From Multifurca ochricompacta (lineage: Eukaryota; Basidiomycota; Agaricomycetes; Russulales; Russulaceae): a DNA stretch of 64,000 nt. Shown in pieces: positions 1 to 64,000 of the stretch (position 1 is its first letter; every line of letters starts with the position of its first letter). Below the pieces are notes generated by a model. The model was not told the origin of the DNA and did no database searches. It saw only the letters and a program-made list of their open reading frames with translations. The stretch spans positions 1-64,000 of the forward strand of contig WTXG01000116.1 of the NCBI GenBank assembly GCA_022496185.1, given 5' to 3'. The position numbers and the translations under genes were made by a program.

Positions 1-1150
1 TACCCTGGCACACATCAAGAACTTCGCTCACCCTTTCACTCAAATCATCCATCAGACCCACCGAACACCTAGAATGTCGACTCCGAAGACTCTCGCCACC
101 AACATCTCGGCCGACAATGAAGTCTGAATCTGGCGCATTGCAACAGCCCTGGATGCCACCAACAAAGCAGCAATAATGTTTCCCGCAACAGCACCGATGC
201 TGCCTCTGCCACCAGCACTACCGAATGAAGACCCGATTGTTACAAGAAGTTGGAACGCACTTGCTGACACATGCACACTACACAGTCCAATGACAACCCA
301 AGAATCAAGTATTGACCTGACTCTCCAGTTCTGCCGACCCTGCAGCCATGTCAGTCGACACAGATCGTCATAGGTACACCCACCCTGGGCCGCCATTCGT
401 TCGAAACCACGTCCACTCAATGCACTACCAACACCAATGCATCAGGAGTAATGAAGGTCACACCTTGCATGCCAGGTTCGTAAGCTTTGACTACCAACAG
501 CATAACCCCAGGTCCCCGCCATGATGGGTGAGGGCCAGCCACCCCTTTTCTTTCATGCTCCATGCTAGAAACCACTCTCGAACCCACGACATCCCAATCC
601 TCCGATTTCGCGCTTCCAACAGCAACTCTTCGACATGGAGATGCCTCACACTGAACTGGTCAACACCGCACTCGACGACTTACACGATCTGAGAGTTTGG
701 GCTGAAGCGACAAGATTCCACATGACAACCAACGACCTAGACAAGGCGCATTGATATCTCGCCATGGCAAAGAACTCATTTCGCCCTCCACGCCAAGAAT
801 CACCAACAAGACCCACAACGCTCTACACCGAGTGGATCAACACCGCGCTGGACGACCTTCGCAACCCTGGGGTCTGGGCTGAGGTGATGAGATTCCGCAC
901 TGTGATGAACGATTTGGACGTAGCCCAGCAGGCCGTGGCCGCTGCACGAAAGCAAATAGAATAGCAGTCCAGACGATACGCACATCAACGCAAGCGCTGA
1001 CACGACGCAACACGTACCACTGAATCTATCCGACTGAACAAGCTCACAAGATTCACGCCGCACCCGAAACCACGTGCCACAACCATGAACCCTGCCGCCA
1101 CCGACATTCAATGACGTTTGGGGGCAAACGTCAGCCTACAGAAGGGGTAA
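1..1150 (+). pseudogene. 3' internal region of a Gypsy-A element, decayed ORF3
   Basis: This is the part of a Gypsy LTR retrotransposon that lies between the end of pol and the polypurine tract; the rest of the element is left of the window. No long frame survives. The clearest coding piece is at 764-963 and contains the motif ALDDLRNPGVWAE. A diverged copy of the same motif (ALDDL...VWAE) occurs at about 646-757, so the segment is internally duplicated. The same motif (ALDDLCDPGAWAE) occurs just upstream of the 3' LTR of the larger Gypsy-A element near 35400. The segment ends in the purine-rich run agaaggggtaa, the polypurine tract, directly before the LTR. Function of ORF3 is unknown. The reverse-strand frame over 52-420 is treated as a shadow. 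Confidence 0.6.
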
Positions 1151-1651
1151 TGTGACAGAATTCTCCCTGCAACGTTACTAATGACTTGACATTGTGTTTC
1201 ACCGGTGTTTTGCTTACTGAGGGCCTAACCCCTCCTAATTCTCCTTAGTTCTAGCTTGTTCTACTGCACAACCATTTAGATACTATGTCATAGTCCTAGA
1301 ACCTTCTATTTACTATGACATAGCTAGAACTACTTGTATTTAAAGTACAGTAAAGTAGAGAGACAGACCTAAGTCTGTTCTCTTGTGTTCAATCCAAGGT
1401 GCTTTCGACTTCATTGAACTCTCTCAGTAGAATCCCCACTTGAACTCTCCAAGATGTGACTTGGAGAGCCTTCGACCCCCTTGAACTTGTTGCAGGACTG
1501 AGTGTCCCTGCCGTCGACTTCGACTCTCATGTGTGCCCTTTGACTTCGTTAAGGGCTTGAACTGAACTTGCTCTTGCTGTGACCTTGAATCTTGACTTGT
1601 CTTGCTCCCTTTTGTTCAACTTCGACACAGTTCCCACACCTAACTGTGACA
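1151..1651 (+). mobile_element. 3' LTR of the left-edge Gypsy-A copy
   Basis: A 501-bp LTR with TGTGACAG...CTGTGACA ends, preceded by a polypurine tract. Its reverse complement recurs as the solo LTR at 26589-27079. To the right, Copia-1 coding sequence resumes immediately at CTAGG (1652-1656), the right-hand TSD; the left TSD is outside the window. It contains a TATA-like tatttaaag and two hairpins, one with stem CTCTCCAAG/CTTGGAGAG near 1446-1470. The insertion broke a Copia-1 reverse transcriptase gene. Confidence 0.85.
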
Positions 1652-2463
1652 CTAGGCTTGTAGCAAAAGGGTTCACCCAAGTAGAGGGGGTGGACTTTGA
1701 TGAAACTTTCTCCCCAGTCGCCAGATTTGAGTCTCTTAGACTATTATTAGTGTTGGCCACGCTTGAGGATTGGGAAATCCATCAAATGGATGTCAAATCG
1801 GCATTCCTACATGGCGATCTGGATGAGGAGATTTATATGGAGCAACCTGTTGGTTTTGTCGTTGCTGGACAAGAGTCCAAAGTTTGTAGGCTACAGAAAG
1901 CTCTGTATGGCCTCAAACAAGCTTCCCAAGCATGGAACTTACAATTCCATGCAGTTCTCAATGAACTGAGCTTTACTCGGACATACTCTGATGCAGGAGT
2001 ATATGTGTATCATCACCAAGAGGGGGATGGTTCACTTTTCGTCATTTTATATGTTGATGACATCACTATACTTGGGTCCTCCACTAAGAAGATTCAATGG
2101 CTGAAGGACTCTCTATCTAGCCGATATGAGATGACTGATCTTGGCAAAATCCAGTCTTACCTTGGAGTTAACATCACCAGGGATCGTCCTAACAAGACAC
2201 TGGATATTGACCAGACAGCCTATGTATCTTCAATAGTTGAGAGGTTTGGAATGGGGGATTCCAACCCAGTATATACTCCTCTACCCTCTGGCGTGGATGT
2301 TCATTTGGTCAAGTTTGAAGACCAGGCATCTACCTCTGATATTAAGAGGTATCAGCAGTTAATGGGGTCTCTGCTTTGGGTGCAGATTGGAAGCAGACCT
2401 GACATTAGTTTTGCTGTTGCATGCCTTAGCCAATTTGCTTCCAACCCTTCCCAGCAGCACATG
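1652..2463 (+). pseudogene. Copia-1 copy a reverse transcriptase fragment
   Basis: Encodes the Copia reverse transcriptase core. It starts within the TRLVAKGFTQVEG segment, followed by DETFSPVARFESLR, HQMDVKSAFLHGDL, GLKQASQAWN and the catalytic ILYVDDITILG. The left end is cut by the Gypsy-A 3' LTR and the right end by a Gypsy-C LTR inserted after the codons for QQHM, with TSD ACATG at 2459-2463 and 3371-3375. The frame itself is open across the fragment, so this copy is dead by insertion rather than by point mutation. A 28-bp piece (3371-3398) lies between the two solo LTRs and belongs to the same gene. Confidence 0.9.
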
Positions 2464-3370
2464 TGTCACAGCTCTACCTTATTTTTCCTTTTATTTTTCC
2501 CTTTTTGGATCACATGACTGTGGGAAGATTACCCAGCAGTCTCAACACGTGATCATGGGAATGTAGTCGTGACATGGATCATGTGACCGAGTCACATGTA
2601 ATAGTCACATGCTGCTTAGTCAGCACAAGAGCCACTCAACAATAACAAGTCGATTCTCTATTGTGTTTACCACAATAGGCAAGGCCCCACAGTCTAGACG
2701 GTTCTAGACCAAGTGGAGCTGTTATCAAGATAAGAAGAGTCCAGCCTAGAAGGTTCTAGGTAAGTGGAGCTCTAGATAAGGGCCCAGGTTGGGCCATGGC
2801 CAATTATAGCACAGAACCACATGTATCAGTAGATAGACGTGTTCCAGACCTAAGGGCTAGACTACATATCAGTTATCTACTCCACAGTGACGTCATTATG
2901 ACATCACACTGTGGAGCATGATCAGTCAGCAGAGTAAAGCAGCTTACAAATCACAAAGATAAGGCTCAGTCAGCAATACAGCTGACTGATACTTGCTGAT
3001 TCTTGCTTACACTTACTGCTTACTTCGTTACACTGAGAAATGTATATAAGACCCTCTGTAACAGCCTGTAGCCCCATCTTGTCCTCTTGGGGCTGCAGGT
3101 GAGTAACTGTCTACACGAGTTCGATACATAGTGCTAATGGCATACTGCCTCCCTGTGTGACTCGATCCTTTGGATCTTGTCCTCTTGGGGCTGCAGTTTC
3201 TTCCAGTTTCAGAACGCCGTCATCGTGGTTGCATAAACCACAGTGGGTGACACAGTTCCTGGTCATTACTTAACGCGTGACGTTTGCCTCCGCGGTACGC
3301 CCAACGACTTAGGTCACCACACCTTTGCCCTTCTTGATTACTAATTGTACACGGAGCTTCACCCGTTACA
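2464..3370 (+). mobile_element. Solo LTR, Gypsy-C family
   Basis: A 907-bp insertion with TGTCACAG...CCGTTACA ends and perfect 5-bp TSD ACATG on both sides, so it is a clean solo LTR. It has a TATA box (tgtatataag near 3045) followed by a hairpin around atcttgtcctcttggggc. That 23-nt hairpin segment occurs twice (3076-3098 and 3174-3196). The first copy is followed directly by a strong 5' splice-site sequence GTGAGT and a gtgctaat branch-like motif; the second is not. Related reverse-strand LTRs occur at 13117-13762. Confidence 0.85.
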
Positions 3371-3398
3371 ACATGCGACTAGCAAAATATGTCTTAGC

Positions 3399-3806
3399 TG
3401 TTGAGATGGACCCAAAGCCACCGGATCAACCCGAGTGGCATTACCGCCATGCACGCTTGTGGCGTGCTTTGACTGATTGATAAAGGACAATCCACAAATG
3501 CTCTTTATTCTCTCTTGTGACTGTAGGACAATGGACTTAGATAGTATTGTTCTACAAACTAGGATTACACTCTCTTTTAGTATTTAAGGACATCCCTTCG
3601 TGTAGTTGTCACTTCAGTTTTAACCAACTAAACTGAAGTGAGTATTACTTATCTTATCTCTTACCTTACTTAGTTAATGCGTTACATCACACAGTTATCG
3701 CTACTAAACTAGGTAAACATAATATTATCAGTTTTAACCAACTAAACTGAATTATCGCTACTAAACTAGGTAGCGCTTATCTAACTCGCTGCTGCTCAAA
3801 TCGACA
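3399..3806 (+). mobile_element. Solo LTR, Copia-2-like, with intron and fused copy
   Basis: A 408-bp insertion with ends TGTTGAGA...AATCGACA and perfect TSD TTAGC (3394-3398 and 3807-3811). Inside it the 23-nt segment A (3615-3637) is followed by GTGAGT, a 57-nt intron-like stretch ending CACACAG, and an 18-nt segment B (3695-3712). After a short GT...AG spacer the same A and B are fused without the intron (3729-3769). The A segment is an inverted repeat (CAGTTT...AAACTG). The layout equals that of the Copia-1, Copia-2 and Copia-3 LTRs although the sequences of A and B differ. Confidence 0.85.
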
Positions 3807-4337
3807 TTAGCTTATCTAAATGCTACAAAAGACTACAAGTTGCGCTATTCTGGAGGGAATGGTGAAGTAGGCCTTCATGGCTTTGCGGATTCCTCATGGG
3901 GAGATCAAGAGGACTGCCACTCCACCTCAGGCTATGTCTTTTTCCTTGCTAATGGAGCCATTAGCTGGTGTTCCAGGAAGCAGAAGACAGTAGCACAGTC
4001 CACCACTGAAGCTGAGTATATGAGCCTTGCAGAGGCTTCAAATCAGGCAGCATGGTATAGGACGTTCATGCAGGAATTGGGATATGAAGTTAGTTCACCC
4101 ATACAACTGCACTGTGACAACAAGGGTGCAGTAGATCTTGCATTAAACCCTGTCACAGGAAGGCAATCAAAGCACATACCAATAAAGTACCATGCCATTA
4201 GGGAGTATGTAGAATCACACCAGATTGACTTGGTGCGAACTCCCACTGGAGAAATGCTGGCAGATGGCCTTACAAAGTCTCTGCCTAGATCATCTTTTGA
4301 TCTTATGGTAACTGGATTTGGACTAGTGCTGGAATGA
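3807..4337 (+). pseudogene. Copia-1 copy a RNase H fragment
   Basis: Carries the RNase H of the Copia-1 polyprotein: GFADSSWGDQEDCHSTSGYV, the TTEAEYMSL motif, HCDNKGAVDLALNP and the C-terminal TPTGEMLADG region, ending in a normal stop at 4337. It removes RNA from RNA-DNA hybrids during reverse transcription. The piece was separated from the reverse transcriptase by the two solo LTRs. The 3' UTR runs to the polypurine tract catggaggga at 4579-4588. Confidence 0.85.
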
Positions 4338-4588
4338 AAGAGCTGGAATCTGGAGACTTTGTATACCAGTCTCACTTTCCCACCATGAGCACATTCTCGA
4401 CCTCAAAAGTGACGCAAGAGGTGTGTAGAGTTTGCATAAGCGAATATACACCTTGTATGCAAAGCTCACAAACCGCACTTGAGAGTTAGAGAAGTTGGAT
4501 CTCTGGCGATATGTTCATTCAATTGTGAACAGCGGTGTGCTCATTTAACTCATTTCCATTTATGATCAATGCCTTCACCATGGAGGGA

Positions 4589-5096
4589 TGTTGACACAGG
4601 ATGTGTCTGGAGATGCTTCAGGCATCTAAGGTTCGCTTCAGCTGTAGATTAGATTAGATTAGATTTCGGAGTATCGGACTTTTTATGTTATCTTTATTAC
4701 ATTTCTTTCTCACCTTACTCAGCTGATTAGTGATGGACTTAGTAATGCGCAGTAAGCATGTGATATCTCTTTGGCCAATGGCCTTTATCCCTCTCTGTTA
4801 TTTGTCTGGCACTTGTGGACTTATTCCCAGTGTGCACAGACCATTTCCCCTGGCCCCCATGGGTATATAAGGGTGTCTGTTTCGTCTCTTTCACTTCAGA
4901 GTTTCTTCAACCTCTGAAGTGTAAGTCTTACTATACTTCCTACTTTCCTTTGACTAACGTCTCTTGTAGATACTTGTCTTTCTAGGTCAGTAGTATAGTT
5001 AATATAGAGTTTCTTCAACCTCTGAAGTATACTTGTCTTTCTAGCCTCACTGCTACTAACCACAGTCAGTATAACCAGCAGCATGATTGTTTGACA
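4589..5096 (+). mobile_element. 3' LTR of Copia-1 copy a
   Basis: A 508-bp LTR with ends TGTTGACACAGG...TGTTTGACA after the polypurine tract. TATA box (gtatataag near 4862) is followed by hairpin segment A (4898-4920), an intron-like stretch with donor GTAAGT, branch GACTAAC and acceptor CTTGTAG (4921-4969), micro-exon B (4970-4985), a GT...AG spacer, and the exactly fused A-B at 5006-5044. Downstream a second branch-like and acceptor-like motif (ctactaaccacag) precedes tcagta. Confidence 0.9.
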
Positions 5097-5157
5097 CTGG
5101 GGAATTCATCTGGGCCCAAGGGCTTTTCTTTTAACTGTTCTTGGGTGCTTGGGGATG

Positions 5158-5961
5158 TCATAAGTGGAACTCTGCGATAAGGGCTGGGGAAAAGATGTTC
5201 CCAGCAGGTTCCCACAAGTTGTCAGAGTCTGGGAATCCTTTCCACTTAATCAGGTAATGTAGCTTGTGCCCTTGGCCCCTTTGTGTTGAGTCTAGAATGT
5301 GCTCCACTTCCCATTCCGCTTCTCCATTGATAAGGTCAGGTGGGGGTCTTGGGAAGTTCTCCCCATGAATGAAGGTTTCCTTGTACAGGGTCAGGAGTCT
5401 GGCATGGAAGACAGGATGGATCTTCCATTTGGGTGGTAGTTGGAGTTCATATGATATGTCTGACAGCTTCCTTTTGATCTGGAAGGGTCTGTGATGTTGG
5501 GGCACCAGCTTGGTTGTGGGATGGGATGTGTGAATATTTTTTCCTTTGAGCCAGACCCAGTCATTGGTCTGATAAGGTGTGAACGTGCTTGGCTGTGTAG
5601 ATAAGAGCTGTTGGGCCTTTATTAAATTTTCATTGGCCAATTGTCATAACTCCTTCCATTGGCCTATCCATTGAGCTACTGATGGAACATTCATGGGTTT
5701 GTCCATCCATGTGGTGCAGGGAGTCCATCCCATGATCAAGGAGAAGGGAGTGGCTTTCATCATTCCATTGGGCCATGAATTATGAGCAAACTCTGCAGTG
5801 GGAAGCCACTCTGCCCAGTCGTCTTGTTGTCCATTACACCAGAACCAAAGATACTGCTCCAGCCATTGATTCATTTGCTCTGACTGTCCATCTGTCTGTG
5901 GGTGGTATGCAGTGGATATGTTCTGTGTGATATCTAATGTTTTGCACAAAGCTTTGGTGAA
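5158..5961 (-). pseudogene. Gypsy-B copy a integrase C-terminus with chromodomain
   Basis: Reads leftward from the last part of the integrase core (TAYHPQTDGQSE, with the catalytic Glu region) through the GPY-like C-terminal domain into a chromodomain (EWEVEHILDS...LIKWKGFPDSDNLWEPA). Chromodomains of this group usually direct integration to marked chromatin. One in-frame TGA at 5644-5646 splits the frame; the corresponding codon would be CGA, fitting C-to-T decay at CpG. The upstream part is lost at the LTR junction at 5961/5962. Confidence 0.85.
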
Positions 5962-6458
5962 TGTGATAAACAGGCATGTGCACGCAGTAATACTGACTGT
6001 TGGAGTGTTAGTGTGTAAGGCTAGAACAAGTTATACTTCAGAGGAGAAGAAAACTCTATATTACTATACTACACACCTAGAACAAGTTATCTACAAGAGA
6101 CGGTTAGTTATAGGTAAAATAGTAAGTAGAGAGTGGGACTTACACTTCAGAGGAGAAGAAAACTCTGAAGTGTAAGAGACAAAACAGACACCCTTATATA
6201 CTACTCAAGGGATGGTCTGTGCGCAATGGAATACGCTAGAATGTACTACTGAGAGACAAAGGCCATTGGCCAGTGAGATATCACATGCTACACAGGATTA
6301 CTAAGGTACATCAGTCAGCTGCTGCGCATCGCGAGAAAGTAAGTAATAATGATATGGTAAAAAGTCCGAAACTCCGAATCAATATCTAATCTAATCTTGC
6401 ACAGCTTAGACCCTAACCTAGATGCCTGAAGCACCTCAAGACACATACCATGTCAACA
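5962..6458 (-). mobile_element. Copia-1-type LTR at a deletion junction
   Basis: A 497-bp reverse-strand LTR (TGTTGACATGG...TTTATCACA in its own sense). It has the A / intron / B / fused A-B layout: A at 6144-6166, intron with GTAAGT donor and CTTGTAG acceptor at 6091-6143, B at 6077-6090, fused copy at 6021-6057. The flanks are GTGAA on the left and CAAAG on the right, so there is no TSD. The Gypsy-B sequences on its two sides are about 3 kb apart in the complete copy. This fits recombination between two LTRs inserted at different places. Confidence 0.85.
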
Positions 6459-7563
6459 CAAAGCATGTCTGGAAATCCAGATAATCCTGCTGCTGTCTCC
6501 TAGCAGCATTTGTCCATTGGCTCCATGACTCAGGGTGATGGAATTGAATAATGTTCTTCACCAGGGGGTTGGGTAATCCCTGGGAGAAGAGGTCCAATGT
6601 GGCCTCTTCATTCACATCATACCCTGCTCTCTTGGCCAAGTTGCAGAATTTGGCTACATAACCATCCAAATCTCCTCTCTCCATTTTCAGGGTTTTTAAT
6701 TCTCTGGCAGCCTTCTGCTTGGCTTGCCCATCTGTGAAGGCATCTTTGAATCTCTGTGCCACTATATCCCACAGATCTTCATCTGTGGTCCTGGTTCCGG
6801 CTGTAATCCTGTCGTTCAGCCATTCTATCTGTTCCATTGTCCAGTCATCTATGGAGTCTCCTCTGATGAGTGAGAGGAAGAGGTTGGTACATTGGAAGGG
6901 GTTTACTATCTGCGGGATGTCATGATTGAAATTTTTGAACATCTCGAACTCGAGCATGAACTTTTTGCTCTGAGAATGATCACCAGTGAATGTAGTTGGC
7001 AGGACTCCCATAAGGTGTCCTGATGGGGGAGGGAGGTTTGGTGCTGGGACAACTGGAGCTGGGTCAGGTAACTGCATGGCAATGGTGGACATGATTGGAT
7101 AGGTGATAGTCAGGGTGTCTGAGGTTTGCCATGTGATCTGGGGAGAGACCAAAGCAGATGTTCTGAACATGGTACTCTTGGGTGCAACTGTCTGAGCTGT
7201 AAAACTGGTGGCTATGACTTGTGCATCTTCACTGCTTTCTTCAATATATTCTTCTGGTTCTGAATCAGTGATGATAGCTGGAGGATTATCTCTCCAAGGC
7301 CCTAAGCCGTATTCTGGTGGGGCAGGTCCTGTAGTAACCCAGGAATGGTGGCTCCTAGAGTAACAGATACAGTACCAAATCTGTTTCTCTTTGTCGTATT
7401 CAACAGGCTGGTACTGGTCATTGTGATAGATGTAGTATCCAAACTTGGTTTCAAAGTCTTTCCAGACAGCAGAGCCAAGGACTTGTTGTGAAAGATTATC
7501 CTCATCTCAGCAGTCGATGAGTTCTTTGTTGTGCAAGGTCTGGCTTTGACTGGATGAAGCCAT
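6459..7563 (-). pseudogene. Gypsy-B copy a gag
   Basis: Structural (capsid-like) protein of the element. The probable start codon is the ATG complement at 7561-7563, 22 bp from the LTR, giving MASSSQSQTL..., matched by the same start in the complete copy. An early in-frame TGA and frame breaks follow; the main intact stretch is 6459-7170 with the retrotransposon gag core (WTMEQIEWLND, TDGQAKQKAARELKTLK, LFSQGLPNPLVKNIIQFHHP). The zinc-knuckle end is lost at the LTR junction. The overlapping frame at 7302-7613 is an out-of-frame shadow. Confidence 0.8.
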
Positions 7564-7585
7564 GGTGGGGAGAGACTTGACTTAA

Positions 7586-8181
7586 TGTAATGCCTGGTGC
7601 GGGCATTCAGCACAATGTGTGACAGAGTCGCATAGCAAAACTATGAAGTCAAATGTACACTGTCTTTCAAGTGCATGGAGGTCAGATGAGAAGTCAACAC
7701 TAAGGAGCTAATCCCTTAGTGCCGGTGAGCAGAAGAGTGCCAGAAGCACTGAGACAATTCAAGGGTCAGGTCTTAGAGATCACCCAGAAGGTAATGCACC
7801 AAGTCAATTAAGAAGTCAAGTCTGAGGCATACAGGCTATCTAGACGGGCCTTATATATGTAGTAGAAGTCGGGGTCTTAATTGGAGTATTGTACTTGATG
7901 TATCAACAAAGTCATAATATAGCTAAAAGGGGACATGGGGCAAAGGTGGGCCAGATGAGAATATACATAGACGTATCTGGTATAATTGCAATTCTGGTGG
8001 GAAAATATGTAAGAGTTCTTGTGTAATATATGAGTCATAGATAAGCAAGAAGATGAGTCACAGATAAGGGAAAAACAAGTGTAAAGGGAAGCAAAAGCGT
8101 AATCAACAAAGGTCAAGCAAGGCCAAACAACAGGTCATGTGAAGGAAAAAGAAACAAGATGATGCAGCAGGGTTTGTAACA
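7586..8181 (-). mobile_element. 5' LTR of Gypsy-B copy a
   Basis: A 596-bp LTR, TGTAATGCC...TTTGTAACA on the + strand, aligned with the LTRs of the complete Gypsy-B copy (for example the shared ggagctaatcccttag-like segment). It directly abuts Gypsy-A sequence at 8182. The left half of the host site lies outside the window, so the TSD cannot be tested. Confidence 0.75.
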
Positions 8182-8289
8182 GTCAACCTCTACCAAGGAA
8201 CCTGGTACCACATCTGCCCCAACAACCTAGGACAGATTGAGGCTATTAGAACAGCCCCTAATGAAACCAAATTAAACACACCTAATATG

Positions 8290-8946
8290 GCCAGCACACC
8301 CCTAACCAAATGAATCCTTCAGCCACTATTTGAAGCACTACCCCCAGTCACTGATCCTAAGCCAATGATGACCCTCCCTGAACCACAACCTATACAAAGG
8401 CAATGCTTGGTCAGCCTGGAAGACCCAGACGAGGGACCTACCAAAATACTTGCCACATCCAAGGAAAATGCAGCTGGAGGGTGAGTTGAAGGGGTACCAC
8501 CCCCATTTTTCGATGGAAATTGAGCAACTGCTGAAGACTGGTGGACCCAAGTAGAACTTCACATCTTCCTGAATAACCATGCCACAATCATTAAGAATGA
8601 GGTATCACGAGTGTCATATGTGTTAGCCCTAATCAGAGGGCCAAAGGTTAGCCGATGGGTGACAGAGCAAACAAGATGGCTAGCCAACATTTCCTGCTCC
8701 AAAATTCAAGAACTGCACCCATGGGAGAAATTCCGACAAACGTTTGTGGCAGCCTTTGCTGATGTAGCCACAGGACAGAAGGCACTACAGGAGCTAGCCA
8801 ACCTTAGGATGACAAATGGAAATATCAACAATTACATTGCCAATTTCCACAGCCTCATGGCTCGGGCAGAGCTGTACCTGGATGACCCAGCCACGCATCA
8901 GAACTTCCAAAAGGGGTTACCATGACAGCTTGTACAAACTATGATC
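8290..8946 (+). pseudogene. Gypsy-A gag, first part
   Basis: Frame shared with the open stretch at 8611-8925. Visible gag core motifs are TAEDWWTQVELHIFL, GPKVSRWVTEQTRWL, WEKFRQTFVAAFAD and YIANFHSLMARAEL. TGA stops interrupt it near 8484 and 8521 and at 8923-8925; each lies where CGA would restore the frame expected for the family. It is then cut by a TRIM solo LTR at 8947. Before 8290 (8182-8289) only stop-rich sequence is seen. Confidence 0.75.
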
Positions 8947-9168
8947 TGTTGACACAGTCAGGTGTCGCACGATGCAACTCTGCATGACCTCATATAGGAG
9001 GTTGTGTACCACTATGAACCTGAGGCCGTGTAGCTCAGTGGTTTAGAGCACCGGACCCGGCTTGTCCAGAGGTCTTGGGTTCAATCCCCAACGTGGCCAT
9101 TTCTTTTCTAGTGTGTGAGCCAGGGTCCTGTTTAAGGTCCCTTGATCGGGGTGCGTGTTTAGCCAACA
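8947..9168 (+). mobile_element. Solo LTR of the tRNA-bearing TRIM
   Basis: A 222-bp insertion with TGTTGACAC...GCCAACA ends and perfect 5-bp TSD TGATC (8942-8946 and 9169-9173). It is the same length as each LTR of the complete TRIM at 17921-18454 and has a similar sequence, so this is a solo LTR of an older copy. It carries a tRNA-like segment with A and B boxes. Confidence 0.9.
9024..9099 (+). other. tRNA-like Pol III promoter segment in TRIM solo LTR
   Basis: The 7-bp acceptor pairing ggccgtg/cgtggcc, a D-arm with A box tagctcagtgg, and a T-arm with B box gggttcaatcc are all present, so the fold of a tRNA is clear. Compared with the younger copies the D-arm has an extra T (gtttag) and other changes. 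The anticodon arm does not fold into a standard 7-nt loop with U33, so a functional tRNA is unlikely. Confidence 0.75.
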
Positions 9169-9425
9169 TGATCACTCAGGACAGCCCCCAGACATTTGAT
9201 GAGATGGTGAACTCAGTGAGGAAACATCACGCAAACTGGATCTTTATGCAGCGCATGTTTGGGGACAAAATGTCAACCAGTAATAGGAACAATAACCAAG
9301 GGAACAAATTCATGCTTCCTTGTAGACGTGACCCAAATGCAATGGACATCAATGTCATCAAGAAGGTGGTTACCATGGAGGAGAAAGAACAATATAAGAA
9401 GGAGGGACACTGCTTCGAGTGTGGA
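9169..9425 (+). pseudogene. Gypsy-A gag, second part up to the zinc knuckle
   Basis: Continues the gag frame after the TRIM solo LTR (SPQTFDEMVNSVRKH, CRRDPNAMDIN, KEGHCFECG). The last residues are the first half of a CCHC zinc knuckle. The second half (QGHLVQDC) is found only at about 10190, so the knuckle was split by the insertion that follows. Confidence 0.75.
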
Positions 9426-10192
9426 TGCTGTACGATTGCGAGACCATATGAGTTCGTTGCGGAGAAAGGTTCCACAAGAAGAGGGAAAGAGAAGAAGATG
9501 CTGAAGTCGTCAAAAGTGCTGATGCGCCGAAATGCTTGATATGCTGAAATGCATTGATATGTCGAATACGTCGAAGGCTTGCTGGCTTTGGCTGATTGCT
9601 GGCTTTTGCTGGCTTGCTGGCTTTGCTGCTGCTGGGTCCGCTGACCTTGGGCTTGTCATCGTCATGATGGTTGCTTTAGCACTCAAAAGGAGAAAGAGAG
9701 AGAGAGAATGACCGTAGATTGCGCTTCTGCTCGGTGATCCTACTACAAGCAAGTATGTACCTTTAAATACCTGTAGAGAGACCTAAGAGAAGAGCGGTGA
9801 TGAAGTAGAATTTGTGAAGAAAGAGGTTAAAGCCTGAGAGGCAAGATGAAGAAAGCAACTAGGATGAAAAGGAATGAATGGGAAGGCGGCCCAGAGCGCA
9901 AGCAGTCTAAAGATAATGTTTTGTGCTATGTATTGATCGCATTTATATCATATCAGAGACAGTCAGAAACTAAGGTTGAATTAATGTCAGAATGTTTTAT
10001 TAGCAGAACTTATAATGAAGAAAGCGAACTGGTCCAGCCAGAAGTGGTGACATTCGAGAGAGAGTGGATTGAAGAAAGCGAACTGGTCCAGCCAGAAGTG
10101 GTGACATTCGAGAGAGAGTGGATTGAAGGCATGAGGAGGCAATGTGGGCCAGAGTGGATGGTTTCGGGCTCAGAGCTCACGCTATTCCTACA
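9426..10192 (-). mobile_element. LTR-like insertion of unassigned family
   Basis: This 767-bp block splits the gag zinc knuckle. Its ends read TGCTGTACG...ATTCCTACA, and on the reverse strand it has a tatttaaag TATA-like motif, so it looks like a reverse-strand solo LTR. No matching TSD is seen (GTGGA left, ACACC right), so the borders are approximate. It contains a perfect 54-bp tandem duplication and a ctggctt-rich stretch near 9575-9625. The frame at 9846-10439 crosses it and is not a real gene. Confidence 0.45.
10017..10124. repeat. Perfect 54-bp tandem duplication
   Basis: Two head-to-tail identical 54-bp units (10017-10070 and 10071-10124) beginning gaagaaagcgaactgg. It lies within the LTR-like insertion that interrupts gag. 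Identity of the units points to a recent duplication. Confidence 0.9.
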
Positions 10193-10579
10193 ACACCAAG
10201 GACATCTGGTCCAGGATTGCCCCAACAAAAGACCTTGGCCAAGCATGAGCACCCTGACCCGGGCTGCCACAATCACTGAAGTATCACAGACAACTGCGGC
10301 AGTACCCACTGGATCAGCTGCCTCAAAACCAGCTGTGAACATCGTGGAACTCACAGCATCCCTGAAAACAATAACTGATGACCAATGCCTCAAGTTGCAG
10401 AACCACTTTAAAGATGATGAGGATTTTTATATTGCTTGAATGATGCAGCCTTCATTCAAGCACTAGTTTCACACCATGTATACATTTCACCAGTTCAAGC
10501 AATGAAAGTATCTATTCCCCTACAAGGTGTGAAAGAAATGGCCAACATCGAAGCACTCATCAACAGTGGTGCAACAGAA
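10193..10579 (+). pseudogene. Gypsy-A gag C-terminus and start of protease
   Basis: Second half of the zinc knuckle (QGHLVQDCPNK), a low-complexity Ala/Thr linker, then IVELTASLKTIT and, after stops, the protease entry ALINSGATE near 10557-10578. The usual aspartic protease triad is D-S/T-G; here the first position reads Asn, consistent with a G-to-A change. A Copia-1-type solo LTR then interrupts the protease. Confidence 0.7.
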
Positions 10580-11083
10580 TGTTGAACACAGAAGATGTTC
10601 AGTGATGCTTCAGGCATCAGGTGATTAGATTAGCTACTTTGTAGATAAGATTAGATACCGGAGTTTCGGACTTTTTACATTATCATTATTACTTTCTTTC
10701 TCACATTCCGCAGTAGCTGACTGATACACCATATAACATGTGATTTCTGTAATAGCCAATGGCCTTATGCCCTCTTGTTTATTGTTTGGACTTTGTCCGG
10801 CACTTGTGGACTTATTCCCAGTGCACAGACCATCCCTTGAGAAGTATATAAGGGTGTCTGTTTTGTCTCCTACACTTCAGAGTTCTTCTAACATCTGAAG
10901 TGTAAGTTCCATTCCTTTACTATCTACTTTACTATTAGACTAATGTTCTTATATAGAACTTTCTTCATCTAGGTCAGTAGTATAGTTAATATAGAGTTCT
11001 TCTAACATCTGAAGTAACTTTCTTCGTCTAGCCTTATAAGCTAACCACTACAGTCAGTATGCTGCGCACATGCCTGTTTCACA
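10580..11083 (+). mobile_element. Solo LTR, Copia-1 type
   Basis: A 504-bp solo LTR with perfect TSD CAGAA (10575-10579 and 11084-11088). TATA gtatataag near 10844; A at 10879-10901, intron-like 10902-10956 (GTAAGT donor, GACTAAT branch, TATATAG acceptor), B at 10957-10972, fused A-B at 10993-11031. The fused B differs from the first B at one base, CATC against CGTC, a CpG transition. Confidence 0.92.
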
Positions 11084-13116
11084 CAGAAAACTTCATTAAT
11101 TACAAAATGGTTATCAAACATCGACTTCTGACAAAATGACTCACAATCCCCAAGAAGCTATGCAATGCCAATGGAACACCTAACACTACTGGCAACATTA
11201 ACCAATACATTGATCTGGACATAATTACAAACAACAAACTCAAACAACATCAATTTTATATTGCATCAATTGGAACCAACCAAATGATCTTAGGTTATCC
11301 ATGGCTCACTGCCAGCAATCCATGCATAGATTGGGCACAAGGGCACCTCATGCAGTCAATCCAACTCAGTGTGCCCAGGGAATACATTAAGCAATTAAAT
11401 ATAGCCCAAGAACTGGCAATTAAGGCAAAAAATGATCTGGAGCGCCCTTGGGATCAGATAGTTCCCCAGGAATATCATTGACATCAAAAGGTGTTCAGTG
11501 ACCAAGATGCTCAATGATTCCCTGAAGCAAGACCCTGGGATCATTGGATCAAATTAAAACCAGGAGCACCTGCAACACTGGACTGTAAGATATACCCACT
11601 AGGGCCAGGGGAACAAGATGCACTAAATAGGTTCTTAGAAGAACACTTACAGAAGGGGTACATCAGCAAGTCTAAATCACCATATGCATCCCCATTCTTT
11701 TTTATTAAGAAGAAGGACAGGAAGCTGAGACCAGTCCAGGACTACTGCAAGCTCAACGAGTGGACAGTTCAAAATACATATCCCCTACTGCTAATCCCAG
11801 AGCTAATAGATCGAGTCCGCAGCAGCACCCTGTTCATGAAGATGGATGTCTGCTGGGGGTATAACAATATCTGCATAGTTCCAGAAGACCAATGGAAGGC
11901 AGCCTTCAAGACAAACTGTGGCCTGTACAAGCCTAATGTTATGTTCTTTGGCTTAACAAACTCCCCAGCAACATTCCAGACTATGATGAACACAGAATTT
12001 AGAGAGGAACTAAATGAATGAGACAAAACTGGCAATGCTTGGTTCACTGTGTATATGGATGATATTCTCATCCATACTGATCATGATCTCTGAAATCATC
12101 AATCTAAAGTCCACCACATCCTCAATAAACTCAATAAGTTAGATCTATATCTTAAGCCGGAAAAATGCACCTTCAAGCAGACACACATAGAATACCTCGG
12201 ACTTATTTTGGAAGCGAACCAAGTACATATGGATCCAATCAAGGTGGAAGGAGTCACTACCTGGAAGGTACCTACAACTGTGAAAGAGATCCAATCATTC
12301 TTAGGATTTTGCCAATTCTATCATCAGTTCATTCAAGGTTTTAGTAAGATCACAGCCCTGTTGAACACACTCACAAGTGCAAAACATCAGTGGAAGTGGA
12401 CTGCAACAGAGCAAGAAGCATTTGATACCCTCAAACAATGGGTCACCTCTCAACCAGTGTTAATGCAACCGAACTTCAAAGAACCATTCATTGTAGATGC
12501 AGATGCATCGGGATACACACTTGGGGCCACCCTCAGTCAAAAGGATCCAGAAGGACGACTCCACCCAATTGCCTACCTATCAAAGACTCTGGATGCAATG
12601 CAGCAAAACTGGGATGTCTATGATCATGAACTGTTTGCAATCATTATCGCCTTTAGATCTTGGCACCAATATCTTCTGGGTGCTAAGCATAAGGTCCAAG
12701 TGTGCACAGATCATAATAACCTCCAATACTTCAAGCAACCACAGAAACTAAACCACCAACAAGCTAGGTGGCTTCAAGAGCTTGCTGATTTTGATTTTAC
12801 ACTCAAACACATTCCAGGGAAGCTTCATACCGTTGCAGACATGCTCTCACATCAACCAGATGCAGACCACAGCACAGAAGATAATGAGGAAGTTACAGTG
12901 TTACCAACAGAATTATTTATCAAGACATTGCAATCAGAGAAGCAACCTTTTCTGGCCACCCTCCCCAAGCAACATGAGATCCTCCAATGTTATCATGATC
13001 ACATCCTAGCAGGACATCCAGGCATCAACAAAACCACACAAGGAGTCCAACATGAATATGAAGGGAATGATCTAAAAGAATTTGTATGCAATTACATCAA
13101 AGGATGTTGTAATGGG
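11084..13116 (+). pseudogene. Gypsy-A protease, reverse transcriptase, RNase H and integrase N-terminus
   Basis: After the protease tail (QMILGYPWLTASNP, ending by 11340) come the reverse transcriptase core (KSPYASPFFFIKKKD, FMKMDVCWGYNNI, MFFGLTNSPATFQ, catalytic VYMDDILIH), the connection region (FLGFCQFYHQFI), RNase H (DADASGYTLGATLSQ, YDHELFAIIIAFRSW, CTDHNNLQYF) and the H...H...C-x2-C finger of integrase (AGHPGINKTTQ, YIKGCCNGC). Several TGA stops (for example at 11479, 12019 and 12091) interrupt the frame. RNase H and the following region are open over 12208-13116. Cut by a Gypsy-C LTR within the integrase finger. Confidence 0.85.
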
Positions 13117-13762
13117 TGCTTCTATCCCGCGCTTGCTATGTAGATTAGATAAGATGTAGAGATCATGGTAAAACTTAGAGGTGAAAATATCCTAGTCGGA
13201 AAGCTGCCCAGAACACGGAGATTAATGCACACGTAAGGCTTGAAGCAGTCAGAGGACTCTGCCTTGCTTATGCAGCAAGAATAGACCTATATTGAACTTT
13301 GCTAAGAGCCTACAGCCCCAAGAGGACAAGATCAGCTGGGCCTGAGTAAATACAGATATAAAGCGCACCTACAGCCCCAAGAGGACAAGATGGGGTCTGC
13401 AGCATGCTACAGGGTGTCTTTAAATACGTTCTAGTACTATCCTATGAAATACCAAAGCTGATCAAGTGTGCGATGTAAATCTAAGTAGTTATCAGTGGCT
13501 TACTTTTCTAAGTACCCTGACACATCTTGTTTACTAATGCGCGATCATTTCTGCCGGTCTGGCATTATCTAAAATACATACTAGACTACTTTAGATCACT
13601 CTATAATCAAATCATCAATTTGTATTACTCAAACAATGGCCACGTGTATCTATCAGTGTCCATTGCTGCATAGGGCAGCGACTACTTTGCATCACATGGA
13701 CTGGGTCAGATCGGTCTGAACTCCTCCTTATCTTATCTAAGTCTAAGAAGGTCGACTTTGCA
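13117..13762 (-). mobile_element. Gypsy-C LTR without matching TSD
   Basis: A 646-bp reverse-strand LTR, TGCTTCTATCC...GACTTTGCA on the + strand. Its left end matches (inverted) the LTR end at 57566-57595. It has a TATA-like ctttaaatacg on the reverse strand followed by two copies of the hairpin segment (around ctacagccccaagagg, near 13311 and 13370). Flanks are ATGGG and AGACA, so there is no TSD. A C-x2-C finger motif is encoded on both sides, so the flanks probably come from two different insertions joined by recombination. Confidence 0.7.
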
Positions 13763-14820
13763 AGACACACAATCGCGTGATGCCCTCAGGATGGTTTTCA
13801 ATCAGTCCGGGATGGCAAAAATGCGCATCCAGGACAGATGTGCCAAGTGTCAAGAGAATAAGCCAAAGCTTATGAAGAAGGCGCCAACTTTTTCACTTGA
13901 CATACCAGCTACAGTTGGTCCGTTTCAATACATTGCTATGGATCTAATTATGGATCTCCCACTGTCTGGAAAATATGACACAGTATTGACCATTGTAGAT
14001 CAAGGATGCTCAAAGGCCACCCAGTTTATACCCTGCACCAAAGAGATTACTGGAGAGGGTATAGCTACCCTCTACTACTGCCACCTCTTCCCATTCTTTG
14101 GAATCCCACAGTGGATCATTTCAGATTGTGATCCATGTTTCATGTCACACTTCTTGTGCGCACTTGCAAAAACTCTCCAGATTCAACAAAACTTGTCTAC
14201 AGCATTTCACCCACAAATGGATGGTTCTAGTGAGCACATGAATCTTTGGCTAGAACAATATCTCCAACTTTGGATAAGCAATGATCAACATAAATGGGTA
14301 GAGTACTTGCCATTAGCTGAATATGTACACAATTCATGGCCACACAACAAGACAAAGCTCTCCCCACACACACTAATCCATGGCATACAGTTTGACTGGA
14401 AAGCAGAAATTGCTGACACCAGTGTACCACAGGTTGACAAACAATTACACAAACTACACAATGTGTGCTCGTGCATGGAGGATGCATTCAAACGACCAGC
14501 AGCCCAACTGACCCACCCACAATTAGCAATTGGATCACAAGTCTGGCTGGAAGGGAAGCACCTCAAAATACATTTCCCCTCCTCAAAATTAGCCCCTCGT
14601 CGATATGGACCTTTCACAGTCCTGACCTGTATTTCACCAGTGGCTTATCGACTAGCCCTACTGCCTCACATGAAGATCCATGATACTTTCCACATTGACC
14701 TCTTAACACCTTATTGAGAGACCGATGCCCATGGCCCCAACTACACAAGACCTCTGCCTGATCTCATTAACCAGGAGGAAGAATATGAAATTGATGCTAT
14801 TTTAAATCACCACACTTATG
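13763..14820 (+). pseudogene. Gypsy-A integrase core and chromodomain first half
   Basis: Encodes the second half of the integrase finger (DRCAKCQENKP), then the DDE core: MDLIMDLPLSGKYD, IISDCDPCFMSHF and HPQMDGSSEHMNLWLEQYL. The usual ISDRDPRF reads with Cys at both Arg positions, the result expected from C-to-T at CpG. The GPF-like C-terminal domain (VWLEGKHL, RRYGPFTVL, FHIDLLTPY) follows, then TGA at the expected CGA, and the start of a chromodomain ([14 protein letters not shown]) cut by the hAT insertion. Confidence 0.85.
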
Positions 14821-16243
14821 TAGTGATTGTCAAGGGTTTTCATACCTGCGTGGGTAAGCACCACGGGTTTTGCTGGGTACAGGTATGGGTATATGGCTCC
14901 CAACCCATGGAAACCCATACCTGCGCAGTGAGTTTGGCGGGTATAGGCGCCAATTATCCATTGACAAGATCAGTGGAATTTCCAAGATAAAACACATCTG
15001 CAGCCACACAAATACAAGATCTTGTCTGATGTATGATACAGGGTGAATGTAAATATGTTCTAGTGTTATCCTACAAAATATCAAAGCAGATCAATGGTGC
15101 GATGTAAAATAAAAGTGTTATCAGTGATCTACATTCTTGAAAATCATGATGCATCTGTTTTATTAACACGCAACCAATTCTGCCGGTCTGGCACTATCTA
15201 AAATACTCTCTAGACTACTTTAGACTATTCTATAATCTAATTATCAAATTAATTTATTGAAACAAGGCCCGCGTGTATCTACAAGCTGCATGGGGCAGCG
15301 ACTACATTGCATTGCATGGTGGTCTGACCTCCTTCCTATTAAGGAAGGTTGACTTAAATGTGCAGAATTGTGCATCCAGGGACCAGGACAGTTGTGCTTG
15401 TATGAAATGAAACTAGAATAATAAAATAATAATGTAAATAAAAGATCCTTTTAATCTTCTGAACATAAAACAACAATTTTTGAGGAATCTTGAGTAGCCA
15501 TAAATGAACATGTTGTGTCCAAGTGCTTATCTCCTTGACCGGGATGGCCTGGGCCATTTATCCAAAATACACAGAAATGCAAAGATCAGTCGTGCTTGTA
15601 TAAAATTGAAACCAGAATAATAAAATAAAAATGGAATAATAAATTATCTTAATCTTATGAACATAAAATAGGAATCTTTGAGGGATCTTGAGTAGCCATA
15701 AATGAACATGTTGTGTCTGAGTGCATATCTCCTTGACCAGGATGGCCCAGGCCAATTTTCCGAAATGCGCGATGCAAGTAAAGAACTTGCATGTGTTTCA
15801 TTTTATGGGCAACCCAGGTATCAAAACAATTATCCAGGGGTTACCCCTGCCAATGTCTATGTGTTCATTAAATTTTTTTGCATTCTGTGTGGTTATCTGA
15901 CAGGCTATTCATCAATGTTCTATAACATCCTATCTAATCATCTCTGTATACTGGATTTTAGTTGTGCTTGTATAAAATTGAAAGCAGAATAATAAAATAA
16001 TAATGGAATAATGAATTATCTTAATCTTCTGAACATAAAACAAGAGCCATTGAGGGATCTTAAGCAGCCACAAATAAACACGTTGTGTATCTTCTTGGTC
16101 CGGGAAGGCCCGGGCCAGTTATCTGAAATGCGCGATGCAAGTAAAGAACTTGCACACGTTTTCACGGGTGACCTGCGGGTAACCCGTGGGTACAGGTACA
16201 GGTACCAACAAGTATACCCCAGGGTTACCCCTGCCAATCACTA
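14821..16243. mobile_element. hAT-like non-autonomous element, copy 1
   Basis: A 1423-bp element with inverted ends TAGTGATTGTC...GCCAATCACTA and perfect 8-bp TSD CACTTATG (14813-14820 and 16244-16251). An 8-bp TSD and TAGNG ends are typical of hAT transposons. Subterminal regions are rich in GGGTA/TACCC motifs on both strands. The interior has three diverged units of about 190 bp (from about 15390, 15586 and 15959) containing gaataataaaataa and tagccataaatgaac. There is also a stretch (about 14990-15360) matching the Gypsy-C LTR at 13117-13762. No transposase frame is present. Confidence 0.9.
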
Positions 16244-16403
16244 CACTTATGGCCAATCAAAGAAATTGCAGTATCTAGTCAGCTGGAAAGGCTATCTGGC
16301 CAGCGACAACTCATGGGTCAATGAGGCCAATTGCCATGCACTGGATCTTCTCAAGTCCTATTCCAACTCACTGTCAAGGTGCCAGGGTTGGCACCACCCT
16401 TAA
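16244..16403 (+). pseudogene. Gypsy-A chromodomain second half
   Basis: Completes the chromodomain split by the hAT copy: KKLQYLVSWKGYLASDNSWVNE, followed by a short tail and a TAA stop at 16401-16403. The WKGY...SWE-type aromatic pattern is kept except that the usual Trp-Glu reads Trp-Val. Then comes a purine run aagatgggggtga and about 180 bp of AT-rich sequence (16404-16586) in which no gene is seen. Confidence 0.8.
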
Positions 16404-16625
16404 GATGGGGGTGATTTTGCCAATTTCACCTGAATCTTGCCTGAATTTCATTAATCTGAACCATAGCCTGCTAACCTTATCAATAATTCTTATAATGGCT
16501 TGAATCAAATGCACAACCTGCCTCTTCCAACCAAAGAAGTTGTCTAAAGTAACCCCCAGAATGAGTGCAATGTCCTCTAAATGTAGTGTCACAGCCAGGT
16601 CTCTGCTGTGTCAAGGGTCATTCTG

Positions 16626-17029
16626 TGTCGGAAATGGATCAATATGGCCAGGTCGGATCAATCGCTAAGTGTGCAGTACTAACAAGCAAGTTGTGTCTTG
16701 TGCAGTAGCACTAGGACTGTGTTTCATCTTCCTGTGAATACCTTGATACCTTACTTGATTAGACACAATCCTTTATTGTCTCAGTTACTATAAGCACACT
16801 CTTTTACAGTATTTAAAGATGCTCTCACTGTACGGTTCACTTCAGTTCTGACCATCATAACTGAAGTGAGTATTCTGTTATCTTATCTTTACCTATATAG
16901 CTAACGCACACTAGTTATAACTACCATTCTAGGTAAAGACTAATCAATATACAGTTCTGACCATCATAACTGAATTATAACTACCATTCTAGGTAGTTTG
17001 GATTATCTAACCTCAGGCTGCGTTCTTTA
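16626..17029 (+). mobile_element. 5' LTR of Copia-2
   Basis: 404 bp, TGTCGGAAATGG...GCGTTCTTTA; the 3' end is TTTA rather than the usual CA, and the 3' LTR ends the same way. TATA-like gtatttaaag near 16808. A at 16843-16865, intron-like 16866-16914 (GTGAGT donor, GCTAACG branch, CACTAG acceptor), B at 16915-16932, spacer gtaaagactaat...cag, fused A-B at 16952-16992 identical to the predicted splice product. Confidence 0.93.
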
Positions 17030-17044
17030 GGTTATGGGCCCTGG
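17030..17044 (+). other. Primer-binding site, half-tRNA type (Copia-2)
   Basis: ggttatgggccctgg directly follows the 5' LTR. The complement, ccagggcccataacc, reads like the anticodon stem and loop of an initiator Met tRNA (CAT anticodon), so priming probably uses an internal tRNA cleavage product, as known for Drosophila copia. The same 15 bases follow both Copia-1 5' LTRs. Confidence 0.7.
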
Positions 17045-17393
17045 CTGTAACTGAATTAATCCAGAAGAAGATTGAATTTCATACACAAGCTTCCTTACTC
17101 AGTAATTCATGCATTTTTGCATCTCCCAATAAGGCAAGCCTCTGTTCTTTTGTAGTCCTATTCCCTGGTCCCTGGAACCAGTGGATCAGTGTAGACTGGG
17201 CCCCTCACTGGGCTTCGCACAAGCCATGCGATGGAGTGTGGTGATGCTGAAGCACGTGTGAGCAATCCCTAATCGGGACTGGACCATTTGCAGTTCAGAG
17301 CGTACAGTTGGATACATTGGGACTTGATCGGTCTTCATGATCTGGGTCTGACAGCTCCTCTACCCAGATTGGAAATCATTGCTTACACGCACC
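17045..17393 (+). other. Copia-2 5' leader
   Basis: About 350 bp between the primer-binding site and the gag start, with no supported gene. It is transcribed leader in the intact element. Confidence 0.5.
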
Positions 17394-17920
17394 ATGGCAC
17401 CTGCGTTCACTTTCCCACCTTCTGCTGCAATTGAGATCCTAGATGGATCAAACTGGCCAGTTTGGTCAGCATGTATGATGGCTCTGTTCCATTTGAATGG
17501 CGTCCGGAACCACCTGCTTGAAGACAAGCCTGCTAGCCCTCCTGCTGACTGGGAGGCTACTGAAGGGGTTCTCTTAGCAATCCTCAAGCTCTATGCTCAG
17601 AAGGATGTCTGGACAGCCGTGGCAGACGATACTAAGTTTGTCACATGTAAAGCTAAATGGGATGAGCTCAAATGCGTCTATGGGGGAGTTGGATCCATGT
17701 CCACTTTCAACACTTGGTCTGCCCTCACCGGCACCACGCTGGATGAATCCTCCCCCATGCTCCTGCAATTGCAGAAACTCAATGATGCCCGTGTCACACT
17801 GAAAAACAATGAGATGGAGATTTCAGATCTCCAGTTTAGTTTCATCCTGATCAAAGCACTACCCAAATTGTACTCCACCGTCGCATCCACCATACTAGCA
17901 TCTGGATTGCCAAAGGATCT
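17394..17920 (+). pseudogene. Copia-2 gag, first part
   Basis: Begins at an ATG in a good fungal context (caccATGgca). It encodes the Copia gag core: ILDGSNWPVWSACMMALF, WEATEGVLLAILKLY, CKAKWDELKCVYGG, EMEISDLQFSFILIKALP. These are features of the UBN2/DUF4219-type gag proteins that assemble the particle. The frame is cut after PKDL by the TRIM and resumes after it. Confidence 0.9.
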
Positions 17921-17999
17921 TGTTGACACAAGTGTAGTGCCGCACGATGCAACTCTCACATGACCTTGGTATATAAGGTTATGCTCCATGTAGAACCCA

Positions 18000-18074
18000 G
18001 GCCGTGTAGCTCAGTGGTTAGAGCGCCGGACCCGGATTGTCCAGAGGTCTTGGGTTCAATCCCCAACGTGGCCA
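18000..18074 (+). other. tRNA-like Pol III promoter segment, TRIM 5' LTR
   Basis: A 75-nt segment with seven acceptor pairs (ggccgtg/cgtggcc, including G-U), D-arm gctc/gagc with A box tagctcagtgg, and T-arm ttggg/cccaa with B box gggttcaatcc. The anticodon arm can only pair as ggac/gtcc with loop ccggatt, which lacks U33. Read as a tRNA-derived promoter, not a working tRNA. Confidence 0.8.
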
Positions 18075-18311
18075 TTCCTTTTCTAGAGTGTGGGTTAGGG
18101 TCTTGCTTAAGGTCCCTTTGCCGGAGTGCGTGTGGGCCAACATGGTAGCAGCACGTCGTCTACTCTGTGCCTTTGCCCCCTAGAAAGGAAATTGGGAGAG
18201 TTTGCATGCACGGTTGCATGTGCGTGGGGGCGTGTTGACACAAGTGTAGTGCCGCACGATGCAACTCTCACATGACCTTGGTATATAAGGTTATGCTCCA
18301 TGTAGAACCCA

Positions 18312-18386
18312 GGCCGTGTAGCTCAGTGGTTAGAGCGCCGGACCCGGATTGTCCAGAGGTCTTGGGTTCAATCCCCAACGTGGCCA
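18312..18386 (+). other. tRNA-like Pol III promoter segment, TRIM 3' LTR
   Basis: Identical to the segment in the 5' LTR by eye. Its position inside an LTR means every insertion or solo LTR carries its own internal RNA polymerase III promoter elements. Confidence 0.8.
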
Positions 18387-18459
18387 TTCCTTTTCTAGAG
18401 TGTGGGTTAGGGTCTTGCTTAAGGTCCCTTTGCTGGAGTGCGTGTGGGCCAACAGATCT

Positions 18460-20040
18460 TACCCCTCAGACTATCCAAGAGTGGATTCTGAATGAGGAAG
18501 GTCGTCAATCTGGTGGTTCTGCCTCACTCAACAAAGCCATGCCCATCAAACAAAAGCATGACAAGAAGAACACCAAATGTTTCTATTGTCAGAAGAAAGG
18601 GCACAAGGCAGTAGAGTGCTGGAAGAAGAAAAAGGATCTGGAGGAGAAGAAGGGATCAGAGACCGCACAGGCCAGTAACAAGGCCATTAATGCGCACTTA
18701 GCAGTTCAGACAGTGTCTATTGTAGAGATAGGCGATGACAATGACAATCTCCATGTTTCCCTTTACTCGGCTGTGCGATCATGTTGGATGATGGATTCCG
18801 GTGCAACGCATCATATCACCCCAAATCAGTCTGACTTTATTCAGTATACTCCAGCGGCTGGCATTGTACACCTGGGAGATAACTCGAATGTGCGACAAAT
18901 TGGGGTTGGGACTGTGGTATTCAAGACCACTGCAGGTAGTAGAGGTTCTGAGATCACCTTGAGCAATGTGCTGCACATACCAGATGTTATGATGCATTTC
19001 ATTTCTATGCATGCACTTGCTCAGAAGGGGGCTCAGATCTCTTTCACAGATAAGATTTTCACGATCTCAGTCTGAGACCGGATGGTAGTGCAGGGTTACC
19101 TGGAGGACAACCTATACTGGCTGGATGCCTCCATGGCTGGACTCAATGCGCACGCTCAAACATCACAACCTATCGACATCTGGCATCGCCACATGGGGCA
19201 TATGTCGTACAACACCCTCAAGTGGTATCATGAATCCGTCAAGGGGATATCATTGGATGCTCCAATCGATCAACATCAGTTGCCATGCCCTGGGTGTGAG
19301 CTCGGGAAGCACACGTGACTCCCCTTCAAGTCCTCTCACAAGTGATCAGACTGGTGGCTACAGGTTGTTCACAGTGATCTGGCTGGCCCGATGCAGGTTC
19401 AGTCTATTCAAGGTGCACTCTACATTGCGACATTTATCGATGACTACTCTAGACATGGTGTGGTCTACTTCCTCAGATCCAAAGATCAGTGTGCAACAGC
19501 ATTTTGGAAATTCCTAGCTTGGGCTGAGACTCAATCATCGGAAAAAATGCTAGCCTTGCACTCAGATTGCGGGGGGGAGTACATGTCAGGCACGCTTAGA
19601 GCTGTACTGGACGAACAGGGGATCGAGCATAAATTGACGATGCCGGGATCGCCACAACAAAACGGCATAGCCGAGAGATGGAATAGGACCATCATGGACA
19701 AGGCGTGCTCTATGTTACACAGTGCTGGCCTGTCCCTTGGCTTCTGGGAGTTGGCAGTGGACACTGCCATTCATACTTACAACAGAACTCCCACCTGAAC
19801 TATAGGTTGGCGCACGCCTCATGAGCTCTGGAGTGCTGGTCACACTCCAGATGTCTCTTATTTCTGTGTCTTCGGATGCAAGGCATATGTTCATGTGCCT
19901 GAGAACAAGTGTAGAAAGCTCGATCCGAGATCAATCGAGATGACGCTTGTTGGGTATGAGCTGGGTTCTAAGGGTTACCAGCTATGGAACAAGAGTACCC
20001 AAGCAGTCATCTTGTCGCACGACGTGACATTTGACAAACG
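18460..20040 (+). pseudogene. Copia-2 gag end, protease and integrase
   Basis: Continues the frame after the TRIM: zinc knuckle CFYCQKKGHKAVEC, protease WMMDSGATHHITP, GAG-pre-integrase finger (IWHRHMGHM...CPGCELGKH) and the integrase core (SDLAGPMQ, ATFIDDYSRHGVV, SDCGGEY, SPQQNGIAERWNRTIMD). TGA stops at about 19073, 19316 and 19340 and another near 19796 each lie where CGA is expected. The catalytic HTD position reads HSD. It would cut the polyprotein and insert the cDNA. Confidence 0.88.
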
Positions 20041-21530
20041 CTCCTTTCCTTTTCAGGACAATGGTGAGCCGTCCATTCGTTCTGATCAACCTAAGGCCCT
20101 GGAGGGGCCACTGGCCATTACATTCCCTATGGCTGTCCCTATGCAAACTCAAGGGGAGGTCGATCTGCCAAGGACGCCATCCCCTGTTGCCACACAAACC
20201 CCAAGTTCTGGTAATACAGTCTGGGCTACCCACCTTCACGCCCTGCAATGCAAGAGCCTCCGCCCCGCGCGCCGCGCAACTGGTTTCTCCAGACTCAGCG
20301 GACCGTTGCCCCCACTTTGGAGGACATGCCCCCTCAGAGACTGCGAGAGAATCCTTGCAGGAATCCACGTTACTTTGGTGATGATAATGCCGAGTTAGGT
20401 GAGGATGGGCAACTCGGGCATTGTGCTCTGCTTGCGGCAGCTGCATATAGTGATCCGCTCACATATCAGGAGGCGATGAAGTCAGACTATGCTAGCGACT
20501 GGCAGGACGCATGCCAATATGAAATGGATGCACTAGCCAAGAATGGAACTTGGACACTGGTGGACTTACCAGCCAATCGGAAGGCTGTGAAGTCCAAGTG
20601 GGTTTTCAAGCGCAAAGCCAATGGACGCTTTCGCGCACGCTTAGTTGCTAAGGGATTCATGCAAATTCAAGGTATTGATTATGATGAAACATTTTCTCCA
20701 GTAGCCCGGTTCGAGTCTTTGAGACTGCTGCTAGCATTGGCCGCGCTAGAGGATTGGGAGATCCATCAAATGGATGTCAAGTCGGCACTCCTGAATGGAC
20801 TACTGGATGAGGAAATCTATATGGAGCAACCAGAGGGTTTCATCACATCGGGCCAGACGAATAAGGTATGCCTACTGAAAAAGGCAATTTACGGACTCAA
20901 ACAAGCCTCACGCGCATGGAACTTGCAATTCCATGGAGTTCTATTGGAGCTCAGCTTCACGCACACTTTCTCTGATGCCGGGGTATATGTGCGTCGTTGT
21001 CAAGATGGGGAGGGTACAGCAATCATAATCCTCTATGTCAACGACATCACTATCTTAGGCGATACTCTCAAAGAGGTTAACCAGATCAAGGGGATCTTAT
21101 CTAAGCGCTATGAAATGACAGATCTAGGTGAGATCAACTCATATCTTGGAGTCCAGATCACACGCAACAGATCTATCAAGCATCTGGAAATTGATCAATC
21201 ACAGTACATTGGAGAGATTGTTGCACGCTTTGGGATGGCAGATGTGAACCCCGCATGCACACCACTCCCTGCTGGGGCAGATGTCCACCTGGTAAAGCAC
21301 ACTGAACAGGCTACTCAAACAGAAATCACATATTACCAACAAATTATTGGGAGCCTTCTGTACATGCAAATTGGGACTCGCCCTGACATATCTTTTGCTG
21401 TAGCGCATCTTGCGCAGTATGCAGCAAATCCTTCGCCACAACACCTGCGACTTGCCAAATATGTGCTGGCTTATCTAAGGAGCACAGCCAACCTTAGGCT
21501 TCGCTACGATGGAGCGCGTGGAGAGGGACT
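20041..21530 (+). pseudogene. Copia-2 reverse transcriptase
   Basis: Reverse transcriptase core with NGTWTLVDLPANRKAVKSKW, RLVAKGFMQIQGIDYDETF, HQMDVKSALLNGLLDEEIY and GLKQASRAWN. The catalytic motif reads ILYVNDITILG instead of YVDD (GAC to AAC), which should abolish polymerase activity. There is a frame change between about 20248 and 20400, with a Pro-rich linker in a second frame. The gene is cut at 21530 by the Copia-1 element; the RNase H continues at 30157. Confidence 0.88.
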
Positions 21531-22035
21531 TGTTGAACACAGAAGATGTTCAGTGATGCTTCAGGCATCAGGTGATTAGATTAGCTACTTGTAGATTAGA
21601 TTAGATACCGAAGTTTCGGACTTTTTACATTATCATTATTACTTTCTTTCTCACATTCCGCAGTAGCTGACTGATGCACCATGTAACATGTGATTTCTGT
21701 AATGGCCAATGGCCTTTCTCCCTCATGTTTATTGTTTGGACTTTGTCCGGCACTTGTGGACTTATTCCCAGTGCACAGACCATCCCTTGGAATTGTATAT
21801 AAGGGTGTCTGTTTCGTCTCTTACACTTCAGAGTTTCTTCTACCTCTGAAGTGTAAGTCCGCTCTCTTACTTACTATTATACCTTGAGACTAACGCTCCT
21901 TGTAGTAACTTGTCTTTGTCTAGGTCAGTAGTATAGTAATATAGAGTTTCTTCTACCTCTGAAGTTAACTTGTCTTTGTCTAGCCTAAACCACTAACTTC
22001 ACAGTCAGTATGCTGCGCCTCATGCCTATTCAACA
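21531..22035 (+). mobile_element. 5' LTR of Copia-1 copy b
   Basis: 505 bp, TGTTGAACACAG...TATTCAACA, with inverted termini. TATA box gtatataag near 21795, about 30 bp before the hairpin segment A (21830-21852). Then an intron-like stretch of 53 nt (21853-21905: GTAAGT donor, GACTAAC branch, CTTGTAG acceptor), B (21906-21923), a 19-nt spacer, and fused A-B (21943-21983) identical to the 41-nt predicted splice product. Confidence 0.95.
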
Positions 22036-22050
22036 GGTTATGGGCCCTGG
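22036..22050 (+). other. Primer-binding site, half-tRNA type (Copia-1 copy b)
   Basis: ggttatgggccctgg immediately after the LTR, the same as in Copia-2. The complement resembles the anticodon arm of initiator Met tRNA. Confidence 0.7.
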
Positions 22051-24552
22051 GCACTCTTTACTGATCTGTATCCTCTTTTGATCAGTCCAACCTTTCTTCA
22101 AGCTCACTGCTTCAAGACTTCTTTGTTCCCAATCACAGTCACAGTGAGCTTCGATTTCATCTTCTCTTGCCCTTAACTGTCCACAAGGTGGTGCGCTTTA
22201 TGTGCCCACCTTGATCTGTCTGGCTAGTCCCTCAGGGGATTCTTGCAAGAGGTGATGAGGGACCCTAAGCAGGTGAAACACCTTGAGTTCCTCATGTGTG
22301 CTCTAAGTAAATAGTATTCTTAGTTGTAGCTGGGTTTTCGTCCCATCCATAGTCTTAGTAGGCCACTTGCCCAGAAGGCTTGGGGCTATAGGTTCAGTCA
22401 ATGCTTGGCTCGATCCATAAGCCAGGTTTAGCGACCTGCAGGTAGAGTTTAGGGTCTAGAACAAGGCATGGGTAGTCACTCCCATGACGCTTGGGCTCGA
22501 TACAAGTAGGCTTGAACTACTATAGTAGATACACAGTAGCTACAGTGGGTCAAAAAACCGTCCCGATGTTTGCACCATTTCTAGTATTCACTCTATAGCA
22601 CCTCAGCATTTAGGAATCTGGTTATGGTGTGGCTGTATGTCTGAAAGCCCTGCTTCCTGGCTACCATGCCCAATTTGGATCAAAGACATTGGCCATGATA
22701 TAAGCATTTTATGATCAAATCAAATCAATCAATCATCGGGACGGTTTTTTGACCCACATTTTTAATCCACTATCTGCCCAATTACTCCTTTTTTTCACCC
22801 CTTTTTGCCTTGGTAACTCCTTGAATCCTTTTAGTCATCCTTTCTATAACCTTTTGCCATCATTCTGGTGCATTTTATTCCACTCCTCCACCACCCTCTC
22901 CACAACTCAGGTACCCCCTTGACTGGTTAAGAACCTTCTTCAGATCCACCCAGAGGTGTCCAATGGGGCTAATATTTCAAGAGATTGGGCTATCCATACC
23001 AGGCTTCAATATTCCTGTCTTAAAACTGCTGGCTTGCCTTCTTGGAATTGTGTTTTGGGTCATTGTCCTGCTGAAACATGGTTTCACCCTCCACCATTTC
23101 CAACTTTTCAAACCTTTCCACCACTCCGCCATCCAAAATATCACAGTACTGGCATGGATTCATGATCCCCTAAACCCCTGTAAGCATTCCTAGTCCATTC
23201 CACCCATACAAGACCAATACCATAAGTTCTTCCTCCTCCATGCTTGACTGTCAGGGTGGTGGTTCTGTCAGAGAGTGGTTACCATGAAAATTGGACAGTG
23301 GATGACTGGAAAAGGATCTTGTGGTCAGGTGAGACTATAATGAACAGAATTGGTTCAGACAGAAGGAGCTACACTTGGAAAAATAAGGGAGAACCACCCT
23401 CTGACAGAACCACCACCCTGACAGTCAAGCATGGAGGAGGAAGAACTTATGGTATTGGTCTTGTATGGGGTGGAATGGACTAGGAATGCTTACAGGGGTT
23501 TAGGGGATCATGAATCCATGCCAGTACTGTGATATTTTGGATGGCGGAGTGGTGGAAAGGTTTGAAAAGTTGGAAATGGTGGAGGGTGAAACCATGTTTC
23601 AGCAGGACAATGACCCAAAACACAATTCCAAGAAGGCAAGCCAGCAGTTTTAAGACAGGAATATTGAAGCCTGGTATGGATAGCCCAATCTCTTGAAATA
23701 TTAGCCCCATTGGACACCTCTGGGTGGATCTGAAGAAGGTTCTTAACCAGTCAAGGGGTACCTGAGTTGTGGGAGAGGGTGGTGGAGGAGTGGAATAAAA
23801 ATGCACCAGAATGATGGCAAAAGGTTATAGAAAGGATGACTAAAAGGATTCAAGGAGTTACCAAGGCAAAAGGGGTGAAAAAAGGAGTAATTGGGCAGAT
23901 AGTGGATTAAAAATGTGGGTCAAAAACCGTCCCGATGATTGATTGATTTGATTTGATCATAAAATGCTTATATCATGGCCAATGTCTTTGATCCAAATTG
24001 GGCATGGTAGCCAGGAAGCAGGGCTTTCAGACATACAGCCACACCATAACCAGATTCCTAAATGCTGAGGTGCTATAGAGTGAATACTAGAAATGGTGCA
24101 AACATCGGGACGGTTTTTTGACCCACTGTAAAAGGTTTTGTCTCTGGGCAGAAGTATTTGCTGCTGTAATTGGGGGTCCGCCCCAACCAGAGGAAACCTG
24201 ATAGTCTACTATAGTCATGGCCCCAATCATCTAGGGCTTAATCATGGACTCCACCACCAGCACTAGAGGAAGGGCTCTACACCCTTTGTCTCTAGTGGAA
24301 CTTGCGGTTGGCTCCTCCATGACATGACTCCCCATCTATTTACACAATGTCCCCCTGATGTGGGCTTAGGACTTGTTGTAGATGGCACTAGACAGTCTAC
24401 TATACTACTTAGAAGTCACACATCAGAGGCAGGATTTTTTTAAGTTCTGAAGCATAGTGCCACAGATTGGACAGGCCCTCTTAAATGAGACCTGGACAAC
24501 TGGTTCTAATTGCTCCTTGGAACCAGGATCAAACCTTTTTAAAATCATCTCA
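22051..24552 (+). other. Long Copia-1 leader, interrupted by a Tc1 foldback
   Basis: About 900 bp of leader (excluding the foldback at 22543-24128) before the gag ATG. No gene is seen in it. Copy c has the same leader on the reverse strand (55631-56539) without the foldback; that empty site, cagtagcta followed by gagggttttg, confirms the TA insertion point. Confidence 0.7.
22543..24128. mobile_element. Tc1-type foldback element with transposase C-terminal arms
   Basis: A 1586-bp palindrome with TA TSD (22541-22542 and 24129-24130). Arms of about 730 bp (22543-23273 and 23399-24128) are inverted copies around a unique centre of about 125 bp. The ends read CAGTGGGTCAAAAAACCGTC. Each arm begins with a module of about 215 bp that is itself bounded by inverted repeats (catcgggacggttttttgac at its inner end). 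The right arm read on + encodes a broken C-terminal part of a Tc1-family transposase (WTVDDWKRILWSGETIMNR, GSDRRSYTWKNKGEP, SFKTGILKPG, IGHLWVDLKKVLNQS) with several stops. Confidence 0.9.
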
Positions 24553-26588
24553 ATGTCTTCCATCGTCTTCCCTCCCACTTTCAAGTTCGATAAACTTGAT
24601 GGCTCAAACTGGCAGCAATGGTTGGTGTCCTTCACTGCCTTGCTGAGGATAAATGGAATGAAGAGGCATATCACTCATGATGCCCCTGAATTCCTGAATC
24701 CGCCCAAGCCAGAAGATGGTGAAAAGGATGATGAGTACGCCAAACGCTTCGCACAATGGTCAGAGCCCATGTACCTAGAGTGGAACAGAGTGGAGGAAGT
24801 CCTTATGGGAGTTCTGGTGATGGTAACATTGCCAGAAACATACTCCCAAATTGCCTCTGACAGAACTTACCCCTCTGTCAATGCCAAGTATGAGCGATTC
24901 GAATCGCTATACGGCTCAGTAGGTAGCATGGCCACCTACAATCTGTGGTGCTCAGTTTCATCCTTCCATTTGGAGGAAGGCAAACAATTTAGGCCCCAGT
25001 TGCAGTGTGTGTTGGATGCGAGGAGTACTCTTAAAGAGAATGGGATGGAGATCTCTGATCTCCAGATGAGCTTCATTTTGCTCCAATCCCTACCTCCATC
25101 CTACAATGCCATTGCTGGCTCTATCCTGGCATCAGGTCCTCCTGACCGCCTTTCCCCTCAGGACCTTGTACAAAGGTTCTTAAACGAGGAAAGCCGACTT
25201 GCCAGCCCTGCAGGAAGTGGTGTTGGGGCTGCCCTTAACAAGGCAGCCCATGTCAATAAAAATAAAAACAAAAAACAAACAAATTTCACGCCACAACCTG
25301 CAGGTGCATCATTGTCCAATGATGTCACCTGCTTCTATTGCCAGAAGCCAGGCCACAAGGCAAATGAATGTTGGCAAAGGAAACAGGACAGAGCCAATGC
25401 TGATGCAGGCAAAAAGGGCAACAAGAGGAAGGGGCAAGGCCCCAGTGTACAAAATAACTCCACACAAATAGCTACCGTAGTTAATGGTAGTGGCAGAATA
25501 CAGGAGGTGCATGAGACACCTCGTATTTCACTTTATACTTTGACCGAGCATACGCAACAAGTTGATGATGGCAGCAATCCTTGGATGATGGACAGTGGAG
25601 CCACCACCCACTTTACACCATACTTAGATGATTTCTCTGAGTATTTCCCACACAAGGGACATCAGGTGACAATTGGTGATGGATCCATAGTCCAAGTCGA
25701 AGGAACAGGCAAAGTCATACTCAGAACTCGAAACAATTATGAGTTAGAGTTAAACAATGTCTTTTATATGCCTGGCAGTGAAAGAATACTGTCAACAAGC
25801 TGCATCACAGACAAAGGTGGCTCAGTGGAATTTTCTCCATCTGAGGTCAAAATAAAGTACAATAATACAATTATAGTGGAAGGTGTCAAGGCTATGGGAC
25901 TCTATTGGGTCTTTGGGAAAACTATGCAGAATCTAAATGCTGCTTCCCACAAATCTGCATCAAGTAGCCTTGATACCTGGCACTTACGCATGGGTCATAT
26001 GTCAAAAGAGGCCCTCAAAAGACATGCTCCTAAGGCTGTAAAAGGTCTTAGTATAGATAATAGCCAAGTGGAAGACAAGCCATGTTACGGCTGTGAAATG
26101 GGAAAATCACACCGTCTTCCATTCCCTCCCTCTCAAAAGAGAGCTTCAGCACCCTTGGAAGTCATTCATAGTGACCTAGTTGGTCCTTTACAATGTACTT
26201 CAATTCAAGGGAACCTATATTTCACCACTTTCATAGACAACTTTAGCAGGACAGCTCTAGTTGTTGCTATGAAAGCTAAAAGTGACTTTACATCAGTCTT
26301 CTGTAATATTAAGGCATTCTTGGAAAATAAAACAGACAAGAAAATAAAGACCTTACATACAGACTGAGGTGGCAAATTTGTCAATAGGGAGCTGAAGTTG
26401 ATACTTGAGCAGGCTGGCATAGAGCACAAATTGACGATGCCATATTCCCCACAACAGAATGGAAGGGCTGAAAGGTTCAACAGAACCATCATGGAAAAGG
26501 CAACCAGTATGCTGCATCATGCTGGTCTTTCCCTTGGTTTCTGGGAATGTGCAGTGCAAACAGCCTGTCACATATACAATAGAACGCC
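24553..26588 (+). pseudogene. Copia-1 copy b gag, protease and integrase
   Basis: The start is the ATG of MSSIVFPPTFKFDKLDGSNW; the open frame extends upstream but only to a non-ATG codon. In order: gag core (EQW-type DKLDGSNWQQWLVSF), zinc knuckle CFYCQKPGHKANEC, protease WMMDSGATTHFTP, GAG-pre-integrase (LDTWHLRMGHM...CYGCEMGKSH), integrase core (HSDLVGPLQ, TTFIDNFSRTALV, HTD at about 26360, SPQQNGRAERFNRTIME). A TGA replaces the expected Arg just after HTD. The Gypsy-A solo LTR cuts the integrase after IYNRT. Confidence 0.9.
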
Positions 26589-27079
26589 TGTCACAGTTAG
26601 GTGCGGAACTGTGTCGTCGTCGAACAAGAGGAAACAAGTTCAGTCAAGGTTCAAAGGTCACAGTGGATCAAGCCTAGTTCAAAGTCGATAGGGCACGCGC
26701 ATGAGATTCGAAGTCGACGGCAGAGACGCTCGGTCCTGCAGCAAGTTCAAGATGATGAAGGCTCTCCAAGTCACATCTTGGAGAGTTCAAGTGGGGTTCT
26801 AACTGGGAGGACTCAAGGATTCCGAAGCACCTTTGATTGAACACAAGAGAACAGACTTAGTCTGTCTCTCTACTCTAGTAGGTCTTTAAATACATGTAGA
26901 ACTAGCTATGTCATAGTAAATAGAAGGTTCTAGGACTATGACATAGTATCTAAATGGTTGTGCAGTAGAATGAACTAGAACTAAGGAGAATTAGGAGGGG
27001 TTAGGCCCTCAGTAAGCCAAAACACCGGTGAAACACAATGTCAAGTCATTAGTAACGTCACAGGGAGAATTCTGTCACA
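26589..27079 (-). mobile_element. Solo LTR, Gypsy-A family
   Basis: A 491-bp reverse-strand LTR (TGTCACAGTTAGG...TTCTGTCACA on +) with perfect TSD ACGCC (26584-26588 and 27080-27084). It is the reverse complement of the LTR at 1151-1651 with few differences, including the hairpin with stem CTCTCCAAG/CTTGGAGAG. It entered a Copia-1 element whose own LTRs are nearly identical, so this family was recently mobile. Confidence 0.93.
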
Positions 27080-27084
27080 ACGCC

Positions 27085-29404
27085 TATCTGCTCTAATAAG
27101 TGGAGGACACCACTTGAGCTTCTGGATGGGGACATTCCAGATGTCTCTTACTTTAAAATATTTGGCTGCTTAGCCTACTATACTGTCCCAGAGGATAAAA
27201 GACGTAAACTGGATCATAAAGCCAGGGAAACAGTCTTTGTCGGGTATGCACCCCATTCAAAAGGATATTTGCTATGGGATATGCGTACTCGATCCTTCGT
27301 ATTGTCAAGAGATGTGACATTTGATGAAGGATCCTTCCCATCCAACCTTGCCAAGGACAGCAAGGGAAAACAAAAGGAAAAAGTTACACCTTTTGTACTA
27401 GAAGTTGAGAGGCCTGTCCAGCCTCAACCAGCAGTAGCCACAGTTCCTCAGGCTCCTGAAGACAAGGAAGCCGAGGTTGAGGAACAGGAGGTAGTGGAAC
27501 CTCCTCAAATAAATCCTGAGCCTACCACACCTGACAATGAGACACACAACATAACTATCTATCAGACTCCTCCATCCCAAATTATGGAACCATCAGAACT
27601 CCCCCAGAGAACTCGTGCCAAAAGACAATCTAAAAAGAATGTTGGCAGACTTCCCCAACCAGTTTTTACTAGGGAAAGTCCACGATCTCAACAACGTGAC
27701 AGGGCTGTGCAGGAAGATCTAGATCTTGATACTGCCTGTCCCAAACGTTCACATCGCATGAATCCTCGATTTTATAATGAGGATAATGCTGAGTTTGTGC
27801 AGGGTTCTTCCAGACTTGGGCATATGGAGTTGCTAAACGCTGCAGGAGTCTCTTATAGAGACCCCCTGACTTTTCAGGAGGCAATGCAGTCTGACAACAC
27901 CAATGAATGGCTTGAGGCATGTAAATATGAAATTGATGCCTTAGATAAACTTAATGTGTGGCACCTTGAAAATCTTCCAAAAGGAAGAAAGGCAGTCAAG
28001 TCAAAATGGGTTTTTAAACTGAAACCAGATGGACGGTTTTGTGCTAGGCTCATGGCAAAAGGTTTCACCCAAATAGAAGGGGTGGACTTCGACGAAACAT
28101 TCTCTCCAGTTGCCAGATTTGAATCACTTAGATTATTACTAGCATTAGCTACGCTAGAGGATTGGGAAATCCACCAGATGGATGTCAAATCGGCATTCCT
28201 TCATGGCGATCTGGATGAAGAAATTTATATGGAGCAACCAGTTGGTTTCATTGTTGCTGGTCAAGAGTCCAAAGTTTGTAGGCTACAAAAAGCTTTATAC
28301 AGCCTCAAACAAGCCTCCCAAGCATGGAATCTTCAATTCCATGCAGTTCTTAATGAACTGGGCTTCACTCGGACGTACTCTGATGCAGGAGTATATGTGT
28401 TTCATCAAAAGGAGGAGGATGATTCACTTTATGTCATTCTCTATGTAGATGACATTACTATACTTGGATCTTCCAATGATAAGATAACGTGGCTGAAGTC
28501 ATCTCTATCTAATCGATATGAAATGACTGACTTGGGAGAAATCCAGTCCTACCTTGGAGTTAACATCACCAGGGACCGTCCTAATAAGACACTGGAAATT
28601 GACCAAGCAGCCTACGTTTTATCTATTATTGAGAAGTTTGGAATGAGGGACTCCAACCAAGTATATACTCCTCTTCCCTCTGGCGCTGATGTTCATCTGG
28701 TCAAGTTTGATGGCCAGGCATCTACTTCAGAAATAAAGAAGTACCAACAGTTGATGGGGTCTTTGCTATGGGTGCAAATTGGAAGCAGACCCGATATCAG
28801 TTTTGCTGTGGCGCGCCTTAGTCAATATGCTTCCAACCCCTCTCAAGATCACATGTGACTTGCAAAATATGTCTTAAAGTATCTCAATAGTACAAAAGAC
28901 TGCAAGTTGCGGTATTCTGGAGGGAATGGGGAGAGTGGCCTTCATGGCTTTGCAGATTCCTCATGGGGAGATCAAGAGGACTGCCACTCTACCTCAGGCT
29001 ACGTGTTTTTCCTGGCAAATGGTGCCATTTCATGGTGTTCCAGAAAGCAGAAAACAGTAGCACAGTCCACCACTGAAGCTGAATATATGAGCCTCTCTGA
29101 GGCTGCAAATCAGGCAGCGTGGTATAGGACCTTTATGGAGGAATTAGGGTATGAGGTATCCTCCCCTATACTACTCCATTGTGACAATAAGGGTGCCGTA
29201 GATTTGGCATTAAACCCAGTCACAGGAAGGCGGTCAAAGCATATACCTATCAAGTACCATGCCATTAGGGGGTACATTGAATCGCACATAATTGAGTTAG
29301 TGCGGACCCCCACTGGTGAGATGCTGGCAGATGGCTTCACTAAGTCTCTACCAAGAGCATTGTTTGAAACCATGGTCAATGGACTTGGACTTATGCTGGA
29401 ATGA
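27085..29404 (+). pseudogene. Copia-1 copy b integrase end, reverse transcriptase and RNase H
   Basis: Continues after the solo LTR: the integrase C-terminal domain (SYFKIFGCLAYYTVPEDKRR, VFVGYAP), a Pro/Glu-rich linker with a basic stretch (RTRAKRQSKKNVG) that may serve nuclear import, then reverse transcriptase (DETFSPVARFESLRLLLA, QMDVKSAFLHGDLDEE, ILYVDDITILG) and RNase H (GFADSSWGDQED, TTEAEYMSLSEAANQ, HCDNKGAVDLAL) ending at 29404. The TGA at 28856-28858 lies where copy c has CGA. The catalytic YVDD is intact. Confidence 0.92.
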
Positions 29405-29636
29405 AAGAGCTGGAATCTGGAAACTTTGAATACCAGTTTCACTTTCCCACCATGAGCAAACTTCTCAACTTCGAGAGTGATGCAAGAGGTGTGTATGGTT
29501 TCAGTTTGCATAAGTGAATCACTGCGATATGCCTCTGAACACCATGCTCTTCTTCTTGCACTTGAGAGTTAGAGAAGTTGGATCTCTGGCAGTGTGCTCA
29601 TTCAACTCATTTCCACTTATGACCAGATGCCTTCAG

Positions 29637-29646
29637 CATGGAGGGA
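29637..29646 (+). other. Polypurine tract, Copia-1 copy b
   Basis: catggaggga directly before the 3' LTR, identical in the other Copia-1 copies. It primes plus-strand DNA synthesis. The 3' UTR (29405-29636) contains no gene. Confidence 0.8.
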
Positions 29647-30151
29647 TGTTGAACACAGAAGATGTTCGGTGATGCTTCAGGCATCAGGTGATTAGATTAG
29701 CTACTTGTAGATTAGATTAGATACCGAAGTTTCGGACTTTTTACATTATCATTATTACTTTCTTTCTCACATTCCGCAGTAGCTGACTGATGCACCATGT
29801 AACATGTGATTTCTGTAATGGCCAATGGCCTTTCTCCCTCATGTTTATTGTTTGGACTTTGTCCGGCACTTGTGGACTTATTCCCAGTGCACAGACCATC
29901 CCTTGGAATTGTATATAAGGGTGTCTGTTTCATCTCTTACACTTCAGAGTTTCTTCTACCTCTGAAGTGTAAGTCCGCTCTCTTACTTACTATTATACCT
30001 TGAGACTAACGCTCCTTGTAGTAACTTGTCTTTGTCTAGGTCAGTAGTATAGTAATATAGAGTTTCTTCTACCTCTGAAGTTAACTTGTCTTTGTCTAGC
30101 CTAAACCACTAACTTCACAGTCAGTATGCTGCGCCTCATGCCTGTTCAACA
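29647..30151 (+). mobile_element. 3' LTR of Copia-1 copy b
   Basis: 505 bp, nearly identical to the 5' LTR. A at 29946-29968, intron-like 29969-30021, B at 30022-30039, fused A-B at 30059-30099. Confidence 0.95.
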
Positions 30152-30156
30152 GGACT

Positions 30157-30616
30157 TGTCAGCTACTCGGACTCTAGTCTTGGGGACCATGCCGACGATC
30201 ACCATTCCACCTTGGGCTACATCTTTTTACTCACTGACTCATCCATTTCTTGGACCTCGCGTAAGCAGAAGACCGTCACCCAAAGCACCACTCACGCAGA
30301 GTACATGGCACTTGCTGAAGCGGCAAATCAAGCCACTTGGTACCAGAGTTTCCTCTCGGAACTTGGCTACAATGTTACAGATCCGATTCCCTTACATGGC
30401 GATAACAAAGGGGCAGTTGACTTGGCTCTCAACCCTGTGACCGGGCGAAGATCCAAACACATTGCTATCAAATTCCACGCCATTCGCGAATACGTTGAAC
30501 AGGGACACATCGATCTAATCAGAACACCCACTGGAGAAATGCTGGCTGATGGATTCACAAAACCACACACACATACGCAACTCCAAGACTTCATCACTGG
30601 ACTAGGGCTTATCTAA
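30157..30616 (+). pseudogene. Copia-2 RNase H
   Basis: Resumes the Copia-2 polyprotein after copy b: a SYSD...LGDHADDHHSTLGYIF stretch in the frame used by 30212-30616, then SRKQKTVTQSTTHAEYMAL, LHGDNKGAVDLALNPVTGRR and RTPTGEMLADGFTKP, ending at TAA 30614-30616. The catalytic TEAEY motif reads THAEY. A polypurine run (cacaggggga) precedes the 3' LTR. Confidence 0.88.
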
Positions 30617-30643
30617 TCCAGGATTGTCTCAATCACAGGGGGA

Positions 30644-32447
30644 TGTCGGAAATGGATCAATATGGCCAGGTCGGATCAATCACTAAGTGTGCAGTACTAA
30701 CAAGCAAGTTGTGTCTTGTGCAGTAGCACTAGGACTGTGTTTCATCTTCCTGTGAATACCTTGATACCTTACTTGATTAGACACAATCCTTTATTGTCTC
30801 AGTTACTATAAGCACACTCTTTTACAGTATTTAAAGATGCTCTCACTGTATGGTTCACTTCAGTTCTGACCATCATAACTGAAGTGAGTATTCTGTTATC
30901 TTATCTAGTGATTGTCAAAGGGTTTCATACCCACGCGGGTAAGCGCCACGGGTTTTGCCGGGTATGGGTATGGGTATATGGCTCCCAACCTGTGGAAACC
31001 TGTACCTGTGCAGCAGGTTTGGCGGGTATAGGCGCCGATTATGCATTGACAAGATCAGTAGAATTTCCGAGATAAAACACATCTGCAGCCACAAAAATAC
31101 AAGATCTCGTCTGATGTATGCTACAGGGTTGTGTTAAATATGTTCTAGTATTATCATACAAAATATCAAAGCAGATAAACAGTGCGATGTAAAATAAAAT
31201 CCTTATCAGTGATCCACTTTCTTGAAAACCATGATACATCTGTTTTATTAATGCGCGACCAATTCTGCCAGTCTGGCACTATCTAAAATACACTCTAGAC
31301 TACTTTAGACTGTATTGTAATCTAATTATCAAATTAGTTTGCTGAAACAAGGCCCGCGTGTATCTACAAGCTGCATGGGGCAGCGACTACATTGCATTGC
31401 ATGGTGGTCTGACCTCCTTCCTATTAAGGAAGGTTGACTTAAATGCACCAGGACAGTTGCACTTGTATGAAATGAAACCAGAATAATAAAATAATAATGT
31501 AAATAAAAGATCCTTTTAATCTTCTGAACATAAACCAACAATTTTTGAGGGATCTTGAGTAGCCATAAATGAACACGTTGTGTCCAAGTGCTTATCTCCT
31601 TGACCGGGATGGCCTGGGCCATTTATCCGAAATGCGCAGAAACGCAAAGAACAGTCACGCTCGTATAAAATTGAAACCAGAATAATAAAATAAAAATGGA
31701 ATAATAAATTATCTTAATCTTATGAACATAAAATAGGAATCTTTGAGGGGTCTTGAGTAGCCATAAATGAACGCGTTGTGTCCAAGTGAGTATCTCCTTG
31801 ACCGGGATGTCCCGGGCCGGATGTCCGAAATGCACGATGCAAGTAAAGAACTTGCACGCATTTCATTTTATGGGTAACCCAGGTATCAAAACAATTATCC
31901 AGGGGTTACCCCTGCAAATTGCTATGTGTTCATCAAATTATTTTGCATTCTGTGTGGTTATCTGACAGGCTTTTCATCAATGTTCTATAACATCCTATCT
32001 AATCATCTCTGTATACTGTATTTTAGTTGTGCTTGTATAAAATTGAAAGCAGAATAATAAAATAAAAATGGAATAATGAATTATCTTAAGCTTCTGAACA
32101 TAAAATAAGAGTCATTGAGGGATCTTAAGCAGCCACAAATGAACGCATTGTGTATCTTCTTGGTCCGGGAAGGCCCAGGCCGGGTATCCAAAATGTGCGA
32201 TGCAAGTAAAGAACTTGCATGCGTTTTCACGGGTGACCCGCGGGTACGGGTACGGGTACCAATGAGGATACCCCAGGGTTACCCCTGCCAATCACTAATC
32301 TTATCTTTACCTATATAGCTAATGTGCACTAGTTATAACTACCATTCTAGGTAAAGACTAATCAATATACAGTTCTGACCATCATAACTGAATTATAACT
32401 ACCATTCTAGGTAGTTTGGATTATCTAACCTCAGGCTGCGTTCTTTA
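30644..32447 (+). mobile_element. 3' LTR of Copia-2, split by a hAT copy
   Basis: 404 bp once the hAT copy and one TSD copy are removed, the same length as the 5' LTR. The hAT entered within the intron-like stretch, between its GTGAGT donor and its branch and acceptor, so the donor side (30644-30905) and acceptor side (32298-32447) are now about 1.4 kb apart. Confidence 0.93.
30906..32297. mobile_element. hAT-like non-autonomous element, copy 2
   Basis: A 1392-bp relative of the copy at 14821-16243 with ends TAGTGATTGTC...GCCAATCACTA and perfect 8-bp TSD ATCTTATC (30898-30905 and 32298-32305). It has the same subterminal GGGTA/TACCC arrays (for example cgggtacgggtacgggtacc near 32240), the same three diverged internal units and the same captured Gypsy-C LTR piece. 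No transposase frame. Confidence 0.92.
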
Positions 32448-33117
32448 TTCTGGTCAAGCCCCTTCAAGATATGGAGTATCTGCAAGGTCAGAACTGTCAA
32501 GGACAAGTTGGTTCCAGGATCAAGGTCAAGACTATCAAAGGCAAGTCAAGTCAGGGTGTCAAGGCAAACCACAGAGGGCTGCAGTCAGGGTTCAAGGCCC
32601 ACACAAGGTAGGAGGGGCACACATGCAAGAGGCAAGTTGAAGCAGTGGCAATAAGCCCTGCTGGAGGTCTGGGGTGAAGGCTCCCTAAGTTGCAGCTTAG
32701 GGAGTTCAAGGGAATTCTGGGTGAAGCACAGTAAACCTGTATTAGATACAAGAGAACAGACTTAAAGTCTGTCTCTACTAATGTGTCCTCCTTAAATACA
32801 AGTATTCTAGTGTCTTTGTAAGTAAAGGAGAATATTCAGTATAGTAAAGTAAAAGTCCATGTGAATCTCCAGTGGAGATTGAGACAGGAAATGTAAGTGG
32901 TGTTGCACCCACTCCAAAGGCAAATGAGTGTCAGTCCAAGTCAGTCTAAGTCCGAAAATCAGATCAGATAAGAAGAGATCATCAACTCCAGTCACATGAC
33001 TCGGAGTAAGAAGTCGAAACGCTGAAACAGAAGTTGAACACGCGCAGGTCGAAAAACCGTCACAAAAGTCACATGCGTGTCACAAACCGTTACATCGACA
33101 AAAAGTGTCACACGTAG

Positions 33118-33587
33118 CCCCTTTTCCCTCGCAGATATTGACAGTAGATGCCATCAACAACGCCGCTACCTTAGGAGCCCTCAAATACCCACATAATGCA
33201 CCCACACTTCCCCCATCTCTGACCTCATCTGAACCTTTCACTCACTTCTCATTTACCATGGAAGAGGACCCAGCTCAGAACATTGCTACCACTACTAACC
33301 TAACCACCCACAATCAAGATCTTGAACTAGATACTCACAAATGAACACTGGACACACTTCAAGGGACTAAAGTGCATCTGGAGGCTGACACTCATATTGA
33401 AGATGAGCACTTAGACAACTACAATCAAGACACCTTAGAACTGGGACAACTATTGAGCAACAAGGCAATTAATCCAGGCTCATGTGCTACAGGTCACTAT
33501 GACCATCCAGGAGCCCTGTTTGAACACAATAGAAAGAAACCCCCCTTCTTTTTCCACCAACAGATCACTGACAGTCATGGACACATA
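33118..33587 (+). pseudogene. Gypsy-A ORF3 region, left part
   Basis: Open or nearly open in one frame over 33118-33344, and after a frame change to 33587. Visible text includes PTLPPSLTSSEPFTHFSF, MEEDPAQNIATTTNL and HNQDLELDTHK; it is acidic and polar with no recognised domain. By position it is the ORF between the chromodomain and the polypurine tract. A Tc1 foldback splits it; the right part is 35200-35800. Function unknown. Confidence 0.5.
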
Positions 33588-35197
33588 CAGTAGCCCACAA
33601 AACTGTTCCAATGTTTGGCCACCCTGAAGAGATTGACCTACCACACAATGAGAATAATTTCCAAAATTAGTATAAATTAGTAGATGATAGTGTAGCATCT
33701 ACGCTTCAATTAGAGCCTATAATAATGTCAATTGGATCAGTGGTTCATGATATATAAAATGTTTTGTGAAGCATTATCATTGGAACGGTTTTGTGGCCAA
33801 CATGTGAGATGACAAAACCGGTATCTGGTGGTCATGGGAATGCATTGACAGTCATGTGACAATGTTTAATAAGTTGAACACACACCAAATAATCATCAAG
33901 AACACTTGCTTCTTACCATGCATGCCCTCTCTGCTGCCAAAAGGACTCACATCATCTCCCTCCTCACTTCAGGCAAATCTGCCCATAAAGTGTCAACTAT
34001 GACTGGCCATGGCACTATTATCATCTCAAGATGGGTCATAAATACTGCCCTTACCATCCCAAGTCAAATGGAGGGAGACCAAGGAAGCTGACAGAGAGAA
34101 ATGCTCAGCATGCTGTTTGCCTTATCTCCTCTGGCAGGGCAGACACAGATGTGGAAGTGACTAGAGCACTTCAGAAGTTGTTAATGGGTTCCTCTATCAA
34201 CATAATATGCCCATCCATCCTCCCATCAAGTTTTCAAGCCATAACTGGCCCCTCCCATATCATACACCCCCATTCCATCATAAGTGCAATAGGCCACAAA
34301 ACCAATCCAATGACATTGCTACACAAAACATTTTATATATCATGAACCACTGACCCAATTGACATCAGTATAGGCTCTAAGTGACACTTAGATGATACAA
34401 TATCATCTACCAATTTCTACTAATTTTGGAAATTATTCCTATGGTGTGGTTGGTCAATCTCTTCAGGATGGTTAAACATTGGAATGGTTTTGTGGGTTAC
34501 TGTATGATGGAATGGGGGTGTATGATATGGGAGGGGCCAGTTATGGCTTGAAAACTTGATGGGAGGATGGATGGGCATATTATGTTGATAGAGGAACCCA
34601 TTAACAACTTCTGAAGTGCTCTAGTCACTTCCACATCTGTGTCTGCCCTGCCAGAGGAGATAAGGCAAACAGCATGCTGAGCATTTCTCTCTGTCAGCTT
34701 CCTTGGTCTCCCTCCATTTGACTTGGGATGGTAAGGGCAGTATTTATGACCCATCTTGAGATGATAATAGTGCCATGGCCAGTCATAGTTGACACTTTAT
34801 GGGCAGATTTGCCTGAAGTGAGGAGGGAGATGATGTGAGTCCTTTTGGCAGCAGAGAGGGCATGCATGGTAAGAAGCAAGTGTTCTTGATGATTATTTGG
34901 TGTGTGTTCAACTTATTAAACATTGTCACATGACTGTCAATGCATTCCCATGACCACCAGATACCGGTTTTGTCATCTCACATGTTGGCCACAAAACCGT
35001 TCCAATGATAATGCTTCACAAAACATTTTATATATCATGAACCACTGATCCAATTGACATTATTATAGGCTCTAATTGAAGCGTAGATGCTACACTATCA
35101 TCTACTAATTTATACTAATTTTGGAAATTATTCTCATTGTGTGGTAGGTCAATCTCTTCAGGGTGGCCAAACATTGGAATGGTTTTGTGGGCTACTG
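33588..35197. mobile_element. Tc1-type foldback element with transposase N-terminal arms
   Basis: A 1610-bp palindrome with TA TSD (33586-33587 and 35198-35199) and ends CAGTAGCCCACAAAAC. Arms of about 695 bp (33588-34282 and 34503-35197) are inverted copies. Each encodes the N-terminal DNA-binding part of a Tc1-family transposase (ALSAAKRTHIISLLTSGKSA, KYCPYHPKSNGGRPRKLTER). A terminal module of about 215 bp occurs three times: at both ends in inverse orientation and, diverged, in the centre (about 34290-34502). Confidence 0.9.
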
Positions 35198-35199
35198 TA

Positions 35200-35813
35200 T
35201 ATGATGCCCATTACATCGCCTATGAATATTGACATGCTGATCCCTGGATTGCTTGCACTATGGGAGCCCACCAACTGATCTTTTATTTTCCATTGCACAC
35301 CCATTCCCACCCTTGATACATGCACAGAGCAAACCCTATCCTTACCCGCTTCCAGCAATGTCTCTTTGAACCAGATCAAGGCTTCTCCCCACTGGTCAGC
35401 TTAGCACTGGACGACCTTTGTGATCCCGGGGCCTGGGCAGAAGTTTTGTGTTTTTGACATGCCACTTGATGACTTGATATGATCCACAGCGAACTGGCAC
35501 ACTGGTGACAACAGGAAGAACAGGTCAGCCGAGACATTTGCAACATGGTCAACACATTGTCCCACGGCAATGTCTACCATTGTCTCTTCCCCTACCTGAC
35601 CTATGCTTATGCTTGGGACCATCCCATGCACCCAGATGAGGCTATACAATATGCACCTGATCCAAGACTCCATGAAATACTCTGCATGGGCGGCATTGGA
35701 AGCTCCAAACAGCTGCGTCAATGCCACAGCCTGTGCACTCTCCCTCATATTAAAGACCTGATGCACAATGTTGGCTCAGCTTGAGGCCAAGCTGGATGAT
35801 ACAGAAGGGGTAA
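35200..35813 (+). pseudogene. Gypsy-A ORF3 region, right part, and polypurine tract
   Basis: Contains the motif ALDDLCDPGAWAE near 35405, which matches the 3' ORF of the Gypsy-A copy at the left edge (ALDDLRNPGVWAE). A further open stretch at 35545-35784 includes YAYAWDHPMHPDEAIQYAPD. Stops interrupt both. It ends with the polypurine tract agaaggggtaa (35803-35813) directly before the LTR. No known domain. Confidence 0.55.
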
Positions 35814-37251
35814 TGTGATGGTTTGCGATGTTTTTGTGACACAGGTTGTGATGAGAACATGACATTTTTCAAGTCACGCACATGTGTGCATTCAGTTTCA
35901 AGTTTCTAATCTCTGCCCTCAAGTCATGTGACTAGGGACTGACATTACTTATCATTTGCTTGTTTAAGTGCACATCACACTTGTGCTACAGAGGGTGCAA
36001 CCCCTCTTATTACTTCTCATCTCAGCTCAGGGCATAACCCCTGGAGCATATGGTTACTTGGATACATGTTGGAACCTTCTAGTTAGCTTACATTTACTGA
36101 TTGTGCCTCACTCAAGATGTACTTAAGCTACTAGATTTACTGAGACAGACCTTAAGTCTGTTCTCTTGTATCTAATACAGGTGTATTTGACTTCACAGAG
36201 ATCTACTTGAACTCCCTAAGTGGCAGCTTAAGGAGCCTTCCTCCTCAGAAACTCTGCAGGGCTGATTGCTGCTGCTCCTGACTTTGTTCCCTGCACGCAC
36301 CCCCTCCTTATCATTGTGGGCACTTGAAATCTTGAACTGGACTAGGCCTTCTGTAACGCTCAGCGGGGCGTTGCTGTGTGATGTGCACCAGTTGGCACGA
36401 GTCCACGGACACTAGTCCAGCATGAGTCAGCCACATCCATGGCACCTGACATTGTGGGTCCAGGATCTACAACAAGCCTGGCACAACAGGGCCAGGCTCT
36501 TAGCTTCAGGGTAGATAGGAAGTTGTGCTATAACCAAGCACAGAGAAAGAGAGGACAAGTCAGCCAAAGGGAGCTAATCCCCTAAGGCTGTTGAGTGGGG
36601 ACAGGACCCAGCCACAGTGCTAGAAGCACACCGAGTGGACCAAAGTCAGAGAGGGCAAAGGAAGGGAAGCCAGAGCATCAACAGTATCTGGGTAATGGAT
36701 GGGATTCGGAACAGAAGTGCACACCCATTGCCTCTGGCAATGGGGTCCTTCTGGAGATTATGAAGAATGAAAAAGGGCAATAAGCCCCTCTGTATTCCAT
36801 GACTAGGGAAACTCTAGGCTGAAGGCACAAGAGGTCAAATCTAGGGTTGTACAAACTGTCTACAGGGTCTTATATACTGTATGGGGATCTGGTTTGTAGC
36901 TAATCAGGAACAGGGTCAGAGTCCTTATCATCCAATAGCAGATAAGATGTCAAATATAGTCCATGATAAGGATAAGCCTTATCAGAAGCATAATCATGTG
37001 GGACAGCCCCACAGGAGTCATATCAGTGTGGGAGGATTCCCACCAGGGTCAGGGGTAAATGGGGAGATAACAGGTCCCACAGGAGTCAGGGTGGATGTGG
37101 GGATACTCCCACAGGAATCAGAGAAGCGAATGATAAGCCAGATGGGCCATGTGATCAGAAAAGGGTAAATGATCAGATGAAGATGCTGTGATCAGGGTCA
37201 GGGATCACATGGTCCAAAGTCACATGGTCAGGGATCACATGGTCAAGGATC

Positions 37252-37561
37252 TGTAGCGAGCTATAAATGCGTAGCTCAGTCTTTGGAATAGAAAGACTAT
37301 ATGATTTGTTAATACCTATAAATGCGTAGCTACACAATGAATCAGTAAAGTAATAATGTAGCTGTAACACAGAGAGTACTGACCTCAGTCTTTGGAATAG
37401 AAAGACTGAGGTTTCTAACTACGCTACTGAGTCTTTATGATAAAGGAAAATTGCACAACCTGCGTGCTCTGAATATTGCGTTGCGTTGATATGGTAGTGA
37501 TCGGACTCGGGCCGCCATCTCCAGTATCAATTGATTGCGTGCTATGGCTGCACTTCCAACA
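37252..37561 (-). mobile_element. 3' LTR of Copia-3
   Basis: 310 bp, TGTAGCGAGC...CTTCCAACA on +. Reverse-strand layout: A at 37384-37407 (hairpin AGTCTTTC...), intron-like 37330-37383 (GTCAGT donor, CTGATT branch, TTGTGTAG acceptor), B at 37316-37329, spacer gtattaacaaatcatatag, fused A-B at 37261-37298, identical to the predicted splice product. The adjoining tgccccctt (37562-37570) is the reverse-strand polypurine tract. Confidence 0.93.
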
Positions 37562-37568
37562 TGCCCCC

Positions 37569-38110
37569 TTAGCCTGCACGCTGAACTCCCATCGTGTCTA
37601 CGAACTTCTCGTGTTTCTCGCGGACAAGGCCCTTTGTCAACACGTCAGCAAGTTGCTCTTCCATCGGCACATATTTCAATTCGATGACTTGGTTTTCGCA
37701 CATGTGCCTCAAGAAGTGATGCCTTATCTCGATGTGTTTGGTGCGATCATGGAACTCGGGGTTTCGGGCAATGGATATTGCAGATTGATTGTCCATGCAG
37801 AGGGTTGTTGATGAGTTGCTTTTCTGGTGGATCTCAGCTAGTAACCGATGTAACCAGACAGCTTCTTTTGCAGCATGAGCTCCAGCAATATACTCGGCTT
37901 CAGTGCTCGATAGCGCGATGGATGGTTGCTTCTTAGAGCTCCAGCTAATGGCTCCTCCAGCAAGTAGGAAAATGAAACCCGATGTGGACTTCCGATCGTT
38001 CACGTCACTGGCCCAGTCAGCGTTGACATAGCCGTACAGCTCAGTTCCCTTAGGTGCGTCACGTTTGAAGACAAGCTTCGTGCCGCTCGTAGCTCTAAGG
38101 TAACAGAAAG
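37569..38110 (-). pseudogene. Copia-3 RNase H end
   Basis: RNase H of the Copia-3 polyprotein: YGYVNADWASDVNDRKSTSG, SWSSKKQPSIALSSTEAEYI, CMDNQSAISIARNPEFHDRT, and the C-terminal LADVLTKGL, ending near 37569. It is separated from the rest of the gene by the Gypsy-B insertion at codons for RAFCY; TSD GAAAG at 38106-38110 and 45558-45562. Confidence 0.92.
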
Positions 38111-38687
38111 TGTTACGTCCAGTGCGGGACGTTCCACACGACTTGTGTGACAGCGTGCTATGCGGGTTCAGATAAGGGACCAACAGGGTCCCTTGGAGTT
38201 TAGAGATGACGAGTCAAAGTCAAAGAGGCTGCACTCTAAGACAATGTTAAATGGGGGATGCCGGAAGCTCCGAGACAACTGAGCTCAAAGATCAAAGGGA
38301 AGTCCAGAAGACAAGCACCGATGTATTCAATAAGTCGAGTCTGAGCTCTACAGTATAACTATAGCTGACTTATATATGTAAAGAGGTGAGCATCTATCGA
38401 TAAGAATCACGGAGTCAAGTGGGCCCAAATATCCGGAAGCGGAGGGCGTAAAGCCTGGCTTCTACTGATAGGGGATTAAGTAAATGTCTGGTCATATGAT
38501 AAGGAGATAAGTGATAAGCAAAGATAAGGGTAGGCGAACATAAACAAACAAGCAAGTCACAGGGATGGATGAAGAGCATGTGATGGGTCCCACAATGGAG
38601 ACGTGATCTGGTAGTGAAGTGTGGGTGGTAGGGAGGGGTTGTCATTGAGTAAGAAAAAGAACACAGGAAGAGACGGGGTTCGTAACA
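38111..38687 (-). mobile_element. 3' LTR of Gypsy-B copy b
   Basis: 577 bp, TGTTACGTCC...GTTCGTAACA on +. Next to it tcaccccctcttct (38688-38701) is the reverse-strand polypurine tract. Confidence 0.92.
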
Positions 38688-38718
38688 TCACCCCCTCTTC
38701 TGGTTCTAGCAGTCCCGG

Positions 38719-39912
38719 CTAGAAACGACTCGTACCGTCATCATCTTGTATCAACTCCAGGTAGTCGTCAGCTACATTACAGTCATCCGCGCTGTATGAC
38801 TCCAGCTCCTGTGGGCATGCGTGGGTACGAAGAAACCCATACAGGCCACGCTGACCACATGCGTGGCACAAGTCATGAATGGGGCAGTCGATCTCTTTAT
38901 GCCCAGCGTTGTGACGAAGGCACTTGCCGCACCAACCCGACGGGTTATTGATCGTTGGGGCCACTCCTACGCGTCAGAAGATGCAATGTCGGCTCCAATG
39001 AAGATTGCTTTGGCAGTGTCGACACCACTTGCGGTTGAGAGGGCAGTTCCAGCTGATATGGTACCTGCTATCGCATCGCCAGCAGGTTTCCCCGCATGGG
39101 TTCTCGTGCAAACGCAGCATCTCGAACCGGTTCGGCAACAGCGTTGGGGCGGCCCCCAGCGTTCGAGGGGGGAGAGGCCGTGCATAAGTGTCAGTGTACC
39201 TTTCAGCGATCGTTTGATACGCATCTCCCGCCTCCAACCTCTTCCTGATCTCAACAATCTCCTGTTCCAACTGGAACATCCCATTCATCAACCTTGCCAT
39301 CATTTTCGCGTGCTCCTTGTACTGCTGATTCAGTGTCCTCCGCAGGGTGATATTCTTCCGCAACCTCATGACTTCCGCTTTCAGGCGTGGGAGCCTCATA
39401 TCGCTCATCACCTCGTCAATCGCGAAGGCGCGACAGTCCTCCGCGGCAAGATGGCCCAACTGCTCATCAGTCAGTGTGTGGTGAAGTCGGCCCGTGTACC
39501 TTTCTTCCAAATAAACGGGCGCCCTGTAAACCGGCCTGTCCTTCCTCATACATCCCACCACGTCCATCCCTCCATTGGTGTAGTAAGTGTATTTCACAAT
39601 GACCTTGGAACCATCGGCCATCGTGATCTCCAGAGGGAAGTACATTGACGAATTAGGGTTGTTGGGGATGAAGGGGAACTCTGGGGCTTCGTCATTGATC
39701 TCCCCATTGAGTAGGTCATTGGGATGGGGCTCTTCGCAGTGGGTAAAGTTGTCATTCGGGTTTGGGGATTGGTTCTTGACACGGGCTTCGGCAGCTTCAT
39801 AGTCGATAGGGGAGGAGGGGCAAGTGGATGGGTGAGCAGACAGGAAATTTTCAACGACAGTCATTGGGGAAGCGAAAGCATCGATGGCAGCAGAGGAGGC
39901 GATGAAAGACAT
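38719..39912 (-). pseudogene. Gypsy-B ORF3 with tandem CCHC zinc knuckles
   Basis: An extra reading frame of about 398 codons downstream of pol, in element sense, starting MSFIASSAAIDAFASP. One in-frame TGA (38974-38976) splits it; both parts share the frame. The N-terminal part is acidic and Pro/Asn-rich. The middle (SDMRLPRLKAEVMRLRKN...MFQLEQEIVEIRKRLEAG) looks like a coiled coil. The C-terminal part has at least three and probably four zinc knuckles: CWRCDSRYHISWNC, CRHCQSNLHWSRHC, CGKCLRHNAGHKEIDC and a diverged CHACGQRG...C. Likely a nucleic-acid-binding accessory protein; the position is that of env in retroviruses, but no signal or membrane segment is seen. Confidence 0.75.
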
Positions 39913-40015
39913 AATGGATTGTTCGGTGGTAGTAATTCACTGGGGTAGCATATACTGGGGGAATCTGAAAGAGTCTAGGACCATTCTTTTAACTGTTTTT
40001 GGGCGCTTCTGGGTG

Positions 40016-43000
40016 TCAGGTATGGAACTCCGCGATAAGGACCGGGGCAGAGATATCTCCGGCTGGTTCCCACGAGTTGTCAGAGGCTGGGAATCCCTTC
40101 CACTTAATTAGGTAGTACAGCTTGCGCCCTTGGCCTTGTCGCTTCGAGTCTAGAATGCATTCTACTTCCCACTCCTCTTCTCCGTTGATAAGGTCTGGTG
40201 GGGGTCTCGGGAAATTTTCCCCATGCAGAGACGTTTCTTTGTAAGGTGTGAGTAGTCGGGCATGGAAGACCGGGTGGATGCACCATGCAGGGGGGAGTTT
40301 GAGTTCATATGACACATCTGACAGCTTCCTTGTTATCTTGAAGGGTCTGTGACATTGGGGTGCTAATTTAGCTGTTGGGTGTGACATGTGAATATTCTTC
40401 CCATCCAACCATACCAGGTCATTGGTCCGATAAGGTGTGAACTTTGTGGGTTTCTCTGCCAGGGTCTTTGCGCCTTCAACAGGTTTTCATTGGCCGATTT
40501 CCTAATCTCCTCCCATTGGTTGATACGCTGTGTGGCTGAAGGAACATTTGTTGGCTTTCCCATCCATGTGGCTCGGGGCGTCCATCCCATGATAAGTGAA
40601 AATGGGGAGTGTTTGTGGTACCATTGGGCCAAGAGTTATGTGCGAATTCTGCCGTTGCAAGCCAATCGGCCCAATCATCCTGTCGTCCATTGCACCAGAA
40701 CCGAAGGTACTGTTTGAGCCACTGGTTTGTCCTTTCTGACTGTCTGTCTGTCTGTGGGTGATACGCCGTGGAGATGTTCTGGGCGATGTCCAGTGTTCTG
40801 CAGAGCGCCCTGGCGAACGTGGATGTGAAGCGTGGGTCGCGGTCTGAGATGATCTTTTCAGGGAGGCCGTAGTGTCTGTAGACATGGTTCAGGTAAAGTT
40901 TGGCCACTCCCTCCGCCGTAATGGACTCATTGCAGGGTATGAACAGTGCTGCTTTCAAATAGTCATGATCAGTGATGGTTAGGATTGAGTCGAACCCTCT
41001 GGAAGTGGGGAGTTTAATGATGAAATCCATTGCAACAGTCTGGAATGGTTGCGAAGCTGTTGGTGTGATTGGGAATGGTGCAGGTGGGTGTGGGTGCGTA
41101 TTCACTTTGTTGGCCTGGCAATCTGCACATCCCTTCACATATTCCTCCACATCCTTCTTCATGTTCGGCCACCAGTAATCTCGTTTAGCCAGGGCATATG
41201 TGTTGGCGATACCCGGGTGTCCTGCAGAGGGAAGGTCGTGGTGAAAATGGATCACCCCCCTCTTAATGTTGTCACCACCGGTGACAACGAGCCGATCTCC
41301 GTCCTTCCACCACAAGCCATCGATCTTCTTCAGGTTATGTGCGTTGGCCCATGCTTCGCATAACTGCTGATTCATGTTCTGCGACACTTGGGCCCATAAA
41401 TCCATGTCATGAAGACTGACAACTGCCGCTTTTGCGAAGAGCTCTTCAGGGAGTACCGTGATATCATTATTCTCCTCCTCGTCACCATGCAGATCTGGCC
41501 GTCGTGATAGTGCATCTGCGCGTGCGTTGCGACTTCCTGCAATATGTTTCAACACAAAATTGTATTCTTCCAGCTCTAGAACCTCGCAAGCAACTTGCCA
41601 ACTGATCTTGTGGGGTTCCTTCCAGTAGAGTAGGTTGGAGTGGTCGGTGTGAATAATGGTCTTATGAGGGGTTCCCGCTAGGTATGGTTGCCAGTGCCAT
41701 AGTGCTTTCACAATGGCCAGTAGTTCTCTATCCCAAATATCATAGTTTCGCTCTGCCGGCGAGAACGTCTCCGAATAGAAGGCGACTGGATGAAGCAACC
41801 CGGTCGCATCTCGTTGATTCAGCACCGCGCCATTGGCAAAGTGAGACGCATCGACCTCTAGTTCAAAAGGTTTTTCTAAATCCAGCTGTAGAAGAACTGG
41901 CTCAGAGCTGATGATGTCGCGGATCTGCTCAAAGGCGCGTTGCTGTTCCTCTGCCCATTGCCACAGCACGTCTTTCTTCAATAGTCCGTTTAATGGCTGG
42001 GCAATGCTGGAGAATCCTCGCACAAATCGTTGGTAAAAGTTGCAAAACCCTACGAAGGACTGCACATCCTTGACACACGTGGGTACAGGCCATTCCTGGA
42101 CTCCTTGGATCTTTACCGGGTCCATTCACACATGTCCTCCTTCCAGGATAACTCCCAGGTATTCCACACTTGGCTGTTCAAATGAGCATTTCACTGGCTT
42201 GAGGTATAGGTCATGTTTGCGTAGGATGTCCAGTACTTGGTGTACCCGTTCTTGATGGTGAACAAGGTCATTTGTAGTAGCTACCAGGATGTCGTCCATG
42301 TACACCACCACCTCGCCGGTAAGAATGAGATCGCAGAATATGTGATTCATCATGGATTGGAATGTGGCTGGCAAGTTGGTGAGGCCGAAAAACATGACAT
42401 TTGGTTCAAAAAGCCCTTGGTTGGTCTTGAACGCCGCTTTACACTGGTCTCCTTCCTTAATTCGGACATTGTTGTATCCCCAGCAGACGTCCATTTTAGA
42501 GAATAAGGACTTGTCTCGCATGGTATCGATGAGCTCTGATATAAGTGGTAATGGGTAGGCGTTTTTTACAGTGTAGGCATTGATTCGTTGATAATCCTGG
42601 ATGGGTCGAAGTCTTCCGTCTTTCTTCTTGATAAAGAAGAATGGTGATGCATATGGTGACTTCGACAGACGTATATATCCCTTTGCGAGATGTTCCTCGA
42701 GAAATGCAGTGAGCGCCATTTGTTCCGCCTGTGTCAGTGGGTAGACTTTACAGTCAATTGCTGAGGGAGCGTCGGGCACAAATTCAATAGCGTGGTCCCA
42801 TGGTCGTACAGGCGGGAAGCATTGGGATTCCTCCTCTGAGAAGACCTTCCAATGGCGGTGATACTCCTGCGGCACTACCTCTTCAAAGGTCTTCTCCGCC
42901 TGTCCTTCTATCGCCTTCTGTGCGAGTTCCGATGCCTTGGTAGTGAAGCCGTAGCCCGGATCTTCATCCTCTTTCACCCTACGCGCTACCAAATGTTGGG

Positions 43001-43541
43001 CGGCATAGTCGTACCCCATCGACGTGATAAGGACAGGGTAAAATTCCTTATCCATAGTTGTGTCGCTCCAGTTAATTTTCGGTTCGAATGCCATGAGCCA
43101 GGGATACCCTAGGATGAGATCTTCGTCGCCTAGGTTGGTGACTAGGAAGCGGATGGCTTTTGTTACTTCCCCTACTTGAACGTTGAGATCAGTGTAGTGT
43201 GTAATCTTCCCTGCTCAGTTGGCAGTTCCGTCAATATTCCAGATATTCTTTTCCTGGGGAAGTGCCAGCATCCCCAATCCCATGGTTCTTGCCATTCGCA
43301 GACTAATAAAGTTGTTGGTGGTGCCTGAGTCGATCAGGATGTCATGGTCGGCCGTTTTCTGTGTAGTCTCGAAATGTACTGGTATTTTCAACGACTTGAA
43401 GCAACTAGTATACACAGAGGTTACATGTAGCGCTCGTGCCCAGGCCGATGGGTTTGAGCCAATCAAAAATCCTTCTTTGCAAATGCCTTCTCTACCAAGA
43501 TGGCTCTTACTTCTTCGCTCTCCTTCATCATATTCGCCCAT
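40016..43541 (-). pseudogene. Gypsy-B copy b pol with chromodomain
   Basis: Read leftward: protease (DILIDSGTTNNFISL, about 43215-43400), reverse transcriptase (ASPFFFIKKKDGRLRPIQDY, FSKMDVCWGYNNVR, VVYMDDILVATT), one TGA at 42126-42128 where CGA is expected, RNase H (EVDASHFANGAVLNQ, WDRELLAIVKALWHW, HTDHSNLLYW), integrase finger (HPGIANTYALAKRDYWWP...CADCQ), DDE core (MDFIIKLPTSRGFDS, ISDRDPRFTSTF, SERTNQWLKQYL), then a frame change near 40630 and near 40400, and a chromodomain (EWEVECILDS...LIKWKGFPASDNSWEPAG). A stop precedes the protease. Catalytic residues are intact, so decay is recent. Confidence 0.9.
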
Positions 43542-44966
43542 ATCTCCTGCGCTTTTTCTTCTTTCGTCTTTTTGTCGACAGTTGGTGGGTTATTGCAGAT
43601 GGGCGTGACCGTTGCTTCCACTGCCCGTGCCCCTTTCTTTGGACATTCCCTCGACATGTGCCCCTGGGCCTTGCAGCGAAAGCACCTTCCTTCCTTCATC
43701 AGGGTCTTCCTCTCATCTTCAGTAAGTGCAACCTGTGCTCTGGTTCTGTCAGCGGAGGTGTCCATGGCGTTCGGATCCCTCTGACTGGTGTGTGTGGGTT
43801 TGACTCCAAAGGCGGCCTTCCACTGGTCGCGAGTCTTTCCCTTCTTTGTGTCAACCCCAAAGCGTGTCTGGAAATCCAGGTAATCTTGCTGCTGTCGTCG
43901 AGCAGCATCAACCCATGTGTCCCAGTCATTGGGGTGGTGAAATTGGATAATATTCTTTACCAGGGGATTGGGCAACCCCTGGGAGAAGAGGTCCAATGTT
44001 GCCTCTTCATCAGTGTCATAGCCGGCTCTGTTGGCCAGGCTTCTGAACTTTGCTACATAGGCGTCCAGTTCTCCTTTCTCCATCCTCAAAGCCTTAAGTT
44101 CTCGGGCAGCCTTCTGCTTGGCCTGCCCATCTGTAAAGGCATCTTTGAACCTCTGGGCAATAGTTTCCCAGAGGCCTTCACTGGTGGTACAACGACCACT
44201 CTCAATCTGCTCGTTCAGCCATTCCAGCTGTTCCATTGTCCAGTCATCGACCGCCTCTCCTCAAATTAGTGACAGAAAGAGGTTGGCGTGCTGGAATGGG
44301 TTGATAATCTGGGGATGTCATGGTTGAAATTTTTGAAGGTGGTAAATTCCAACATAAATTTTTTGCTTTGTGATTGGTCTCCTGTGAACGTCTGTGGTAA
44401 TACACCTGACAGCCATCCCGATGGTGGGGGAATGTTGGGTGGTAACATGGCTGGCAGGGGTGGAGGAGGAGCTGGATCTGGAAGCTGGGCTGCAATGGTG
44501 GACATGTTCTGATGGAATGGGGTGACAGTGTTGGTGGACTGTATAGAGATCTGGGGAGTTGTCAAAGCAGGGGCTCTGGACGTGACAACTGCGGGTGCAA
44601 CTGGGGATGTAGTCGACGCTAATACCAGTGCTTCTTCACTATGTTCTTCTACATACTCTTCTGGCTCTGAGTCCATAACAATGGCCAGGGATTCTCCCTC
44701 CACAGTCCTAATCCAAATTCAGGGGGAGCAGGTCCTGTAGTGACCCAAGAGTGTCGGCTGTCCGAATATTGGATTCGATACCAAACTCTTTTCTCGTCGT
44801 CATATTCTACTGGTTGGTATCTTCCGTCATGATAGACGTAGTATCCAAACTCAGACTCAAAATCTTTCCAGGTGGCAGAGCCAAGTACTTGTTGTGAAAG
44901 GTCAGGCTCGTCCCTTCGTTCGATGGGTTCTTCTTTAAAGAGGGTCTGACTGCGGCTGGAAGCCAC
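43463..44966 (-). pseudogene. Gypsy-B copy b gag
   Basis: The start ATG lies 20 bp from the 5' LTR (MASSRSQTLFKEEP). Frame changes occur near 44690 and 44320, each explained by one base compared with Gypsy-B copy a. A TGA lies near 44260 in place of the CGA expected from copy a. The open part 43463-44236 has the gag core (WTIMEQLEWLNEQIE-type, TDGQAKQKAARELKALR, LFSQGLPNPLVKNIIQFHHP) and one zinc knuckle CFRCKAQGHMSREC. Confidence 0.88.
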
Positions 44967-44985
44967 GATGAGAGACTCAACTTGA

Positions 44986-45557
44986 TGTTACATCCGGTGC
45001 GGGACGTTCCACATGACTTGTGTGACAGCGTGCTATGCGGGTTCAGATAAGGGACCAACAGGTCCCTTGGAGTTTAGAGATGACGAGTCAAAGTCAAAGA
45101 GGCTGCACTCTAAGACAATGTTAAATGGGGGATGCCGGAAGCTCCAAGACAACTGAGCTCAAGATCAAAGGGAGTCCAGAAGACAAGCACCGATGTATTC
45201 AATAAGTCGAGTCTGAGCTCTACAGTATAACTATAGCCGACTTATATACGTAAAGAGGTGAGTGTCTATCAATAAGAATCATGGAGTCAAGTGGGCCCAA
45301 ATATCCGGAAGCGGAGGGCGTAAAGCCTGGCTTCTACTGATAGGGGATTAAGTAAATGTCCGGTCATACGATAAGGAGATAAGTGATAAGCAAAGATAAG
45401 GGTAGGCGAACATAAACAAACAAGCAAGTCATGGGATGGATGAAGAGCACATGATGGGTCCCATGATGGAGACATGATCTGGTAGTGAAGTGTGGTGGTA
45501 GGGAGGGGTCATCATTGGGTAAGAAAAAGAACACAGGAAGAGACAGGGTTCGTAACA
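44986..45557 (-). mobile_element. 5' LTR of Gypsy-B copy b
   Basis: 572 bp, TGTTACATCC...GTTCGTAACA on +. The element leader between LTR and gag is only 19 bp here; no standard TGGTA-type primer-binding site is seen, so the primer is unclear. Confidence 0.9.
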
Positions 45558-45562
45558 GAAAG

Positions 45563-48500
45563 CACGGTTTAGAGCTTGCTGATGCTCTTCCCCAGGGTTC
45601 GCAGCATGCCTCCCAAGCACTGCAATAGTGTATGCTAGGTCAGGACGGGTGCCGAGCATAGGGTACATCAAGGCGCTGATTGCTTGCTGGTACCTTTTGA
45701 CGTCAACTGTTGGTGAGTCGAGTTTCCTTAGATGCTCGTTTGCGAGGGTGGGGGTGCTAATGGGTCACATGTCGGATTTGCCAAAACGCATCAAGATTTC
45801 TTCGATATATTTTTCTTGGGAGAGCGCCATCCATCCGGCCTCGTGGTCGCGCGTGATGTGCATCCCAAGAATCCAGGTGATTTCGCCCAGGTCAGTCATC
45901 TCATAGGCATTTCCGAGTGCCTCTTTGTCTTCATTGATCTCCTTTAGGTCCTTCGACACCATGGTGATGTCGTCAACGTAGAGAGCAATGATAGAGGACT
46001 TTGCGTTTCTGTGGCAGACAAAAAACTGCATGGTCGGCTTCGGTGCGTTGGTATCCTATGTTTTCAAGCTTAGCTCTGATGTCTTGATACCAGACGCGGC
46101 CGCCTTGCTTTGTTCCGTAGACCACCTTGATAAGTCGGAGTACCATCCCCTCGGGAATGTCAAAACTGGGAGGTGGCTCCATGTAAATTTCTTCCTTTAG
46201 TTCGCCATTCAGGTATGCTGACTTCACATCCATTTGGTGAACTTCCAGGTTGTATTCAGTTGCTAGTGCGAGGATTGCGCAAAGCGATGCAAACTTTGCC
46301 ACTGGGGCGAATGTTTCATCATAGTCAACTCCCTTGACTTGAGTGAATCCCTGTGTGACGATACGAGCCTTGTGCCTCAAGACCTCTCCAGTTGGCCCAC
46401 GCTTCGTGCAGAACACCCATTTGCTGCCAACCACCTTGCGCCCTGTGGGACGTTCGACGACTTCGTACACTCCCATGGCCTCGAACAATCGCATCTCTTC
46501 CTGGCAAGCAGCTTCCCATTCGCCGGCATTGAGTCGTGCCATAGCTTCTTTGAAGGTGCGTGGGTCACTTGCTAACTCAGGTTGTGCGATGTTGGCTTGC
46601 TCTGTAGGGTTCCCTTTTGTTTTGTAGGAACTAACAGAGTAACGAGGGTCATCGTCGCGGATAGGGGGGCACGCAGTTCGCTTTGGTTGGGTGGTGATAG
46701 GCATTGGTGTCGATGTCGGTGCGGATGCGGGGGTCTCTGTGAGTGCACTTTCTACTTCGCTGTCGCTACTTTGCTGAAGTTGGCTAGGGTTTTGCACTGG
46801 TGTATTAGGTAGCGGCTCTATAATGTTTTCGTTTTTATCGCCCTCACTGGGCTCTGTATCATCGAATTCGATGATGACTCTTTCACTGGCTGGCCCCCCT
46901 TCATTGAATACGACGTCGCGCAACTCGTAGAAATGGCCCGTTGGGCAATGCACTAGACGATAAGCTTTGCGACTCCAAGCATACCCCAAGAATGTGCACA
47001 AGATGGACCGTGCACCGAGCTTGGTGCGATACTTCACTGGGATGTGCACAAACACTCTGCAGCCAAAAACACGCAAATGGGAAATGTCAGGTTTATTGCC
47101 ACTCCAAGCTTCATCAGGGGTGGAGTCCTCCAGGGCGCAGGTGGGTGTGACATTGTGCAGATAAGCTGCGTACTCTAAAGCGTCGTACCAGTAAGTGTCA
47201 GGCAAATCCGCATCAATGAGCATCGTCCGGACTTTATCAAGAAGCGTCCAGTTCATGCACTCTGCGACTCCATTATGCTGAGGTGTGTCCAGTGTCGTCA
47301 TTTCATGTTTGATGCCTTTGTCTTGTAGGAACCTCTGGGCCGCAGTGGCGATGTATTCGCCCCCTCCATCCGTGTGCAGCACTCTTACTCGCTGACCTGT
47401 TTCAACTTCTGCACGAGCTACAAAGCGTTGTAGATGGTGAGTCACTTCGGATTTTTCGCGCAGGCTGGTGACAAAAACTCTTCGGGACTTATCATCCACC
47501 CAGGTGATGAAATATTCAAATCCTTGGTGAGATCGTCGCGGCATCTTGCCACAGACGTCTGAGAAGATTCGCCCTAGGACTTGGGTTGATCTGGTCCCAG
47601 TTTCCCTCTGGATCTCAGTATGTGTTTGCTTCCCTTTGAGGCACGGTTCGCAGAGGACAGGTGGACTGGTTTTTGAGGTAATGTCCATCCCCTTAACCAT
47701 CCCCTTTCGCATCATTTGGAGAACAGCATCAACATTTAGATGGCTGAGGCGGCGGTGCCAGGTGTGTAGGTCAGCTTTCGCCACTGAGTGTCTTGCGACC
47801 AAAGCTACGTCATTATCCTCGGCTCCTTCAACTGGGAAAACATCGACCTGAGCGATCTGGACTCTCTCCAGAGCTACGGTGCGGGCATCCATCGTGTAGA
47901 GGTTGCCTTCGAGGTGGCCCTCACAGGTAAGCACTCCAGTCTGACTGTAGATCTGACAGGAGTTCTTGGTAAAACGCACATCGGCTCCGCGACTGGCAAG
48001 TTGGGCAACAGATAACAAGTTTCCGTGCAGTTCTGGGACATATAGGACATCTTGGAGAATGGCATCACTCCACTTTCCATTTGCCGTCATTCGGACATGG
48101 ATGCGACTGATCCCAGTGCCAAGGATACTGCTGTTGTCGCCTAAGACAATTTTTACTGGATTGGTGAGTGTTTTGAAATTGAAAAACCAGTTCTGATGGG
48201 AGCACATGGTATGTGATGCTCCAGAGTCGATGATCCATTGCTGATTGAGATCAATGTGTGATGATAGGGCTTGTAGCACTTTGAACAGGAGTATGGGGCC
48301 ATCCCCTTGTGGTGCACTGTCGCTGGCAGGTGCCTGGCCTCCAGTAAATGCGACTTTGGCTGTAGCGTTTGGGGGTTTCTGCATATCATCTCCAGTGCTG
48401 CTCGCTTTGGCCTCATTTTCCTTCTCCAGTTTCCAACACTCTTCCACCACATGGCCACGCTTCTTACAGTGAGTGCAGCGTTTCTTTGTCTTCTCCTCTT

Positions 48501-49218
48501 CTGACTTTTCTTTTCCCTTTTTAGCTGTATTTGCCAAGTGCGCGAAGTAAGCGGTCACTCCAAGGCCTGATTCTTGAACGCGGCATTGTTCATCAAGAAT
48601 TATTTGTGACTTGACATGCTCAACGGTAAGGGAAGAGGGGTTGGCTGTAGAAAGGATGGTTTTTAGAGTGGATAGGGAGGTTGGGAGTGAGGAGATGATT
48701 GTGAAAGCGACAAGCTTGTCATCCAGTGGCAAGCCGATGTTGGATATGGTATGGGCAGCCCTGACAATGGCATTTATCTGGGGCTTGAGGGATTCTGTGT
48801 CCGAGAGGGTGGAACGGAATATGTCGTTGATAAGGTAAACGATCTTCTGTTCTCCTTTGCCTTCATAACGGACTGATAACTTCTCCCAGCATTCCTTGGC
48901 CATCTTTGCGTACAGGACTGTACTCAGGGGTTCGTCCTTGAGTGTCAACAATATTTGTGCTTGTGCTTCACTATCTTTGAGTGCCCATTCCTCCTGTTCT
49001 TCAGGAGGTGCTGTGGCATCTGGCTGAGGCTCTGATCCATCAACCACAGACCACAATCTTCACAGTTTCAGGACCATCTGAACTCTGTACTTCCAGAATG
49101 TGAAGTTTCCACCATCATCTTCCAAGTGAGGTATGTCATATTGACGTGCTCCTTTTGAGTTTGCCGCAGATGCTGCTGCTGCTACTTTGGGTGCCGCTGC
49201 GCTGGTCGGGGAACTCAT
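45563..49218 (-). pseudogene. Copia-3 gag-pol up to reverse transcriptase
   Basis: The start is the ATG complement at 49216-49218 (MSSPTSAAAPK). A TGA at 49060-49062 interrupts it at codon 53; beyond it the frame is open to 45973. In order: UBN2-type gag (AKECWEKLSVRYEG), zinc knuckle CTHCKKRGHVVEEC, protease WIIDSGASHTMC, pre-integrase finger (LHTWHRRLSHL...CEPCLKGK), integrase (SDVCGKMPRRS, HTDGGGEYI, TPQHNGVAECMNW), reverse transcriptase (DETFAPVAKFASLCAI, QMDVKSAYLNGELKEE). After a frame change near 46020 come ALYVDDITMVS and MTDLGEITWILGM; a stop near 45770 separates the last part, which runs to the Gypsy-B junction. Confidence 0.92.
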
Positions 49219-49288
49219 TGCTTAGAGTGTGGTGGTTTTCTGTCTGGTGTGTTCTGATTTGATTTAGAGCAACTCAGGTCTCATAATC

Positions 49289-49598
49289 TGTAGCGAGCTA
49301 TAAATGCGTAGCTCAGTCTTTGGAATAGAAAGACTATATAATTTGTTAATACCTATAAATGCATAGCTACACAATGAATCAGTAAAGTAATAATGTAGCT
49401 GTAACACAGAGAGTACTGACCTCAGTCTTTGGAATAGAAAGACTGAGGTTTCTAACTACGCTACTGAGTCTTTATGATAAAGGAAAATTGCACGACCCGC
49501 GTGCTCTGAATATTGCGTTGCATTGATACAGTAGTGATCAGACTCGGGCCACCATCTCCAGTATCAATTGATTGCGTGCTATGGCTGCACTTCCAACA
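49289..49598 (-). mobile_element. 5' LTR of Copia-3 and primer-binding site
   Basis: 310 bp. A at 49421-49444, intron-like 49367-49420, B at 49353-49366, fused A-B at 49298-49335. B here reads with one CpG transition relative to the fused copy. On the reverse strand the sequence after the LTR is gattatgagacctgag (plus-strand 49273-49288), complementary to a Met-tRNA anticodon-arm sequence (ctcataatc), again a half-tRNA-type primer site. Confidence 0.9.
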
Positions 49599-50101
49599 GG
49601 ATCACATGGCCAGGAGTCACATGACTGGCAGAGGGTCAAGTACAAGCCAAAGTCGAAGATTAGATTGGCAGGGACAGTGTCAGAGATCCTATGGGTGTCA
49701 GCCACAGGGACAGGGTACAGATACTGGCCAAGACAAAGGCCAAGCATCAGGAGAAGGGGGGTCTACAGCCAACGGCACAGTAGCTGAACTATCAGTGGGT
49801 CAGGTGCAGGTGTCAGGAATGGGGTCCTATGAGTGTCATATCACAGGCATCAGGGTGGGGTCCTGGGCACACAGGCCACAGGCATCAGGCAGGGTCCCAA
49901 GGCAGTAAGCCAAGGGCATCAAGTCAAAGGTCCTAGGCACAAGGCCATAGGCATCTGGGTTCTGGGGCCAAAGTGGTCAAGGGATGGTGGAATAGGGGAA
50001 TGGACAGTCAAGTGTGGTACCAGGGGGAGGTGCAGTGTAAGGGTCAGGAAAAGAGTAGGGTCGTAACACCTTCTTAGTTGGACCTTGAATCTTAAGTGTG
50101 C

Positions 50102-50491
50102 TGTTGAACACAGGACGTGTTCGGTGATGCTTCAGGCATCAGGAGATTAGATTAGCTACTTTGTGGACTAGATTAGATGTCAGAGTTTCAGACTATTTAC
50201 CTTATCATTATTACTTTCTTTCTCATACTCCACAGTAGCTGACTGATGTACCTTACTAATGATGTACAAGCATGTGATTCCTTACTGGCCAATGGCCTTT
50301 ATCCCTCTTGTTTATTGTCCAGCACTTGTGGACTTATTCCCAGTGCGCACAGACCATCCCTTGGAGTATATAAGGGTGTCTGTTTTGTCCTCTACACTTC
50401 AGAGTTTTCTTCATCTCTGAAGTCTAACTTGTCTTCTAGCCTAACCTGCTAACCTTACAGTCAGTATGCTGCACTCCATGCCTGTTCAACA
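50102..50491 (+). mobile_element. Short Copia-1-type solo LTR lacking the intron unit
   Basis: A 390-bp solo LTR with perfect TSD TGTGC (50097-50101 and 50492-50496). TATA gagtatataagg near 50366 and hairpin segment A are present, but A is followed directly by B (ctaacttgtcttctag) and then the ctgctaaccttacag motif. The A1, intron, B1 and spacer unit is absent. The length is about 113-115 bp less than other Copia-1 LTRs, equal to the size of that unit. Confidence 0.92.
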
Positions 50492-50500
50492 TGTGCCACA

Positions 50501-51003
50501 TGTGAAACAGGCATGTGCGCAGCATACTGACTGTGAGGTTAGCGGGTTATGCTAGACAAAGACAAGTTACTTCAGAGGTAGAAGAAACTCTATTATACTA
50601 TACTACACACCTAGACAAAGACAAGTTCTATATACAGAGTTAGTCTTAAGGTAGTGATGATAGTAGAGAGGACGACTTACACTTCAGAGGTAGAAGAAAC
50701 TCTGAAGTGTAAGAGACGAAACAGACACCCTTATATACACTTTCAAGGGATGGTCTGTGCACTGGGAATAAGTCCACAAGTGCCGGACAAAGTCCAAACA
50801 ATAAACAAGAGGGAGAAAGGCCATTGGCCATTACAGAAATCACATGTTACATGGTGTATCAGTCAGCTACTGCGGAATGTGAGAAAGAATGTAATAAAGA
50901 TAATGTAAATAGTCCGAAACTCCGGTATCTAATCTAATCTACAAAGTAGCTAATCTAATCACCTGATGCCTGAAGCATCACCGAACATCTCCTGTGTTCA
51001 ACA
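50501..51003 (-). mobile_element. 3' LTR of Copia-1 copy c
   Basis: 503 bp, TGTGAAACAGG...GTGTTCAACA on +. A at 50681-50703, intron-like 50628-50680 (GTAAGT donor, GACTAACTC branch, TATATAG acceptor), B at 50611-50627, fused A-B at 50552-50591. The reverse-strand polypurine tract catggaggga is at 51004-51013. Confidence 0.94.
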
Positions 51004-51288
51004 TCCCTCCATGCTGAAGGCATCTGGTCATGAATGGAAAATGAATTGAATGAGCACACTGCCATCTCAATTGAATGAGCATATCGCCAGCCAGAGATCC
51101 AACTTCTCTAACTCTCAAGCGCGGTTTGTGTGCTTTGCATACGAGTTGTAGATTCTCTTATGCAAGCTGAATGCTTGACATAACTACTTCGTACACACCA
51201 CTTGCGTCACTCTCGAGGTCGAGAACGTGCTCATATGGCATGGTGGGAAAGTGAGACTGGTATTCAAAGTCTCCAAATTCCAGCTCTC

Positions 51289-54200
51289 TCATTTCAGCAT
51301 AAGTCCAAGTCCATTGACCATGGTTTCAAACGACGCTCTTGGTAGAGACTTGGTAAAGCCATCTGCCAGCATCTCACCTGTGGGGGTTCGCACTAATTCA
51401 ATTGTGTGCGATTCAATGTACCCCCTAATGGCATGGTACTTGATGGGTATATGCTTTGACCGCCTTCCTGTGACTGGGTTTAGTGCCAAATCTACCGCAC
51501 CCTTGTTGTCACAGTGGAGTAGTATAGGGGAGGATACCTCATACCCTAATTCCTCCATAAAAGTCCTGTACCACGCTGCCTGATTTGCAGCCTCAGAGAG
51601 GCTCATATATTCGGCCTCAGTGGTGGACTGTGCTACTGTTTTCTGTTTTCTGGAACACCATGAAATGGCACCATTTGCCAAGAAAAACACGTAGCCTGAG
51701 GTAGAGTGGCAGTCCTCTTGATCTCCCCATGAGGAATCTGCAAAGCCATGAAGGCCACTCTCCCCATTCCCTCCAGAATACCGCAACTTGCAGTCTTTTG
51801 TACTATTAAGATACTTTAAGACATACTTTGCAAGTCGCATGTGATCTTGAGAGGGGTTGGAAGCATATTGACTAAGGCGCGCCACAGCGAAACTGATGTC
51901 GGGTCTGCTTCCTATCTGCACCCATAGCAGAGACCCCATCAACTGTTGGTACTTCTTTATTTCTGAAGTAGATGCCTGGCCATCAAACTTGACCAGATGT
52001 ACATCAGCGCCAGAGGGAGAGGAGTATATACTCGGTTGGAATCCCTCATCCCAAACTTCTCAATAATAGATAAAACGTAGGCTGCTTGATCAATCTCCAG
52101 TGTCTTATTAGGACGATCCCTGGTGATGTTAACTCCAAGGTATGACTGGATCTCTCCCAAGTCAGTCATCTCATATCGATTAGATAGAGCTGACTTCAGC
52201 CACGTTATCTTATCATTGGAAGACCCAAGTATAGTAATGTCATCTACATAAAGAATGACATAAAGTGAATCACCCTCCTGCTTTTGATGAAACACATATA
52301 CTCCTGCATCAGAGTACGTCCGAGTAAAGCCCAGTTCATTAAGAACTGCATGGAATTGTACATTCCATGCTCGGGATGCTTGTTTGAGGCCATATAAAGC
52401 TTTTTGTAGCCTGCAAACCTTGGATTCTTGACCAGCAACGACGAAACCAATTGGTTGCTCCATGTATATCTCTTCATCCAGATTGCCATGTAGGAATGCC
52501 GATTTGACATCCATCTGGTGGATTTCCCAATCCTCTAGCGTAGCTAATGCTAGTAGTAGTCTTAATGACTCAAATCTGGCGACTGGAGAGAATGTTTCAT
52601 CGAAGTCCACTCCTTCTATTTGAGTGAATCCTTTTGCCACGAGCCTAGCACGAAACCGTCCATCCGGTTTCAGCTTAAAAACCCATTTTGATTTTACCGC
52701 CTTTCTTCCTTCAGGAAGATCCTCAAGGCGCCACACACTAAGTTTATCTAAGGCATCAATCTCATATTTACATGCCTCAAGCCATTCACTGGCATTGTCA
52801 GACTGCATTGCCTCCTGAAAAGTCAGGGGATCTCTATAGGAGACTCCTGCGGCATTAAGCAATTCCATGTGCCCAAGTCTGGACGAACCCTGCACAAACT
52901 CAGCATTATCCTCATTATAGAATCGAGGATTCATTCGACGTGAACGTTTGGGACGGGCAGTATCAAGATCTAAATCTTCCTGCACAGCCCTGTCACGTTG
53001 CTGAGAGCGTGGACTTTCCCTAGTAAATACTGGTTGGGAAATTTTGCCAACATTCTTCTTAGATTGTCTTTTGGCACGGGTTCTTTGGGGGAGTTCTGAT
53101 GGTTCCATGATCTGGGATGGAGGTGTCTGATAGATGGTTATGTCATGTGTCTCATTTTCGGGTGTGGTAGGCTCAGGATTTATTTGAGGAGGTTCCACTT
53201 CCTCCTGTTCCTCAACCTCGGCGTCCTTGTCTTCAGGAGCCTGAGGAACTGTGGCTATTGCTGGTTGAGGCTGGACAGGCCTCTCAGTTTCTAAGACAAA
53301 AGGCGTAACTTTTTCCTTTTGCTTTCCCTTGCTGTCCTTGGCAAGGTTGGATGGGAAGGACCCTTCATCGAATGTCACATCTCTTGACAATACGAAGGAT
53401 CGAGTATGCATATCCCAAAGGAGATATCCTTTAGAGTTAGGTGCGTACCCGACAAAGACTGTTTCCCTGGCTTTGTGGTCCAGTTTACGTCTTTTGTCCT
53501 CTGGGACTGTGTAGTAGGCTAAACAGCCAAATATTTTAAAGTATGAGACATCTGGAATGTCCCCATCCAGAAGCTCAAGCGGTGTCCTCCACTTATTGGA
53601 ACGGATAGGCGTTCTATTGTATATGTGACAGGCTGTTCGCACTGCACATTCCCAGAAACCAAGGGAAAGACCAGCATGATGCAGCATGCTTGTAGCCTTT
53701 TCCATGATGGTTCTGTTGAACCTTTCAGCCCTTCCATTCTGTTGTGGGGAATATGGCATTGTCAATTTATGCTCTATGCCAGCCTTCTCAAGTATAGACT
53801 TCAGCTCCCTATTGACATATTCGCCACCTCGGTCAGTGTGTAAGGTCTTTATTTTCTTGTCTGTTTTATTTTCCAAGAATGCCTTAATGTTACTGAATAC
53901 CGATGTGAAATCACTTTTTGCCTTCATAGCAACAACTAGAGCTGTTCTGCTAAAGTCGTCTATGAAGGTGGCGAAGTATAGGTTCCCTTGAATTGAAGTG
54001 CATTGCAACGGACCAACTAGATCACTATGAATGACTTCCAAGGGTGCTGAAGCTCTCTTTTGAGAGGGAGGGAATGGAAGACGGTGTGATTTTCCCATTT
54101 CACAGCCATAACATGGCTTGTCTTCCACTTGGCTATTATTTATGTTAAGGCCTTTTACAGCCTTAGTAGCATATCTTTTGAGGGCCTCTTTTGACATATG

Positions 54201-54599
54201 ACCCATTCGCAGATGCCAGGTGTCAAGACTAGTTGATGCAGTTTTGTGGGATGCAGTATTTAGATTCTGCATAGTTTTCCCAAAGACCCAATAGAGTCCC
54301 ATAGCCTTGACACCTTCCGCTATAATTGTATTATTGTACTTTATTTTGACCTCAGATGGAGAAAATTCCACTGAGCCACCTTTGTCTGTGATGCAGCTTG
54401 TCGACAGTATTCTTTCACTGCCAGGCATGTAAAAGACATTATTTAACTCTAGCTCATAATTGTTACGAGTTTTGAGTATGACTTTGCCTGTTCCTTCGAC
54501 TTGGACTATGGATCCATCACCAATTGTCACCTGATGTCCCTTGTGTGGGAAATACTCAGAGAAATCATCCAAGTATGGTGTAAATGAGTGGTGGCCCAC
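51289..54599 (-). pseudogene. Copia-1 copy c integrase, reverse transcriptase and RNase H
   Basis: Open over 51957-54599 with the protease tail, pre-integrase finger (LDTWHLRMGHM...CYGCEMGKSH), integrase core (HSDLVGPLQ, ATFIDDFSRTALV, HTDRGGEYVN, SPQQNGRAERFNRT), basic linker and reverse transcriptase (DETFSPVARFESLR, LYVDDITILG). A one-base frame change near 52020 separates it from the RNase H frame (51289-51942: GFADSSWGDQED, TTEAEYMSLSEAANQ). All catalytic motifs are kept. The protease active site is broken at its DSG motif by a one-base loss near 54595. Confidence 0.92.
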
Positions 54600-55630
54600 T
54601 GTCCATCATCCAAGGATTGCTGCCATCATCGACTTCTTGTGTGTGCTCGGTCATCATTAAAGTGAAATACGAGGTGTCTCATGCACCTCCTGTATTCTGC
54701 CACTACCATTAACTACGGTAGCTACTTGTGTGGAGTTATTATGTACACTGGGGCCTTGCCCCTTCCTCTTGTTGCCCTTTTTGCCTGCATCAGCATTGGC
54801 TCTGTCCTGTTTCCTTTGCCGACATTCATTAGCCTTGTGGCCCGGCTTCTGGCAATAGAAGCAGGTGACATCATTGGACGATGATGCACCTGCAGGAGGT
54901 GGCGTGAAAGTTACTTGTTTTTTATTTTTATTTTTGTTGACATGGGCTGCCTTGTTAAGGGCAGCCCCAACACCACTTCCTGCGGGGCCGGCTAGTCGGC
55001 TTTCCTCATTTAGGAACCTTTGTACAAGGTCCTGAGGGGAAAGGCGGTCAGGGGACCTGACGCCAGGATTGAGCCAGCAATGGCATTGTAGGATGGAGGC
55101 AGGGATTGGAGCAAAATAAAGCTCAACTGGAGATCAGAGATCTCCATCTCATTTCCTTGAGAGTACTCCTCACATCCAACACACGCTGCAATTGGGGTCT
55201 GAATTGCTTGCCCTCCTCCAGCGGAAGGAGGACACAGAACACCACAATTGTAGGTGGCCATGCTACCTACTGAGCCATAGAGCGATTCCAAACGCTCATA
55301 CTTGGCATTGACAGTGGATACGTTCTGTCAGAGGCAATTTGGGAGTATGTTTCTGGCGATGTGACCATCACCAGAACTCCCATGAGGACTCCTCCACTCT
55401 GTTCCATTCTGGTACATAGGCTCTGACCATTCTGCAAAGCGTTTGGCGTACTCGTCATCCTTTTCTCCATCTTCTGGCTTGGGAGGTTCAAGAATTCAGG
55501 GGCATCATGTGTATGTGCCTCTTCATTCCATTTATCCTCAGTAGGGCGGTGAAAGACACCGACCACTGCTGCCAGTTGGAGCCATCAAGTTTGTCAAACT
55601 TGAAGTAGGGGGGAAGACGATGGAAGACAT
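54597..55630 (-). pseudogene. Copia-1 copy c gag
   Basis: The start corresponds to the ATG complement at 55628-55630, matching copy b. Pieces in different frames cover the gag core (for example NEEAHTHDAPEFLNLP near 55500 and EMEISDLQLSFILLQSLPPS near 55100) and the zinc knuckle region near 54850. At least three one-base frame changes compared with copy b. The leader (55631-56539) has no gene. Confidence 0.85.
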
Positions 55631-56556
55631 TTGAGATGATTTTTAAAAAAGGTGATCCTGGTTCCAAGGAGCAATTAGAACCAGTTGTCCAGGTCTCATT
55701 GAAGAGGGCCCGTCCATTCTGTGGCGCTATGCTTCAGAACTTAAAAAAGTCCTGCCTCGATGTGCGACTTCTAAGTAGTATAGTAGACTGTCTAGCGCCA
55801 TCTACAACAAGTCCTAAGCCCACATCAGGGGGACGTTGTGTAAATAGATGGGGAGTCATGTCATGGAGGAGCCAACCGCAAGTTCCACTAGAGACAAAGG
55901 GTATAGAGCCCTTCCTCTAGTGCTGGTGGTGGAGTCCATGATTAAGCCCTAGATGATTGGGGCCATGACTATAGTAGACTATTAGGTTTCCTCTGGTTGG
56001 GGCGAACCCCCAATGAAAGCAGCGGGTACTTCTGCCCAGAGACAAAACCCTCTAGCTACTGTGTAAATACTATAGTAGTTCAAGCCTACTTGTATCGAGC
56101 CCAAGCGTCATGGGAGTGACTACCCATGCCTTGTTCTAGACCCTAAACTCTACCAGCAGGTCGCTAAACCTGGCTTACGGATCGAGCCAAGCATTGACTG
56201 AACCTATAGCCTCAAGCCTTCTGGGCAAGTGGCCTACTAAGACTATGGATGGGACGAAAACCCAGCTATTAACTATGAATACTATTTACTTAGAGCGCAC
56301 ATGAGGAACTCAAGGTGTTTCACCCGCTTAGGGTCCCTCATCACCTCTTGCAAGAATCCCCTGAGGGACTAGCCAGACAGATCAAGGTGGGCACATAAAG
56401 CGCACCACCTTGTGGACAGTTAAGGGCAAGTAGAAGAGAAATCGAAGCTCACTGTGACGGTTGATTGGGAAACAAAAGTCTTGAAGCAGTGAGCTTGAAG
56501 AAGGTTTGGACTGATCATAAAAGAAGTCAGTTAGTGCATGCCCAGGGCCCATAACC

Positions 56557-57059
56557 TGTGAAACAGGCATGTGCGCAGCATACTGACTGTGAGGTTAGCG
56601 GGTTATGCTAGACAAAGACAAGTTACTTCAGAGGTAGAAGAAACTCTATTATACTATACTACACACCTAGACAAAGACAAGTTCTATATACAGAGTTAGT
56701 CTTAAGGTAGTGATGATAGTAGAGAGGACGACTTACACTTCAGAGGTAGAAGAAACTCTGAAGTGTAAGAGACGAAACAGACACCCTTATATACACTTTC
56801 AAGGGATGGTCTGTGCACTGGGAATAAGTCCACAAGTGCCGGACAAAGTCCAAACAATAAACAAGAGGGAGAAAGGCCATTGGCCATTACAGAAATCACA
56901 TGTTACATGGTGTATCAGTCAGCTACTGCGGAATGTGAGAAAGAATGTAATAAAGATAATGTAAATAGTCCGAAACTCCGGTATCTAATCTAATCTACAA
57001 AGTAGCTAATCTAATCACCTGATGCCTGAAGCATCACCGAACATCTCCTGTGTTCAACA
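56557..57059 (-). mobile_element. 5' LTR of Copia-1 copy c with primer-binding site
   Basis: 503 bp, apparently identical to the 3' LTR. The adjoining gcccagggcccataacc (56540-56556) is the reverse complement of the half-tRNA primer-binding site seen in the other copies. Confidence 0.94.
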
Positions 57060-57126
57060 CCACATACCTTGAGAGCCTTTGGACATCAAAAACACAACTA
57101 GACACAGTCAACACCTGGCTGTGACA

Positions 57127-57504
57127 CACACATTGTGCTGAACACCTGCACCAGGTGTTACAAGTGTGTCCTACTTAAATACAAGTATTCTAGTGTCCTT
57201 GTAAGTAAAGTAGAATGTAGTATAGTAAATATACATGTGAATCTCTAGTGGGAACTGAAGCAGGAATTGTAAGTGGTGTTGCACCCACTCCAAAAGTGAA
57301 TCAGTGTCAATCAAGTCAGTCCGAGGAATTTAGCGATTAGATAAGAAAGATCCATCAGCTCCAGTCACATGACTCGGAGTGAGAAGTGTCCAAAAACGTT
57401 GATTTGAAACAAAGTCGAACGCGCGCGGGTTGAAAAACCGTCACAAAACGTCACAATCATGTCACAAACGCGTCACAAACCGTTACATCGACAAAAGCGT
57501 CACA
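57127..57504 (-). mobile_element. Gypsy-A-type LTR fragment, reverse strand
   Basis: Matches the right part of the reverse-strand Gypsy-A solo LTR (for example tacttaaatacaagtattctagtg and ggtgttgcacccactcc) and ends at the same acaaaa...gtcaca end. Its left part is beyond the host Gypsy-A and therefore outside the window. This is the LTR into which the host element inserted; CACAC after 57126 is the probable right TSD. Confidence 0.7.
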
Positions 57505-57595
57505 GGGGCTGTGGGCTTTTAGCAATTGTTCAATATAGTTTCACCACGATCTCAACATCTTATCTTATCTACATAGCAAGTGCAGGATAGAAGCA
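57505..57595 (+). mobile_element. Gypsy-C LTR end fragment
   Basis: ggggctgtgggcttttagc through acatagcaagtgcaggatagaagca matches, inverted, the left part of the Gypsy-C LTR at 13117-13300. It is the outermost shell of the nest and marks the edge of the transposon-rich block. Confidence 0.6.
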
Positions 57596-57883
57596 CCTGT
57601 TACAAACAATGTTATTGATACAAGCTAAACTAAGATAATTTATGTTACAGGAGTTAGATAAGAGACATAATATGGCAGAAAGCCAAAGCAGTGGCCAGGT
57701 GTTGATATAATGTAAATGCAGCTAAAACTTGATTTGACGCTGTAAAGCCGCGGCTTGGGCCTAAGCCGGGCCTAAGCCGGCTGGAAGCTGTTGCTACGGC
57801 CCAGGCTTAAGTTTTGAAAAGCCTAAGCCGCCAAAAGCCGAGCCTAAGCCGCGGCTTCAGGCCGAGCCGGAGCCGTCACAACA
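57596..57883. repeat. AT-rich flank and GC-rich aagccg repeat
   Basis: 57596-57735 is AT-rich with no visible gene. 57740-57875 is a GC-rich stretch built from variants of gcctaagccg and ccgcggctt on both strands, giving local inverted repeats. It resembles the end of an unclassified repeat; family unknown. Confidence 0.5.
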
Positions 57884-58140
57884 CTAACCCTGACCACATA
57901 CCCGGCAGGTTGCACCTACCCATAGCGAACATTACTCACATCCTCTTGGACTGCCCCCTCCACTCCCTCATCTGCATCGAGCATTGCTCCCACATCACTC
58001 TACTCCCCCAGTCCGACCCCATGGACTGGCCTCTCATCTTTGCCAATAAGTTCCTAGCAGAGGACTTATTGCTCTTCATCCAACATTCCTGTGCCTTCAC
58101 TGCACTGCCTTCCTCCTTACAACCTTGCAAGCCTGACTGA
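57884..58140 (+). pseudogene. Possible LINE reverse transcriptase tail fragment
   Basis: An open stretch ending in TGA at 58138-58140 encodes NITHILLDCPLHSLICIEHC, then FANKFLAEDLLLFIQHSCAF. The H-x4-C arrangement in THILLDCPLH resembles the C-terminal zinc-finger tail of non-LTR retrotransposon polymerases. The similarity is weak and there is no polymerase core, so this could also be an unrelated short frame. Confidence 0.35.
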
Positions 58141-58976
58141 GTTGAGCAGGCAACATCAGGTAAGTCTTTGTCTGCAATTTCGCATTCGGTCCTTTACCCT
58201 CCCACATCGCATTCTTTGATATCTCATTCACTGTTTGCCACTTTCCCCTTTTTTCCAAACCCACACTCAATCCTTTTATCCCCACTCTTTACTTAACCCT
58301 TTTCCTCCAAGTGAGGTTTTACATTTTTGCTATTTTTCTCACAAATAGTTACCACTGTCTGCCTAATAGCTACTCTATACCATAGTAGCTGCACGATGTG
58401 GGACACATCCTGAAGTGCAAATAATTTCGATTTCAAAAAAATAAATAACATGAACCAATGAACAACAGTCCTGTGACCCGTGACCCACGTTTTGCATCGC
58501 GACAGGCGGGCCGAGGGATTCCGGGTGGGAACAGCAAAGGCCAAAGGAGGGAAGAGGAGCGCCGCAATTAGTTCTACCTAGCCGTGTGCTCTCTCCTTAT
58601 CTCACACTTGTGCAACGAGTTTCCTTGATCTCTCACAAGCCTGTCCACGGAGAAGTGGAGTTTCTTTTTTTTGAATAAGTTTAATTATTTCCTCTCTTCC
58701 CCGTCTCGTCAGTGTCAGTCAGGGTGAATGGATATGACGGGTAGGACATCTAGCCGGCCGTCGTATGGAATTGAACGGTCACAAGACATCACCGTCGTGG
58801 AGCAAGCGTTAGCTTAAGGTTGTTCTGCATTTGGAGGTTTCTATCCTATCCGAGGAAAGAAAGACTAGTCGGGAGAACCATTCAACCACCCCCCTTGGCC
58901 TTAAAACGATTGAGACGGGGTGTTCTCATGTTCTTTACGCCTCCCTCAACGCTTGCCACTGCGCTCTGATAGAAAT
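58141..58976. other. Intergenic region and promoter side of the transporter
   Basis: About 830 bp with no supported gene; includes pyrimidine-rich runs near 58240-58330 and 58595-58700, as common upstream of fungal genes. No TATA box in a convincing position was found. Frames on both strands here are short and lack known motifs. Confidence 0.5.
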
Positions 58977-61059
58977 ATGGGTAAAGGGGTATGCAGTCAT
59001 TTGTCCCCTAAATTTCTTTCGTTCTTACCCTTATCTTTTTTATGCAGTACAATGCTGCTATTGCTTCGAACCCGGTATGTTTTCAGCGCTTCCTATAGAA
59101 ATCGCAGGCACCAACATACATTCAGTACATTGTCGGGTCCTTTGCATGTATTGGCGGAGGTCTTTTCGGACTGGACATTTCGTCCATGTCCGGGGTTCTG
59201 AATGTACGTACCAACATAGGCACTCTGTTGAGAATCACTGTTGATCCCCCTTCAGAACGATGCGTATAAGAAGACGTTCGGAAACGTACGTCCAACCCTC
59301 ATACTAATTCGATACCAGTAAGTTGATGCCGTGAGGACGTAGCCGGACCCAAACATTCAAGGTGCTATCGTTGCTGCGATGCCTGCTGGCTCCTTTGGCG
59401 GTGCCTTGTTGGTTAGTTACATTGCAGATCGGATCGGTCGCAAGAAGACCATCATACTTTCGGGTCTCATATGGGTTATTGGCTCCATCTTGCAATGTGC
59501 CTCTGTCGTACGCATCCTTTTCCCTTCATCCTTTCGCCATCTTTATCTTTTCAGGACCGCGGTATGCTTATCACCGGCCGAGTAATCTCTGGGATATCCG
59601 TTGGTATCGCATCGGCTATCGTCCCGCTCTATCAGTCTGAAATCACCGCGCCGTCCATCCGCGGTCGCCTCGTCTCGCTTCAACAATGGTCGATAACGTG
59701 GGGCATCCTCATTCAATATTTCATCCAGTTTGGTTGCTCTTACATCGACGGCGTCGCGTCTTTTCGGATTCCGTGGGGTCTGCAGATGATTCCGGCCATC
59801 GTACTCTCCGTTGGCATGCTGGTCTTCCCCGAGTCCCCCAGGTGGCTCCTTGACCATCAACGGTGTGTTGTGTGTTTTGTGTTTTCAGGTGCGAGAGCAA
59901 GGGTCACCAGCCCATCTAACCTTTAATTCTCCCAGGGAGGCGGAGGCTCTCGAGGTTCTTGCTGACCTGCATGGAAAGGGAAATCCCAAGGATGAGCTAG
60001 TCCAACTCGAATATAAGGAAATCAAACAGCAAGTGTACTTTGAGCGGACGGAGGGGGCCAAGTCATACCTTGACCTACTCAAACCTGGCGTCCTGCATCG
60101 TGTCTCCCTTGGCGCATCCCTTCAGATGTGGTCTCAGCTCACTGGCATGAACATTATGATGTACGTCTCTATCTATCCACATCCGGCAACTTCACGCGGT
60201 CACATTTATGGCAGGTACTATATAATTTATGTTTTTCAGGGCGCTGGCCTGACAGGTCGTCGCGGAAACCTGATCGCTGATTCGGTGCAGTATGTCCTCA
60301 ACGTGGCGTTCACAATCCCGGCCATCTTATACATTGACAAGTGGGGAAGACGGCCTATGCTCCTCGTTGGTACACTATTGATGGCGTTCTTCCTCTTCCT
60401 AGTCGGTGGACTTCAGGGTCATTTTGGCGGCTGGGGCGTTGTCGACCAGTCCCGAGTATGGGTCATCCGTGGTCATGAGAGTGCCACCAAGGGCATCATT
60501 GTCTGCTCGTACCTCTTCGTGTGCAGGTTAGTTCTTAATCCTATTGGTCGTTCGTGCTTAACAGTTTTTTCGTACGCTGATTTTGATTCCTAGCTTTGCT
60601 ATCACTATGGGCCCTGTCTCGTGGACCTACCCCGCAGAGATCTTTCCGATGCGCGTCCGCGCCAAGGCGGTCTCCTTGTCTACGGCATCGAACTGGTTGT
60701 TCAACTTTGCGCTTGCGTGGGCAGTCCCTCCCGGTCTCTCCAATATCGCGTACAAGACTTATTTCATCTTTGGCTCGTTCAACGTCGCAGCGTTCATCCA
60801 CATTTTTTTCATGTTCCCCGAGACCGCCGGGTGTACTCTTGAGGAGGTCGAGGAGGTATTCGTGCAAGGCCACACGTTCACTGCCTGGCGGGTGGACCGT
60901 AGCGTCGGCCGGAAAACACTGGAGCAAGCAGGGGAGGAGCCCAAGGGTTATGCTGTACGTACTGTCCCGTCCCACGGCTTTTTTCTTTTCTTTTTTCTCC
61001 CGGCTTCTGCATTTAGTAACATTTTCACACAGGAGGATGAGAAGGACGCAAAGTTTTGA
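58977..61059 (+). CDS. MFS sugar transporter, 10 exons
   Basis: Plasma-membrane proton-coupled monosaccharide transporter of the fungal sugar porter family, about 520 residues. Exons: 58977-58988, 59048-59074, 59108-59203, 59256-59285, 59343-59507, 59555-59862, 59936-60160, 60215-60526, 60594-60954, 61033-61059. All introns are GT-AG and the joined length is a multiple of three ending in TGA. Motifs: FGLDISSMSGV (TM1), ADRIGRKKTI, GRVISGISVGIASAIVPLYQ, PESPRWLL, QMWSQLTGMNIMMYY, DKWGRRPM, PAEIFPMRVRAKA and FPETAGCTLEEVEEVF at the end. Twelve membrane segments are expected for the family. Weak points are the 12-nt first exon and intron 2 of only 33 nt; the 5' end should be treated as provisional. 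The substrate is not determined by sequence alone. Confidence 0.88.
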
Positions 61060-61788
61060 CGAAGAGAAGGTGTCTTCGCGATAAAAAAATTGATGGACAT
61101 TAATAATGATTGTGGGTAGGTATTTTGGGGTTTCTTATTGTGATGTTGATTCATTACTATCCGTTCCCTGGTCGTCTTGCGTGTATTTCACCCACGGCTG
61201 ATGCATACAGGTTCTCCTTCTTTTCATGTATCAGCAGACCCTGAATAATAAAATCAACATGCGTTATTTTGTTTGCTGAAATGGATCATCGAGCTTGACG
61301 AGCGAGCGGTGATTTAACGTCTGAAACCTAAAAATAAAAAAGTAGTACAGCGTGCGCTTAGGATCTAGGCCGCTCACACCCACCCATACAAGTCATTGTG
61401 AGCCAGTGATCGATTTGTTCCACACAGCTCCACTGGTACGAAGAACGGGAACTTACATCAGGGATCAGAAATAGAACCCTTTGGATGGATGAGGCTGTGA
61501 ACTTGTCCTGTGAGACTGTGAGAGAGATCGGTGGTTATGCGGGGTGGGGCAGAGCTTAACTAACCTTACAGACTTATATTATGTAATAAGTAAATTATAA
61601 TAAACCGGATACGACCGATTTCTTTATTTCTTTTCATTTAACGGCTCTGATCTTTCTGAGAACTGACTGACTTCGAGTAATGATGCCCATTATAAGCCGC
61701 TTTCACGGTTGACTGAACCTAGCAGCACACAAGGTTTCCCCCCTCCCCCAGTGCCCGTCAGTGACCTGTCTCTTATCTGCCTTCATAA
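61060..61788. other. Intergenic region between transporter and P450
   Basis: About 730 bp with no gene seen. It contains an AT-rich stretch (ttatattatgtaataagtaaattataataaacc near 61574) and a pyrimidine-rich run (ccccctcccccag near 61740) about 45 bp before the P450 start codon. Confidence 0.5.
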
Positions 61789-63978
61789 ATGGCCGTCGCC
61801 GTCATTCTCTTATCTGTTGTTTTCCCTTTCCTTCTTTGGAAGCTCATAAGCCGGCCGAGGTCTCCGAGCCCTCTCAAGTCCGTGGCGGGTCCAGAAAAGG
61901 AACACTGGTTCAAGGGTAACTATTGACTGAATAACTAATCCCACCCCTCACTCAAGCTAGTCGTTGTACAGGGAATTATCATAGGATATTCCAGGATGGT
62001 TTGAAATACAATCTCCAGCTTGTACGAAAGTACGGTGGTGTGATCAAGATTCACGCCTTACTGGGCGTGAGTGATCCCTCATTGGATCATGTCTTGAGCG
62101 CCCCTTCCCTCCCTTTCATTTCTCTGTAGAAGGAACAACTATACGTTTCAGACCCACTGGCTCTCCATTACATTGTCGTGAAGGAGCAGCACATATATAC
62201 CGAGACGGATATGTTCATCGCGTACGCCCTCACATCCTTCGGAGAAATGGTCTGCGTTGAACATAATGCTACAGGGGAAACAAGCTCATATTCGGAGAAG
62301 GTCTCATTTCAACTCTTGGTGCGTGTGTCGATAAGATCCCAATCTCTTCACTGACTGAAAATTGTTTTGCGAGAAGGCGAACAGCACAGAAAGCAGCGAA
62401 AGATGCTCAATCCCGTCTTCTCTCTTGCTAACATGCGGGAACTGCTGCCGGTCATTCAACCCATTGCCTTCAAAATGCGTTCCGTACTCCTTTCCCAACT
62501 CCCGACCGACGGTGGTGAGCAGAGTTGGCCCTCCCTTATACAGCTGTAACTTAACCTTTCCCCCCTTCCCCGTTAGACTCACAGGAAGTTGACGTACTTC
62601 CTTGGATGTCACGTGGTACTCTGGAGTACATATCTCAAGCCGGCTTGGGTTACACGTTCAACGCGCTTGAGCCCACTCGAAGCCACAGTTTCACAGAAGC
62701 CATTAAGAGTCTCGCGTAAGCCACTCGGTCGTGTCCTCGTAACCCCCTCGACCTGATGACCAATAGTCCAGCTGCGCTGAAGCTACTTCTTCTACGCCCC
62801 TTCGTTCCTTTAGCCGTCCGCAATCTCTCTGTGTACTGGCGAAATAAGTTGGTGGATTGGTCTCCAGTACAGCCCTTGCGCGATTTACGCCGGATCGTTG
62901 AAATTATGGACAAGTCGAGCAGGAAGATATTTTTCGAGAAGAAGGCCGAGCTGGAGAATCCCACCACCGAAACCATTGATAATGAAGCTATCAAAAGCGA
63001 GGGTAACCTCGGTGACCGGATGAAAGGGAAGGATATCATGACAATCTTGCGTACGTTTCTTCACGTCGTCGTCACTTCTTCAAATTGATCATGTGCATCT
63101 AGTCAAGGCAAACGCATCTTCTGATTCTACCGAGAGATTGACAGAAGCTGAGTTACTCGGCCAGATGAAGTGCGTCTTTCTGTTTCATCAGCACAAATTG
63201 TTACAGGTGCTAGAGTCAGTGTAGCACCGTCATTTTTGCAGGGTTTGAAACGTCCACCATCGCCATTTCTCGTCTTCTCTACATTCTGGCGTCCGAACGA
63301 ACAGTGCAAGCGCGAATCCGCAATGAGCTACGTCGTGCCAAACTGGACTACGCGGCCTCCCGTGATATTCCATTGGACGGGAGCTGGAATGATATCGAGC
63401 TTCCGTATGATGTCTTGATGTCTCTGCCTTATCTCGACGCTGTAGTTCGCGAGACGCTGCGAGTATACCCACCAACATCGCTTCTTAGCAGGACGTGTGT
63501 GCTTCTTCTCTTTCTACCTTTTCTTTTCTTTGACATTTCCCCACCTTGTAATAGGGCACGGGAGACTACGACTCTTCCGTTGCAATATCCGATTCTGTCC
63601 GCGACGACAGGCGAGAAAGTGAATTCGGTTGTCGTACCGGAAGGCACGACAGTGATCATCTCCATCCTTGCTGCGAATCACAACAAAACGGTCTGGGGAG
63701 AAGACGCTTCGGAGTGGCGGCCTGAACGGTGGTTGAGCGATTCTGGGGAACGAGTTCGTTTGAATCAAGATCGAGAACAACTTGACGGGACGTTTGGGGA
63801 TGGTGCGGAAGGCTCTGCGGGAGCCACTCCTGGGAATCGTGGGGGAGTTAAATATCCAGGAGTTTATGCGTCAATGTCAGCTATGCGTTTTTTTTTTTGT
63901 CGTTGCCATGGTTACACGGGCTGATGCTTGAACTTTCCTTTACAGGATGACGTTCCTAGGAGGTGGTCGAGCATGCAT
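61789..63978 (+). CDS. Cytochrome P450 monooxygenase, partial at the window edge
   Basis: Heme-thiolate monooxygenase, probably ER-anchored by an N-terminal hydrophobic seg (MAVAVILLSVVFPFLLWKLI). Exons: 61789-61915, 61972-62066, 62130-62221, 62275-62318, 62377-62514, 62577-62715, 62767-63050, 63103-63169, 63225-63494, 63555-63875, 63946-63978; the last ends inside a codon at a GT donor and the gene continues beyond 64000. About 537 residues are visible. Motifs: WGxR-type region HRKQRKMLNPVF (C helix), FAGFETST (I helix oxygen-binding), RETLRVYPP (ExxR), EWRPERWL (PERF-like), and the heme loop FLGGGRAC with the cysteine ligand just before the cut. Substrate unknown; family number not assigned. 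Confidence 0.9.
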
Positions 63979-64000
63979 GTACGGACACATCCCTTCTCCT

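Follow-up and report, generated by a model that had tools for sequence, protein, structure and literature searches.

Copia LTRs of Multifurca ochricompacta that hold one short repeat twice, split by an intron-like interval and fused, and a possible cycle of splicing and reverse transcription behind them

How could a long terminal repeat (LTR) come to contain an interval that looks like a spliceosomal intron and, a few nucleotides downstream, the two segments that flank this interval already joined to each other? This question is raised by the LTR at 21531-22035 of the window, that is, of the whole 64,000-nucleotide stretch of contig WTXG01000116.1 that we analysed. In this LTR, a segment A1, the interval, a segment B1 and a spacer are followed by a second, fused copy of A and B, which we call A2B2. 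The features of the LTR and of the element to which it belongs are as follows.

21531..22035, + strand: 5' LTR of a Ty1/Copia-type element (21531-30151), from reading of the sequence
21796..21802, + strand: TATATAA box, 34 nt upstream of position +1 of A1
21820..21833, + strand: left arm of a 14-bp hairpin, CTTACACTTC in U3 plus the AGAG of A1, spanning the predicted start site
21830..21852, + strand: A1, predicted exon 1, with the predicted transcription start at 21830, from the repeat scan
21844..21857, + strand: right arm of the hairpin, CTCTGAAGTGTAAG, taking in most of the 5' splice site of intron 1
21853..21905, + strand: putative intron 1, 53 nt, with GTAAGT, GACTAAC (containing the branch-point-like CTAAC) and CTTGTAG
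21906..21923, + strand: B1, predicted exon 2, 18 nt, followed by GT
21924..21942, + strand: spacer, 19 nt, beginning GTCAGT
21943..21983, + strand: fused copy A2B2 (A2 21943-21965, B2 21966-21983), 41 nt identical to A1 plus B1
21924..21983, + strand: candidate intron 2 (spacer, A2 and B2), 60 nt, GT...TAG
21984..22035, + strand: U5, including CTAAC..CAG, which resembles an additional 3' splice site
22036..22049, + strand: primer-binding site (PBS), GGTTATGGGCCCTG, adjoining the 5' LTR
24457..26367, + strand: open reading frame (ORF) with gag, pre-integrase and integrase, from Pfam domain matches
27269..28858, + strand: RVT_2 reverse transcriptase ORF, downstream of the integrase, from a domain match
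29647..30151, + strand: 3' LTR, with the same layout as the 5' LTR
29946-29968, 29969-30021 and 30022-30039, + strand: A1, intron and B1 of the 3' LTR
30040-30058, 30059-30081 and 30082-30099, + strand: spacer, A2 and B2 of the 3' LTR

By its domains, the element is a Ty1/Copia LTR retrotransposon, even if the integrase match within 24457..26367 (E value of 1.3e-6) lies below the curated Pfam cut-off. The target-site duplication (TSD) GGACT flanks it at 21526-21530 and 30152-30156, and its two LTRs differ at 3 of 505 positions. Such 5-bp duplications together with TG..CA ends are present in the elements that were read (this one and that of locus L045, with the TSD TCCCA), and some other LTRs that precede a PBS have TA ends instead. 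The PBS motif, presumably of the initiator-Met half-tRNA type, with a putative complementarity to part of initiator tRNA-Met, occurs 742 times in the genome, and its reversed-pattern control does not occur at all. The element appears to be nested, its 5' LTR breaking the RVT_2 ORF (20248-21579) of a Copia element of a second family, for which we use the label CAGTT, just as AGAG is used for the family of the element described here. A protein of Rhodofomes roseus, among the 120 matches listed of 3,981, is 54% identical to this interrupted ORF.

The original prediction described the same succession of A, GTAAGT, a 53-nt intron, B, a 19-nt spacer and the fused copy at 21531-22035, and reported it at six further loci with intron lengths of 49, 53, 55, 49, 57 and 54 nt; all of this was confirmed. 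An exact de novo scan of both strands for split repeats (A, gap, B, spacer and fused A-B) recovered these loci with no coordinates supplied, except for 10580-11083, which it missed because B1 and B2 mismatch at one base there and which only a more tolerant scan detected. The other loci of the window with this layout are the following.

3399..3806, + strand: LTR of the CAGTT family, intron 1 at 3638-3694, 57 nt
4589..5096, + strand: LTR of the AGAG family, intron 1 at 4921-4969, 49 nt
5962..6458, - strand: LTR of the AGAG family, intron 1 at 6091-6143, 53 nt
10580..11083, + strand: LTR of the AGAG family, intron 1 at 10902-10956, 55 nt, with B1 and B2 one base apart
16626..17029, + strand: 5' LTR of a CAGTT-family element, intron 1 at 16866-16914, 49 nt
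37252..37561, - strand: LTR of a third family, in which A starts AGTCTTT, intron 1 at 37330-37383, 54 nt
50552..50703, - strand: A1..B2 block of the AGAG family, from the exact scan
56608..56759, - strand: A1..B2 block of the AGAG family, from the exact scan

Thus, the claim that the layout recurs in several families with different A and B is borne out by the AGAG, CAGTT and AGTCTTT types. In all window loci, one or more of the allowed registers puts GT..AG at the split, but the edges are not equally sharp everywhere. For instance, three split registers fit the AGTCTTT LTR equally well and GT..AG appears in only one of them, and in the CAGTT type the repeat runs three bases (GTA) past the AG in both copies, so that its 3' edge is not uniquely at the AG. 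The window also contains ORFs with Ty3/gypsy-like domains (RT_RNaseH, Integrase_H2C2 and RVT_1) at 12208-14717 and 40476-43094, and one at 59811-60593 that matches part of the sugar transporter family (Sugar_tr).

That the split and fused layout is a real property of these LTRs can be taken as practically certain. Across 59 fungal records (0.36 Mb), the tolerant scan reported 83 split repeats, 73 of them GT..AG, with overlapping records left unmerged; merging reduced these to 75 split repeats, of which 65 are GT..AG, while the other 10 comprise one decayed copy (L015) and nine cases judged to be unrelated repeat arrays. Arrays of this kind, judged unrelated to the LTRs, were reported by the split-repeat scan at L034, L052 and L055. 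As a control for the tolerant scan, with its loci from PBS scans, we used 158 unrelated viral contigs (1.40 Mb), in which none of the 16 split repeats found was GT..AG. The sampling of PBS-upstream sequence (30 PBS loci, 20 stretches, 8 loci and the window) yielded 56 distinct stretches, and the automatic scan detected the layout in 42, in a register other than GT..AG in one of them (L015). It ends 31-55 nt before the PBS in 41 of the 42 and 238 nt before it in L052. By eye, the 14 remaining stretches could be assigned as well: L036 and L053 have the layout in a slightly diverged form; L018, L044 and L050 are truncated and keep the parts from B1 to B2; L024 and L045 read U3-A-B-U5, without introns; and the PBS of L009, L023, L029, L034, L037, L040 and L055 is preceded by LTRs of other types. 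These last, L034 apart, share the PBS motif without having the split and fused layout, and in some of them a hairpin seems to lie near the predicted start site.

All of the LTR evidence comes from one genome, in which the AGAG-type A1 with its donor occurs 1481 times, the AGAG-type spacer-A2 sequence occurs 1322 times, and 1304 AGAG LTRs have normal spacing to U5. The reverse transcriptases of the AGAG and CAGTT families are 65% identical over 365 residues. Related loci were not found in viral contigs, and there was no match in plasmids.

We described the anatomy of the interval from the 65 merged GT..AG cases (fetched loci and window). A1, counted from its first AG, begins 33-35 nt after the TATA box in 62 of them, and a C precedes it in 63. 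The interval is 49-57 nt long and opens with GTAAGT (49 LTRs), GTGAGT (15) or GTCAGT (1), and a YTRAY motif lies 10-18 nt before its acceptor in every case, as CTAAC in 53. GT..AG ends, present in 65 of the 75 merged repeats, and a branch-point motif, present in all 65, are the marks of a spliceosomal intron of the U2 type, and the fused copy hints indirectly that this putative intron may be removed from RNA. B ends in TAG and is followed by GT in 62 of the 65 LTRs as counted, a mismatch having cut the match of B short in the remaining three. It should be noted that the repeat edges do not always coincide exactly with the proposed sites, because of the GTA extension of the CAGTT type (in 14 of the 65 LTRs, the edge was placed before the shared GTA) and because the repeat starts 1-3 bases before the AG in some LTRs. 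Later calculations used 61 of the 65 LTRs, an automatic cut having dropped those with a late A start, a short upstream part or a non-GT spacer, and 59 distinct LTRs were left after near-identical ones were merged; given the exclusion of non-GT spacers, GT follows B1 by construction in both subsets.

What distinguishes A and B from ordinary conserved motifs is that they are alike within each LTR and unlike between LTRs, as had been predicted. A1 equals A2 in 65 of 65 LTRs and B1 equals B2 in 61 of 65, in a split-repeat scan that favours identical copies, and small differences between copies were noticed by eye in L036, L041 and L053. Within LTRs, the distance is 0.000 between A1 and A2 and 0.004 between B1 and B2 (61 LTRs), and thus the free divergence of the fused copy from A1 and B1, the outcome that the original prediction had named as speaking against it, was not seen. 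Between LTRs, the distances reach 0.02-0.31 for A and 0.05-0.34 for B, depending on the U3 distance. The 59 distinct LTRs contain 38 A1B1 types, and only 4 edits in total separate their A1B1 from their own A2B2, against a mean of 604 and a minimum of 447 when partners are shuffled; none of 20,000 shuffles was as low as the observed value. Moreover, in 53 of the 59, the LTR's own fused copy is nearer than that of any LTR of another type. We regard it as quite probable that the fused copy is renewed from spliced RNA by strand transfer.

A cycle that could achieve this renewal starts from a terminal repeat R of which the LTR would hold two versions, one interrupted by a spliceosomal intron and the other fused. 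Transcription would begin at position +1 of A1, and both intron 1 and intron 2 (spacer, A2 and B2, with GT...TAG ends) would be removed from the 5' leader, leaving A1-B1-U5-PBS, so that the minus-strand strong-stop cDNA made on the doubly spliced leader would end in the complement of A1B1. This cDNA would anneal over the full 41-nt repeat to A2B2 in unspliced 3' LTR RNA, for which a poly(A) site after B2 is assumed; in the LTR analysed here, 21943..21983 would be the landing site. Its extension would rebuild U3-A1-intron-B1-spacer-AB-U5. The intron would survive because the 3' LTR supplies it, and the fused copy would be rewritten from A1 and B1 in each cycle.

We enumerated the products of seven leader forms and four 3' RNA forms (28 combinations, for one LTR), and only the doubly spliced leader with unspliced 3' RNA restored the parent and renewed AB by best match. 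The unspliced leader with unspliced 3' RNA restored the parent and renewed nothing, and a leader spliced at intron 1 alone predicted either an extra spacer-A-B unit or the loss of intron 1 alone, so a closed cycle needs the removal of spacer, A2 and B2 too. Genome-wide pattern searches of the AGAG type gave 0 matches for the extra unit and for intron-1-only loss; the spacer portion of one of these patterns suits 30 of the 33 LTRs sampled. Six matches were obtained with a pattern in which only the second interval is missing. Two of them look exact in the part printed, and some of the other four may be deletions of other kinds. Of the original proposal that the LTR is reverse transcribed from its spliced leader, the RNA-mediated origin by strand transfer is therefore retained, but splicing of intron 1 alone cannot close the cycle. 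The hairpin across the start site, the hot spot at the junction and the intronless LTRs, all described below, were not part of that proposal.

The candidate second intron has a length (55-64 nt) close to that of intron 1, begins with GT in 62 of 65 LTRs and ends in TAG in 62 of 65 as counted; it thus has GT..AG ends and the usual intron size, with the edge placed before the shared GTA in 14 LTRs. Its branch-point region is less regular, since 24 of 65 LTRs have no YTRAY in the range of 8-45 nt before its end, compared with 0 of 65 for intron 1. We believe that a second intron ending at B2 is somewhat favoured. A better-looking acceptor, the CTAAC..CAG motif, is recurrent in the U5 of AGAG LTRs. 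Its use in the RNA that is reverse transcribed is disfavoured, as it would delete part of U5, and perhaps this site is used in mRNA instead. The AG|GT at the end of B1 (21922-21925 in the window, and in other LTRs) resembles a recursive splice site.

A cycle of this kind could be expected to leave a trace where the cDNA changes template. In a textbook LTR, R is one contiguous sequence that extends from the start site to the poly(A) site. When a reverse transcriptase runs off its capped RNA template, any base that it adds or misreads prior to the transfer would mark the spot; nontemplated addition has reportedly been seen in one study with another reverse transcriptase. Among the AGAG LTRs of the genome, C immediately precedes A1 in 1481 cases, and a different base does so in 1. 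We compared 32 close LTR pairs (U3 distance below 3%, ungapped, with pairs that are not independent) and found that the base before A2 (-1) differs in 13 of them, -2 in 1 and the base before A1 in none, while -3 and -4 each differ in 12, partly as shifted AATAT/ATAAT forms. Within the spacer, variation in close pairs is highest just before A2, with 0.16 for the last seven bases against 0.04 for the rest. At U3 distances of 3-6% and 6-10%, -1 differs in 23% and 31%, -2 in 9% and 4%, and -3 and -4 in 47-57%; -1 is thus conspicuous as a hot spot in the closest pairs alone, and in the more distant bins it falls below -3 and -4 and stays well above -2. A hot spot before A2 is the mark that strand transfer onto the fused copy should leave, and its position at the second copy, rather than at the start-site copy, may not fit the single contiguous R of textbooks. 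Given that -1 is variable before A2 and nearly invariant before A1, the first strand transfer appears to land on A2 and not on A1.

These observations also bear on the best of the alternatives, in which renewal is RNA-mediated but intron 1 alone is spliced and the cycle is closed in another way, for example by the production and later loss of additional spacer-AB units, or by a majority of cycles on unspliced RNA, in which A1..B2 serves as an ordinary R, with a rare cDNA converting the fused copy. Such a mixed cycle is possible, as an unspliced leader on unspliced 3' RNA restores the parent, and it would accommodate the weak branch-point region of intron 2. Nevertheless, searches for its predicted products in the AGAG type gave no match beside 1,304 normally spaced LTRs, and a template that is usually unspliced would put the scar at the almost invariant U3|A1 junction and not at spacer|A2. 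We thus regard this alternative as unlikely, if worth keeping in mind. The whole two-intron model, with its spliced leader, landing on the fused copy and U3 hairpin, seems to us a likely one, and we temper both this model and the reading that splicing is required, given that a clear -1 hot spot is confined to the closest pairs and that the repeat edge of the CAGTT type has a three-base ambiguity.

Some LTRs do not have the intervals at all. The window contains one of them, given here in the same form as the other features.

50102..50491, + strand: solo LTR without introns (U3-A-B-U5), with the TSD TGTGC on both sides

It adjoins the end of another AGAG LTR in opposite orientation. In the genome, U3-A-B without intron 1 was matched at 45 AGAG-type places (25 distinct matched sequences) and 39 CAGTT-type places, for most of which the matched stretch or the position alone is known, and both intervals are absent in the intronless LTRs that were read further (50102-50491 of the window, L024 and L045). 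They fit a second annealing register of the doubly spliced cDNA. However, L045 has an intronless 5' LTR (1207-1500) and an intron-bearing 3' LTR (5948-6355) with the shared TSD TCCCA, and because only one LTR is affected and the TSD matches, its loss is best read as a deletion in DNA after insertion. In addition, no scar was found at -1 in the 23 of the 45 places that were covered, all of which are in the list with C at -1. As proof of splicing, the intronless LTRs are thus ruled out.

The apparent deletion between A1 and A2 in L045, and the closeness of the copies, are what one would expect if the layout arose at the DNA level, by an old tandem duplication of A-B, the gain of an intron by the first copy and gene conversion since then, with no spliced RNA involved. 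In three unlike families, gene conversion would need to break off close to the start site and at the splice sites while sparing the intron, and the hot spot at spacer|A2 beside the near-invariant U3|A1 would be left unexplained; we consider such an origin improbable.

If intron 1 is to leave the 5' leader and stay in the 3' LTR RNA, something must tell the two copies apart, and the hairpin across the start site is a candidate for this role. The best stem across +1, of 8-14 bp, is found in 59 of 59 distinct LTRs (a count made without a shuffled control); it pairs U3 and the first bases of A1 with the last bases of A1, extends to the donor or at least to its edge, and its arms differ in sequence between the AGAG, CAGTT and AGTCTTT families. 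The local fold energy is -17.6 kcal/mol with U3, -2.5 for the shorter piece that starts at +1 and -5.5 for the spacer with A2. When the whole region is folded, the mean unpaired value of the donor is 0.27 in the 5' RNA and 0.11 in the 3' RNA, and 0.27 when U3 is shuffled; it is freer in the 5' RNA in 46 of 59 folds, and the single AGTCTTT LTR goes in the opposite direction. Since the left arm straddles the start site, the donor of intron 1 would be buried only where U3 is transcribed, that is, in the 3' LTR, and only the 5' copy would then be spliced. On these predicted folds, we see the chances for and against a hairpin switch between the 5' and 3' copies as evenly balanced.

The inverted repeat that A carries at the predicted start site could also be taken to mean that A and B are functional motifs, such as transcription-factor or RNA-protein sites kept by selection, with an incidental resemblance to an intron. 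We find this very improbable, as nearly all of the 59 LTRs, with 38 A1B1 types among them, have a second copy that matches their own first one, whereas selection on a shared motif would keep LTRs alike rather than the copies within one LTR, and GT..AG ends and branch-point-like motifs recur. Spliceosomal introns are usually well above 20 nt, and the idea that the spacer itself, which begins with GT and is followed by the AG of A2, is the second intron was rejected on its size of about 20 nt and because that AG merely belongs to the start of A. What had been taken for an AG at the end of the spacer is the opening AG of A2, and the AG that matters is the one at the end of B2.

Returning to the two-intron cycle, we lean slightly towards its most specific form, in which the host spliceosome would assemble the repeat used in the first transfer anew in each cycle from two short exons and the hairpin at the start site would tell the 5' copy, which is spliced, from the 3' copy, which is not. 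Introns are expected to be lost from anything that is copied through RNA, and rebuilding by splicing together with reverse transcription would, if true, be an unusual route for an intron to survive such copying. One retrotransposon paper states that reverse transcription must not have access to spliced RNA (PMC3735527). The LTRs described here appear to behave in the opposite way, in well above a thousand copies and across families with reverse transcriptases that are only 65% identical. Splicing would then be required for replication instead of harmful, and the LTR would be a self-renewing record of its own splice product. If confirmed, such LTRs would be a natural record, kept in genomic DNA, of which splice sites and start sites were chosen and of the errors made in strand transfer, and they would make it possible to study how the spliceosome joins the life cycle of a retroelement.

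In the openly accessible journal papers searched, an LTR with an internal intron and a fused copy was not found. The elements resemble other fungal Ty1/Copia elements in RVT_2, in the gag and integrase domains that precede it, in their TG...CA LTRs and 5-bp TSD, and in the PBS next to the 5' LTR, and they differ from them in that the repeat is split by an intron and present again in fused form. Foamy (spuma) retroviruses have a reverse transcriptase of a different family, and the one found here is of the RVT_2 Copia type and not of the retroviral family. Nevertheless, they offer a parallel, as their major splice donor is described as lying in the LTR, upstream of the poly(A) signal, and RNA that includes bases -13 to -1 (representing the 3' LTR) folds differently at this donor from RNA that lacks them (representing the 5' LTR) (PMC3694450). 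In the LTRs here, a donor within the LTR whose folding differs between 5' and 3' RNA is a prediction only; the foamy donor controls poly(A) use, and the partial text of the same source describes no acceptor within the LTR and no stored fused copy (PMC3694450). Ogre elements (Ty3/gypsy, plants) are likewise LTR elements with an intron in their transcript, but their splicing is stated to take place between ORFs and not in the LTR (PMC3735527). Finally, BARE1 and copia are examples of the Copia superfamily whose RNAs are spliced. The BARE1 intron lies by the end of gag, and the paper argues that only unspliced transcripts replicate, whereas in the LTRs described here the spliced RNA would itself be the template (PMC3735527).
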